A stretch of DNA of 64,000 nt, taken from positions 434,001 to 498,000 of the forward strand of contig NW_026516668.1 of assembly GCF_025766255.1 (NCBI RefSeq), in the 5' to 3' direction. The notes under the pieces were generated by a model. The model searched no databases. It worked only from the letters and a program-made list of their open reading frames with translations, and was not told the DNA's origin. Both the position numbers and the translations under genes were made by a program. Of this stretch, positions 1 to 64,000 are shown piece by piece (the first letter of the stretch is position 1; every line of letters begins with the position of its first letter). The stretch comes from Zychaea mexicana (lineage: Eukaryota > Mucoromycota > Mucoromycetes > Mucorales > Lichtheimiaceae).

Positions 1-708
1 TTTTCTTCCGCACTGAAAGAAAGCGTGAATTGCTGAATGTATATACAATAGCACTAAATGCATCTTTACATTAGCCTGATATTCTATTATAGCCAGTACA
101 AAGAGAAAAACAACGAAAATCTGGAAATAAATCCAAAAAAGCAAAAAAAAAATCCAAAAAAAAAAATCCAAAAAAAAAATCACGAAAACAAGCGTCGCAA
201 AATATGGAGTTGCCAGTGGTGATGTATGGCTGATGCTCTATACCGGTTCCATTACAGTATAACAAGCAATCATTGAAGTATACAAGGTATGTATACCCGT
301 TGAATATAACCCAGACGTAGAAAATGTGAGTGATTCGATTACCTAGACTACTGTACGTCTTTCGAACCATATAGTAGTAGTGGGCTATTATCGATTTATC
401 AACATCGATATACTGAATAACCACGTTCAACTAGGGCCTGCCTTCAAGAGCCATTGATAGCATCTTACCTTGAAAACGCATTCCCTGACAAGTGGTTATA
501 AACAGTAAGCACAAACACTTCTTCTATCTTCTTGCTTATAAGGCTACTAAATTTGAAAGGTTTTTCTTAGCAACATCCGCATTCGTCAATTGTCACTCAC
601 GTCTTTGTTCCTCGTATCATATTGCGACGTGACTTGTTCTTCAATCCATTCAACTGTTCGCATCGCGCGTCAGCTCCATACTGCTGCTTCTCTTTTTTTT
701 CTGCTTTT
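1..708. other. AT-rich flank, no supported gene
   Basis: No gene is supported here. Poly-A tracts at about 130-190 force a low-complexity open frame on the minus strand that looks non-coding. The last part is probably the upstream region of the CAF-1-like fragment that follows. Confidence 0.5.
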
Positions 709-1053
709 GATGAGAGTGCCAGCGCCTGAAACACCAGAACATCAACAATTTCAAATGGCAGCACAACAGCTTCAAGCCGGTAAGAAACTCCTCATACACT
801 GCAGCAAAGAGTAACTAAAGATAAGAAAAATCCCTTGCTAATTGTTATCGCTCAATCATTTAGAACAGTGCGTGTGGATGCTGCACCCTCAATCTCTGTA
901 AGTGTTAAAAGCTTCATTCGAGAATTGAGAAGAATCAACTGCTGACATTTATTTTGAAATTTCAGTATACAAGAATCCTCCACTACTTAAAGACGGTAAA
1001 CTAACATTTGGAAAACCAAAGTTACGAGTAGATTTACGAAGTTATAGCAGAAC
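709..1053 (+). pseudogene. Possible 5' exons of the CAF-1 large-subunit pseudogene
   Basis: Three short exons with plausible GT..AG borders can be read. One starts at ATG 709 (MRVPAPETPEHQQF) and ends at about 779; the second lies at about 864-898; the third lies at about 964-1053 and encodes KDGKLTFGKPKLRVDL before a GTACGT donor. They share strand with the CAF-1 fragments that resume at 12181 behind a good TAG acceptor, so the repeat array and the transposon would together form one 11.1-kb intron-like insertion. The link to CAF-1 rests on position, strand and a weak resemblance of the KDGKLTF block to N-termini of CAF-1 large subunits. It could instead be an unrelated small gene. Confidence 0.4.
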
Positions 1054-1206
1054 GTACGTTTTACCCTTTCTCACTGCCTTTAAAGAGGAAGCGATCAAAA
1101 GGCTCATGATGCTTTTGATTTTTTACCAAACCAAGCCGAATTCTTGTAGGAGTCAAGGTGTTCCGCCTGCATCGTGCCCGATTATAAACAGCAACTACAA
1201 TCTGTA

Positions 1207-1379
1207 TCTTAATTAAGCACTGTGCCGTTATGAAAAACCCAAGCTCCGTTATAAATTAAGCAGTGTGCCGTTGTAGAAAATATCAAGCCCCGTTGTGGAT
1301 TAAGTACTGTGCCGTTGCACGGAGTAAAGCCCGTTATGAATTAGGCACTGTGCCGTTATGAAAAACCCAAGCGCCGTTA
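1207..1379 (+). repeat. Tandem repeat array, left block
   Basis: Four imperfect copies of a roughly 40-45 bp unit built around ATTAAGCACTGTGCCGTTA and a second CCGTTAT, all in the same orientation. The same unit in the same orientation continues at 12037-12170 on the far side of the transposon, so one array was split by the insertion. The intact junction CCGTTATAAATTAAGCAG near 1244-1261 shows the target site before insertion. Confidence 0.85.
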
Positions 1380-1381
1380 TA

Positions 1382-1560
1382 CAGGATTTTTCCTAATGAT
1401 TGGCGAGGGTTTTTTTCCCATCATAGCGGTGCTTTTTACCATATTGCCGTTGGGGGGTGCCTTTGATTGGCAGTGTGTTTTTGTGATTGGCAGGAGGTGA
1501 AAATTACAATGGCGGTGTAATTTTAAGATGTTGGCAGATTTATGAAATTCATATTGGCGG
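1382..1560 (+). repeat. Terminal inverted repeat, left
   Basis: About 180 bp that match, as inverse complement, the last part of the element at about 11850-12036, with small differences. The block contains one copy of the subterminal motif GGAGGTGAAAATTACAATGG. Homology to the right end stops at about 1560, just before the palindrome arm. Confidence 0.85.
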
Positions 1561-1576
1561 CTCACTTCAGTTTTTT

Positions 1577-2019
1577 AAAGCTGAATCTAGTTCAAACACA
1601 AGCAAAAAGAAAAATCCTGGACGGCCTCGTAGTAACAAACTCAAAAAAAAAAAACAGTAATAAAACCAAGAGGTATATGTTGTTAAATTGAATAGATTAT
1701 CAGTTCATAATAGTTACGTTAGGTTATTTAGATGCCATACTTTATAGGTCTAAACAGACGATATACATACTTCCAAATCGTTGAACTCATTGAGCTCATA
1801 CAAAATGTAACTTTAGGTGCTGCTCAAGCTTCTCACATGCTCCGAATTCCAGAAAGGACCGCTCAGCGATATGGTGCACGATTTCGAGATGAAGAAGCCT
1901 ATTTGCAAAGTCAATTTAAAAAACCTGAACGCCTACATCCTATATTAACGAATGAACTCTCATTGTTCTTACAAGATCCATACGACAAGAAGTCTTCAGC
2001 GACACTTGAGCCGGCTTAA
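1577..2019 (+). pseudogene. Tc1/IS630-like transposase fragment, left copy (5' truncated)
   Basis: The fragment starts abruptly inside the exon encoding a Lys-rich GRPRSNK stretch, followed by an intron ending TTATTTAG at 1731 and an exon at 1732-2019. That exon encodes an HTH domain typical of Tc1/IS630 transposases (AAQASHMLRIPERTAQRYGA). The frame stops at 2019 after about 95 residues and no DDE domain follows. The run of twelve A near 1643 leaves the two exons out of frame with each other; the right copy has nine A with the same consequence. This is a remnant, not a working transposase. Confidence 0.75.
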
Positions 2020-2528
2020 GGTCAACTATGGGAACACTTTACAGCGTCGATCACTCTGAGTGATCTTTTCAGTTTGTTTCAACAATTCTTATATTATTTC
2101 ATTGACTTATCAACTAGTTTATTAGCTAAACTTTCAGCATTGAGACTATTATTGATTTCTCAGTGTCGTAAAACACTTTTCACTTGACACTTTCTTTCAT
2201 TTGAAAGTAGTTTTACTATAACAAAAGTCGCCACAAATGATATTGTTGCTAATGCTCACTACTTTCTTAAATCATTATACTTGATAATCCACACACAAAA
2301 CAAACTTAAAACAACCTGTTACAATGTAATAATCATTGGCTAGTTCCTCTGTATTAATTTGATATACTCCAAATATGCACAGGACATATGATATATAGCA
2401 AAAATATAATTCGGTATTTTACAAACTTCATATGCAAAGCTTACAATTATTCAATCAATTACTTTTTATTGTTATCCTCATAAGTCATACAACTACTAAT
2501 ACATTTAATATCCATCCATCATATCTCT
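2020..2528. other. AT-rich spacer between convergent remnants, left arm
   Basis: About 500 bp with no coding signal on either strand. It separates the 3' ends of the transposase remnant and the cargo gene. A transposase catalytic domain would be expected here and is absent. Confidence 0.6.
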
Positions 2529-4873
2529 TTATTCTTGTTCGCTTACAACTTCTTCCTCTTCATCATGTGTATCATCTTCATCATCGGTATCTTCATCATG
2601 TGTATCATCTTCATCATCGGTATCTTCATCATGTGTATCATCTTTATCATCGGTATCTTCATCACTGGTATCATGTTTGTTGCAAAGTGTTTGGAGAGGG
2701 CTGATCCAGTCTTGCATAATAATCGGCTTGGTACTTTTTTTTTGTTTCCACCATGTATAATCTTTCGCATTTTACTTGTTTCGAACGAACTTTTAGAATA
2801 AGATGCTTGAAAGGTGTTTAAGTCCTCTAACATGACCTTTTTAAGTATAAAAACATTACCGATAAGTATATATAATCAGTTTAGATAAAAAATATAAATT
2901 AAAAAAATGACATACGTGAAGTTTGGTAAGACATTGTACTGCGTCGCCTATAACACCGTTCTTGATTTGTAATAATGTTTGCGGATATGTGAAGCTACCA
3001 ATTTCATCAAGACAATATACTTTTTTATCTACTAGGGTCAAGCAATAAATGTAACAAGTAAGACTCATTACTTGGACAATGGTGAGACGGATGAATTGAA
3101 CTTGGGATGGTGTTATGTAGGGCATAGAACGAAGAGTATGATTAAGATGAACTTTGCTAGCAGCCACGGACTTGAGCTTGTCATAGTACAGCTTCGATTC
3201 ATTAGTCGCCGCATCACTAGCAAATTCCCCAGTTATGGCTTCTAACTTGGTCCTATCGTCTATTGTAGATACTAATCGAAGGTCCAAGCGGAGTTTTGAA
3301 TCCATATCGGCATGCTGACTCAACAAACTGTCACCCCTTTAGCAAACTGATTATACATGTTAAATAAAATATTTACAATTTCTTTCACTCTGGCCTTTCC
3401 ATTAATGCCTATATTTACCATTGCAGGAAGTAACTATTGTACTCTCCGAAAAATGACTCAAATATTGGTGACCAATATTTGACGATCAAGCTTTGTTCTG
3501 TACACTGTTTAATATAACTGGATTCTAGCATGTGTGACTTGTGGATGTGTTGCTCCAAACTAAAAAAAACCAGAGTACAACATTATTAATATTATAATTT
3601 TTGAATTCTTTGATTTTCATATAGATAATACGTTACTAACATATGGCGCAGAATATTCTTAACACCTCGTTCTAGTTGATTCTTTGGATCAAACATTGAG
3701 ATATCTTTTAAAGCCTGGATACCAATCCGTTTTCCAGTGATCTTCAACATATATGTCAATATATTATTTAATCATCCACACTATGTTATGCAACACCTTC
3801 CCCCATCCCTAAAAAAGGACCATACCTTGGTCAAATCTGTGATTTGGGTAATGTCAACTTCATATCCGGTGACAGTTGTTTTAAGCTTCTTCATAACGTT
3901 GGATGATAATGATAAATCTAATTTACCAACTTGAGAATCTTGTCCAGAACTTGAAATGTCCAGAATTCCGTTCAATGAAAGACTATCATATCACATTTAT
4001 TAGACAACATTCACAATTTCCAAAATAATTCATACAAAACCCAATAAAGAAATCCATCGACTACCTTTTCAAGTACTTGGATCTATTATCATCACCATTA
4101 AATTGATTTGATAAAGCATATAAATTGCTACCCAAAGTTCCAGATCGTTTAGGTAAAGTAATTTTGTCATGAGCCTAAGTAATTAGCAATAAATCAATTA
4201 CTACTAAGTACATTACAGCCCAGAGGCAAAAAAGACCACTCATATATTCTGTCTAATAATAAAATATATTACCACGAATATAATCTCTTGCGACTTCTTT
4301 TGACGTTTTCTTTGATTATCCTCGATTCTCTTTAATCTTTTCATGGAGCCTCTGTCATTCTAGCACGCAAAAGTTAGATCGATTCATATTTGATATCTTT
4401 ATCTAGTGTTAAAATATTCGCTTCACTTACCGGTTTCTATGCAAAGATTAAAAGACGAATAGGTTAAAATCGTTTTGTCTTCTTTGCATTCATTTATAAT
4501 TACTCTCTTTACAGGCTGTTCAATATTTTATTAATTTTCTAATTTTTAATTTATTTTATATATTTAGTTATTAAGTTTTATTCTTAAATAATAGAAAATG
4601 ATCAATATAATTAGGGGTGGTCAGAGAAAATCTTGAATTTTTGATGACGTTGGTAGCTAGTCATTGAGACGGTAGTCGAAACCCTAGAATGATGGTAATC
4701 ATTCCAAACATTTGCCTACAAATGCCTCAGAAACAGTATTCTTCTTTCTTTACCTTTCGAGCTTTATCTAATAATTCACTTTGCAAAGCAGCCTGCAAAG
4801 ATTCTTGTTGCATACGCAACTTCTCCTTGGAAGCTGTTAATTTTCGCGCTTCTTTTAATATAGAATCTGACAT
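2529..4873 (-). pseudogene. Cargo gene of unknown function, left-arm copy
   Basis: Mirror copy of the gene at 7829-10174, with the ATG at 4871-4873. It shares the same exons and introns and the same frame break at a run of nine identical bases (here T9 near 2739). The one protein-level difference I saw is Ile instead of Thr in the block after LRLDLRLVST. See the right copy for the structure. Confidence 0.7.
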
Positions 4874-5621
4874 GGTTTTCGAAAATAAAAGTAAAAAAGA
4901 TTCAATAAGGAATAGTTTTCTGAGTGTGCATCGGAAAGGAAAAAAAATTGAATGCGCAGGACTTCACGACTTCAAAGGATGCTGATTTCCGATAAACATT
5001 TATAGAACTTTCGTAACAAACAAACGATAGTTTAATATTGTTCTTTGAAACTTATTGATTTATTATTGTCCCTTGATTCACTTTATTGTCTGATTATATA
5101 ATAAACAACATCATGTTCTTTATATATACCTCCAAAATCAAGTCAAGTTCTTAATGGGTTTTTCATAAACTTTATTATAAACATGATAAGAAAACCAGTA
5201 GATATGAATTAATCATCTGAGGCATTGCTAAAAAATATTTTCTTGCTTTGCTAGTTTCCTTTCAAAGTTGGACAAAATTCCCAAATATTCCTACGGATAT
5301 ACCCATAAATATTATACATTTCTGATAGCAAGATCATTTCGAACCACTACATTTAAGTCTTGTGCCACCCTATCTTACCTATTACTGTTGATTATAAACA
5401 AAAAGATTGAAATTAAAGTATGTTGCTAATAAAAGTTACAAGGACTGAAGAGGCAAAAGTCTACCTCCAATCAACATGTCACTCTATTTGTAAAGTTTAT
5501 TGTAATGAGTTGAACATCCAAAATATTATTTCTATTTTACAGCAATGGTAACGAAAGTAAGTCATTGGTTATTCATTTTTTACATCTGGTATTCATAACA
5601 TGCATCAAAGGAACCGGATAG

Positions 5622-5897
5622 TGTTGCAAGAACCAGCCCATTGACCAAATTCAATGGCCACTAATCTAGCAGTGTTCACTTAAAAGTCATCAAACTCCTA
5701 AGCTACTAGCCCACATCAACACGAAGAAAGGAACATGAGCACTTGCAACAGATGGCCATGTGTATCTTTGATACCAAATTATCTCTCGTAGTGCTAGCAC
5801 TACGCCTGTACAGTAACCTGGTATTATGATCCCAATGTTTCTATCTAGGCATACACAACTGTTGCAAGTGCAGTTCTTTCTATTCATCAGTAAGCCA

Positions 5898-5932
<35 letters not shown>

Positions 5933-6162
5933 CATGTAATTCGTTAGAACCAATCGGCAATAAATAAAATAGTCTGATGCAAACAAGAAATTATATATAT
6001 GTACACTTGCCTTCAAATATGTATAGCATCGATGGAATAGTGTTGCATGAACCAGCACATTGACCAAATTCAGTGGCCACTAATCTAGCAGTGTTTACTT
6101 AAAAGTCATCAAACTCCCAAGCTACCAGTCCACATCAACATGAAGAAAGGAACATAAGCGCT
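5622..6162. repeat. Nested ~120-bp direct repeat, left arm
   Basis: A segment of about 120 bp at 5622-5742 recurs at 6042-6162 in the same orientation at roughly 90% identity. Both contain TTGACCAAATTCA and CTAATCTAGCAGTGTT. About 300 bp including the microsatellite lie between them. The right arm mirrors the arrangement. Confidence 0.8.
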
Positions 6163-6308
6163 TGGGAGGACATTCAGCTACATTAGAGTTTTTAAAAGTA
6201 TTTATTTATACATTATTTTATATATAACATAATTTATGATCTATTTTTTTTAACATTTTTATTTTTATTTTTTTTAAATGCTAAGACTTCTAATACATCA
6301 TATGACCC

Positions 6309-6394
6309 CGAAAAGTTGAAAAATAATTAACAATTTTTTATTACTTTTCTTTTTCATAATTTATTATTGAATAATAAAAATAAACAAACAAAAA
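6309..6394. other. Palindrome spacer
   Basis: About 86 bp of unpaired AT-rich sequence separate the two arms. The arm-proximal sequence TGCTAAGACTTCTAATA is matched by its inverse complement on the other side. Confidence 0.85.
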
Positions 6395-6540
6395 AGTCAT
6401 GTGATATATTAGAAGTCTTAGCATTTAAAAAAAATAAAAATAAAAATGTTAAAAAAAATAGATCATAAATTATGTTATATATAAAATAATGTATAAATAA
6501 ATACTTTTAAAAACTCTAATGTAGCTGAATGTCCTCCCAA

Positions 6541-6769
6541 GCGCTTATGTTCCTTTCTTCATGTTGATGTGGACTGGTAGCTTGGGAGTTTGATGACTTT
6601 TAAGTAAACACTGCTAGATTAGTGGCCACTGAATTTGGTCAATGTACTGGTTCATGCAACACTATTCCATCGATGCTATACATATTTGAAGGCAAGTGTA
6701 CATATATATAATTTCTTGTTTGCATCAGACTATTTTATTTATTGCCGATTGGTTCTAACGAATTACATG

Positions 6770-6804
<35 letters not shown>

Positions 6805-7085
6805 TGGCTTACTGATGAATAGAAAGAACTGCACTTGCAACAGTTGTGTATGCCTAGATAGAAACATTGGGATCATAATACCAGGTTACTGTACAGGCGT
6901 AGTGCTAGCACTACGAGAGATAATTTGGTATCAAAGATACACATGGCCATCTGTTGCAAGTGCTCATGTTCCTTTCTTCGTGTTGATGTGGGCTAGTAGC
7001 TTAGGAGTTTGATGACTTTTAAGTGAACACTGCTAGATTAGTGGCCATTGAATTTGGTCAATGGGCTGGTTCTTGCAACACTATC
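6541..7085. repeat. Nested ~120-bp direct repeat, right arm
   Basis: Copies at about 6541-6665 and 6966-7085 share TTTGATGACTTTTAAGT and CTAGATTAGTGGCCA. They mirror the pair in the left arm. Confidence 0.8.
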
Positions 7086-7828
7086 CGGTTCCTTTGATGC
7101 ATGTTATGAATACCAGATGTAAAAAATGAATAACCAATGACTTACTTTCGTTACCATTGCTGTAAAATAGAAATAATATTTTGGATGTTCAACTCATTAC
7201 AATAAACTTTACAAATAGAGTGACATGTTGATTGGAGGTAGACTTTTGCCTCTTCAGTCCTTGTAACTTTTATTAGCAACATACTTTAATTTCAATCTTT
7301 TTGTTTATAATCAACAGTAATAGGTAAGATAGGGTGGCACAAGACTTAAATGTAGTGGTTCGAAATGATCTTGCTATCAGAAATGTATAATATTTATGGG
7401 TATATCCGTAGGAATATTTGGGAATTTTGTCCAACTTTGAAAGGAAACTAGCAAAGCAAGAAAATATTTTTTAGCAATGCCTCAGATGATTAATTCATAT
7501 CTACTGGTTTTCTTATCATGTTTATAATAAAGTTTATGAAAAACCCATTAAGAACTTGACTTGATTTTGGAGGTATATATAAAGGACATGATGTTGTTTA
7601 TTATATAATCAGACAATAAAGTGAATCAAGGGACAATAATAAATCAATAAGTTTCAAAGAACAATATTAAACTATCGTTTGTTTGTTACGAAAGTTCTAT
7701 AAATGTTTATCGGAAATCAGCATCCTTTGAAGTCGTGAAGTCCTGCGCATTCAATTTTTTTTCCTTTCCGATGCACACTCAGAAAACTATTCCTTATTGA
7801 ATCTTTTTTACTTTTATTTTCGAAAACC

Positions 7829-10174
7829 ATGTCAGATTCTATATTAAAAGAAGCGCGAAAATTAACAGCTTCCAAGGAGAAGTTGCGTATGCAACAAGAA
7901 TCTTTGCAGGCTGCTTTGCAAAGTGAATTATTAGATAAAGCTCGAAAGGTAAAGAAAGAAGAATACTGTTTCTGAGGCATTTGTAGGCAAATGTTTGGAA
8001 TGATTACCATCATTCTAGGGTTTCGACTACCGTCTCAATGACTAGCTACCAACGTCATCAAAAATTCAAGATTTTCTCTGACCACCCCTAATTATATTGA
8101 TCATTTTCTATTATTTAAGAATAAAACTTAATAACTAAATATATAAAATAAATTAAAAATTAGAAAATTAATAAAATATTGAACAGCCTGTAAAGAGAGT
8201 AATTATAAATGAATGCAAAGAAGACAAAACGATTTTAACCTATTCGTCTTTTAATCTTTGCATAGAAACCGGTAAGTGAAGCGAATATTTTAACACTAGA
8301 TAAAGATATCAAATATGAATCGATCTAACTTTTGCGTGCTAGAATGACAGAGGCTCCATGAAAAGATTAAAGAGAATCGAGGATAATCAAAGAAAACGTC
8401 AAAAGAAGTCGCAAGAGATTATATTCGTGGTAATATATTGTTATTATTAGACAGAATATATGAGTGGTCTTTTTTGCCTCTGGGCTGTAATGTACTTAGT
8501 AGTAATTGATTTATTGCTAATTACTTAGGCTCATGACAAAATTACTTTACCTAAACGATCTGGAACTTTGGGTAGCAATTTATATGCTTTATCAAATCAA
8601 TTTAATGGTGATGATAATAGATCCAAGTACTTGAAAAGGTAGTCGATGGATTTCTTTATTGGGTTTTGTATGAATTATTTTGGAAATTGTGAATGTTGTC
8701 TAATAAATGTGATATGATAGTCTTTCATTGAACGGAATTCTGGACATTTCAAGTTCTGGACAAGATTCTCAAGTTGGTAAATTAGATTTATCATTATCAT
8801 CCAACGTTATGAAGAAGCTTAAAACAACTGTTACCGGATATGAAGTTGACATTACCCAAATCACAGATTTGACCAAGGTATGGTCCTTTTTTAGGGATGG
8901 GGGAAGGTGTTGCATAACATAGTGTGGATGATTAAATAATATATTGACATATATGTTGAAGATCACTGGAAAACGGATTGGTATCCAGGCTTTAAAAGAT
9001 ATCTCAATGTTTGATCCAAAGAATCAACTAGAACGAGGTGTTAAGAATATTCTGCGCCATATGTTAGTAACGTATTATCTATATGAAAATCAAAGAATTC
9101 AAAAATTATAATATTAATAATGTTGTACTCTGGTTTTTTTTAGTTTGGAGCAACACATCCACAAGTCACACATGCTAGAATCCAGTTATATTAAACAGTG
9201 TACAGAACAAAGCTTGATCGTCAAATATTGGTCACCAATATTTGAGTCATTTTTCGGAGAGTACAATAGTTACTTCCTGCAATGGTAAATATAGGCATTA
9301 ATGGAAAGGCCAGAGTGAAAGAAATTGTAAATATTTTATTTAACATGTATAATCAGTTTGCTAAAGGGGTGACAGTTTGTTGAGTCAGCATGCCGATATG
9401 GATTCAAAACTCCGCTTGGACCTTCGATTAGTATCTACAACAGACGATAGGACCAAGTTAGAAGCCATAACTGGGGAATTTGCTAGTGATGCGGCGACTA
9501 ATGAATCGAAGCTGTACTATGACAAGCTCAAGTCCGTGGCTGCTAGCAAAGTTCATCTTAATCATACTCTTCGTTCTATGCCCTACATAACACCATCCCA
9601 AGTTCAATTCATCCGTCTCACCATTGTCCAAGTAATGAGTCTTACTTGTTACATTTATTGCTTGACCCTAGTAGATAAAAAAGTATATTGTCTTGATGAA
9701 ATTGGTAGCTTCACATATCCGCAAACATTATTACAAATCAAGAACGGTGTTATAGGCGACGCAGTACAATGTCTTACCAAACTTCACGTATGTCATTTTT
9801 TTAATTTATATTTTTTATCTAAACTGATTATATATACTTATCGGTAATGTTTTTATACTTAAAAAGGTCATGTTAGAGGACTTAAACACCTTTCAAGCAT
9901 CTTATTCTAAAAGTTCGTTCGAAACAAGTAAAATGCGAAAGATTATACATGGTGGAAACAAAAAAAAAGTACCAAGCCGATTATTATGCAAGACTGGATC
10001 AGCCCTCTCCAAACACTTTGCAACAAACATGATACCAGTGATGAAGATACCGATGATAAAGATGATACACATGATGAAGATACCGATGATGAAGATGATA
10101 CACATGATGAAGATACCGATGATGAAGATGATACACATGATGAAGAGGAAGAAGTTGTAAGCGAACAAGAATAA
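7829..10174 (+). pseudogene. Cargo gene of unknown function, right-arm copy
   Basis: It reads from ATG 7829 (MSDSILKEARKLTASKEKLR) through about eight exons, including a likely 6-nt microexon at about 8270. Intron 9285-9366 joins FLQW to GDSLLSQHADMD in frame. Blocks include GEYNSYFLQW, KVHLNHTLRSMPYITPSQ and LVDKKVYCLDEIGSF. I associate this pattern with a family of uncharacterised proteins expanded in Mucorales; that is from memory and no function is known to me. After HGGNKKK a run of nine A moves the frame. The alternative frame carries MQDWISPLQT and an acidic DEDTDDEDD tail to 10174, which looks like the original C-terminus. Both arms share the break, so it predates the duplication or was homogenised. 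It converges on the transposase remnant. Confidence 0.7.
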
Positions 10175-10683
10175 AGAGATATGATGGATGGATATTAAAT
10201 GTATTAGTAGTTGTATGACTTATGAGGATAACAATAAAAAGTAATTGATTGAATAATTGTAAGCTTTGCATATGAAGTTTGTAAAATACCGAATTATATT
10301 TTTGCTATATATCATATGTCCTGTGCATATTTGGAGTATATCAAATTAATACAGAGGAACTAGCCAATGATTATTACATTGTAACAGGTTGTTTTAAGTT
10401 TGTTTTGTGTGTGGATTATCAAGTATAATGATTTAAGAAAGTAGTGAGCATTAGCAACAATATCATTTGTGGCGACTTTTGTTATAGTAAAACTACTTTC
10501 AAATGAAAGAAAGTGTCAAGTGAAAAGTGTTTTACGACACTGAGAAATCAATAATAGTCTCAATGCTGAAAGTTTAGCTAATAAACTAGTTGATAAGTCA
10601 ATGAAATAATATAAGAATTGTTGAAACAAGCTGAAAAGATCACTCAGAGTGATCGACGCTGTAAAGTGTTCCCATAGTTGACC
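10175..10683. other. AT-rich spacer between convergent remnants, right arm
   Basis: Mirror of 2020-2528. I see no gene in it. Confidence 0.6.
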
Positions 10684-11487
10684 TTAAGCCGGCTCAAGTG
10701 TCGCTGAAGACTTCTTGTCGTATGGATCTTGTAAGAACAATGAGAGTTCATTCGTTAATATAGGATGTAGGCGTTCAGGTTTTTTAAATTGACTTTGCAA
10801 ATAGGCTTCTTCATCTCGAAATCGTGCACCATATCGCTGAGCGGTCCTTTCTGGAATTCGGAGCATGTGAGAAGCTTGAGCAGCACCTAAAGTTACATTT
10901 TGTATGAGCTCAATGAGTTCAACGATTTGGAAGTATGTATATCGTCTGTTTAGACCTATAAAGTATGGCATCTAAATAACCTAACGTAACTATTATGAAC
11001 TGATAATCTATTCAATTTAACAACATATACCTCTTGGTTTTATTACTGTTTTTTTTTGAGTTTGTTACTACGAGGCCGTCCAGGATTTTTCTTTTTGCTT
11101 GTGTTTGAACTAGATTCAGCTTTTTGTTGCTGAAGAATATTAGGTACGTCGGTTTCTATTTCATAAATTTCATGCTGAAACATGTGTATATTTTATACTG
11201 TTAATCGAATGTTTTTTATTTTTTACCTTCTCTGAATTATTTGGTCGTTTCGCCATTGACAGCAATGAGTATACACTGTCTTTTCCTGCATTGGTCTCAA
11301 TATTCAAAATACGATATAGATCTTCTGCTTCAATGTTTCCTTCCATAATTTCATCAACTTCTAGCTTATCAATATCTCCTATATCGTCTTCGTTGGCATA
11401 CGGTAACTCTGGGTCTTCTATACTCATTTCCTGCTTTCCATCTTCACAAAGCATAGGTGTATAATACTTATTACAGGCAGAATACAT
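10684..11487 (-). pseudogene. Tc1/IS630-like transposase remnant, right copy (no DDE domain)
   Basis: Exon 1 runs from ATG at 11487 to about 11227 (acidic, MYSACNKYYTPMLCEDGKQE). Exon 2 starts at about 11174 (HEIYEIETDVPNILQQQKAE, then a basic GRPRSNK stretch). Exon 3 is 10971-10684 with the HTH. Exons 2 and 3 do not join in frame because the A run at about 11050 is nine long, and an in-frame TAA follows. The protein stops after the HTH and FKKPERLHPILTNELSLFLQ, where Tc1-family proteins would continue into the DDE nuclease. It may still be a DNA-binding fragment of the terminal repeats; that is inference. Confidence 0.7.
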
Positions 11488-11805
11488 TATTATAGACTGT
11501 TTGTAAAAGAAAGAAAAAAGAAGACGCTAATACTCTTGTTTAGCTTTTGTTAACAAAAAGCGGCCGTTTATTTTAAAAAGGTAATTCCTTGGCATGTTTT
11601 CTTGTAAAGAAAGCACATAATGGCTTTTTAATGAATCAATGTCATTATGATACTTTTGTCGTTTTCCTGAATTCTGATCTATTATACAAAAAATGTGTTG
11701 CCATACTAATAATATTGAGATGCCAAATCTTAAATTTCAGACATCAGGCTGGAAAAAAACAAGCGCCAAATAAAAAAAATAACCCAGCGCCTAATTGATT
11801 AAAAT
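11488..11805. other. 5' flank of the transposase remnant
   Basis: Unique to the right side. It probably holds the promoter of the transposase remnant. A 69-codon open frame here has no recognisable features. Confidence 0.45.
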
Positions 11806-12036
11806 TACACCGCCACTGTAATTCTCATCTCCTGCCAACATCTTAAAATTACACCGCCACTATAATTCTCATCTCCTGCCAACATCTTAGATTTACACCG
11901 CCATTGTAATTTTCACCTCCTGCCAATCACAAAAAAACACACTGCCAATCAAAGGCACCCCCAAACGGCAATATGGTAGCCAAAAAAGCACCGCTATGAT
12001 GGGAAAAAAAACTGCCAATCATTAGGAAAAATCCTG
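11806..12036 (-). repeat. Terminal inverted repeat, right, with triplicated subterminal repeat
   Basis: The outer part pairs with the left terminal repeat. Inside it, a 42-44 bp unit (ATTACACCGCCACTGTAATT, then CTCCTGCCAACATCTTA) occurs three times in tandem at about 11806, 11850 and 11892; the left end has one copy. Such subterminal repeats are commonly transposase-binding sites. Confidence 0.85.
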
Positions 12037-12170
12037 TAAATTAAGCAGTGTGCCGTTGTGGATTAAGCATTGTGCCGTTATGAAAAACTCTAGGCCCGTT
12101 ATGAATTAAGCAATGTGCCGTTATGAGAAACTCAAGGCCCGTTATGAATTAAGCACTGTGCCGTTGTAGA
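12037..12170 (+). repeat. Tandem repeat array, right block
   Basis: Continuation of the unit seen at 1207-1379 (ATTAAGCANTGTGCCGTT), same orientation, about three and a half copies. It ends just before the splice-acceptor-like TTAATAG at 12174-12180. Confidence 0.85.
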
Positions 12171-12180
12171 AAATTAATAG

Positions 12181-14382
12181 GTTTCAACTTCTGTCATTAT
12201 TTGTTTCAAAGCGCTTCCCAAGGAACAACAAAATGCAATTTTGCTACCGAAACACAACCGCAAAACACATGATGAAAGCAAGACCGCCAATGCTGAAAGC
12301 AATTTGGAAAAGGAGAAGAAATGGCGGAAAAAGGTATACACGAGGAAGATCAAGGCACGCGTTTCAAAGTTTCCCTGTTGTATTGACATTTTGATTATGT
12401 ATTAGGAAGAAAAACGCGACGCGAGGAAGAAAAAAAGGAAGAACGACGAAAGCGGGAAGAAGAAAACGGAAAAAAAGAACAGGTAACATAGAGAATAAGA
12501 ACGGGGATATGGTTGCTATGGCTGTGACGAGATAAGTGTCACTAGACGTTTATCTTTCTTCATGTAGTCCCAATTGTGCCTTACATCGTTATTTTCAAAA
12601 GCTCCAGAGGAGAAACCTACATGTGCTGGACAAAGTGGTAAGCTGCCTATTAGTAGCTACAAGATAAATACGAAGAAAAGATGGGATACTCATGAAAATT
12701 TAATTACTGTATGTTCAGACTCGAATCAAAATCACAGACCCTAGAAATATATCCCCCCCCCTTCCATGTCAGGGATAATGTGGTTATGCATCGATGGACA
12801 ACTAGCAATAAGGATCGTAATAAGAAGTTGGTCCACCACATCAAGACACTCACAACTGACAAATATCGATTCTGTGAAGGTAAATTTACCAAGGTTCTAC
12901 TAATATAGTGAAAGGAAAAGAGAACCAAGGTTGCATTGTATTTATGTGCTGACATCTTCTTAGGACTATTAGTATCGAATGATTTGCGTTCGCAATGCCT
13001 ACAAACATTAAAGCAGTCCAAGGTTGAACTCACTCAACGACGAGATCGCCGTTAAAGCAGTGATCTTCGCACGATCTGCTTGGTCCGGATATGGAGAACT
13101 TTAATCGATTGCAAATTTCCATGAAGCTCTTACAATTTACTGAAGATGTTCGGTCAGCGTACTATGGTAAGCGGTCGTGTACTAAACCGCGAAGAATTCA
13201 GCTGAGGTTGATGAAGATTAACAAACCCCAACTTTCTTTCGTCCGTTCGCTCTTGCATATTTTCAAGGCACATCGACCAAATCGAGTAAGAAAATCAACA
13301 GTCGAGCACCACTTGCCCAAGACGATCAGCTTGTCGACTACTGTATGACCATGATAGTGAAGAAGAATAGGAACCAGAAGCCGAAGGAGAAGAAATCCAA
13401 AACGGTGATGAAGAGGATGACGATCCTTCTTCAGATGTTCCCGACCCAGAGGATGTGAGTTATCTATCTAAATAATGATATAAGGCAAGCAGAAACAGTA
13501 AATCCTAAGATCTAATGATAGACTTTGTTAGGCTGGCTGGCTTGTCCCTGAAGGGTACTTATCAGAAGGTGAAGGTGTCGAAAGTGATGATGAACGTACA
13601 ACCAAGTCAGACCGAGCCATGCGATCTACTAGAAAAAGTGAGTGTAGCCTTCATAGCCTATATACTCGTGTTGACGTTGGAATTGTATCTGTATATGCTT
13701 ATTATAAATCAAAATGTATGTAGCACACTGCTATCCGCCCTGTTGTTGTGGGAACCGTTTCGATGATGGCGACCCAGGAGAAGATGATCCATTAAAACGT
13801 TACGCGATGCGAATGCTGTTTGGTAAGTGGATATACATATCATAACAGAACAGCAACCATCACCATGGCAATAGCCCCGCATAACAACCAGTGCCTGGCA
13901 ACTAGCTTTCTCTTCTTCTTCTTACCGTAGACATCCTCTTTTTGCTCTATGTGACAGATTTCCCTAAAGATAAACCGTACGATCCTTTCTATGTGGAAGC
14001 CGACGATGCTGCAAATACCAAATACACATCTAGCACAGCCGACGACTTTTTGAAGAAATCCATTGCTTCTACGGCACAAAATGATAATCAATTGATCAGC
14101 GTAAGCAACCTATCTTATAGCATTTTCCTCATTTGCCGTAAGTTTTTGGCTAACGTATCTTCATATCGTATGCAGATAAAGACAGACGCAATGCCAAAAC
14201 TGATTTCAGAGGCCAAGTCAGATTGGTATGTGGGATTTACTAATCAGAAGTAAGATAACATATGTACAAAGTAGCTAATAATATATCGTCAAAAAACAGG
14301 CTAATACGTGACATGTCTAAGCGACAGATTGAGATGCGAATAAAAAAACTAGCTGTCAAAGAAAACGGGGAACTGAGACGGT
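12181..14382 (+). pseudogene. CAF-1 large subunit (CAC1/CHAF1A-like) pseudogene
   Basis: CAF-1 deposits H3-H4 on newly replicated DNA. The subunit's hallmarks appear in order: a charged Glu/Lys/Arg region (about 12400-12480), a PIP-box-like SQLCLTSLF (about 12568), PPPFHVRDNVVMHRW (about 12755), MKLLQFTEDVRSAYYG (13121), GWLVPEGYLSEGEG (about 13535) and the C-terminal block LIRDMSKRQIEMRIKKLAVK (about 14302). Reading frames change by one base at several points (about 12211, 12334, 12735, 13342, 13757). The conserved Trp after SEEE is replaced by TAG at 13368-13370. Intron borders remain recognisable, so decay looks recent or the consensus is poor. The upstream half is separated by the repeat array and the transposon. 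Confidence 0.85.
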
Positions 14383-17300
14383 AAGCAAGAGCGCACTTGG
14401 CGGCCTTCTATTTTCAACATGGAATACCAATACTAATGGCTATTAAACATCTCATAGAAACCTGCCTGGCATGTCGAAGATTCTCTCAGCAACATACATT
14501 TAGCAGTACCTCTCCTAATACAAACACACACATATACCCATCTCACTTTATCAAACATCTGCCCTATTGTAATCTAAAAACTCATTAAACAGCGACTATA
14601 AAAAATACACACACACACAAATTCAATTACTAATACATATCTCACGTGAATCGCAATAGAAGAGTGTTTGACTGTCATTCAATTAGTGACATATGGAAAA
14701 AGTCATCTTCACGGAAAGAAAATTAAGAGGAAACGGCAGGCTGAGGAGGACGATATATTAGCTGTTTGAAACGACAACAACACTCTACTAGTAATTAGCA
14801 CTATAATGTATTAAATAAGCATATGTTTTTTTTCTCTTCTCGCTCGTTGAACTTGTTTGTGCGTGTTTTAGATTGTTGTATGCCTTCTTCATATGTGAAG
14901 CGAGGAGGGAGCTCAAGACCTCGTTCAAAAGAAGATTAAACATGCTCAGCTTTGCTGCGAGACGCATCAATCTTGTTCCTGATTGCACAATGAAGATAAT
15001 CGCAACGAACTAATATAGTTGCAAATGTGATCGTCGTCTTGTCACGAACAATGCTGAGAGCATTGGATCTAGTAACAATGAAGTCGACATTCAGAATGAG
15101 GCAGCCAACACTGACACAGGTCTGTTTGTAAAAGGCTAAAGTAGAAGGGCTGTAAACCACAACCAAAGATACTCAATGTCATCCTCCTTCTACGGTTACC
15201 GAGCTTCACCACTTATGTCCTTGGCATACACTTTGCTTTGGATCAGATGTACTGCACGGTCATCAACTTCTGCGCCCTTGCCACTTTCTGTCGCATTACT
15301 GGATTTCTGCACTGACTGATCCCTTTCCCAAATATGTGCGCTGCTCTCGTCAGGTCCTAACTGCCTGTGCCAACGACGATCTCCGATACAATAGTTTAGA
15401 AGAGCAATAACAACAGCCGCATCCCACACAGTAAAGCTCGCGCAGCACAGTGCTGAGCCTTTCGGCCTGGTAAGCAGACGTTTTTGGCTGTTCGTCAAGC
15501 TGTTTCTTTTTTGTCTAAAAAGAAGGAGTGTCCTTTTTTGCAGTCAAAATAAGAGTACATATTGCGCTGTTTGTAGTATTTAATGGAGAGATTATCAACA
15601 GAGTTGAGCAACTTTGCAGCAGCACTGTATTCGGACACCAGCTGAACTACCATCCGAAGGTAATCGTGCGAAATCAAAGAGGTGTGAAAATTAACGGATC
15701 CTGCATACGTATACCGTCAAGTCCTGTTAACTACATATTAAATAAGCACTGGCTATGGTGTGCATGCATTTCGGTAGAATATCATACCTTCGCTGCTGGT
15801 TTTTTTATATTATAAAAGAGAATACAGAGCGCAAACACATATATACATACACTATGGTAAAAAACACATTATCACACTACCAGCTAAATCATCATCAGCA
15901 TAAGATTTTCGCTTAAATATCAAACAAAAGCACACACAGCAATTACCACGGCAACCAGCAAAGCGCTGTAGCATAGAGACAATCCAACCGAATTGTGTAA
16001 AGCACGTAAACATTATACTCGGATGATCCAGCATATGTAAGGCTATGACCCGATATGGACTGACGCGACATGATGCATAGACGTGTGTCATTTGTGATCT
16101 CTTAAATCCCTTATATGATCATTTACTAAGGTAAGGTGGCTGATGATGCACTCAGAATGGATGCCTTGTCACCACAAGTTATTTTGGCGAATTCAAATCC
16201 AAAAAAAAAAAAACTGGGGTATGATAGCGGATAGTGTTATGCAAGCTGTTTGATATCTCATCACCAGGATGACTGAGCGTGTATCAGATTGGGTTGGAGT
16301 AAATATGTGCTGCATGCCGTAGTCAGCGTCTTCATGGGATCCAGTGAGACATTGTAGAAAGTCTCGGCCATTGTTGTATCAACTGTGGTGGCGTGTGTAA
16401 CGAAAATAAAAACGCTCTCTTATACGGGTATATGCCCACGGCAATCAGCGATTGCCGATCGTCCAAGCCCGCAATGATGGATGTGGGCAGCTTAAAATAA
16501 ACTGTCAAGGACAGATTATAGAGCAGCATGGCTGTTTTCAGCATAGTATGCGCGTCATCCTGGAGCTACTATTATCCATGCACGCTGCTTCTTCAGGTGG
16601 ATACTGTTGTTTGGTTTGCTCGTTTTATCAACCACCTCCTTCAGCAGTAGCGATTCAAAGTCAATTAGACGTGGTCGCCGTATGTGTGGGTGATGTATGA
16701 TGTATGTGGGAAAAAAACAAAATACAAAAAAAAAAGCAGGATGGTCGACTCGTACGAGAGTCAAGCATGCATGATCTTAGCCTTGCTTCTGAGCACATGA
16801 GTCCGTCTTACGTGGGCTCGTTCTTTTCTCTCACATGTTTCTATATGGGTTTATTATTCAGTGAAAGCCAACGATGTTTTCGGTGAATTAAGGGGTTGAA
16901 AGGGGGCGTGGCAAGCGAAACATACCATTAAACCGGTTCTCTCAGCTTACAACAGCTTGCCTTAAGCGCCGCTGTTGCTGGTGTGCATACCCTCCCAACA
17001 TTTTTTTTCTTCAATCATTTTCGCAATTTAGGCGAACACAGAAGGTGAAAAAAAAGTGCCAAAACGTGATAAAGCACGTTGTGATCGTGTTACTGTCGGC
17101 TACGATACAGATTGTTCTCCGCTTTGTTTAGCACAGAGCTGTGGGTGGGCAAAAAACTAAGGAACTTGTCAAGCACATGAAAAAAAGGCAAAGCAAAAAA
17201 TAAATAAAAAGCGGCAAAACTTTTATGAGAAGAGTGCGAAAAGAAAAAGATTGTTTTATTTTGTTTATCATTTTGTTTATTTGTGTTTAATAAAAAATAA

Positions 17301-19764
17301 AAAGTTCGTTTTAATTATCCCACCACATACCCGAAGGTACGTGTCCACATTCCCACTGGTACATTGCAAAAGATTTCCTCCGGGCGGACCACTGAATCCA
17401 GCCAATCCTCAGAATCCTCTTGACAATCCCCAGCACAAGCATATGACCCGATCAGGGCACCAAGCAGTGCATCTGTACTACAGATCAAAGCTGTACCAAA
17501 ACGAACTGAAGAGAAGAGAAAAAAGAAAGGCGAAATTGCTCGCTTTATATAGACATTTTTTCTCGTTCGGGACTTCAAATCCCCGTGAATTCTCATTGGC
17601 CCAGATAACGGGTTGCGTATCAACTTGTGGGTTGCCTACTATGGCACAACAAAAGATACAGCACCAAAGGAAAGGAAAGGGGGTGTGCTTGGTGGTCAAG
17701 TAGACAAGCGTGCTTCGGCGGTAGTGGTACGTGTCTCTCACCATGCGGAGCTGTACCCTCCGACGATGTCGCCGCTTGTTTGTGAGTGGGGCCGTGCACG
17801 GCACCGTGTCAGACAAAGAACAAAGACACGAATGCGAATGAGCATGTAGATTCACGGAAGAAGCGCTTTTCTGTGAGCAGTCAATGACAGAACTAGGAGT
17901 GACTGACAAAGTAGACAATTCACTATCAGTGAATGTTGAGAATACATTCCACCCAGCAGCCAGTTTACAGTCCTTCACCCAACAAGACAAACAGCGTGTG
18001 TATATAGCGTAGTTCACAGACAAATTCATTTCATTAGTACCTTCTGGCTGTATGTGTGGTGCATAACGTTGTGCGTGTGCGGGCATAGATGCAACGCATT
18101 TGACACCATCGCTGCAGTATATAAAAAACCCCCCGTTACCTTTTTATTTTGAATCGTGCTCGTCAACTGTTGCTTTATCATATTCGCCATCCGCCAACAG
18201 TTCTCCGAAATGCACCGTGTGCAGTGAATGAATCGCTCGTTTGTGATTGACTGAATTATAGAAAAACCTTTTTCTCCAGTTTTCCCCTATCCATCTGACC
18301 AATATCCATTCAATCAAGCATTTTAAGTTGACATCTCTCTGAGTGTCCGTCATGTTGAATCGAGTTGCCGTTCTTTTCACATCGACATCAATAGAAAAAG
18401 AAGCGCTTTCCGAGATTCCCCCAACGCAGAAGAGACTCTGATGGCTTACTTTATCATTACAAACCAATTCATCCCAAGTGTATGTTGAGTAGACCCGCCC
18501 ATGATAACTTGAAAAGTCAATTAAACCAAACTATTGGATTGATTTTATCAAGAAAGATGTACAGAATAAAAGAGCTGCAAACGCATCAGCCGATTGTATT
18601 GAATTAAACGTTGCCCGGAAAGCACCATGAGGAGGTTCGTTTGCGCAAAACTCTGACCAACCTTGAAACTTCTTACTCACGTTAATACTTTACCTGTGGA
18701 AACGCTCCGGCTCTTTGCCCCACCTTATTAAGCGAATAATGTCGGACCAACACGGCACAGATACTTACCTTGGACATCCTTGATGGTTCCTCACCTTTCG
18801 TGATCGACTGTCTCGCTGTGCACATCTTGCTGTGGGCCTGCCTTGAGGGATTTGTGAAACTGTTTTCTTTCACTCGAAAGAGTGTGTCTCTTGCTAAATT
18901 ATCTGCTTTAATTGCTCGTTTTCACTACTAGTATTACTATTATCATCCGTCTGTATATATAGCAATAATATGTATGCAACTTGAAAAAAACTCACGGATT
19001 ACCCATAATAACAATTTCAATAATACTATCTGTAGTCGTAGTACACTGGAAACATGAGCATACGTACTACTACCTCTATTAATGGTCGCTGTTGCAGCAA
19101 CTAACCATTTATCGAGCCCACGCTTTGTGCGCTTTTTTCTTATTGTTACGCACGAGCCACATACCAAAAAGAGAACGTAAATAGCGTAATCTCGTTTGTC
19201 ACCAGTCTAGCTCAATCAATAGTCCACACAAAGGTAACAACCATTTTGCTTATTTAGCATGTAGTCTCCAAATCATCGTCTCGTCTATATCCAAATCAAT
19301 CGCGCTTCTGCCGTTTTTCTAATGCTTCAACATCCTGCTTGCCCGGCTCTTTTGAGGGGGAAACCTTTGCATAATTTTTGAGAGAACTCTTGCGGTTTCT
19401 ACTGTCATGACACACTTGCACAAAAATAGCTTTCAGTTTCATACTGTTCCTGGCAGCTACTATACAGCAACGAATGTAATTTTGGATTTGAAATACACAC
19501 AAATGGTAAGATTTGTGGGCGTAGTTGATTTGATTGTATAAATATAAGGAAGCTGTTAAAGGCTCAAGGAGGAACAAAAATGAATAAAGAAAGAACAGAG
19601 GACAATACCCAAAAGGAGGTGGTGGAAGAAGGGTTAGGAGGGATAAGTATACAACAGATAATGAAGAGTTTTTTGAGGGGTTTTGATTGTTTTTTTCTTT
19701 GGTAAGATAATAAATGTAAAAAGGGAATAGTAATAAGGATAATAAACGGGATAATAATGGTAAT

Positions 19765-19799
<35 letters not shown>

Positions 19800-19897
19800 C
19801 GAGTTTGTAAAAATATACAGTGTACAAAGCGAAAAGGGCAAGTAATATTAAGTTTGGGTATTTCGTCACTAAAAGAAACTAGTAAACCACTGGACTA
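14383..19897. other. Gene-poor region, no supported gene
   Basis: About 5.5 kb with no recognisable protein. Minus-strand open frames at 14788-15166 and 15196-15677 follow each other and could be remnants of one decayed gene, but I recognise no family. The 202- and 150-residue frames at 17.25-18.09 kb overlap on opposite strands, lack conserved-looking motifs and are probably chance. A (GA)n microsatellite lies at about 19769-19796. Confidence 0.5.
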
Positions 19898-22800
19898 CTA
19901 CTCTTCTTCTTCTTCTTCTTCCTCTTCTTCTATAATGACTTTGGCTCCCAAGGGCTTCCGGCGCCCTGCGTCGTTGTATATTCCCAATTGCGACCGAGGT
20001 GCTGCGAAGTCAAACCGTTTCGCAGAAGCATTGTTGTTTTCTCGGAATGCCTAAATAACAGTGGACAGTTAGACCATCTTTCTTTCTCCGCATACTAGTT
20101 AACTTACCAAAGGCCAAGATCGCGTTGAAGTGGGAGAAGGCGGTGGCACGTTGAGCTTGTGATTGTTCACGTTATTAGTGCTACTGCTGCCGTTATTGTT
20201 CTTCTTGTTGTTGTCTTCCTCAAGGTTTTCTACGGTGGATATAGAGGACGCAGGGGACGAAGCCTCTTCGTCGTCGTCTTCTTCTTCCTCTACGAGCGAG
20301 CTGGCTTGGCTGGAAAGAGGGGAAGAAGAAAGGCCGGGTGGACTGGTGGTTCGAATGGGCGTCACCGGCGTCGACACGGTTGTGGTTGGCACAGGAGACT
20401 TGGGTGCCACAATACCCAACGGTCGCTGTGGTGCTGGTGAGACAGCAATTGTTACTACAGGTTCTTGTGGTTTATCTTGTTGTCGTTGAACCGTTTCCGT
20501 CCCCGGTCGATTTGCAGATCTGTACTGTGCATATCGTTTCTCGCATACATCGACTTCCATTGCCGTGTTTTGGGTAGCAGCAGTTGTGGGTGGTGGTGTC
20601 TTTACAGCAGACAGCGTGTTGGCAACTGCTGCTGATTTGGGGCAAGTCAAGACTGTCGGTGGACGTGCAGGACCAAACGCATTGCCAGCCTTATAGTAAC
20701 TATCTAAGGATGGCTTGTTGTGCGCAGCCTGTGGACGGGCCAAGGCTGGATACTGAGGCATGTTGCTAGGTGCAAATGTGCTGCTGTAAGAAAACGGGTC
20801 GGCCTGTTGCTGATTTGCTGCCGTGGTCGAGTTGGGAAGCTGTAACACATGACGACGGTATTTCTGGTTCGCACCTAATTGATAGGCTGGCGATGATTCC
20901 TGGATTTCTCGAGCACGGAGTGCTGCGCTTGCTGCATGAAGTCGTTGCTGTTCTTCAAACTGCTGCTGCTGTTGCTGTTGCTGCTTTGTTGTACCGAACC
21001 ACGACTTGACTGAAGTGAACCAGCCACTTTTTTCGCTTGTAGAGCTCGCCGTTGACCGTGATTGCGCGCTGCTGACACTGACCTTGGGATGTCCTTCTAT
21101 AGATGTAATTGGAATGGCGGGAGGTGCAGCAGGTCTTAAAGGCTCAGACACGGTGGGACGAACAGGCGAAGGTGGTGGTTGTAATTGTTGATGCTGTTGT
21201 TGTTTCTGTGGTGTCGATGTCGGTGATGGTGTTGGTGGCATGTCATCCGTCTGTGTGCCCTTTTCAACGACCCGGTATGCGGGTCCTTCGGATGGCTTCT
21301 TTCTGTTGTTTGCAGGCACGGCCACACCGGATACCATGGGTTCGTTCTTGCTCATGTTATCCATCAACATGTGCCACAGGGTACCTAGAGCGTTGCCAAC
21401 ATCGGAGGATTGACGCATGTTGCGCACTGTACTTTCATCGAATCCAGCAGCCGTCAATGCAGCAAATAACCGTTGCTCCATGGGTGCCATGGCGGGCTCC
21501 TCGTATTGCTGGCGCTGCTGTTGATGGTAAAGGTGGGGTTGATGAGCAAACAAAGAACCACGTTTTCCAGCAATGACTGAAGAAGGCAAATGACTCGGAA
21601 GAGACGCCCGTGCAGAGGATGCAAAGTACGGCTGTGTGATTCTGGCACGGCTGCTGACAGTCGGAGCAGAGAACCGAGGAGGCCGAGATGCAGTAAGTTT
21701 GGCAGCTCCAGTGGTGGCACCGACAGCCTTTTCATGGGGCATCATCTTTTGAGAAACAACAGAAGGTGGCCGATAAAACTGGTTCGCTAAAGGTGTGCCG
21801 GGCTTGGTGCTGCTTCGCGGGCTCGAGATGTCCGAATACAGGTCGAAATCGTCGTCATCTTCATTGTTGCTGTATTGGTGATGGTTGCGCATTGGAGCAG
21901 AAAACAGCGAGTCGACGTCCGAATAAGCCGAACAGCGCGTCGATGGTACACTGCTGCAATCATCGTTGTTGTTGTTGCTGTCATTAACTTCGATGGCATC
22001 GTTGTCTTGTTCTTCTTCATCATCATCCATGATCATGGTCAGCCATGGATGGTTGACGATCTGGTCCATCGTCAATCGCTCCTTTGGATCCAACTTTAAA
22101 ATGTTCTCAATCAGATCATGAGCCTCTGTACATACACCACATTAGGCAACGTTAGAATCTTATCATTCATATTCATTGTTTTCTTGCATCCATTACCACG
22201 AACCTGGTGAAAAGTAGGATGGCATTTGGTAGTCCAATCCAATGATTTTGCGTCGCATCATAATTTCACTGTCATCGTCGAACGGCAGTTCTCCAGCAAG
22301 CAATGTATATAAAATGATGCCGAGAGACCAGATGTCCGTTTCTACAAAAGATATGGTAATGATCAGCGATCTTGTGTAATGATCACCACATGCCCATACA
22401 GCGGGGACGGAAGAACGAGAGCAAGAAGCTTACCTGGTCCGGTGTATCGCTTTTGACTGATTATTTCGGGAGCAGAGTACGCTAAGCTACCGCAAAACGT
22501 CTCGAGCAACTGCTTGTCGTCTGCATGGCGTGCAAATCCAAAATCACAAATCTTTGCATTCTGGTCAGCATCCAGCAAAATGTTCTCCAACTTTAGATCT
22601 CTACAATAGTGTGTCATTCTCAAGGTATGAGTCTATCTGTGTAACAGTATAGGATGGGTTACTGGCGTTATTATTACCGATGAACAATGTTACGTTCGTG
22701 ACAGTATCGAATAGCGTCTACAAGCTGTCGAAAGAAGGCTTGGGCACGTTGCTCAGAGAAACGGCCGGATTCTGTCAAGAGATCAAAGAGTTCGCCGTTG

Positions 22801-23142
22801 GGACAATATTCGGACACGATGAAAATGGCAGATTCGGTGGAGAGGATTTCAAATAGGGTGATAATGTTGGGATGACGTAGTTGACGGTGGTGGTGGATTT
22901 CGCGAGCCATCAAAGGTGCATGCTGCTTGCTGATTTTTTTGATAGCGACTCGTTTGCCAGTGATCTGATGGACGCCTAACTTGACTTTGCCATAGGTGCC
23001 CTGGAGGAGAGAGAGAGAGAGAATATGGTCTTAATAATGCAAAAGAAGGGAAAAAAAGGGAAAAGCAACAGGTTTTCTACATATTAGTTAGTATTACCTC
23101 GCCGATCGTCTCTCCTATCGAGTAGCACCCAACAACTGTCAT
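19898..23142 (-). CDS. KIN4-like Ser/Thr protein kinase (CAMKL group)
   Basis: Six exons, approximately 23142-23098, 23000-22678, 22600-22434, 22341-22204, 22125-20108 and 20050-19898, join in frame to about 948 residues. The kinase domain is N-terminal: Gly loop GEGTYGKVKLG, Lys in VAIKKI, catalytic HRDLKLEN, DFG in ICDFGFAR, CGSLAYSAPE, and the end near DPKERLTMDQIVNHPW. A helical UBA-like block follows (MEQRLFAALTAAGFDESTVR). A long Pro/Ser/Gln-rich tail includes a polyglutamine run, and the C-terminus is KPLGAKVII plus a Glu run. Kinase plus UBA-like block recalls fungal KIN4 kinases, which act in mitotic-exit or septation control; the subgroup is inference. The frame stays open upstream of ATG 23142 (DYNDLLKQLSSPK), so the true start may be farther 5'. 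Confidence 0.85.
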
Positions 23143-25225
23143 TTTAGGAGATGATAACTGTTTAAGCAAGTCATTATAATCTGCAGCGAGCTGCGTGGTT
23201 CCATTTTTAAATAGACAGTTTATGTTAGTAAAGCTGCTGCTGCTGCTGTTGTTGTTGTTGTCGTCAGTTTTACCTTTGCCTTTTGGTTGTGAATACTGGA
23301 ACGTGGGGAGGATAACATCATTATAGTAAAGTTTCTTTTTTTTTAAGTCTTCCTAGAGTTGGTTGCTGATATGTATTCAAGTGGTGTTTTTGGTTGCTTG
23401 GTTGCTTGGTTGCTTGGTTGTCGTTGTATATATGAGAAGAAGGGACGGGGATTTTTTTTGGTATTGAAAGGTATAGAGAGTATATATGATGAAATATGTA
23501 TATATGTATAAAGACAGAATATTAGAAGGATTAAATTAAGTTTGGAAGGAATGGGATGGGTTTGTCAAAACACAAATTGATCGAGAAGGGAGAGGAGAGA
23601 AGATGACGAGAAAAAGAGAGATGCTGTAATGATGTCGCGGGCGCAAAAAAAAGGTTATTGTTTTTACTGTTTCGAAAAAGGGGTGGAGGTGAGGAGGGTA
23701 AGCGTAACAAAAGATGGCTGGTGGTTGTTTTTTTCTGCTTCGCGAGTGTATTATGTATGTAGGTAGGTATGTATTGGTGTGAGGAAGCGCGAGTATCTTC
23801 TTTTTCTCTAGAAAACGGTCGGTAATACTAATAGGTCATCAAAAGGGACAAGAAGGAATGCATTTCCCGTGAAAGGGAGTGTGTTTTGGGATTGATGAAA
23901 TGGAGAGAGTGAAAGATGAGGTGGAAAAGGAAGAGAAGAAGAAGAAAGAGAGAGAGAGAGAGAGAGCCCCAGACAATAGCTGTACGGATGGGGGTGCAAA
24001 TCCAAAAGGGAAACGATGCTCGCAACCATAAATGGGTTGGTTTGTCGCACAGAAATGATCCATCGTTATGAGTTTGTGCATCTTGACTATTTGCAATAGC
24101 CCACTGCTGTTACCACTACCCACTTGGAGCAAACAGCTGAAGGTGGGTATGTACGTACATTAACATTCCCACTCTCCTTGCGCCCCTAAGCTCCATGGCG
24201 GCGGTGGTCATGATGATTTTTTACCAGTGGTACCTGGAAATTCTGTAGCTGCATTGGTTGAAGGCCTCTCTGCGTTTCAAAAGATGCGCGCAAACAAAAA
24301 AGAGGCGATGATGTGCATCGATTAATTTGTTGGTGTGGTACGCTACCATGTGTTTTTACTCCCTTGTTACTTGAAGTGTGTGCTTTGACCAGACAAACAT
24401 CGCTTATTGTATCCTACTAGCAGCAGCAGCAGCAGCTATCATGTTTGATTAGAATGTCCTTTTCTTATCTAGGAACTATTACTACTACTACTACTACTAT
24501 TAAGTATTCTATGCTACTTCTACATATGTATTACGATATAACAATAGCGATATAGTACATAACTACACATCAACCAACCAACCGTACTGTAGCTTACTCC
24601 TGCTTTGCCTCCGCTCCTCTCTCCCCTCTTCTTTCTCTCTCACCACATCGCCAATTTAATATAGCCATATGATTTTACCCTTTAGGACTAGTGCAGGTCG
24701 ATTTAGCATTTTCAACAATGAACCATCCCTCTTCTTTGTGTTCTTTTGTCGTAATTTCAGAATTTTTTATTGTTCTGCAGACTGCACACACGGACATGGA
24801 AATCGCACTATGTGCTGTGGTGACCGAGTTTCACGAGCATCATATGACTGATCGTCATCTCGTGTGATGATGACAGCATCTGCTGCTATCCATACACTGT
24901 GTCCGTACGCGTTTCATTCAATAAAAGCAGCAGCAGAAAGAAGAATACTTTTCAAAGCAAAGATGCAGAGGCAGTGACATCTGCATGAACAAAGAAAAAA
25001 GAAGAGTGAATTCACCTCACCATCACGCATCATCTTTTTTAGGACACGCGCGTGATTCTAAGTAAGCGGAGTTTGCTGCTTAGAGTTTGTCTGCTTTGTA
25101 TAATAATACACGCTCCACACCCTCTCCCCCATCCCCCATCCAAGTCCTTTTGTTTCCTTTTCATCTTTTCCCCCCCCCCTTACTTTTTTCACTTCTTCTT
25201 CTCGTACCAAGTGCTGGTCAGTGCC
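23143..25225. other. Divergent intergenic / 5'UTR region
   Basis: Lies between the minus-strand kinase and the plus-strand Ser-rich gene, so it must hold both promoters and probably an upstream kinase exon. It has GA/CT-rich microsatellites at about 23946-23967, (CAG)n at 24421 and (CTA)n near 24480. Pyrimidine-rich sequence precedes the ATG at 25226. No other gene is seen. Confidence 0.6.
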
Positions 25226-27155
25226 ATGGTAAGTTTCTGTCTCGTATTGACCAATGTTTGGCGAATTCCGTCGACACGCATGAATATTCTAACTGACCCG
25301 CTCGCTTTCCACTCAGAACACACCACCTCCCGAACGAGACGAAGAACCATCATCCTCCTTTAAGCCCGACCCATTTCCCTCTGTATCTACGCCTTGTTTG
25401 CCGCTGAGCTCTAGCAAAGCAATCAACAAAACCACCGATACCACCAGCAATACTAGCATCGACGATCCTATCACCGACAACAACAATACTACTACTAGCA
25501 GCAGCAGCAGTAGCAGTATTAAACGACAACGGCGGCGGCATACGATTTTGACTCGGCCCGATGATCATATACTAGCAGACAGCAGTACTAGTAGTAGCAG
25601 GGACGACGACGACGACCTACAGTCCTTTGACCGGATATCGGGCATCCTCTCCAACCTGATACGAGAAGCCAACGAGGCCGTCCATGGGATAGAGCAAGAA
25701 CGAGGCAAATTATGGAACAAGAGCCGAGCCGCCGAGTTACCGCCTCGTCCAATGTCCACAATGTCATTCAACTCCATCCGTCACGCATCTCGATTACCTC
25801 GCCCAACGAGCATAAGTTTAAGCACCGTGGGGAACTTGTCGTCGTCGTCTTCGTCGTCTTCGTCGGCGGCGGCAATTCATGAACGGAATGACAGTTTAGG
25901 TTCCTTGTCCAGCGGGTCGATCGATTCTTCCCATTCGTCTTGTTCTAGTTCGACTTCTACTACGACTGCCTCATCTCTTTTGACCAGCTCCTCACAATTA
26001 CAATCGACTCCTATTTGTTCTCCCACTTCAACAGCGGTCAACGACGAGGACGAGGACGACACGGCGTCCATTCCAGAAAAGTCACCGTTGTCGTCGCCAC
26101 TTGTCGCCAATAAACGTCGCAGTAATAGTAGCTCCGCTGCTGCACAACAGCATCCATCACGACCAGCCTCTTGTCCATCCTTTGCACTACCGCCAAGACC
26201 GTCGTCGTCGTCGTCGTCATCGTTATTACGAGAAAGGAGTAGCAAGAAGCGGACGTCACTTTTACTCGAGTCTTTCAAACGACTGGACTCGTCCATGGCC
26301 TTGGTGGACTCGCTTTCAAGAGACTTGGCCAATGCCGATCATCAGAACAACAATGATGATTATGATTCAGCAGCTGCAGCATTCAATGCCTTGTTCCTTG
26401 TACCCATTCTGCATATCCCGCATGCACTAGTGTCAATCTTGTTTTTTGATGGATCAAATACAGCATCTGCATCAGCGGCAGGAACAGCCGTAGCAGCAGC
26501 AGCGGCAACAACAACAACAACAACAACACCCAGCATGACGGGCATCGTGGCATGGGCATGCTTGTTTGCACTCGGCAATCTAATGGTCGATCACGTGGCT
26601 GCTGCTGCTGCTACTACCACTACTATCACTACAGCGCAAATGGATCAGGATACCCCAAGAACACTTGATACTAGCAGAAGCAGACGTCTTTCTTTACCGG
26701 GCTCATATGATTTCGCTGGACGGAATCTTCCTTCCGAAAATTACGAGGATGATGAAAAAGTCAAAAACGTGTGCAACAACAACAATGACCATGACAAAGA
26801 ATCAGCGACCAAGACGAGCGGCTCCCCACCATCCTCAGTGAGTCCTGCACCGATGGATCCCAGCAAAAGCACGGTCACTTCCACCACTACCACTACCACT
26901 ACCACCACAACCACCACGACCACAGTTGTTCGTCATACGTCACGAAAACCAACACGTCGTACGCGCAGATCCGTATATAGGATAAAAGCACGGCCAATGA
27001 GCCGCCAATTAAGTTGTACGCCTAGTACTAGTATGAACACTATGAATATGAATAAGCATGGATGGTTGTTCAACAAACAACAATTTCCCATCTCATCATC
27101 AACAGAACACAGCAGTAACAATAACAGCAGATTGACACGACGTAACTCGGTGTGA
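25226..27155 (+). CDS. Ser-rich low-complexity protein of unknown function
   Basis: Exon 1 is only the ATG (25226-25228) followed by GTAAGT. Exon 2 begins at 25317 after CTCAG and runs to TGA at 27153-27155, giving about 614 residues (MNTPPPERDEEPSSS). The protein is dominated by Ser, Thr and Ala runs encoded by imperfect microsatellites. Two more conserved-looking blocks are SFDRISGILSNLIREANEAV and LLLESFKRLDSSMALVDSLS, which could form short amphipathic helices. Two hydrophobic stretches near the middle (AFNALFLVPILHIPHALVSI and GIVAWACLFALGNLMV) might be membrane segments. The C-terminus is basic. I do not recognise the family. The single-codon first exon is unusual; an upstream ATG cannot be excluded. 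Confidence 0.7.
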
Positions 27156-30100
27156 TAACCCCAACTACAGCATTCATTCTCTCATTATCAAATACCATTA
27201 CATAAAAAACACCCAGTTTTATTCTTCTTTTTTTTTTGGTTCAACTCCCTCCTATTTTACCATACGCATGTGACTATGATACTGTATAAATATGCATTTG
27301 TCGTATAGTTAAATGTCGTACGTATACCCAGCCCTCCTCCCGTTTTACTGCACCCAAGCCCCCAAAAATGTCCCTATTAAAGATAAGAAAAGACTGCTTC
27401 TCTCCCTCATCTTACTCCTGGGCCAATCGATTGATGATCACTTTTTTTAAACTCGCATTAGAGGAAAGAAATTTTAAGGGGTAGTCTTACTCTACTAAGC
27501 ATTTGTGTACATCAGTATACTGCAGTTACACGTGATTTTTTTTTTGTGATAATTGATAACAGCTGTGGTTATGTTTTGAAAATGTTATCAGCCAGATCCT
27601 CTCATGCTTCCGTGATCGGATTATCAAGTAGTGTAACTTGACCATGTTTCTGGATTGCCTATAAAGGAGAGCTTGGGTCGTTCACTCTTCTCGCAGCTTT
27701 ATGTGGGTTTCTGCCGCTATCTATCACACATATCATCATGATTTATTAAACTAATGGCATTCACACCGTGGTCTTGATATCCGATCTAGAGTGGCGATGA
27801 TGACTCTTCTGCGACGAGGACTGTAGTCCACGCAGTTGTGCTTGCTTGCTCTGGCTACGTAACAGTAAACACATAAAATTATACTTCTACATGTACTTTT
27901 TATGTTTTTTTTTTTTACAAAGAGTAGCGGTGAAAAAAAAACCAAGAAAATAAAAGTAAAAATATAGATGCCAAACTAGCCGTATAGTCAGAATACCTGG
28001 TGGTATACTATAAATGGTGCACTCATCGAAAAAAGAAAACGAGGAGGGAAGAAGAATTCGTGTCCCGCCATGTCGACAAATGCTAGCTCTTAATAATACA
28101 GTATAGCCATTGCATTATGATGAATGGCTAGTTCAAAATTCCTTTTGTGCATAGCGTTTTATGCAAGACTAGGTTAATATCGCTTTGCGGATTGAAACAC
28201 ACGAAAAATTGCATCATTAGACAGCAGCTGTACACCTACATATTGATATAGTATTTTCTCTTTAATTACAAATAGCAGCATGCAGTGCTACCCTACTATG
28301 TAGTTTTTCAATATGAAGCTAAGTTGTTTAGGAGATAAACTAAGTAGCAAGTAAAAAGCTTATAACAACAAACGATAATGATAGAAAAGTACTGAGTGAG
28401 TCACTAAGTTATAGTTATTATCATCACAGGATAAAGTTTCATCTGTACGTGAATCGTTTCCAGCATTTAGGCGAAGTATTTTAATTTATTAAAATGGATG
28501 TCGATTCTTATATAGATGCTCGTGACATTAAGCAAAAGCTATACTTCTGGTGAGTGTGTAAGCACTTTTGCCATAACTCCAGCGCCATTTTTATCACAAG
28601 ACTAGTTACAATGATGCATATAATACCCGGTATTTTCACCAGTCGATAAGAACCGGAGCTTTTAATAGAATTCGATGGGGAGTATGTAGCATCAACAGTA
28701 AATTAGAAAAAAATCAAAGCGACAAAAAGTATGGCTCAAGACAACAATGATCAACATAGCACCAGCGTAGGGACCTACCTCTACATTTGACAGCATTCTA
28801 CATGAAGTAAAGCGGATCTCTATTATTCAAAAAAAACGGTGCTCCAGATTTCCAAAGACAATTTACATTTGATTCTTAGGCCGGAATGATGCCTCATGGA
28901 AGAATTGCTGAAGCTCGCTTCTTTGGATGATTGAAGATTGACACTCGTCAGACTGTACCGATAAGTACATCAGCCGGGCCGAAGTTGACTTGGAACTTAC
29001 CGCTTAAAGCATCTGAACAAATGGATTGATATTATGCGCATGGCAAATACTATCATTGCAAGATTAATAAAGGAAGTGAGGATTATAACGCATATACTAA
29101 CGATTTAATAACAGTGTAACTGACAAAAAAGCTGCTAATTGATCTGAACAGATAGTTTTCGCCACCAAAGTTTTCCATTCCAACGATAAGGAAAGGAGAT
29201 TAAGTCCTATAAGCAGCGTGCTGGAATCACTGTTCGATTTAAAAGGATGAACGAACTGCTTCGTAGGCTGAGTTAGTTTAATGGGTGTCTATATACAGAC
29301 GTGAACTGACATTATGATCGTGACTTCCAGGGCACTTGATTGCGGAGCCTTTCTCTCCAGACCATGGAAGTTGAACATTGGCGGCTAAAATTTTCCCTCT
29401 ATCGTTAATCTCAGCAATCAAATTTGGCCGAGTTAATGTGTGGCTAGGCAGAGCACAACCCGTTGGAGGTGTAGGAGGGACAAGCCTTGGAGGAGCGGTT
29501 CCTCGACGCAGGCGATGCAGGCTGCCACCCACGGCCTAGGCACATACGAATCTTCCTTTTTACTGCTATATTTTTATATAACATAACAACCAACAGTGGT
29601 ACGTAAATCTATCTTCTGTTACTTCTTTCCTTTTGTTAAATATGATATTTTTTCAGTGGTCAATTGGGCGCCTGGTATGCAATTACAACGTCTTGCATTT
29701 CAAATATTAGGGAACCGATAAACTAAAGCATAGAAGAATTAGGTGTAGATGGACGTCTCAACAGTGGAATTGCCAACGAGATACTACAACTAACGAAATA
29801 GGTCGTAACCTCAGTAAGACATAGCTCACTTTACGAGAATATGGATTGTGTTTTTGAAGCATACTCGAAAGGCATGGTGTTCTCAAACATGCAACCTGAA
29901 CTTGTAATGAAAAAAAAAATTCACCACTTACAAACGGAAAGCCGACCAATGAAAATAGCATGCCGTCTGCTGTTGGGAGAATAAGTTGGCTAATGCCTTT
30001 CTATTCTTCTCACCAGATTAATATTAAGTGATATGATTGCTCGCGGTGGAGCTGTTCGTCTCTGCGGCATCAACATGGAACAAAAAAAGTGTGGTTAAAA

Positions 30101-32884
30101 AAACAGGGTTCATCTCGTTTCGACCACTATAGGCTACAATATTTATTCAGAGTAGCACTGCATCATTCAAGGCATATACTGTGCTCGATTATAGCCTCAG
30201 CTTTATATCCGTTGTGGCTGAATGAGACACTGTACTAAATCTGCTTAGGTTCACGCTTCTCTAACGATTCCTGTAAGTGCCAAATGTGCTGTCTATATGC
30301 TTGCTAACATAAACTTGAATTAGCTAATCGGCACAATCATGTTTGTCGGCACTCAAAAAATTTGATAGAAAGAAAAAGGTGTCGCAGGCAGCAGCAGCAT
30401 TCAATTTGATGCCGGCTCGTCCTTCGTTATATTACACACCTGTGAGCCTCAGTTTGTTTTTCTCTCGCGTGGAGAAGCAGAGTCAACAAAGAAAAGAGAA
30501 AACAGCTTACATATTGTTGAAGTTAAAACAAGAAGATGAACTTAGCTGACCTGCTTTTATATTATTCGAGAATAAACATCTACCTGTTCATACCGTTCCC
30601 ACTTGTAATGATTGGATATTATCTGTAAGAGATGTTCACTCAGTGGAAGATACACTAAGCTCCAAAAAACAATGGTATGGTTTAAAAAGTGATACAACAT
30701 CTTGATTAAGCTATGTACTTATTTTTCAATACACGCCCAAAAAGTAATCAGCCGTGATGTATTGTTGTGTACAACAAACTCAACGAATAGGTCGACAAGA
30801 AAACATTGTACTGCTATTATAGTCAGTGGTACTTTCTGTTTTTCGAAGGACTCTTGAAATGAAATCACTTGCCATAAAATGATAATATATGTAATCGCAG
30901 AACCGTATCATAGTTTTACGAGTCTATGTGACTGACTGGTACATTGTACTTTGGCTTATCATATTAACTCTGTTTCCAGTTTTGACTGATGGTCCGATCG
31001 TGGATACAGAGAGTTCGCAGCTTCAAATACAATTGAGATTCGGTCGTACTTCCCCTTGAATTCCTTTCTATGGACACAAGTGCTACAATGCATAAGCAAA
31101 AGCGAAGACAGAGTGACCTCAACATGTTATTTCTTAATATTCCCATACAGCCGCTGATTGGTACTGTTACCATATGTCACTGTATATGTATTCATACGTG
31201 GTCAATCAACGCACGGCGGCAGCATACTCTAACTGAAATAGACCCCGCCTATTGTTATGATACGAAATTTAAAGGAGCTCGATGACCTCCCCTTACCAAG
31301 TCAGAACATACAATCCTGATTTTGTTTTGTTACATTGCAACAGTGACAAAAATGTTATATGTAGTCATAGCGGCAGGTTATTCAAGCTCCTTGCTTTGTC
31401 CATTGATGCTTGACCTTGCCTTGAATAATAAAGCGCTCGTCAAACGCCAGTCATACTATGGCATCGCAGTACTACTATGAGCCTACACTGGCGACGACCT
31501 GCAGAAGATAGTAGGCTTATGCGTTGCCCACCGCATCGGCATTATAATCACGGCTGCCTTTCCCTTGAGCAGGAACTTTATTAAGAAAATTTCCAGCACT
31601 TTTGCACATCGACCTTGCGAAAAACACGAAAAAAAGAGCTATATGTTCAATTTTCAACAGGATGTGCACGAATATAAACAAAATTCTCATACTGTTACGT
31701 AGTACTAGCCTAATACTAGCAGCCAAGTGGCATCAGTATAAGCAGCAAATGGTAATACAGCCACACCTTTCTGCAGTAATTTTTCCGTATATGGTCATAA
31801 TAAATGAATGGTGCTACCATCAATGTGCTTCTTGCTAGTAATGCAACTTAAACCTGTTATGCTCCGTACGCTCTCAATCAAATTTTTTATTACAAAGGCG
31901 ACAGGGTAACATGTTGACTCTGGTTTGACTACTTTGTTGTAAATGCTCATGGCTGATTTTGCGACACCGCCGAAACAAGAGGGCCCGTCACTACAATGCA
32001 TGAAAATCTTCTAGACTCGCCTTCTTATCTCTGCCTTGTGTTTTCGCGGCACGATCCGAATACAGCAGTTACCTAACATAATTACCGATAAATTTGATAC
32101 GAACCATAGTTTTGGCTCTTTACTTGCCACTTGTGCTGCAGCATGTTTATTGCGTCGGAGGAAGTAATGGTAGTAGGATGTCATTGAAGAGTGCTGCTAT
32201 GTATAGTCTCAAAGTGGAAATGACTGTGCTACGATCCAAAATGCCTCTTATTACATACTAATTCCGCTGCTGTCGGACTCTCGTAGAATAAATACTTTTT
32301 TTCGATCTGTAAGCAAAATCCAGTAAGCAAACACAAAGAAATATTGCAACGTGAAATTGATTTCAAACCGGTTTTGGTGTGAGCTGACAAGTCCCCCATC
32401 TAACTATTGATGGTTAAGCTGCATCCGAGGTGCTTGGACTCTTCACAGAATGTGATAGGCTGGGGAAATAAAGGCAACACAAAACACAATGCAAAACCAT
32501 GCAGTTACTTGACGCACTACACATGACACTGTCTATCATGACCACCTTGTATGACAGAAAGTTGCCAGCTCCCTTACAGCTACGCTTTCCAGCTACCTAC
32601 TTGTTGGGCTGCCTCGATCCTATACGACTGGGCCATGGTGGTTCGTCGGAATGCGATTGCTTTGGAGCAAGGGGGTCGGGTTGCAAAGGACAAGTTGAGT
32701 TGCCTTTTTAGTAAGTCCCGCGAACAAACTTCTTTCCACGGTCTGCAAAATGCAGGGAAGAAAGAGAGAGAGCCATCGCATGAACCAATCAAACCACATG
32801 CTTCCAATGCGCAAGCTATGCGGATGAAGGGCAATGGAACCAATTGTTTTCGAGACAGCCCCCTTGACCCCTTTCTGACACGCC
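27156..32884. other. Gene-poor region, no supported gene
   Basis: About 5.7 kb without a recognisable gene. Short open peptides such as MDVDSYIDARDIKQKLYFW (about 28494) before a GTGAGT look like decayed exons, but I cannot connect them to a family. The 84-residue minus-strand frame at 29278-29532 is Pro/Arg-rich with no clear start context. I found no tRNA or rRNA signature by eye. Confidence 0.45.
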
Positions 32885-32895
32885 GTAAGATGCTC

Positions 32896-32903
32896 TATAT
32901 AAA
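32896..32903 (+). promoter_or_regulatory. TATA box for the small gene at 32985
   Basis: TATATAAA lies 82 bp upstream of the ATG at 32985. A CT-rich tract with CTGCAG follows, which could be a 5'UTR splice acceptor. Confidence 0.5.
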
Positions 32904-32984
32904 TACTGAATGGTGGGGAAATGGAAAGAATACCTCTTTGCTTCTTTTTTCTTTCTGCAGCAACAGCAACAATTCATCGCCATC

Positions 32985-33320
32985 ATGTTTTCAGCAACAG
33001 CACATTCTCCGTCGTCTACCACAGCAGCAGCAGCAGCTGCAGCTGCAGTATCATCCCCAAATGCCGCGGGACCCAACGTTGTACCACCAACTATTCAGTG
33101 TCATTCCAAAAGTCATTTTGTCGCTACTTGGCCAACGACACCCAGCACGGTAGCAGCTGCGACTACCACTACACCGACAGCATCATCACCAACCTCGTCT
33201 ATAGCGCAAAGTCGAAGCTTAAGCCAACACCATCGATACTATTACGATTTCTGCACGAAATGCGGTGTCGACACTTCGCGATTCTCACACGAAGATTATT
33301 GTCCTGAATTTTCCCGGTGA
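32985..33320 (+). CDS. Small protein with a CxxC...HxxxxC motif
   Basis: 111 residues from ATG 32985 to TGA at 33318-33320. The N-terminal two-thirds is Ala/Ser/Thr/Pro-rich. The C-terminus, YYYDFCTKCGVDTSRFSHED followed by YCPEFSR, has Cys-Cys-His-Cys spacing that could bind one zinc ion. The upstream TATA box and the clean stop support a real gene; low complexity in most of the protein argues for caution. An in-frame extension to 32910 would bypass the TATA region and is less likely. Family unknown. Confidence 0.5.
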   Translation: MFSATAHSPSSTTAAAAAAAAVSSPNAAGPNVVPPTIQCHSKSHFVATWPTTPSTVAAATTTTPTASSPTSSIAQSRSLSQHHRYYYDFCTKCGVDTSRFSHEDYCPEFSR

Positions 33321-34011
33321 AGAGACACAGGCCTATGCACATCCAGAAAGACAAAGCGTATCACCATCAACCTCAGCTGGCTGCTGTTGTATTTCATTTG
33401 GACCCACCATCATGTCGATTTCTTTTTCCCGGATCGGGCAAAAGACCTGAATTTGTACATATTTCCTACTGTATACCCTCGTTTAATTTTGTCGTTGTCC
33501 CATACTTTTGTGCTTTAATAATAGTTACCAAGTTTCCATATTGCGTTAATACATATGTAATTTGTAATGATAGATTAATAAATTACGGTTTATTTCTAAA
33601 CCGATGTCTGACCTTCCGCGGCTAATGATGTTTGTTTGCATGAAAGCGAGAAAAGGGTGGATGCTCGTGCAACCTGTAATACTAGTGGCACGCACTCAGG
33701 CACATCTGGTGATCTGAGACTTGAATGTTCCGAACATCCAATGGCCCATGTTGTTGTTTTTCAACTGCAGCACTGAGCAGAAATGTGATTTAATAAAAAT
33801 AACTGCTAATTAATAAAGCCTTGCCCCTCCTATGTAGTAGTGGATGCGGATTTTTACGTCGGGATTATTCATCCTTTACGCCGTGTTGCCCGTGGTAATT
33901 GTCGCTCTAGTAATAGTCATAGCAGTAGTAGCAGTTATCATTGCTTGATCACAATTATCGTTGACACCCCATCACCGTCGTCGTAACCGACCGCCAGCGA
34001 GAGGATTTTCT
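33321..34011. other. Intergenic, no gene
   Basis: Holds the 3' end of the small gene (AATAAA-like signals near 33578 and 33813) and the pectinase promoter region. A 102-codon frame near its start overlaps the small gene in another frame and is taken as a shadow. Confidence 0.5.
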
Positions 34012-34019
34012 TATAAAAG
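34012..34019 (+). promoter_or_regulatory. TATA box of the GH28 gene
   Basis: TATAAAAG lies about 100 bp upstream of the ATG at 34117. Confidence 0.6.
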
Positions 34020-34116
34020 GAGTGGGAGAAGGCGATGTAGGAAGTGAAATTATTCAACAAGCCGAATTACCTCTTTCCCAACCCATTCCTTCCCCTCTAT
34101 CACTATACGCAAACAA

Positions 34117-35691
34117 ATGAAGCTGTTCCATATCACTGCCGGTATCGCCTTGCTCTTCGCATCTGCTCCTGCATTTGCCGCTCCCGCACGACGCGCTACT
34201 ACGTGCACTATCGAGAGCACGGGTGGTGGTGATGACACGCCCAACATTGTCAAGGCCTTTACGAACTGCAACAACGGTGGCACTGTCAAATTTCCCAAGG
34301 ATGCCGAATATAACATGGAGACCGTCATTTACATTGAAGATCTTCAAGACATCACTGTCGACTTCCAAGGCACCCTCAACCTGCCAAAGTACAACACCAA
34401 GTACGAAGATGAGAAGGCCTTTATCTACCTTCGTGGTGACAATATCCACTTTAGCGGTCCTGGCACTATCAACGGCAACGGTCAAGGATGGTATGTTTCT
34501 AGTTCGATAACAGACGATCTTTCTCTCTATGGAAAACATGTCATGTCGCGATAACTTATTTCCATGTGCATGAACATACATTGTATTCAGGTACGATGCT
34601 GTCAATCGTAAAGCACCTCCTCTTTTCAAGCCCAGAGCTTCCAACTCGTACTTTGGCGGCTTCAGCATTGTCAAGGCTCCTCGCTCCCACTTTAGCGTCA
34701 ACAACTGTGAGAACGTTGTCTTTGAACACCTCAACATTAACACTGTGTCGGACGACGAAGAAAAGGATGCCCACAACACTGACGCGTTCGATGTTTCTGA
34801 TTCGACCGGTGTTGTCATCCAGTCTTCCACCATTGTAAACGGAGATGATTGTATCGCAGTCAATGGAGGTAATGCATGATGGTTTCATTTTTACATATGA
34901 TATATAAGCTGGTATTCCCACTCACTGTAGTGATGGTTATATCCTCTTGTACTAATATGATTGTTACCACTACTGTTATTGTACTATTAGGTGCCAAGAA
35001 TCTGACTGTCACTAACTTGGATTGCACTGGAAGCCACGGTTTCAGCGTTGGCTCCCTTGGCAAGGACAGCTCCGAAACTGACGAAGTGTCCGACCTCAAG
35101 TTTATCTCGAACGCTTGCCACGACTGCCAGAACGGTGTCAGGTAAGTGATTTGTCTCTCACAATCTCAAAATGTATAAGCTCCATACAACATCATCAATA
35201 AAGATAAAGAGAGTACTCACATCATTGATTTGTTCTAATCAAAACACAGAATCAAGACTTGGCCCGGTGGCAAGGGTTCGGTTACCGGTATTGTATTCGA
35301 CGACATTAACCTGGATAACGTCGATAATCCGATCATCATCACCACCCATTACTGTGACAACAACCAGATGGAGTACTGCACTGGCCAAGATTCTCATTCG
35401 CTTACCATCAGCGATGTGACTATCAACAACATTTATGGGTAAGATTAAAGACTTGCTTTTTATTATATAGATATGGTATTCTTCTTATACACTGGTAACC
35501 ATATCTTATCTAATATTCTATCTAGATCGGCTTCGGAGCACAAGTACCCCGTCCTCAGCGTCGACTGCTCAACCGACACCCCTTGCAAAGATTTCACCAT
35601 CACGAATATCAACGTAGAGCCCAGCTCTAAAACTACTGACAATGTGTGTGTCAACCTCAATGGATCCGATGATATCTCTTACTGCAACTGA
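34117..35691 (+). CDS. Secreted GH28 polygalacturonase (probably exo-acting)
   Basis: Cuts alpha-1,4 galacturonan (pectin) outside the cell. Five exons (34117-34490, 34591-34868, 34991-35141, 35250-35438, 35526-35691) join in frame to about 385 residues. A signal peptide is clear ([20 protein letters not shown]). GH28 active-site blocks occur in order: NTDAFD (the usual form is NTDGFD), GDDCIA with the two acids, the His block [11 protein letters not shown], and RIKTW. Parallel beta-helix repeats fill the rest and Cys pairs are present. The exo assignment is inference from overall resemblance to zygomycete enzymes; endo action or a related GH28 specificity is possible. The gene looks intact, with a TATA box upstream and AATAAA at about 35796. 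Confidence 0.93.
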
Positions 35692-36783
35692 AAAAACCAC
35701 AACATCAGTTAATACTACGACCTATAGTAACGAGAGGAAATGTGCACCTTTTACCTTCTTTCACCCTTTACTATAAAAGTGCTAAACACTTTATTGAATA
35801 AACCTACTTTTAAGCATACGTCTTGAATGGTTTTTCCTGTTGAGCTCCTTAGTTTATCGCGTACTGTATAAGTGCTATTATATACTATTAACGGCCGACG
35901 CTTCATCTCTTGCAGAGGTGTTACTTCTTCTTAACACGTCGTTGTCAACGTTCCGCGCGTCAAAGACACAGTTGCCCCTGAATTTCATATGCGTGTGGGA
36001 GAACAATTGATTATGCAAAAGATAAACACAATCATGCAAAGCAAACACGGATGATTTGCAACGCATGTATACATATGTAATATGGCTGATCCAGGGCCAC
36101 ATTGGCCGATATTCCGGGTTTACATATTACCACTGTTGTGTGACAGCTCGCAAGCGCTTCAAGGGAGTTTCAACACGACACACGCGCGTAGATGAACGTG
36201 ATTGGCTAGCTGACTTGAGATTCTACGAGCTACAAAAGCTTTTCGCGGTCGGCGTGCGCTACCACTTATTTTTCTTTTACTTCAACACTCGCTGAACTGG
36301 TTTTTTCCTATCCTTCTCGTTCTTGCTTCTACATGTTTATAGTCTGTTATAACTGAATATAGTAATTATAGACTCCATAGAATGTATGTTTGTATCTTTT
36401 TATTAAGAACAATACAATTTTTTTTCTGCCACCCTCTTTGGTGGTCTTACTTTCAAAATCAGTAGTATCAAACGCGGTCCCAGAAGCGAATATGATTATA
36501 AGACGCATCAAAAACACCACTCCCTACGAAAAGTGCGCGTGTTGTGTGTCGAAAACACGTCTTTTTTGGTTTTTTTACCTATAGGCGCGCGTTTGCTTGC
36601 CAATTTCCTAATTTGGAGCGCGTTTTGGCGATTTTTTTTTTCTTTTAGATTCCGGTCCAAGAGGAGGGGGGAAAAGAGCCCCCCACCTGTCGTCTCTTTT
36701 TTCCCTTTAGCTCGAATTCCTCAAATTTCCAACAATACTCACCAATCTTTCTCATATACACATACATAACACCTTCGACTACA
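35692..36783. other. Intergenic, no supported gene
   Basis: Contains the 3'UTR of the pectinase and the promoter of the next gene. The final 120 bp are pyrimidine-rich, ending CACCTTCGACTACAATGG, a typical fungal start context. Confidence 0.55.
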
Positions 36784-37996
36784 ATGGCCACCACCAAAGG
36801 CGCAAAACCACAAATGTCCTCACTCTACGCTGAACCAACGGAAGATTACGACGAACCTACACCTACGAGCCGTCTTACATTCACACCATGCACCAGAATG
36901 TCAAACCTTACTCTGGCATCACAGTCTACCACAGAAAACAACGGTCGAACACGCTTCTTCTCTTATAACCAACGACCCGCAACCGATTTCAACACCAAGT
37001 TAAAACGTGCGTTTGCAGGTGAACAAGATACACAGAGTCATCCCAACTTGTCCATGGTGGTGGGTGGAGAGAAAATCAGCTTTGACCGGTTACAAAAGGA
37101 TATGGTACGTATGAAAAGGAGATTTATAATAGGGTTGATTGTTTATGTACATGCGTATAAAGAGAGATAAAGAAAAACAAAGAGCGTAAAACTAATCAAT
37201 CATCATGATTATCGAATAGCATGGCTCAGGGATGCTCTTTCACTCGGATGAAGACGAATCGGAAGAAGACGAAGAGGACCTATTGAGAGCCTACTCTTCG
37301 CCAGAACATTCACCGTCCTCGTCTCCAGAACAGTTTACTTTGGATTCCATATTTGATATGAATGTGAAGATGCCTACCCCTCAAGGATTTGGGGATAATC
37401 CCTTGGTAGTGCAGCAACAGCCACAACTACAACTGCATGACGACAATTTGGACGACGATGACGACGACGGACACTATGACCCCACCTTCTCATGGGTGAA
37501 CCAAGTATTCGAAGACAGTGACGAGCATGACGATGATCTTGTGATAAACGAAAGCTACTACTATGTCGATGATGGCAAGGATAACAACAACAGCAACAAC
37601 AACAGCAGTAGCAGCGAACTTACGGATAACGAAAACCTGCCACCAACAAGTTCAAGCAACAGCAGCACAAAGCGTGGAAAGACTCGATCATGGGCTTGCA
37701 GTAATAGCAGCAGCTCCTCCCGCTCCTCTTCTTCAACATCATCATCCACTATCTCATCCACACCGTTATCACCAGTAAGACGTGCGCCCCTGCAGGAGTT
37801 ACCGCTGGATGAAACAACAGAAGACAACAACGACAAGCTGCATCCAAGGAAAAAGATGATCTTGAACAACAAAAAGTCGATTGGCGACTACCGAACACCG
37901 ATTCCATCATCATCATCATCATCATCAAGAAAATCATTTATGCGCGCTCTCTCGCCATCATCTTCACGCAAGGGCAAAGAGCCAGCTCCTAATTGA
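36784..37996 (+). CDS. Acidic, Ser-rich protein of unknown function
   Basis: Exon 1 is 36784-37104 (MATTKGAKPQMSSLYAEPTE) and exon 2 is 37220-37996, joined as KDM-HGSGMLFHSDEDESEE, about 365 residues. The N-terminal part (SRLTFTPCTRMSNLTLASQS, GEKISFDRLQKDM) is the least repetitive and most likely to be conserved. The middle is very acidic with Asp runs. The C-terminal half is Ser-rich with SPVRRAPLQELPLDE and a basic RKSFMRALSPSSSRKG that could be a nuclear signal or phosphorylation region. Probably intrinsically disordered. I recognise no family. Confidence 0.7.
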
Positions 37997-38987
37997 TTTT
38001 CTCCCTCCTCCGCTTCCTATCCCTACTACTAGTACTACTACTGCTACTTCTACTATTACCCATCTTGTCTTTCACCATCGTCAAGCAACACCAACACACA
38101 GCCCTTCACCGCGTGCCACATGCTCACAACGTTATAAACACTCCAGTCACACTCCAGCGCTCGCACTTACACAAAAACTAGTCAGTCAATGCTGTGCATT
38201 TCTCTTTGCTCCCTCACCCCCACCTTCTTTCTCTCTACGGTCGAGTCAAGCTGTCACTGAAATGGCACGCACACATACCCCACGGAACTCCCTTTGTTGT
38301 TTCTTTCTTCTTCTCTCAATTGTAAATCCCCCTCTTCTTCTTATCCACTATCTTCCCTCTGCCCCTTCATCTTCATCATCATCATCTTTTTCCTTGCTTT
38401 GTCACTATCTTTGTTTTTTCTTCTTTTCCTTTCCATTTGCGCTGTATGATTTTTTTTTCTCTTTCCGTTTCTGCTAGTCTTTGGATTAGCATATGCAAAT
38501 AAATTTGTTAACCCCTCTATATTTGAATCACGTCTAAATATTGCATAACTTAGGAATGTCGTCGGTTGCTACATAACATTCATTATTATTGTGCTCTCAC
38601 ACCTTGAAGTTGATCAAGTTCGTGCTGTGGCGCACAAAGGCCCAGTATACGAATTTGTAACCACGTGAAACGATGATAGGTGATTATACTACTAGTTACA
38701 TACCATCGCAGTAATAATATGTACTCATGTACTTCATACAGTCTGTGTATGCATCCAGAACCTATGGTTGTCGCAACCAACACATTGATAGTCGTACTTA
38801 CTTATAAAACACAAGTGGTTGCAGTAGTGGTTATGAATTACTGCCTGCTCCAAGCAAAACACTCCGTGTGACAACTTGGTATTGCTTGCAGGTATGCATA
38901 AATAGGCATAAGCAAAGTGCCATTAGGCAGAGAGATAGCCTTAGTGAACCTGTAGTCTGATACGTATCTACTATCTATCTCCTGGTC
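37997..38987. other. 3' flank, pyrimidine-rich, no gene
   Basis: CT-rich low-complexity DNA to about 38480, then unique AT-rich sequence up to the MULE target duplication. The long open frame at 37881-38477 is the low-complexity shadow of the preceding gene and its 3'UTR. Confidence 0.55.
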
Positions 38988-39024
38988 AACTACCTGGGGG
39001 TCTTTTATTCATCAAGAAAAATTA
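38988..39024 (+). repeat. MULE left end: 9-bp target duplication and terminal inverted repeat
   Basis: AACTACCTG (38988-38996) is followed by the inverted repeat starting at 38997; its 20-bp core TTATTCATCAAGAAAAATTA matches the right end exactly in inverse orientation. Confidence 0.88.
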
Positions 39025-39192
39025 GAAATAAGAAGCGGAGAATAAATGCAACAGAAAGAAGGAAAGAAGTGTATTAAAGCGTATGCATGAAAAGAAACAA
39101 AAGTTAGACAGCTGTTACAAAAGTAAAGAAACGAGTATGGAATAAGATACTTACCTCCCCCCAATTTGTATCTCGTTGGAGTGGCCCTCCAC
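38997..39192 (-). ncRNA. Candidate Fanzor omega (guide) RNA region
   Basis: In TnpB and Fanzor loci the scaffold RNA is usually transcribed from the end of the nuclease gene toward the element end, with the guide read from sequence outside that end. Here 196 bp lie between the Fanzor stop and the left terminus. A perfect hairpin (GAGTGG, 4-nt loop, CCACTC; 39179-39194) overlaps the stop codon. GTAAGTATC at about 39144-39152 could be a donor in a 3'UTR intron. No RNA is proven; the call follows from position and family knowledge. Confidence 0.35.
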
Positions 39193-42100
39193 TCACTCCA
39201 TGACAGGCGCCAAGGCCTGCTCTTCTTCGTCTTCCTCCTCCTCTTCAAACTCGTCGTCGTGGGCATCGTCTAACACATTTTCTCCAGCGGGACGACGCAT
39301 CGACGGTGGTCGCGATCTCAAATTACCAGTTTGGACGTATTGCATGAAGATACGACCAATGTTTCGGGCAGCATTATTATCACGGTCCCACAACTATATG
39401 TATAGATAATGTGAGCTTATGCGCAAGTCGCATGATGCATTATCAAGGCACTGATGTAATAAAACAATCAAATACTAGCTACTTACAGTAGGTACAGGAC
39501 AATGATCGCAGAACTTCAATGGATACACGGATAATTGGGAACCAGCTGGAAATAAGTTTTGGTATATTATTACAACCATTAATATTAGCTATTGAAGCTC
39601 TCTCACTGTTTTACAAACATCTTGTATACACGATAGAAAGTAACAAAGCCTATATTACGTACCAGCGTTTTGACGGTCGTTGCAAGTCGATGTTGGCCAA
39701 AGGTTATGGCCGTCGTCATCCACACACCAGAGCTGCCGTCGGGCATTGTTCCTGTGTCCATCGTCTTCAGCACGTTCGCGGATCCGACGAATTCTCCGCT
39801 TTGTGTGCTCGCGACACACTTGAACACTTCCTGGACGGTCTCGAAATTGACGCGTGTTCGCATCGCAAGCACTGCACACAACACTGGTTCGATACTCATC
39901 GATGAGCATGACCATTACACGTCTTGCTAGAACCGCCCGGAACGTCTACAAAGTTATTTATAATAGAGGCGTCAATTCATAGCAAGGACACTCGCTTCAT
40001 TCGTCACTAATTAACGTTCCACCACGTCTGCCAGATAAATTTTCTTATTTACCTCAACAGGAATAGGTTCAAATCCTTTGAAGGAGGGCTTAAACCTTCC
40101 ATCACCATATGCTACAATACAATTGTCTTCCACTCTGAATCCTGCATGTGCGCGGCGCGGTCGGCGAAACCGGCGGCGGTGAGCTTTGCGTTCGCGTTTG
40201 GAGGCCTTATTGAAGAAAGGGAGAGGTACCTTGAAGCAACCATATTAGCTTTTGCGACTTATCAAAGAAGTACTCATACACAGAAAGATACTTACATCGT
40301 CACGGTGATCCAACCCTATCAATCTGTTGGCAAGATTCTCCAATGCGCTTTTGCGCGCAGAAAAAAGAGTGAGTAACGTTTCCCGGTGAAAGAAATGTTT
40401 GTTAAATTGTTCATGGATGCTATTTTTTTTCAAAAAAAAAAAAAAACTAGAGTGAATACTCATGCCAAAATGATGATCACGGTGTTCCAGTATATATCGA
40501 CATAGCTGAGTAACTTACTGTCTGTGCACGCCACTCAACATTCTGATGTAATTTCGGAAACCTTCCGAGGTAGGCGCTGAAGCCGGATGTCCTCTCAACA
40601 TATCATACACCTCCTGTATCTCCGGGATATCTCGATCCGGATGAGCCTGTCGCTCGACATGAGCATAGCGTGCTCGATTTTTGTTTTCCTTTTGGAGCGC
40701 CCACTTGAACATGGACTGGAACCTGAAAAAGGGTTATGTACAAAATCAAACATGTTGGCATCAGATGTAAAAAGCGCGGACACACGCTCATACTTGCTAA
40801 AAGTAAATATACTGCACGCAGTACTCACTGGTATGTTCTGTTATTTAGCTGATATACGTGCTCTGCTCTCGCTTCAGGTGTTTCGAGCGGCTCAAGAGTG
40901 TCTACAGCAGTGACCAGAGACCGGATGCCTAAAATAATATACAGAATATCTACTTAGATACCGTTACATATTTTGAGAATGATTAGATATATACCTGGGT
41001 CTATGAACACTGTTCGAAAATTGTGAAGCCGCTCTGCATCAAGACCATCTGGCTCTTTGGAGAGATGATACATTCCTCTTCTCCACTGTGTGACGTCAAT
41101 TTCACGAGGAAAACGTTTAACTTGGTTGGAGCTAGAAGGCATATACTCTAACAATAGATTTATGAGATGTCGTCATGACTAAATACATACTTTTAATATT
41201 GCATGCTATGAGGGTACTACCAACCTCCACGCCGCGTTGTCACAGGCCTGCGAAAATGGAACACAATGGCGACACCATCCGTTTCGAATGTGTTATTGAA
41301 GAGTTTGAGCTCGCGGTCTTCTGGGGGCACAACACCTTGACCTGGGCACATTATATTTATAAATGTATATGAGATAGATGAGTTTAGATATAACTATCAA
41401 AAGATACCACTTTGTGACTATTCAAAATGTATACGGAATCTACCTTCGACTGCGTATCGGCAACGTCGCGGCTCTACGTGACCGATATTAAATAGCGACT
41501 CCCAGAAGCCTTCAAGCAGCTCAGGATCTTGCTGTCTGAAAACACGATATGACAAGCAACGTCCACGACCAGGAACGTTATTTGGTCTCTAGATTTATGC
41601 ATCGATGGAAATAAGCCAGTAAATAAACAAATAACATCTTTTAATAACTGGAAACACAAAGAGAGTAAAAACGCATATCATTACCACAATATTATCTGGC
41701 ACTTGTGCAGGGTCTCGCTCGTCCACTTCGCGTACGATGTAATACATAGTTTCAAGGTCGACCGGCATGAATCCAATGCGGTGACTGGCAAGTGGCAGTG
41801 GAGTCCACTTGGGACAGAATTGGAAAGGCTGGGCTTCAAGTGACAGCCAGATATAAAAGGATAGCGAATTCACTAGCATTGCAGGGCCAGATATGGACGG
41901 TCGCTGTACTATGCGTGCGATATTCACGCCGGCATATGCTTGTTCGAATCGTGCAGTGTGTTGGCTAAAAAAGTTGAAATAGTAACACCGTCTTAGTTAT
42001 AACTGTGTGTTTATCTATGTGTTGTATCTATATAATCATCATAACAAATTAAAAAGAAATTATGTGTAATTTCTTACTTGAAATATTGAAGCACCTCAGT

Positions 42101-43642
42101 AAAGATTGCTGCTGGAATTCGTTCAATTAAACGCTGAGTCAAATGAGTTCTGTGCGTTGTGATCAAATTACAGATTTGTTTTGCTATAAGCAGATCACCA
42201 TAAAAAATAGCGGTGAGATATTTTTCAACACTCCAGTATTACCAATTTAAGTAGAAAAGTAAATCATTCTTTTGTTTACCCATGCTAGAGATGCTGATTC
42301 GAAAGGTAAGGTTATGTTCATGGCGCAGATGACTCAGATATGCGACCCATACACGCTTGAGAAAGACAGGAATGTTGGTGCATAGGTGGTTCATGGCATC
42401 TACAAATTTATTTCCTCAGTTAATAACTATTTTTATAGTTCAACAATCATACATAGAGCATGTAAGAATTGCGTGTACACTACACTTACTGGTTTTAGCC
42501 TTTACTGCAAACAGCTCTGCTAATCGAGCCAACAAGGACATTGATAAGTCTTGACGAAGAACAGGAAGATCGTATAACGCTGTTAAGAAAGTCAGTATCA
42601 AACATCTATCATTGTTTTACATTTACCCAGTTTCAAAACGTCATATCGGTATATCTAATACCTTCTCCTGTTTCCGCATTCCGGCGTTGTGGCTGATAAT
42701 GGTTATTGAAGATATCGCGTAGAACGGCGTAGCGGTTTGGAGTCTATTGAAGTCAATAATGTAAAAAACTTGTCAGTGTTGCATGCTCCGCGACATACAG
42801 TACATATTATGCACAATTCATCCCAAGCAACAGAAATTATTCTCACGCGAGCCGGTATAGGTGCCTCTTGCGTTGGATTGGTGATCACCATCCGAAATGC
42901 CGTAGCCCAATACGTTTGATTGTCTAATTCTGGCATGGGTATCTCACCGTTGCTTTCGTATGCAAGCAGAGCATGCAGATTAATCAAGTTCAAGGCGTCT
43001 CTGCGAAGTACTTGGTACCACTCAGCTAACGAACGAAGGTAAGCCTAGCGGTAATATAAGATTGTTTTAGCTTTTCTGTCCAGATAATTATGAATGATCT
43101 TGGTGTCGGCTTTATAAATGGTGTACGAACCCTGTACAGCTCACGATTTTCATTTAATGCTACCCTCAACTTGCATTTGCGACTGGCTAATCGCCATGTA
43201 TTTGCGCGGCCGTAAAACGTGTCGCGAATGAAGTCTGGCTCCGGTTCTATGTAGGAAATAATATAAAGATACAACCATAGTAAGTCTACTATATACATGC
43301 TCATAAAAATTTTATACAGAAGACAAGCGGAAAGACAATATTAACAGTACCTGCTGCTCCTTCTTGCTCCATGTACGCTATTTCGTCATAGGAGTACTCA
43401 TTCTCGGCAAATGATGTAATGTCCGAGCTAGTGTCGTTATCCAGGTCGTCATAGTAGTCATTAACGTTGTCAAAACCAATATTTTCGTCGTCCACATCCA
43501 TCATAGCCGCACCGTCGCTCGCTTCCGAAAAAGCATCAGTGGTTGGGTCATTATCGACGAGTATATTGTCGGTATCAAATGAGTCGGTTGATGCCATAGT
43601 CATATCAGTGTCGCTGTCGTCCACGACACTGATAGACACCAT
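39193..43642 (-). CDS. Fanzor (eukaryotic TnpB-like RNA-guided nuclease), 18 exons
   Basis: Eighteen exons from ATG 43642 to TGA 39193-39195 join in frame at GT..AG borders to about 948 residues: 43642-43351, 43246-43131, 43044-42847, 42743-42662, 42579-42490, 42399-42280, 42183-42078, 41964-41685, 41588-41444, 41341-41225, 41147-40995, 40928-40829, 40722-40519, 40419-40296, 40229-40053, 39945-39663, 39545-39487, 39393-39193 (each within a base or two). A very acidic N-terminus (about 100 residues) precedes a helical region. RuvC-I reads TVFIDPGIRSLVTAV; the Fanzor block CIVAYGDGRF lies at about 40100; then LIDEYRTSVVCSAC and FCDHC supply a zinc ribbon, and LWDRDNNAARNI the RuvC-III Asp. The C-terminus is acidic. 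Fanzor proteins cut DNA using an omega RNA; activity here is inference. No frame break is seen. TATATAAAG lies about 245 bp upstream. Confidence 0.93.
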
Positions 43643-45465
43643 TTTTAGTATTGAGTAAAAAGGTGCAAGGCTTTATGTATATAAAACAATAGTGATAAGA
43701 TAGAAAGAGAGTTATTGGAGAGAAAGTTGTAAGAAGGAGAAAGGAAGACCTTGTTTGAGAGAAGGAGTGCTGTGATGAACGTGGGTTGTGAATAGATAAT
43801 AAGAGAAAAGAGATTGAATAAAAGACAATATGAAATACTGTGAGAGTCAAATATGAGGTGATTTTTTTTGAATGAATTAACAACCCTTTATATACTCTTG
43901 GATATGCTGTCAAGACTTCCGTTTGGATGAACTGATGAATGGATCGGGGCACGCCGGGTTTCGGATGTTTCAAAGATGAAGAGGAATGGTAAGGTTGAGT
44001 TTGGCGGTCATGACAATGAACGTTGCCTTCCGATTGTAAAGAGTCATCTTTGTCTTGATCAGTGTGCTCCTTGTTTGGCGAATTTCACCTTTGTCTGTGC
44101 TGGAATTGGTATCTGCTCTTTGACATTGAACGTGTGACCAACCAATAAAATTTCAGCCTCCACCTGGCTCATTCAAAAAAAAAAGCTCTTTGACAGGTAC
44201 ACTTCGCTCAACTCATATAAGCTAGATTCAAAGGAAGTGCTGACTAACTCGAGAATAGGACAATGTGTATACAATGGTTGGTTCTGAGTTATTCTCGATT
44301 GTGATCCATGTTTGAGAGATTATTGATATGGCGCTAATTATGTCATTTGTGTGTGTGGTGTTCTCTCTACTGCTTTCTAATGGTTACAAAGACGGCGGAG
44401 TGGGATGAGTTGTCCGGATCAATCTCAAAGTAGTGTGGTTTACCACAAGTGCACTATGACTTTGAAAAGGCACCTTTTATAAAAGAAAATTCTTGTAAAT
44501 AATTGATGCTAATACTCACAGGTGACTATTAACAAGAAGATATATCTTTTATGCAAATGATTAACCCATGTGTATATCACCTTTTGAGCATGTGAAAGAA
44601 AGATAGTCGTGCTAGGATTACATGCCACCCACGATTGCCCGCTTAGCAATACTACGGGTGGGGAGCGTGCTGCACTCTAGTCAAACAATTATCAGAAGCC
44701 TCGTGATATGCTGAAAAATGAAAGTGATAAAAAGAGACTTTAGAAGCCCTTGAGAGTGTTGGCAGAATCATACATATCAGTGATTTAAAGATGAAGGCTG
44801 TTACTTCTAAATTTAAACAATTAATTATGCTGATTGAGAGGATTGTGTCTACAGTAATCAGATATGTATGCTTTCTCGTGGACTAAAGTTTTTGACGATG
44901 TTTGGACACTATAGAGGATAGAGGATAATATTACGCGTGCGGTTCTTTTTCAAAAGTTGATGTACAGTATGGAACAATACCAACGTGTATTGCAGGATTG
45001 TATGGGGGAGTTCGTTATTGGAGTCCCGGGAATACGACAAACGTCACCAGCCAAAGTGTTCATTATATACGTTTCTCCAAGTGTTCAAAATATCTTTCTA
45101 TACCTTGTTGTTGGTTTTGAACACTGACAGAGCTGGTTGAGAGCGGGGAATGTTGTGTTGAGGACGTCAATAATCTGTTTGCCATGGTTGCTCCATTGTT
45201 TTCACGAATTCTTGGATCTGCTATCTACACGAGGGACGACAAGAAATATAGAGTAAGATGTTTGTATCAAGCAATATGATAACTGTATATATAACATATT
45301 AAACTATTAGCTAGTAATAAGTTTAGCATGAAATTTAGCATATTGTATGGAATCGTTATGAGTATGAGCAAACAATTATGTATATGCAAGATAAAACAGC
45401 AGCAAATTTTTGGTTTTTATTTGTGGTATCTTCATGCTACAGTATTCATATACGAGCATGATGAC
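43643..45465. other. MULE interior: Fanzor 5' flank
   Basis: About 1.8 kb between the Fanzor start and the Myb gene 3' end. It holds TATA-like sequences for the Fanzor at about 43676-43686 and 43886-43894 (minus strand) and the structured motif at 44625-44661. The 122-residue minus frame at 43605-43973 overlaps the Fanzor start and is not supported. Confidence 0.5.
44625..44661. other. Two-tier stem-loop inside the MULE
   Basis: Outer stem CCACCC (44625-44630) pairs with GGGTGG (44656-44661). Inner stem ATTGC (44634-44638) pairs with GCAAT (44646-44650) around a 7-nt loop. It is GC-rich in an AT-rich setting. No tRNA box pattern is present. It may be a structured RNA or protein-binding site, or chance. 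Confidence 0.35.
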
Positions 45466-46193
45466 TCAGTATTTAAAACTGTACCACTTGAATGATACAC
45501 CATTGCTAGTACGGTGCAATTCTTGAGCAATGTCATCAAAATGATGACCCCTCAAGCGCATGCGGATCAGAGTAACCAGCTCCCCTTGGGTCCAATGCTT
45601 GTTGCGCCGATCACCTACGATGGGACCCCATCGAATAGGATGCAACTAAAAAAAGATATTAAGTTATCCAGCTTTTTATTTATTAATCACCTTCTATTAT
45701 ATAGTCAGTGTAAGAGTAGACGATGATTACTTACATCCATTTTAAGCTGTATTTGCTCTGCTCTTTTAATTTCCCCTTCCACAACTCCTCTGGCATAAAC
45801 GATTTCTCTATGGTTTATCTGGTGACGATAAACCTCCTCACATTCTTCTGGCGGATGATCCACCCGCGAAGTTATTTCGTTCCATGATAAAGGGGGTTTG
45901 GATGCGCGCAGCTTTGCAAGGTAATATCGCTGAGTTGGAGTCCAATGAGAAGGTAACGGTGGCTAGAAATATGCAACATATTATGATAAATTTATAATAC
46001 ATACACGATACCGCAATAGCTCTTTCTGTTTTTCAAATATCATACTCACCTTGTATTGACGATATCGTGCCTTGCAGGCTGAAGGTGTGTGGCGGTTGCC
46101 AATTATTCGCGCAATATATTCCCAAGACGCATGCGGATATTGCTGCTTTTGTTGTATCAAAATCGCGATATCTTGGGCTTCCCATAACGGCAT
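45466..46193 (-). CDS. Myb/SANT-like DNA-binding protein, three repeats (MULE cargo)
   Basis: Exons 46193-46050, 45962-45735 and 45645-45466 join in frame to about 183 residues. Three helix-turn-helix repeats can be read: LWEAQDIAILIQQKQQYPHA...WEYIARIIGNRH, then SHWTPTQRYYLAKLRA...WNEITSRVDH, then KHWTQGELVTLIRMRLRG...FDDIAQELHR. The Trp and hydrophobic spacing fits Myb/SANT. It lies on the same strand between the transposase and the Fanzor, inside the element borders. It may bind element ends or regulate cargo genes, or be a captured host gene; no function is shown. It has no visible domain beyond the repeats. Confidence 0.75.
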
Positions 46194-47158
46194 GGTTGAT
46201 AATGTTTAAATTGACGACGAAGGATCAAGAGGTTAAAGCTATTGTATCAGCATAGACACAAAAACTTAATATATCTGTTTATCTTTTTTGAAGACTCTGA
46301 TATACTACCTGTCTAATTCTTGTTTCTAAATACGCTTCTTTCCCTGTTTAGTGCTTCTTGGTTGATGTGTATTACTATTGCTAATGATGACACATGATCC
46401 ATGCACACTTATGGCTTTGCCTTTGTTGATAATTTAGATAGCGGCGCTATCATTGATCAGTTCACAAATCCCATGTCCCATATTGCAAGTCCAACAGCTT
46501 TATCCGAACAAATATATACCAAGTCCAACCAAGAGTATTAGAAAACAAAATATATGTAATAAGTATCTCTGCTAAATATTTATTTTATTCTTCATTGTTG
46601 ACGAGAGGGACATGCATTTGGATTGATGATTTTTTCTACGACTGTGTATAGCCTTTTCTGTAGAACAATCAATTCTCTAGTTGTGTTGTAGATATGTTTG
46701 ATTTGTTTCTTGCAAATAGATTATCAAGTTGATTTGTCGAGCGTTCATATTCAGCGAGCAGATCGTTTCTATGTTGCCGCTGCTGGTGCTGTGAGGATGG
46801 TGCTAGTTGCATAGATGCTGTTAATGTTGTTGACTAAAGATGATGCTGGTAATGACGATGATGCTGTTGTTGATTGGCGAGGGAAACTTTGGTTTATGAT
46901 TACTAGAATGGTGGTGTTATATGCGCTAAGATATATATGCTTGCATGGTTGGTTACGCTTTTAAAATCTTCACAACTACAAGAACCAATAACGCCATTGC
47001 TATCAGTTTCTTCAAGCTTTAAAGTATACAATGCAGAACTAGCAAAAGATTGATAGGTAACCTATTGCCACAGTACGATCAGCAATTGTAAAAGTAAACG
47101 GACACATACAGAAGTGGTACATACATGATCATCATGGATAGTTATCATCCGGTCAGCT
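46194..47158. other. MULE interior: between Myb-like gene and transposase
   Basis: No gene seen. Contains imperfect GATGATGCTG-type repeats at about 46780-46880. Presumably the 3'UTR of the transposase and promoter of the Myb-like gene. Confidence 0.5.
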
Positions 47159-49017
47159 TCATCTGGTGATTTTTTGCAGGCTTCTCTTTCGTTTGTTAAG
47201 CTTCTCTAGTCGCTGTTGTTTCTTCGACACCAGCCAAAATACGTAGGACTTGAGCACGGTAATCATTTTCAAAAACTGCGTCAACATATAGATTACACGA
47301 TCAGCACGATGATTGCGACTGTATGGAAGATATTTGCGTTTAAGTTTGGAATGCCAGCTTTCGATCAGATTATTTGTATGGAAGGACGCATTCTAAAGAA
47401 TATACAACCGTGCATTATGTTGAAGCGCAAAATAAAGCTAAAACGAGCCTAAAACGTACCTCTCTCCAAGCCTTGCTCCAAAGATGATGCTTAGGATGCC
47501 CAATAGTCCAACACACAGCCATAAAATGCTCATATGTATCCCGCCAATTGTTAACCAAGCCTGCACAAATTCAACGACGGTTTTGCAATTCATCAAAGAA
47601 CCAAGGGCAGAACGAGCTTCATCTCTTCTTTTCTTCGTATCCGCTGTTGACAGAGTAGTTTTGATCTATAACCCAACATATAGAAAAAAGAAGGTTATAT
47701 TGAATATACGATAATGTGGCTAACTAAATGGTACCTTGGACGTGATGTGCTTTTCCCATGCTCTTTTGATGTGCCAATGACACAGAAGAACTTGAACTTG
47801 ATGACCATAAACTGCTCTGATGCTGTTAATTTCAACTGGACTGCAATCGATCATGATCCTTGTTGGTGTGTATTCAATTCTGTCTCGGAGCCATCGAAAC
47901 CATACTTGCAAATTTTCACTATCTTCTTTATCTGTGATCATAAACGCAAGAGGGTAACCTTGTCCAGTAACTGTATGCTTGGCAACGATAGAAAACAGAT
48001 ACGCATCAGCCCGACCACTGATGATAGATTTGCAAGTCTTGTGTGTGGCATCAATACAGATCTCATTTGATTTCTTGAGCAGCTATAAAGCACATATGCA
48101 TCTTAATATACGAACATTGCATTATATTTAAGTATATATCTTTTCTTACCAAAGCTTGTCGTGATGATATCCATGCAACAACAAAAGTAGAATCCGTGAT
48201 ATATTCCAACGTTTGATAACCTTGATCTTTTAAAAAGAGAAGCCACTTGACTACACTTTCTTTATCGATTAAATCTTTTCTTGCTAATCTTGACTGTTGG
48301 TTGGCGATGATATTCATGACATGATGCTGCTTCACACGTAAGGCTTCCGGGAACGGTCCTTCGCCTTCCTCGAGCTGATACCACAGGTTAGCATCTCTAC
48401 AAGTTATCATCATAGTTTTGCTTTACATGTATAGATGATACTTACATCTTGAAGTTGTTTATCAGTCAAACGCAGATGTTCCTGAATTTGATCCCACTCC
48501 AACTTGTTATTGACAAGTTCTTCGATCCATTTACGTGTTTCAGCGGGGAGTTGTGAGCGAGTAGCATTGGTTATCTCGGTAGGGTCATGGTGTTGATGTT
48601 GCCAGTGATATACAAGTTTGATTTTGCCTGAGAATAAGTATTGAATACGGTATCGAGCACGACAATTTACTTTAATAGATGGTTTTGCAAGTCGACGTTT
48701 TTTGATGGGAGCAGGTTCAGTTGAGTCTATGGGCAGAGCAGGGATAGCTGGAGCCGATGTTTCTCTTGAGTGATCACAAAAAAAGTGATACTACGTTCAA
48801 CTGTCCGAGGACGGCCGGTATTGTTTCGGCGTGCATCTGAAGCCTTGGGTACGGAGATGTACTTGTTGTTGGTGATGAAGTTGGCAGGCTGCTTGGGGTT
48901 TTCTTTAACCCACTCGTCAAGTTGTTGCTGGTTGTCAAAAATCTCTGAAACTACTTCGGTAGGGTAGGTGGGAAAGACACGGACAAGGTATCCAAGGCTA
49001 TCAGATGCAGAGGCCAT
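47159..49017 (-). pseudogene. MULE (Mutator-like) transposase, frame-damaged
   Basis: Starts at ATG 49017 (MASASDSLGYLVRVFPTYPT). A FAR1/GCM1-like zinc region follows (a conserved VNCRARYRIQY and HWQHQHH), then the DDE domain: CIDATHKTCKS, MIDCSPVEINSI, LLCHWHIKRAW and NNLIESWHSKLKRKYL. Conserved-looking peptides jump frame by one base at three places: a T7 run (about 48777), near 47555 (before an NWRDTYEHFMAVCW-type block) and at a T5 run (about 47275; the other frame gives ENDYRAQVLRILAGVEETTA). A 51-nt intron could remove the first break. The exon border near 48395-48446 also does not join cleanly. Probably inactive, or the consensus is poor. Confidence 0.82.
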
Positions 49018-49119
49018 TGTTGTAGGTGAGCAATTGACAAAACAACAAAGGTACAGTTGCGACGCGTCGCTGTGGGAACATGAAAAAGTTTTACTCTGTG
49101 ATTGAAAACTTCTCTAACG

Positions 49120-49156
49120 TAATTTTTCTTGATGAATAACGAAACCGAACTACCTG
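49120..49156 (-). repeat. MULE right end: terminal inverted repeat and 9-bp target duplication
   Basis: The inverted core occupies 49120-49139, the element ends at 49147, and AACTACCTG follows at 49148-49156. Confidence 0.88.
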
Positions 49157-49534
49157 TGTGCCACATCACTTCCACCCTATACGCGTTCCAATTCGAGCTC
49201 CGCTTCACTGCACAACTAAACCTCCACGTATCGCAGCCAAAAAAGGTTCAACTCATACTCTCTCCACTTTTGTACATAAGTTTTTACTTCTAAAGCTTCT
49301 TTTGAAAGGTAAATACAATAGTCTGTTAACTTTTAATGAGCCAAAATGTCATTTTGCCTTGTTCATTTCCTGGTTCTTTTTTTGTATAACTCATTGATGT
49401 TTTTGTTCTCCAATGGCTGGAACTTTGTCGCGTTACTGTCGTTTCATCTTGTTTCCCTTGCTTCCTCCTTCATCTTTTGTAAAACCAGCTTTTTCTTGTT
49501 GTATCAAAAGAAAAACAAGACCAAAAAGAGTAGT
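49157..49534 (+). promoter_or_regulatory. SEC31 upstream region
   Basis: 378 bp between the MULE target duplication and the SEC31 ATG. It is pyrimidine-rich close to the start. The insertion therefore sits within or at the edge of the SEC31 promoter. Confidence 0.5.
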
Positions 49535-51632
49535 ATGGCCAAGAAGCTCAACGAAATCCATCGGACAGCAACATTTGCTTGGAGTCCTGGACAGCAATTA
49601 CCGCTGATTGCAGCAGGCACTGTTTCAGGTGCTTTAGATGATTCCTTCTCGAACGCGTCTGAGCTCGAGCTCTTCAAGCTAGACTTTGTAAATCCAAGCA
49701 ATACCAGCCAAGGACTATCGCCTGCAGGAAAAATTAGCACCAATGCCAGGTAAGAACAGCAAATAAAAAGGACACTTGAATTAGGGTTGTTTGAAGGAGA
49801 AACATACATGAGCAAGTAGCGCAAATTGAGAACAATTCCTTTTTTGTTTTCTTGAAAACAGATTCAACACGCTCAGATGGGGTCATGTAACAACAGACAA
49901 GCCATATGGTATTATTGCTGGTGGTATGGATAGTGGTGAGCTTGAGCTCTGGAACCCAACGGCTATACTCGAAGATGAAGGGTACGTAACAAAGAAATAA
50001 AGGCTGCTAGAGATCAAAAGTAGCGTATACAGAGATGGTGTATGTATACTGAAGCCGTAACTGCTCTGGTGTTTATCGTATACAGGGCAGATGCTGCATT
50101 AGTATTACGGAATTCGACACACACCGGCCCTATCCGTGGTCTCGATTTTAACTCGGCTCAATCCAATCTATTGGTTTCTGCTGGCAATAACAGCGAGGTA
50201 TCTTTTAGCAATACTGCCTAGAATATATGTACCTTGAAACCCCTTTTTACTCTAACACATCTTTACACGCTGCTAGGTATACATCTGGGATCTCACTAAC
50301 CCAACCAAGCCACACGCTCCTGGCTCTCGATCAAGCAAGTTAGATGATATCACAAGTGCTGCTTGGAACTGTCAAGTTCCACATATTTTGTCGACCTCTT
50401 CTACGTCTGGCTATACGGTTGTCTGGGATCTTCGAAACCGCAAGGAAATTATGACACTGGCTGGACCTGGCGCTGGTGCTATGAGCGGTGGCCGACGTGG
50501 CATTTCATCAATTGCCTGGCATCCTGATGTGGTAAGTGTTTGTCGTTAGGTGGTCAGCTGGATACTTGGGTTTCGTATGTGAGTGTGAGTGTGAGTGTGA
50601 GGGAAAAATGAGGTGTGGGACTGACCGATACAAACCTTTATCGGATAGGCAACACAAATCGTGACAGCATCTGAAGACGACAATAGTCCCGTTATCACAC
50701 TTTGGGATCTCAGACACGCTCACTCGCCCGAGAAAACATTAGCCGGCCATAGAACGGGCGTTATGAGCGTAGCTTGGTGTCGCCAGGACTCAGATCTTCT
50801 CATGTCGTGTGGTAAAGACTGCAGAACTCTTTGCTGGAATCCTCGTACAGGTGACTTGTTGGGTGAAATGACACAATCTACCAATTGGACATTCGAAGTG
50901 GATTGGTGTCCTCGCAACCCGGATTTGCTGGCAACTGCATCGTTTGATGGAAAGGTACAATAATCACTACCGGTGGTTACTATTACCATGACATATACAC
51001 ACAAAGATACTGACATTTCAAACCACTACCCTCTAGATCAATGTTTATTCGATCCAGGGCGCCGGTCGTGATGAATCAGCTGCTCCGACATCTGAGCAGC
51101 AGGGTGCCACTAATGCAGACGACCCTTTCTCCGCCGCGATGCTGGCAGCTACGCCGCAAACACAATCGTTTGCACTCAAGCACCCACCCAAATGGCTCCG
51201 TCGACCCGTCGGCGCCTCTTTCAGCTTCAGTGGCAAGCTGGTAGCATTCAACGACAAGGCTGGACAAGCGGCTGCCAAGGTCGCTGCCAGTCTTCCGCCT
51301 GGATCTGCTCCAGCAGTACAAAACATCCCGCGCAACGTTACCATTGCAACGGTGGTCACAGAGCCCGAGATTGTCAAGCGCTCCGACGAGCTCGAAACTG
51401 CGGTTAACCAAAACCAATTGGAGAAACTCTCGGAAGATCGTCACTCACAAGCTGCAATTGCCGACGAATCGCAGAGCTGGAAGGTGCTTCGGGCCTTATT
51501 TGCAGATGACGCTCGACAACAACTGATCCGCCAACTGGGTTTCCAAAACGAAGAAATTATTGCGGCTGTCGAAGCAATCACTGCAGAGACCAAGAAGGAT
51601 GCGGCTGCTGATGCCAACGATACATCTGCCTC

Positions 51633-51665
<33 letters not shown>

Positions 51666-54600
51666 GGAGACCATCGAGACACCCAAACCAGAGCCAGAGG
51701 AAGAGAAGAAGGAGACTCAAGAACAGGATGTCTCTGCTACTGCTGCTGCAGCTGTTGACGAAAAGGAATCCGAACAGACGCAAGAGGTACAGCCTGCTAC
51801 TGAAGGTCATGAGCAAACCACGGAAAAGCCTGTGGGTGAAAAGGCACCCACAGACACGCTTTCGGGACTTTTCCGCTCATCCGATAAGGCGTCTCCCGCC
51901 GAGGACTTTTTCGGGCAGCAATCGTCTGGACAGGCCACTGCCGTCGATACTGCAGCCAGCGGCATAACAGCTACTGATGCTACTGCTTCTGCCGACACCA
52001 CCGCTCTTGGTGCTGCCGCTGCTGCTGCCACCCCGGCTATCGTTGCAGCCCTTCAGGTACCGCTGGAGCTCTACCCCAAGGACAGCTCGGATACCGACCG
52101 CTTGATTACTCGATCGCTCGTCTTGGGCGACTTTAACACTGCTGTTGAGCTTTGCCTTGCTTCCGATCGTCTCTCGGATGCTTTGTTGCTGGCCATATAC
52201 GGTAGCAGCGACCTGTTGGCCCGTACACAAAAGGCATACTTTGAGCGCCAAGCTGCAAAGACATCCTACTTGCGCCTCGTGGAAAACATTGTGAACGAAA
52301 ACCTGTCGGCCATTGTGGACAGCACTTCGCTGGACGAGTGGACTTCCGTCGTCGTCATCCTTTGCACGTTTGCACGCACCGAGGAATTCGGTCCTCTTTG
52401 TGAAAGTCTTGGTGGTCGTCTCGAAGAAGCATGGTCGGCTGCTGTCAAGAACGGCGACGTGGAAAAGGGCCAGCAATTCCGCCGGCACGCAACACTTTGC
52501 TACTTGGCTGCCGGTAATCTTGAAAAGGTGGCTGGTATCTGGATTATTGAACAGGAGGAGGAGAAGCAGAAGGAAATCAAGGAAGAGGGTGCTGTCAACG
52601 CCAGCGGTTCTAGCTTGCAGAACTTGATCGAGAAGGTTACTGTCTTCCGCAAGGCTATCGACTATGAGGACGAGATGCTTGCTGCTGATCAGAGCTCGGC
52701 TGGCGAAACACAACCCGGTGTATATCCCTTGGGTCAATTGTACAGCAAGTACTGTGAGTATGCTGAACTGATGGCTACCCAGGGCAAACTCGACATTGCC
52801 CTGCGATACCTCAACCTCACTCCCAGCGGCTATCGCGATCTCATGTCTGATCGCTTGTCCGTCATCCGCGACCGCGTCTACCGTGCCTGCGTTGGCGAAG
52901 GCAGCTTCGGTCAGCACCGCGTCCCTGCATTCCCATTCGAGCCTACGCCACTCTTGTCTGAAAAGGAAAGAGCAATCCCTGATGCTGGTGCTAACGGTTT
53001 CGAGGGTCAGCATTTGTTCCAGCAACCTATGCAAACCGAAGCACTTCAGCAGCAGCAGCAGCAAACTGCTGCCTATGACGCTTACAAGCCATATGATCCT
53101 TCAGCCAACACAACAGCTGCTCCATTGCAACAGCAGCCTGTGCAGCAGCCACTGCAGCATCAACAACAACAACAACAACAACAGGCGACCTACAACGCTT
53201 ACAACCCGTACGATCAGCCTGCAGCTCCAGCACCTGCACAACAACAACAACAGAACCCTTACGCGCCCATCACCAACCCAATGGGCGCGCCTGCAAACAC
53301 TAATTATGGCTATGGCTATCCAGCTGCACAAGCAGGGGCTCCTGTACCACCGCCACAAACGGGAGCGCCACCCCCGCCACCACCCAAGAATAGGCCCACA
53401 GGATCTGCTGGCGCAAGTCCATCTGTTTCGCATCGATCCGCCTCGGGGGCATGGAACGATCCACCGGTTGTATCTAACGCACACGTGACACGAAGCCCCG
53501 CTGCTGCTCAAGTTGGTCCTAAACGAGTGACTTCTCCCTTCCCTAACCAGCCTGGACCTAGCACATATGCTCCCGCGCCTAGCCAGCAACAGCAACCATA
53601 CATGCAACAGCAGCCTCTAAACAGAGGCATGGGTGCTCCACCACCTCCACCACCTACTGCAACCGCTGTGCCTCCACCCCCTCCACCCATGAACGCCGTT
53701 GCTCCTACCCCGCTTGCCAGACAACAACCACAACAGCCGCCACCACCACCTCCGCAGCAACAGCAACAGCAACAGCAAGGATTCTATGCGCCCGGTCCCC
53801 AAATGAGAGGCCCTGCCACACCTCCACCACCTATGGCATCAATGGCAGGTCCTCCACCTCCACAACAGCAACACCAGCATCCAATGGCTCCCCCGCCTCA
53901 GCAGCAGCAGCAGCAGCAGCAGCCATCACCTTATGCACCTCAACCCATCCAGGCACCGCCTCAACAACCGGGCCCCTACGCTCCTGCTCAACCACAGCAA
54001 CACCCCCCACAACAGCAGATGTTCCGTTCAACGGGTACGCCACCTTTGCAGCAACAGCAGCAGCAACAGCAGCCATCTCCTCGAGCACCTCCTGCTGCTC
54101 CCGCCAAACCTGCTGCACCACCAGCTCCCGAAAAGAAGCGACATCGTAAGTTTAAGATGGAAAAACCGGGTTAATGACGATATTGGCGTTTTGCCGCGTG
54201 GTTAAATATAAAAATAAAAATTCTCTCTCAATGTATAGCCAAGGATGACAGAAGCCACATCCCCGCCGAACAGCGTCCCATTCACCAGATCCTTTCAGCC
54301 GAGTTGCAGCAAGCAAGACAGAGATCTCCTGTAAGTTGCCTGACATATCTAGAGCATTATCAGTGTGTCTGCATCCTCCTCTAATTTTCTGCTTTCACTT
54401 CATGTGAAACTTTGTTCTGTTAGCCTGCTCAAAAGAGAATGCTTGACGACACTGAACGTAGATTGAACACCCTTTTTGAAGAAATGAACAACAGTGAGAT
54501 ATCCGAAGGTGTCGTGCAGCCCATGCTTGCACTTGTACAAGGTAAGAATCGATGAATTCATGTGTGGTATAGACAGATAGACTAATATATATCATTACTA

Positions 54601-54734
54601 TAGCTTTGCAAAAGCGTGACTATGATACAGCTCAACGTATTCAGGTCGATCTGGTGACGACGCGTTACGAAGAATGCGGTTCATGGCTTGTCGGCGTAAA
54701 GAGACTCATCGACAATGCAAAGTCAATGGCTTAA
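49535..54734 (+). CDS. SEC31: SEC31, outer COPII coat subunit
   Basis: Sec31 forms the outer COPII cage with Sec13 and stimulates Sar1 GTP hydrolysis at ER exit sites. About nine exons encode roughly 1,485 residues from ATG 49535 (MAKKLNEIHRTATFAWSPGQ) to TAA 54732-54734. An N-terminal beta-propeller of WD repeats is clear (NVYSIQ, YTVVWDLRNRKEI, VITLWDLRHAHSPEKTLAGH, RTLCWNPRTGDLLGEM). An alpha-solenoid follows (LITRSLVLGDFNTAVELCLA), then a long Pro/Gln-rich linker with several CAG/CAA-coded Gln runs (52990-54120) that matches the Sar1-stimulating region, and the conserved C-terminal helical domain (ALQKRDYDTAQRIQVDLVTT). Introns cluster at both ends. Intact. Confidence 0.96.
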
Positions 54735-55083
54735 AAGGAGAAACCTATTGTAATTTGTTTGAACACGAAATATATTATATACATATATCATAAAGACGAT
54801 TCTAGCAATCTCACTTTTTCCTGTGGTTACACTTCTTTCACTTGTGCGTACAGTGGCATCCCCACATATCACCAAGTAATCCGTTAGACACATAGCATGT
54901 AAATCCCATACATAGACCAATAATAAAATGCTCCGAATGTGCATGTTCTTTCTACTGAACCACAACCTTGTTTTTGCTGAATACATAGCACCAGCATTAT
55001 AAAGCTGGGAAGGATTGAGGGCGGAATACTTGACAGCTCTCTTTCTCTCTTTATCTCTTTTCCTGCTTGCTTGCCTTTGTCCA
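54735..55083 (+). promoter_or_regulatory. Intergenic region with TATA box
   Basis: Short gap between two genes on the same strand. TATAAA at 54998-55003 lies about 80 bp upstream of the next ATG. Confidence 0.5.
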
Positions 55084-58000
55084 ATGGCGAATACCAACGC
55101 CACGGTCATTAGCGTTGCTCCTTCTCCTCCATCGCCAGCCGAATATGCAGCAGAAAGCGAGCCAACGTCGTCACTCTATGGCAATGCCACCAGCACCCGC
55201 ACTAACATTGGCCCGTCGCCCAAACTGGATGAGTATCGCAACATGATTCGCCACATTCTGACAAAGATCAGCAAACGACGTCGTCCACCGTCTGCCTTGG
55301 TCCAGCTGGTTGAATCCTGTACATCAGTAGAACCTAATACAACTTTTGATAATGAAGAAGTTGTAGATCTACTGATGCAACTACGAACGGCCCTGACTTT
55401 ATGCGAAAAGAGTGGCCTCGGTCCTGAAATATTGATACAGCGGTAACTACACACACGTTCAATTTTGGACACAACAGAGAAAAAGTAACCAGTGTGTGCA
55501 CATGTAGAGATCCGCGTGTATCACCAGGACCATCGCAAGGCAACTCGCCCATCATGGCCACTTCACCACAGACACTAGCATTCGAAACAGAGCATAAAGT
55601 ATCATCGTTTGAAAATATCGTTGCTATGCTCGATGATCTAGTATTGAACGATTGCCGATACAGCACAGCAAATCCACGACCTTCACGACCGCCATACAGC
55701 ATGCAATCCGTCTTGGTTGATGTAGCTACGATCTTAGTGACCTTATGCGACGATACGATGCTGCTCTCTATAATCGGCACGACAATGCTGCCTGCATTTG
55801 ATTCGTTCCCGGAGGGACCGTTGCTTGGCAAGCTTCTGGGCTTCTTTCTGGATGCACTCCTTCCTCGATTGTCTCAGTGCAAAGCCGAACAGAAAACAAC
55901 ATCATATACGGAAAATCGGCATAAACAAGGTAAATTACAACAACGCAGTGAAAAAAAAAACGCCCGTCCAATCGTGTTTAAGCATGATTAATCCTTAAAT
56001 TGTAGCACAACATACCACGGTAGCGGCAGCGGCAGCGGCAGGGACGGGAACAGCCACGGCAGCACCTACTATCAACATCCAAAGTCCCGACTTTGATGAA
56101 GACAATACCAAAATCCAACGATCATCTCATCTAACCATCGACACACAACTTTCACCCACATCTTCACCAAGCAGTCCACAACAACACCATCATATACAGC
56201 ACACTGCACGCGATCCCGTACATGCGCTATTTACGCCACTCGTATTCTTCATGATCGAATATCTTGATCCGTACCTTGAAGCAGCACACTTATCCGAACC
56301 GCTTACATTCACGCTTCCACATCAGTCCCACTCCATTCACAATTTCCACAAGGCACTGTGCTTGATGATCAATCAGAAGCCTGACTTTTATCTCGACTTG
56401 TTACGTGTTATTTCGCACGGCGCGCCTGATGTCAGATTCAGGGCCTGTCAAATTTTATTCCACTACTACAATATAAGCACTGGCCACGTGGTTGTCGCCG
56501 AAGACTTGCCTGAATTTGGCTCTAAAACCGAGATTGAAACTCTTGCAAAGGCTATGGAACAACAGACATTCGAACAAGACCAGCAACATCAGAACGACCC
56601 GACGTTTCTCGAAAGCATGATGGGCAATAATAACAGTAACAACAACAATAACACGGTATATAACGGTATCAATCGAAAATACCGAAGTGGGCTTCTCAAC
56701 CCTGTCGTCGGTGCTTCTTCGCCTGCACCACGCAGCGACGAATCGCTGGACGGAGACGATAACTCTACGAACAGTCGAGAGTCGCATATCTGGTTTCCAC
56801 ACATGTTTGCTGAAAACAGCAGAAATCAGGCAGAAGAATTGACGCTGCAAGCATCACAACGTCTTTCGACTGGAATCCAGGCGTTCAGTACGGTCGTCCA
56901 CGACGATATGAACGGCGCTTACTGCAAAGAGTGCTACAAAATTATCAAGGGTTATGGTTTACGGTGCTATCAATGCAAATGCAGTCTGCACTATGGCTGT
57001 CTCTCCAACAGCGAGCAAGACATTATGCTTTATGTAAAAGAAGGGGGCATCCAAAAGGTAGTCAGCCCGCAATTCTGTCGCATCCCGCCACAACCACGTT
57101 TTTGCTGTGATACCAGTGTCGCTGCAAGCAGCAGTTCTCCGACAATTATCCACCTTCTGGGTCACCAGTTCATCCTTGTCAACCTGTACACCCTGATGTT
57201 GTGTGCATCGTGCTGCTTGCCGTTATGGGGTATCTCTTACCAAGGTTATCGTTGTTCGACGTGCAATCGGTTCGTGCATCCCGATTGTTTGGCTAAAGCA
57301 GAACAAGAGGGTGGGTTCAAGCACGCTGCTTCAACGATCCAAGGATGTCATCCGTATCAGCCGTTGCTCGAAAGCCATACGAAAATCTCAGAAACAGCAC
57401 TATGCGATGGACTCCGTGGATTTTATGGCGATCTGTTCCCGTCTTCCGAAAGCGACATGGTTACCAAAAGCTTTGAAGAGGTGGGTGTGATGCTCAATAT
57501 ACTCCTGATTCAGGACAACATTTTGCAGTGCGGTATCGCTTCTGGTTGTCTGTTGATCAGTCAAGAATCGGATGATCCGTTGCTCGTTCCTCAGAACTGT
57601 GAGGATGTGGACATGACACGCGTATCGAATGCATCGCCAGCGCTTCGTAACGCACTGAGACTGTGCATGAAGTACATTAAGACAGGTAGCTGTCCGACGT
57701 CACGATTTCTGGGCAGCTTCTACAGTAACCGGCAACATATCGTGGAAGAGTGCGTGCTGAGCAAGGAAGAATATTTGGCACATATCTGTGCCATGATGAA
57801 GTCCGGTATTGCATCGACTAAGCTAGGCGAAAAACACACCTCCTTGACAAGCGATTATTTGCAAGTGGAGCAATGGGACGATCATCCGCACGGCGACGAC
57901 GCTTGGGACGCTACACCCCAGGAGGTGATTGATCGAGACGCGATGCTGGAATGGCTTATGGACAACGTACGGATCAAAAGTCGGCGGGCAGCCGAGATAT

Positions 58001-61000
58001 TGCTGCAACATATGCGAAACTTGGGTCTTTTCGAACGGCAAGACGGCACGCACATGTTGTTCACGCTCGCAGGGGATAAGCCCGTCCCATGTATCTTCCC
58101 CGTGCCTTATGTGATCGACTGTATGCCAACAGTGGAGACGCTGGTGGATGCTATTGAAGCTTGTCTTGACGATATCGACATTACCATCAATGAATGTGGT
58201 ATGCTTCTGCTGGTCCGTCGGTGCTGGCCAGATCCATTCATTTCACGGTATACCTGCGAACGGTTGATCCTGGCCATTCTGTCATGGGTATTCCAAGAGG
58301 ACGAGAAACTATCTGCTTTACATGCCGAGTACACGGGAGACCATGGCGCTGGTCATAAGCTCCACCCGTTGCCAGGTGTCAAGAATAGTCGGTGGACGCA
58401 GGCTGCTCAAGCTGCGTTAGTGTCACGCATGAAGGGTGCCGACAAGAACAACAGACAAAGCATTACCTTTGCCATGGGAATGAGCAGCGGTGCAGGAAAT
58501 GTGTATGTGACAACTCGTGGAGCACTGCGCGATCGTTACTTGGTTCGCTGGATGGCCATGATGCATGAAATGGACCCCAAGGGCTACGCATCAATGCTGT
58601 TTGATACGATCGAACGTATCGTTGAAGGCAAACGCGAAGAATGTGTCCCATGGATCGACAGCCAAGATGAACAGGTACATCCCCTAAGCACACTACTAAA
58701 CTTTGACTAATAACCCATGTTCAAATTGGATATAGAAAGCAACAACACAGCGCTTTGAAGAGTTTGTCGGGTATATTTTAAAGCTCAAGGCCTCTGGATT
58801 AGCATTCTCTGCTCTTGACGAGGTCTTGCAACGCTGGCTTGACAAGTCTTACGACGAAAGTGAACAACAAGGACTGCTTCGCAAAAAGGAACCTGCGGAT
58901 ATACGCAATTTGGCGAAATTGTGCTCCTCTAAGGTGACTGTTTCCAAATCGCCAGCAGCCGCTGGCAAGTCTGCAGCAACAGCGGCAGCGGGCGACCCAA
59001 GCCATGCTTTTGATGTGATCACGGCGCTTTTTGCAGCAGGCGATACAGGAAGTGTCGAGCGTGGTATGCGATGGCTGGCGCTGGTCATGCATGCAGGCAC
59101 CGGTATTCCCCCGGCCTCTGTTGCGAAAATTGCCCGCCACTTGGTGCTTGCGCGTGCATCAATCACCACTACTGCCAAGTTTGTGGAACTGCTCTGGTTC
59201 CAGAGTGTCAACATCCTGAATGTGAGCACGTCGCGTGCCGTCATCATCGATGCTGTCGGGTACCTGAACGAAATTGCATTGGATTCGTTGCACGCCAAAG
59301 AGAATGACCAAGACTTATCCATGGAGCGCCTTGCCAGGTATTCATAAAAATAAGGAGACAAATGGCTGGTTGCTTTCATGCATAAAAAAAACTAACGTTC
59401 ATGCGAGCAGTGCACAGAAGTTTATAAAGTACAGCGCTGCATTAACATGCTTTGCATACAATTGCCCGCTCGGAAACATTGCAGAACTTGACATTGTACC
59501 CTATTTTGGAGACCACGTGGCACAATTAACGCAAGTTTCTTTTCCGGTGCCCAGTTGTGCTGGGTATGAGATCATAAACCATGCATCTAACCCTGCCTTA
59601 CTATTTTTTGTTAATTCTACAGACACAACAAACGCGCATCCACCCATGTCGACAACACATTACCGATGCAAGTTGACGAAAACACGCCGGTTATCCGCTG
59701 CATGCTGCTGTATCTCCGATTCGATCAACTGAATATCCGTGCGGATGTGCTCAAGATGTTCTACGCACTTATCCATTGGGGATTCGGCATCAGCAACAAA
59801 TCAGACCTTATCAGTCAGGCGACTCCTGCCTTGACTTCAGCGTAAGTCCCCGTGTCTCTTTTCCGACTCTCCCTGAACTGTACACACAAGGCAGTGGAAT
59901 TCACAGAACTTCATGACTATAGTATTTGGGAAACTCTGCCACCGTCGTACGACAGCTTGAGTGACATCAGCTTGAGCTTGCTCATGAAACTGATGAGCAC
60001 TGATGTGCGTCATTTCCACGCTTGTGTATACAAAATATTTGAAGATTCAAACTGGGAAATCCGATACCAAGGTCTGGATAACCTCTATGGTTTATTTACA
60101 AAGATGGATGCTGCTTTTCAAACAAAATGGCTGCCCATGCTATCGTACCTCGGGCCTGTCTTTAGCTATTTTGTTGGAAGTCTATGGGACAAGGAGGAAT
60201 ATGTCCGAGCTAAGGCCTTTGCGTTAATCCGTACGTTTGGCACACTACATCTGCGTTCGGCGTTTCGATGCTGGGAAGCTTATTTCCTAACCGCCACTGA
60301 CCGACAAAGGACCTCAGTTATCAAGCTGATGATTCAGTTGAATGCCCTCTTCCCCGATTGGCAGGTGATCCAGTGGGAGTCTTTGCTGGAGGCACTGGAA
60401 GCCAAACAAAACGACAAGGCCGATACCCAATCTTTCGATATCCTAGAACGCTATATGCGCACATCATCATCCAACGCGCGCCATCATGACGACAATGATG
60501 GCAACCGTAACTCCAACACAGAGAGCGAGATCGAGCAAGAAAACGAGGATATGTTAACCATTGAAATCGAGAACGCGCGCGTACTGATGCTGACACTTGC
60601 ACTGCAAATGTTGGGCAGCAATTTGCCGGTTGATACCGTCCAAATTTCCCGGTTAAAATACATTCTTGTCGACTGTATGGGCTTCAACAATTGTCGACGC
60701 TATGTCACCTCGGGCGAATGGGTTGTGACCTTTGGCAGCATGACGTATGATCCTGCCAATCCGCTTCAGAACTCCTTCTTGATTGCCGCATCACGAGGAC
60801 TCAAAAAGATAATGGATAGTTTTGCACCACTTCCTGCTGAAACTGTTGCATCTATGGCTCCCGATGTATTGGAACAGAATCGGGTCGAGCTTGCAGAAAA
60901 CAGTAGCCCAGGTGTGCATTTTATCGACGTAGTGCTCAAACTGTTCAACTCGGGCGTGGATGTCACTTCACTCAACCACATGATGCTTAAAATATGGCTT

Positions 61001-63297
61001 GAAACAATTTTGATTGTCATGTACAAGGTAAGAAATGCAATTCGAAAAAGAGAGAGGGAACCTAAGAAGCAATACGTTGGTAAACATACTCATTGTATAC
61101 TGTATAGCACAATATCCTTGAACGCGAGTTCGAGCACAGCATTGTTAATTGCATGAAGCAGATTATCGAGCTGCTTACCAAGGAAATCAGTGAAGAAAAT
61201 AAGCTCTTGATTCTAGAGATTCTTAAGTGTCTGCTGCGACGATCAGATCACCTGACAGCCATGGTCCTGTCAAAACAGATCATGGCGTTGGGTAAACTCA
61301 TGACCAAGCTTGGAAACAAAATGAGTGAGCCGGTTTTCCTGAAAGCAAAGGAGTTCTTAAAAAGCGCTTTTCTTCGATTTGCTGTCGCCGGTTTGTTTGT
61401 ACTCATGTTCAAGGTAAAGACAAGCACAACGATGCCCATCGCTCTCCACGCTGTATTGACCTTTATCTTTTGAAATAGAATCAAACGGTATCGGACTCCA
61501 ATAACCGAGATGTGGACTTGTTCTTTGTGTTACGGACCGTGATCGATCCAGAAGATGTCGTTCCTGATGAAGATATGCACGAAATCGTATATCTACGCGA
61601 TCAACCTGTGCGCGATGTGCTGGACAAACTGATGAAGCAGCAGATGGAGCGCAAGGCATTTTCGACTGTTCTCCACAACATGTGTCGCTATGTAGAAACC
61701 GTGCATTCGCATCCATATTCTGAATCTATCTTGAATGGTAACCCTCTTGTTTTGTGTTTAGTTATAATGTACACGAGCTAATGCTAACGTTCTCTTTATT
61801 TCAGATTATGCCATATTTTTAAATACGCTCACCAAGCACACAGCCGGCTGGCGGAGGCCCGAATGGGATATAAACCCGTTGTTTACAATGTCAGCCATAC
61901 TCTTAAAAGAACATCCCTATCACTACGCAGTAAGTTGAAATAACAGTAGAGATGGAGGCAAGCCAATATTAGTCGTTAACGAAAGATGAAAACATATAGA
62001 TCCTATTACCGCAAATCCAAAATTTGTTCCGACATGGTCTGCAACACTGCACAATCAATGTCGAGAACGTCGTCGAGCTGCTGGCATCATACACTGTACT
62101 TATTAGCATTCCCGGTGCCTCACCCGACAATGTATTTGTACAAATCATTACCGAAGAAGTCAAGAACGGCCTGAACTCTCGAACAAAGTTACACAAGGAC
62201 ACAATGCTTGTTCTACTAGAGCTCATCCTTTGGGACAGCAAGCCAGATCACGAGGGATGGTTTGCTCAGGTCGAGCAAGCACTTCCAGGCGAGCATCCTA
62301 CTGCAACAGCCAGCGGAGGCTATCGCCGGGTGCGATACTTTGATGCAAGTTTGCCATCCTTACTAGAACCCCTCGGCTTTTTTCTCAAACTGCCGCCAGC
62401 ATCACAGCAATTTACGAAAAAGGATTTCAAGACGTACAACACTGTCGCTGAGCTGCTGGTCAACTTGTGCGTTGAAGACAACAGTAACTTGTACCGTATA
62501 TTTGGAATGCAAAAGCTGGACGAGACACGTCACTGCCTACGGTTTCTCAGTTGGTTCCTTTTGGCAATACTGCGCGAACCTAGTACATCGCTGCTACTGG
62601 TCGAGTTTGAGGATACGATTATAGAGCTCCTCGTGCAGACGTTCAACTCGATCCCTATAGACTTTGATACCCCTGATTTAAACTTTTCCTATAGTCCCGC
62701 AGGCGAATCGCTCGTTTTGAGCTTCTTGATTGTCAAGGCATGGGTGCTGCTGATTCTACGCTGGGAGGATAACCGCCCAACATTTTGGATGTCTCTATGG
62801 CCTGCCTTACGACGGCTGCTAAGTCGGATCGACCCGGAAACACTGTCTGTTGCCGGAAATATCGGATTGTCAGTCTGGAATTTGCTCCTGTCGCTGTTGC
62901 AATTCCTATTTGCATGCCGCAGCCCTGTTATCATGGTGAATTCTTATGAATGGAACTCGGTCTTGGACATGTTGCTTGGTCAGGTACAACAATAATTTGT
63001 AGTAAAGTGTTGTGGGACATGCTCAAAGTTTAATTAAACCTTGTCAACGATATGATGATTTTCTAGATCTCACAGCACAGCAACGGCCAGGCAGCACAAG
63101 AGCTTATGACCCTGAATGAATTTCGAAATCAGGTCCAACATATCCAGCGCATGTTTGTTACCCCACCGGTGCAAGTGCCATTAGCTACGCTGAATGATCA
63201 GCTATTTCTTGAGCTACGAGATGTCATGCGGCTTCAGGCAGAAACAATCATGTTCCAAAGCAGTAAAGCGTTTTCAAGTACAGCCAATGGCATGTAA
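55084..63297 (+). CDS. Very large HEAT-like protein with tandem C1-type zinc fingers (UNC80/UNC79-like?)
   Basis: About twelve exons from ATG 55084 (MANTNATVISVAPSPPSPAE) to TAA 63295-63297 give roughly 2,475 residues. The largest exon is about 56006-58674. Two Cys/His-rich modules resemble C1 zinc fingers: CKECYKIIKGYGLRCYQCKC (about residue 570) and CASCCLPLWGISYQGYRC followed by CNRFVHPDC (about residue 665). The rest is long alpha-helical repeat sequence, for example ISHGAPDVRFRACQILFHYY and VRAKAFALIRTFGTLHLRSA. Size, helical repeats and the MLD/LVDAIEACLDDIDITINECG block recall UNC80/UNC79-type cation-channel accessory proteins, some of which exist in fungi; this is a tentative memory-based assignment. 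I followed most exon junctions in frame and saw no breaks. A single-frame exon between introns at about 59530-59625 was the hardest to place. Confidence 0.7.
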
Positions 63298-63435
63298 CAA
63301 TAAAGGACCCCAATTTCTCCTTTTACAGTAAAAATATACTTTGAAAAAATTGATACATCGAAGCGGCGACGATCCCTTATTTCGCCAATTATCATATAAT
63401 AGAAACACCACCTCATACACATATACGGCCCCGAC

Positions 63436-64000
63436 ATGGCCTCCATACAATCCTTAAAACGACGCACAATCCTTCGCTTAGTTGCTCTTTTATCATTCCT
63501 TTTACTATGTAGTTATATAGTCTGGTCATACATTCCACTCAGTCGAATGTCGGGTCACACATCCCCCCTTACCGTCGATGCATGGCCGACATACGAAAAC
63601 CCAACACCTCTTCAACAACCTCATGACAAATTCAGTGCGGCCTATGTAACGCTGACCAAAGGCGACTCGGGATCACTTGCCAATTTACGCATGACCATGC
63701 GCCAAATTCAATATGCTGTTAACGAGAAACGCAGCTATCCATACATCATCTTTTCCGACGAGGAATTAAGCGACGAATTTAAACATCTTGCTAGCATCAT
63801 GACACCCAATGCCGACGTTGCCTTTTACGATAAACTAGGCCCGGAATTCTACGGGTATGCCAATTCAACAGACCGGGAACGAGCGCTGGAAGCCCGGATA
63901 CGCATGAATGAAACTATTTTTGGTGACAGCGAAGACTATCGCTTTTCATCACGGTTCATGGCCGGTCTCTTGTTTCGCCACCCTGCATTAAACGACCTGG
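63436..64000 (+). CDS. KRE2/MNT1-family alpha-1,2-mannosyltransferase (GT15), 5' part
   Basis: Open from ATG 63436 to the window edge, so partial (about 188 residues). It is a type II Golgi protein: short cytosolic start MASIQSLKRRTILR, then a membrane anchor LVALLSFLLLCSYIVW, a stem, and the start of the GT15 domain. Recognisable blocks are AAYVTLTKGDSGSLANLRMT, YPYIIFSDEELSDEF, EFYGYANSTDRERALEARIR and the RFMAGLLFRHPALNDL motif near the edge; the EPD catalytic region would follow outside. GT15 enzymes extend O- and N-linked mannans using GDP-mannose. It starts 138 bp after the preceding gene. Confidence 0.92.
   Translation, partial: MASIQSLKRRTILRLVALLSFLLLCSYIVWSYIPLSRMSGHTSPLTVDAWPTYENPTPLQQPHDKFSAAYVTLTKGDSGSLANLRMTMRQIQYAVNEKRSYPYIIFSDEELSDEFKHLASIMTPNADVAFYDKLGPEFYGYANSTDRERALEARIRMNETIFGDSEDYRFSSRFMAGLLFRHPALNDL

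Follow-up and report, generated by a model that had tools for sequence, protein, structure and literature searches.

The window, the whole 64,000-nucleotide stretch of Zychaea mexicana DNA analysed here, contains a composite transposon in which a cut-and-paste jumping gene is joined to a Fanzor gene, and this composite has spread through the genome as one unit. Fanzor insertions also have a one-sided target motif, YTG|NGT, in common, which is a new observation. The window copy has the following borders and genes:

38997..49147, whole transposon; its left end opens GGGGTC and its right end closes at 49147
38988..38996, no strand, duplication on the Fanzor side (AACTACCTG), read from the sequence
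49148..49156, no strand, duplication on the MULE side (AACTACCTG), read from the sequence
38997..39024, plus strand, terminal inverted repeat of the Fanzor-side end, GGGGTCTT and the 20-bp core (39005-39024), from the sequence, copy comparison and a genome pattern search
49120..49147, minus strand, terminal inverted repeat of the MULE-side end, CGGTTTCG and the 20-bp core (49120-49139), from sequence comparison
39193..43642, minus strand, Fanzor1-type RNA-guided nuclease gene of about 19-20 exons and about 930 aa (heuristic model), from the motif order D-X217-TS-XX-C4 finger-RD
45466..46193, minus strand, Myb-like gene, 3 exons in the model, from PF13921; dispensable from copy comparison
46600..49017, minus strand, MULE transposase gene with several exons, the model being uncertain in its 3′ part, from PF10551 and frame comparison
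46357..46466, no strand, fusion zone, where the sequence of the Fanzor-Myb element stops at about 46357 and MULE sequence starts at about 46466, from copy comparison; the Fanzor-Myb element's own right end is kept in C274

The first-pass annotation had described a Mutator-like transposon, and the PF10551 domain, the inverted ends and the 9-bp duplications are indeed all present. The duplication is perfect and lies directly outside both ends. The inverted core of the two ends is likewise perfect over its 20 bp, with 3 of the 8 bases outside it alike. Allowing at most 2 mismatches, the core pattern has 48 matches in the genome versus 2 for a reversed control pattern, a frequency far above chance. 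Within the borders lie the three genes reported by the annotation, all on the minus strand, with profile matches to PF10551 (MULE transposase), PF13921 (Myb-like) and, weakly, PF07282 (Fanzor).

Spread of the composite and its origin

The Fanzor half was found at 10 further loci in the genome, and it is joined to the MULE half at seven loci in all. At these seven loci the same joined halves are enclosed by the same types of ends in different flanks, which supports the earlier proposal that the genes moved together. The flanks searched in the genome differ between loci and each occurs once; the search with them turned up no empty paralogous site in this genome. Duplications are legible on both sides at five insertions, with 9/9 matching positions in three cases (C251, C88+C71 and C244) and 8/9 in two (C284 and C274), in agreement with the length of about 9 bp that defines MULE/MuDR elements. 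The further copies with the same gene order and 9-bp duplications that had been proposed as a check therefore exist within this genome.

Copies whose borders exclude the Fanzor gene had been named as evidence against a single unit. Such Fanzor-less elements with the right end of the composite do occur (C162, C66, C55, C182 and three on C90), and they have positions 46466-49147 in common with the window composite. Because their left end, GAGTTGCTC, is unlike that of the composite, they represent a parental family and do not count against the unit. In C274, which lacks a MULE, the right end is of the Fanzor type and lies at about 46357. The anatomy shows that the composite arose when a Fanzor-Myb element lacking a transposase fused with a 2.7-kb MULE, which is also found alone in this genome. 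The transposase region differs from that of the window copy by 0.2-4.2% in the other composites (up to 5.8% from one another), by 4.7-6.7% in the MULE-only elements C162, C66, C55 and C182, and by 7.8-10.2% in those of C90. The composites form one group, with low support, in the MULE tree, so that the presence of a Fanzor can be told apart from transposase lineage only in part.

The Fanzor and transposase genes

Fanzor1 proteins are defined, in the portion of PMC3627910 that we draw on, by the motif D-X(125,275)-[TS][TS]-XX-[C4 finger]-X(5,50)-RD. In the heuristic model D553 is followed after 217 residues by TS771, by CxxC pairs at 775/778 and 858/861 with about 80 aa inserted between them, and by WDRD ending at D870; the D-E-D residues D553, E768 and D870 are all retained. 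Against the TNB/OrfB zinc ribbon profile (PF07282) the protein scores weakly (E 9.5e-4, 19.7 bits, below the cut-off of 26.3), and identification as a Fanzor is based on the order of its motifs and on the divergent relatives that this genome contains (C262, C1 and C257). A protein-collection search with a 943-aa Fanzor draft found no homologue, and phmmer with two drafts found no match in the PDB. Around the divergent Fanzors, no transposase match was found in the surrounding stretches searched. C257 and C262 have a recognisable Fanzor-side end, at 3 and 4 substitutions from the core (chance level, 0 and 1 in 107,400 bases); such an end was looked for at C1 and none was seen.

The Fanzor gene shows purifying selection. 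Differences from the window copy at first, second and third codon positions number 3/4/24 in C284, 8/6/31 in C117 and 4/2/16 in C88, and for 9 of the 10 copies the codon-position bias is significant at p<0.05. Fanzor frames are damaged in many copies. The description of the element as carrying an intact Fanzor holds for the Fanzor alone, and there by a heuristic model of the gene; in the window copy, the transposase frame is broken near 48.78 kb. All six other composites spanning this point retain the frame there, and several carry other indels. The transposase match itself (PF10551, E 5.2e-8, 33.7 bits) is above the cut-off of 27.6.

Target motif and proposed mechanism

Two further features bear on the function of the nuclease:

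49154..49159, minus strand, target motif YTG|NGT (5′-ACNCAR on the Fanzor strand), predicted TAM, from MULE-side flanks
38997..39192, minus strand, noncoding stretch from the Fanzor stop to the transposon end, candidate omega/reRNA scaffold, from conservation in copies; the predicted guide would read on into flanking sequence below 38997

YTG closes the Fanzor-side flank in all nine legible flanks of the composite's Fanzor family, including that of C274, which has no MULE. On the MULE side of Fanzor-bearing insertions, TG is present in 7/7 flanks and GT at +2,+3 in 7/7, in a small motif set whose register is shifted by one base for C252 and C274 and in which values of 0.83 and 0.71 bits also arise (n=7) at two flank positions unrelated to the motif. 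Among the six insertions that have the MULE-only left end, YTG occurs once (p=0.002); when both sides are verified, the counts are 5/5 for Fanzor insertions versus 0/2 for the MULE-only left end (p=0.048). GT was found in 2 of 13 other right flanks (p=0.0005). Outside the Fanzor-side end of the divergent Fanzors, at the candidate boundary, the sequence reads ATG at C257 and CTG at C262. The motif was also seen at two truncated MULEs of unclassified type (C250 and C263), and YTG at two unclassified solo right ends (C77 and C201).

The motif is located where a TAM would be expected if the guide RNA left the element through its Fanzor end. Beyond the Fanzor stop, 0-1 of the 103 sites at positions 39090-39192 differ in C117, C254 and C244, and 5 differ in C274, as compared to 231 of 1144 intron sites in the latter. 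A post-stop block (39148-39163) was found again after two divergent Fanzors. The orientation of the Fanzor gene and the conserved 3′ stretch fit a guide RNA encoded at the nuclease-side end. The candidate RNA folded no better than shuffles (z 1.64; also 0.13, 0.05 and -0.49), and an Rfam search with it matched no family.

We consider it moderately probable that the element is a MULE with a built-in Fanzor1 nuclease that guides itself at each insertion and cuts empty sites, to which repair adds the element. The MULE transposase would, as expected from its family, move the whole unit and leave the 9-bp duplications. The Fanzor gene abuts one transposon end, and each insertion would make its own guide because the predicted 3′ RNA would run through this end into host DNA. 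Insertion would split the site 5′-ACN-CAR-N6-target-3′; the occupied allele would lack the motif because it reads CCCC-CAR where the guide matches, and an empty sister, homologue or excision site would retain both motif and target. By analogy with TnpB, the Fanzor most likely cuts such empty alleles, and repair from the occupied copy would then restore the element or copy it in.

It is possible, and we put it forward tentatively, that a DDE transposon has thereby turned into an RNA-guided homing element: YTG|NGT would be the Fanzor's own TAM, insertions would persist only where the motif exposes the empty and not the occupied allele, and fusion with the MULE would have made the pair self-mobile. 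The motif would then be imposed by selection via the Fanzor and not by the transposase. The main rival, which we consider possible but less likely than the self-guiding model, accepts the same composite and takes YTG|NGT as a target preference of the transposases moving Fanzor-type ends, the Fanzor being kept otherwise or as cargo. Some MULEs do choose their targets, such as MuTAnT in TA microsatellites (PMC4486113, as far as the source was available), but the motif is missing from most copies that have the MULE-only left end, even though their transposase regions are only 4.7-6.7% (C90, 7.8-10.2%) from that of the window copy. The truncated C250 and C263 bear it and the composites are one group in the MULE tree, yet it is one-sided though two similar ends are in use. 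The TG at C257 and C262 might just as well reflect a long-standing preference of the transposase; C274, for its part, has the motif without any MULE. Very improbable is an artefact of end definition, in which TG would be part of the element and the duplication 7 bp long: TG precedes the G run in the seven left ends first read, but it is also present past the MULE-side end in 7/7 cases, followed by NGT outside any element sequence, the 9-nt outer end length equals that of MULE-only ends, and MULE-only 9-bp duplications lack TG (C90, 9/9; C55, 8/9).

The Myb-like gene and relation to known systems

44621..45573, no strand, stretch absent with identical breakpoints in C88, C223, C232, C252 and C244; the Myb-like gene thereby loses its 3′ end

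The Myb-like protein had been suggested as a possible third partner. The gene has two Myb Pfam matches, including PF13921 (E 1.6e-12), and part of it is kept in C274. It is nevertheless not a required partner, because 6 of the 8 copies covering it have a truncated version or none (the common deletion in five, absence in a sixth). Its differences in C117 are without codon-position bias (6/6/4, for 184 of each position), and Myb-truncated copies have amplified, the same deletion being present at five loci; a necessary role, for example as a DNA-binding guide for the element, is thus most unlikely. That the three genes are chance neighbours, or separate insertions nested in one another, is scarcely credible: the genome does contain MULE-only elements and a MULE-less Fanzor element, but the seven joined loci between the same kinds of ends in different flanks, and the 9-bp duplications wherever both sides are legible, already contradict it.

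IS200/IS605 TnpB elements combine a transposase with an RNA-guided nuclease whose guide derives from flanking DNA, with a motif across the target. The same transposase-nuclease-flank guide scheme is described for IS607 TnpB elements in the part of PMC10711439 available to us, which also reports that insect-virus Fanzor1 reRNAs extend about 15 nt past the duplication. The self-guiding MULE-Fanzor is predicted to work like these elements, but has a DDE/MULE-type transposase and 9-bp duplications where they use tyrosine or serine recombinases. Parasitella parasitica belongs to the Mucorales. In the available part of PMC11423790, PpFz1 from this mycoparasitic fungus is a Fanzor1 with the TAM 5′-ATN, compared with ACNCAR predicted here.

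In SpuFz1 (Spu-1), a CA is conserved outside the repeat that lies upstream of the nuclease gene, the TAM is CATA, and the RNA is encoded in the stretch from the nuclease stop to the 3′ repeat (Saito 2023, PMC10432273, in the portion cited here). The window element is similar in its CA-containing predicted TAM, its CA outside the repeat and its candidate RNA between stop and 3′ repeat; Spu-1 differs in being of another transposon type, with no transposase found inside according to the same portion. The Fanzor part of the composite resembles, by description, transposase-less MuDR-type elements described in 2013 from Mucor and Rhizopus. ROr-4, PBl-3 and MCi-4, from Rhizopus oryzae, Phycomyces blakesleeanus and Mucor circinelloides, are Fanzor1 elements of the MuDR superfamily that, in the portion of the source used, encode no MuDR transposase (Bao & Jurka 2013, PMC3627910). 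Compared by description, they have Fanzor1 cargo, MuDR-type inverted ends and 9-bp duplications, as here; unlike them, the window element has a transposase gene fused in, and both a parental MULE and the MULE-less C274 are present.

The purpose of RNA-guided cutting by Fanzor is stated as unknown in the portion of PMC10432273 cited. The job of the nuclease is here made testable, since the landing-site motif may be what it needs to recognise empty sites, with three predictions: that a guide RNA crosses 38997, that the TAM is ACNCAR, and that motif loss confers self-immunity. A natural experiment is available within one genome, which contains composites, the parental element with a transposase alone, and a Fanzor element that has no transposase, and a MULE-Fanzor encoding its own transposase would be a self-contained system for transposition with and without the nuclease.

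The window element and its insertions

The element at window positions 38997-49147 lies in contig C251 (C-numbers denote contigs of this genome and the element copies on them), and was compared with the whole genome (50.3 Mb, 305 contigs). The first-pass annotation had described one MULE-Fanzor transposon with a 9-bp duplication, a 20-bp inverted core and three same-strand genes. AACTACCTG was indeed found directly outside both its left (Fanzor-side) and right (MULE-side) ends, the core is a perfect inverted repeat, and all three genes lie on the minus strand:

49.0 to ~46.6 kb, minus strand: transposase gene
46.2-45.5 kb, minus strand: Myb-like gene
43.6-39.2 kb, minus strand: Fanzor gene

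At up to 2 mismatches, the core has 48 matches in the genome versus 2 for the reversed pattern. The left end matched at least 11 places, the right end at least 34, and the Fanzor half at least 15 stretches, which were read as 11 loci (C251, C88, C252, C284, C223, C232, C117, C248, C244, C254 and C274) with an additional fragment on C44. The C117 copy reaches into the MULE half before the contig ends, and similarity is lost inside the Fanzor half at window positions 43091 (C248) and 42288 (C254). For the C88 element, the distal end is found on C71 (99.8% identity over 533 bp, zero substitutions, identical duplication AGTAGGCTG). The 150-bp flanks were searched from all 11 loci, on both sides for C251, C88+C71, C244 and C274 and on one side for the others. 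The sole match of each flank was its own place, and the 11 loci are therefore separate insertions; no paralogous empty site was found in the genome with these flanks. A check for other copies with the same joined halves and 9-bp duplications, as expected of a single transposon, returned seven loci with both halves (C251, C88, C252, C284, C223, C232 and C244); duplications are readable on both sides at five of the 11 loci.

Duplications legible at both ends of an insertion
C251: AACTACCTG
C88+C71: AGTAGGCTG
C244: CTTTATCTG
C284: CTTCCT(T/A)TG
C274: A(C/T)TCCGCTG

The Fanzor-side outer inverted repeat of C244 is deleted, and the C274 end was taken as GGGTC because one G is absent.

Elsewhere in the window, positions 1646-11057 form a near-perfect inverted duplication of low GC content (~31-34%), with ~100% complementary arms (1646-6306 and 6396-11057) and an 89-bp spacer. 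A short ORF, putatively helix-turn-helix-like by eye, is mirrored in each arm. Two readings fit: a mobile element that was duplicated as a palindrome very recently, or an artefact of the assembly.

Origin of the two halves

Fanzor-less elements with both ends were found on C162, C66, C55, C182 and, three times, on C90. They have all or most of window 46466-49147 and carry a distinct left end, GAGTTGCTC or near-identical, ahead of the same core. Their insertion is marked by the 9-bp duplication CAGCATTTC on C90 and by CGTTA(C/G)ACG (8/9) on C55; in C182 and C162 the right flank is not repeated in the left flank. The C90 copies (131303-134160, 163130-166003 and 183529-186367) are 2.8-kb MULE-only elements with near-identical flanks and the same duplication, as if a single insertion had been amplified via local duplication. 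The C274 copy, 10-20% diverged, has a Fanzor-type end at each side and contains part of the Fanzor gene and the start of the Myb-like gene, without the MULE; its own right end starts at the position equivalent to window 46357. Judged on sequence, the Fanzor-less elements with another left end and the MULE-less C274 show the window element to be a Fanzor-Myb element fused with a MULE, the join lying between 46357 and 46466. When the MULE half was used to build a tree, the seven composites grouped together with low support.

Genes of the element and divergent Fanzors

The D-E-D residues of Fanzor are present, with motifs in the order given by the published definition (PMC3627910). Differences from the window copy were counted by codon position on modelled exons, the model being heuristic and some exon borders certainly wrong.

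Fanzor differences from the window copy at codon positions 1/2/3
C88: 4/2/16
C252: 3/3/12
C223: 11/3/19
C232: 12/6/23
C284: 3/4/24
C244: 24/14/45
C117: 8/6/31
C248: 48/47/66
C254: 13/10/16
C274: 66/61/86

A third-position excess was observed in nine of the ten copies (p<0.05; the exception is C254, p=0.31), in comparisons that are not independent because the window sequence is common to all. C284 has zero indels relative to the window copy in the modelled Fanzor exons, and the remaining nine copies have 2 to 19 listed indels each, some large; many Fanzor copies are therefore probably damaged.

Between C55 and the window, the transposase differs at 33/1337 exon and 79/1072 non-exon sites, a distribution that shows the transposase to be under constraint too. 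The window transposase frame is broken near 48.78 kb, at a run where all six other composites and all ten further aligned MULE copies differ from the window. C263 has an extra difference close to this run, and indels occur at other places in several copies. The Myb-like gene is full-length in C251 and C117, missing in C284, and cut by an identical deletion (44621-45573) in C88, C223, C232, C252 and C244. A ~330-bp insert adjoins its 3' end in C117 (~51890-52220).

Three divergent Fanzor loci (C262:248800-258799, C1:203800-212800 and C257:280400-289400) have parts of the same motif blocks in common with the window Fanzor. An end of the window-element kind was found on the expected gene side in C257 and C262, with 3 and 4 substitutions relative to the core (control: 0 and 1 matches in 107,400 bases at 3 and 4 substitutions), and directly outside it lie ATG and CTG, respectively. 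No such Fanzor-side end was found in C1, and no transposase match within the examined stretches around the three loci. A pair of long inverted repeats is located at ~257.6-258.5 kb in C262.

Target motif, candidate guide RNA and known systems

With flanks aligned on element ends, information per position was highest (1.7-1.8 bits) at duplication positions 8-9 and at +2 and +3 past the duplication on the MULE side; duplication position 7 reached 0.8-1.1 bits and +1 0.54, and two unrelated right-flank positions, 27 and 30, reached 0.83 and 0.71 bits (right-flank n=7). The Fanzor-side flank ends in YTG in 9/9 readable cases (background 0.0385), GT occupies +2,+3 in 7/7 readable MULE-side flanks (background 0.0586) and YTG is found in 6/7 of these (C284 has ATG). 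The C252 register assumes a duplication length of 10 bp, which moves it by one base and was chosen to fit TG. Ends without a terminus (e.g. C239, C5) were left out of the counts. In comparison sets where duplicate flanks were counted once, and C21 and C27 identified by the MULE-only left end alone, YTG was present in one of six insertions with that end (p=0.002). For insertions verified at either end, the YTG count was 5/5 with Fanzor versus 0/2 with the MULE-only left end (p=0.048). Of the 13 right flanks next to ends that are either MULE-only or unclassified, four have TG (p=0.005) and two, C250 and C263, have GT (p=0.0005).

The element end is located 196 bp from the Fanzor stop codon. Window 39090-39192, within the candidate guide RNA region, differs at 1/103 sites in C117 and C254, 0/103 in C244, 1/85 in C248 and 5/103 in C274, where introns differ at 231/1144 sites. 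A post-stop block, TGGGG-N-GAR-GTAWGT on the Fanzor strand (39148-39163), also occurs in C257 and C262 and looks like a splice donor. Within the conserved 3' stretch of Fanzor, GTAAGTATC...TTGTAACAG (39112-39154, minus strand) forms an intron-like splice-signal pair past the stop, whose donor side is found again in C257 and C262. Four tests gave no folding signal for the candidate guide RNA, and Rfam no match.

In the open-licence papers searched, Fanzor and MuDR occur together in PMC3627910 only; among the matches listed, judged by title and the opening of the abstract, no report of a transposase-encoding MULE-Fanzor was found for Fanzor with Mutator, Mucoromycota or fungal transposases.

In the mechanism that we propose, the empty site on the Fanzor strand would read ACN-CAR-N6-flank, ACNCAR being the predicted TAM. 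Insertion puts CCCC-CAR ahead of the flank matching the predicted guide, so that the motif is broken at the occupied site; at the opposite end the motif is whole and the target cut off after 9 nt. Fanzor would presumably cut the empty site, and the element would then be copied in. The proposed arrangement of motif and target is the known layout of TnpB elements.

According to Yoon 2023 (PMC10711439), insect-virus Fanzor1 reRNAs extend ~15 nt past the duplication, and their predicted scaffold takes in the TIR and TSD. SpuFz1, as described in PMC10432273, has a conserved CA outside its 5' repeat and a CATA TAM, a layout that resembles the one proposed for the window element.
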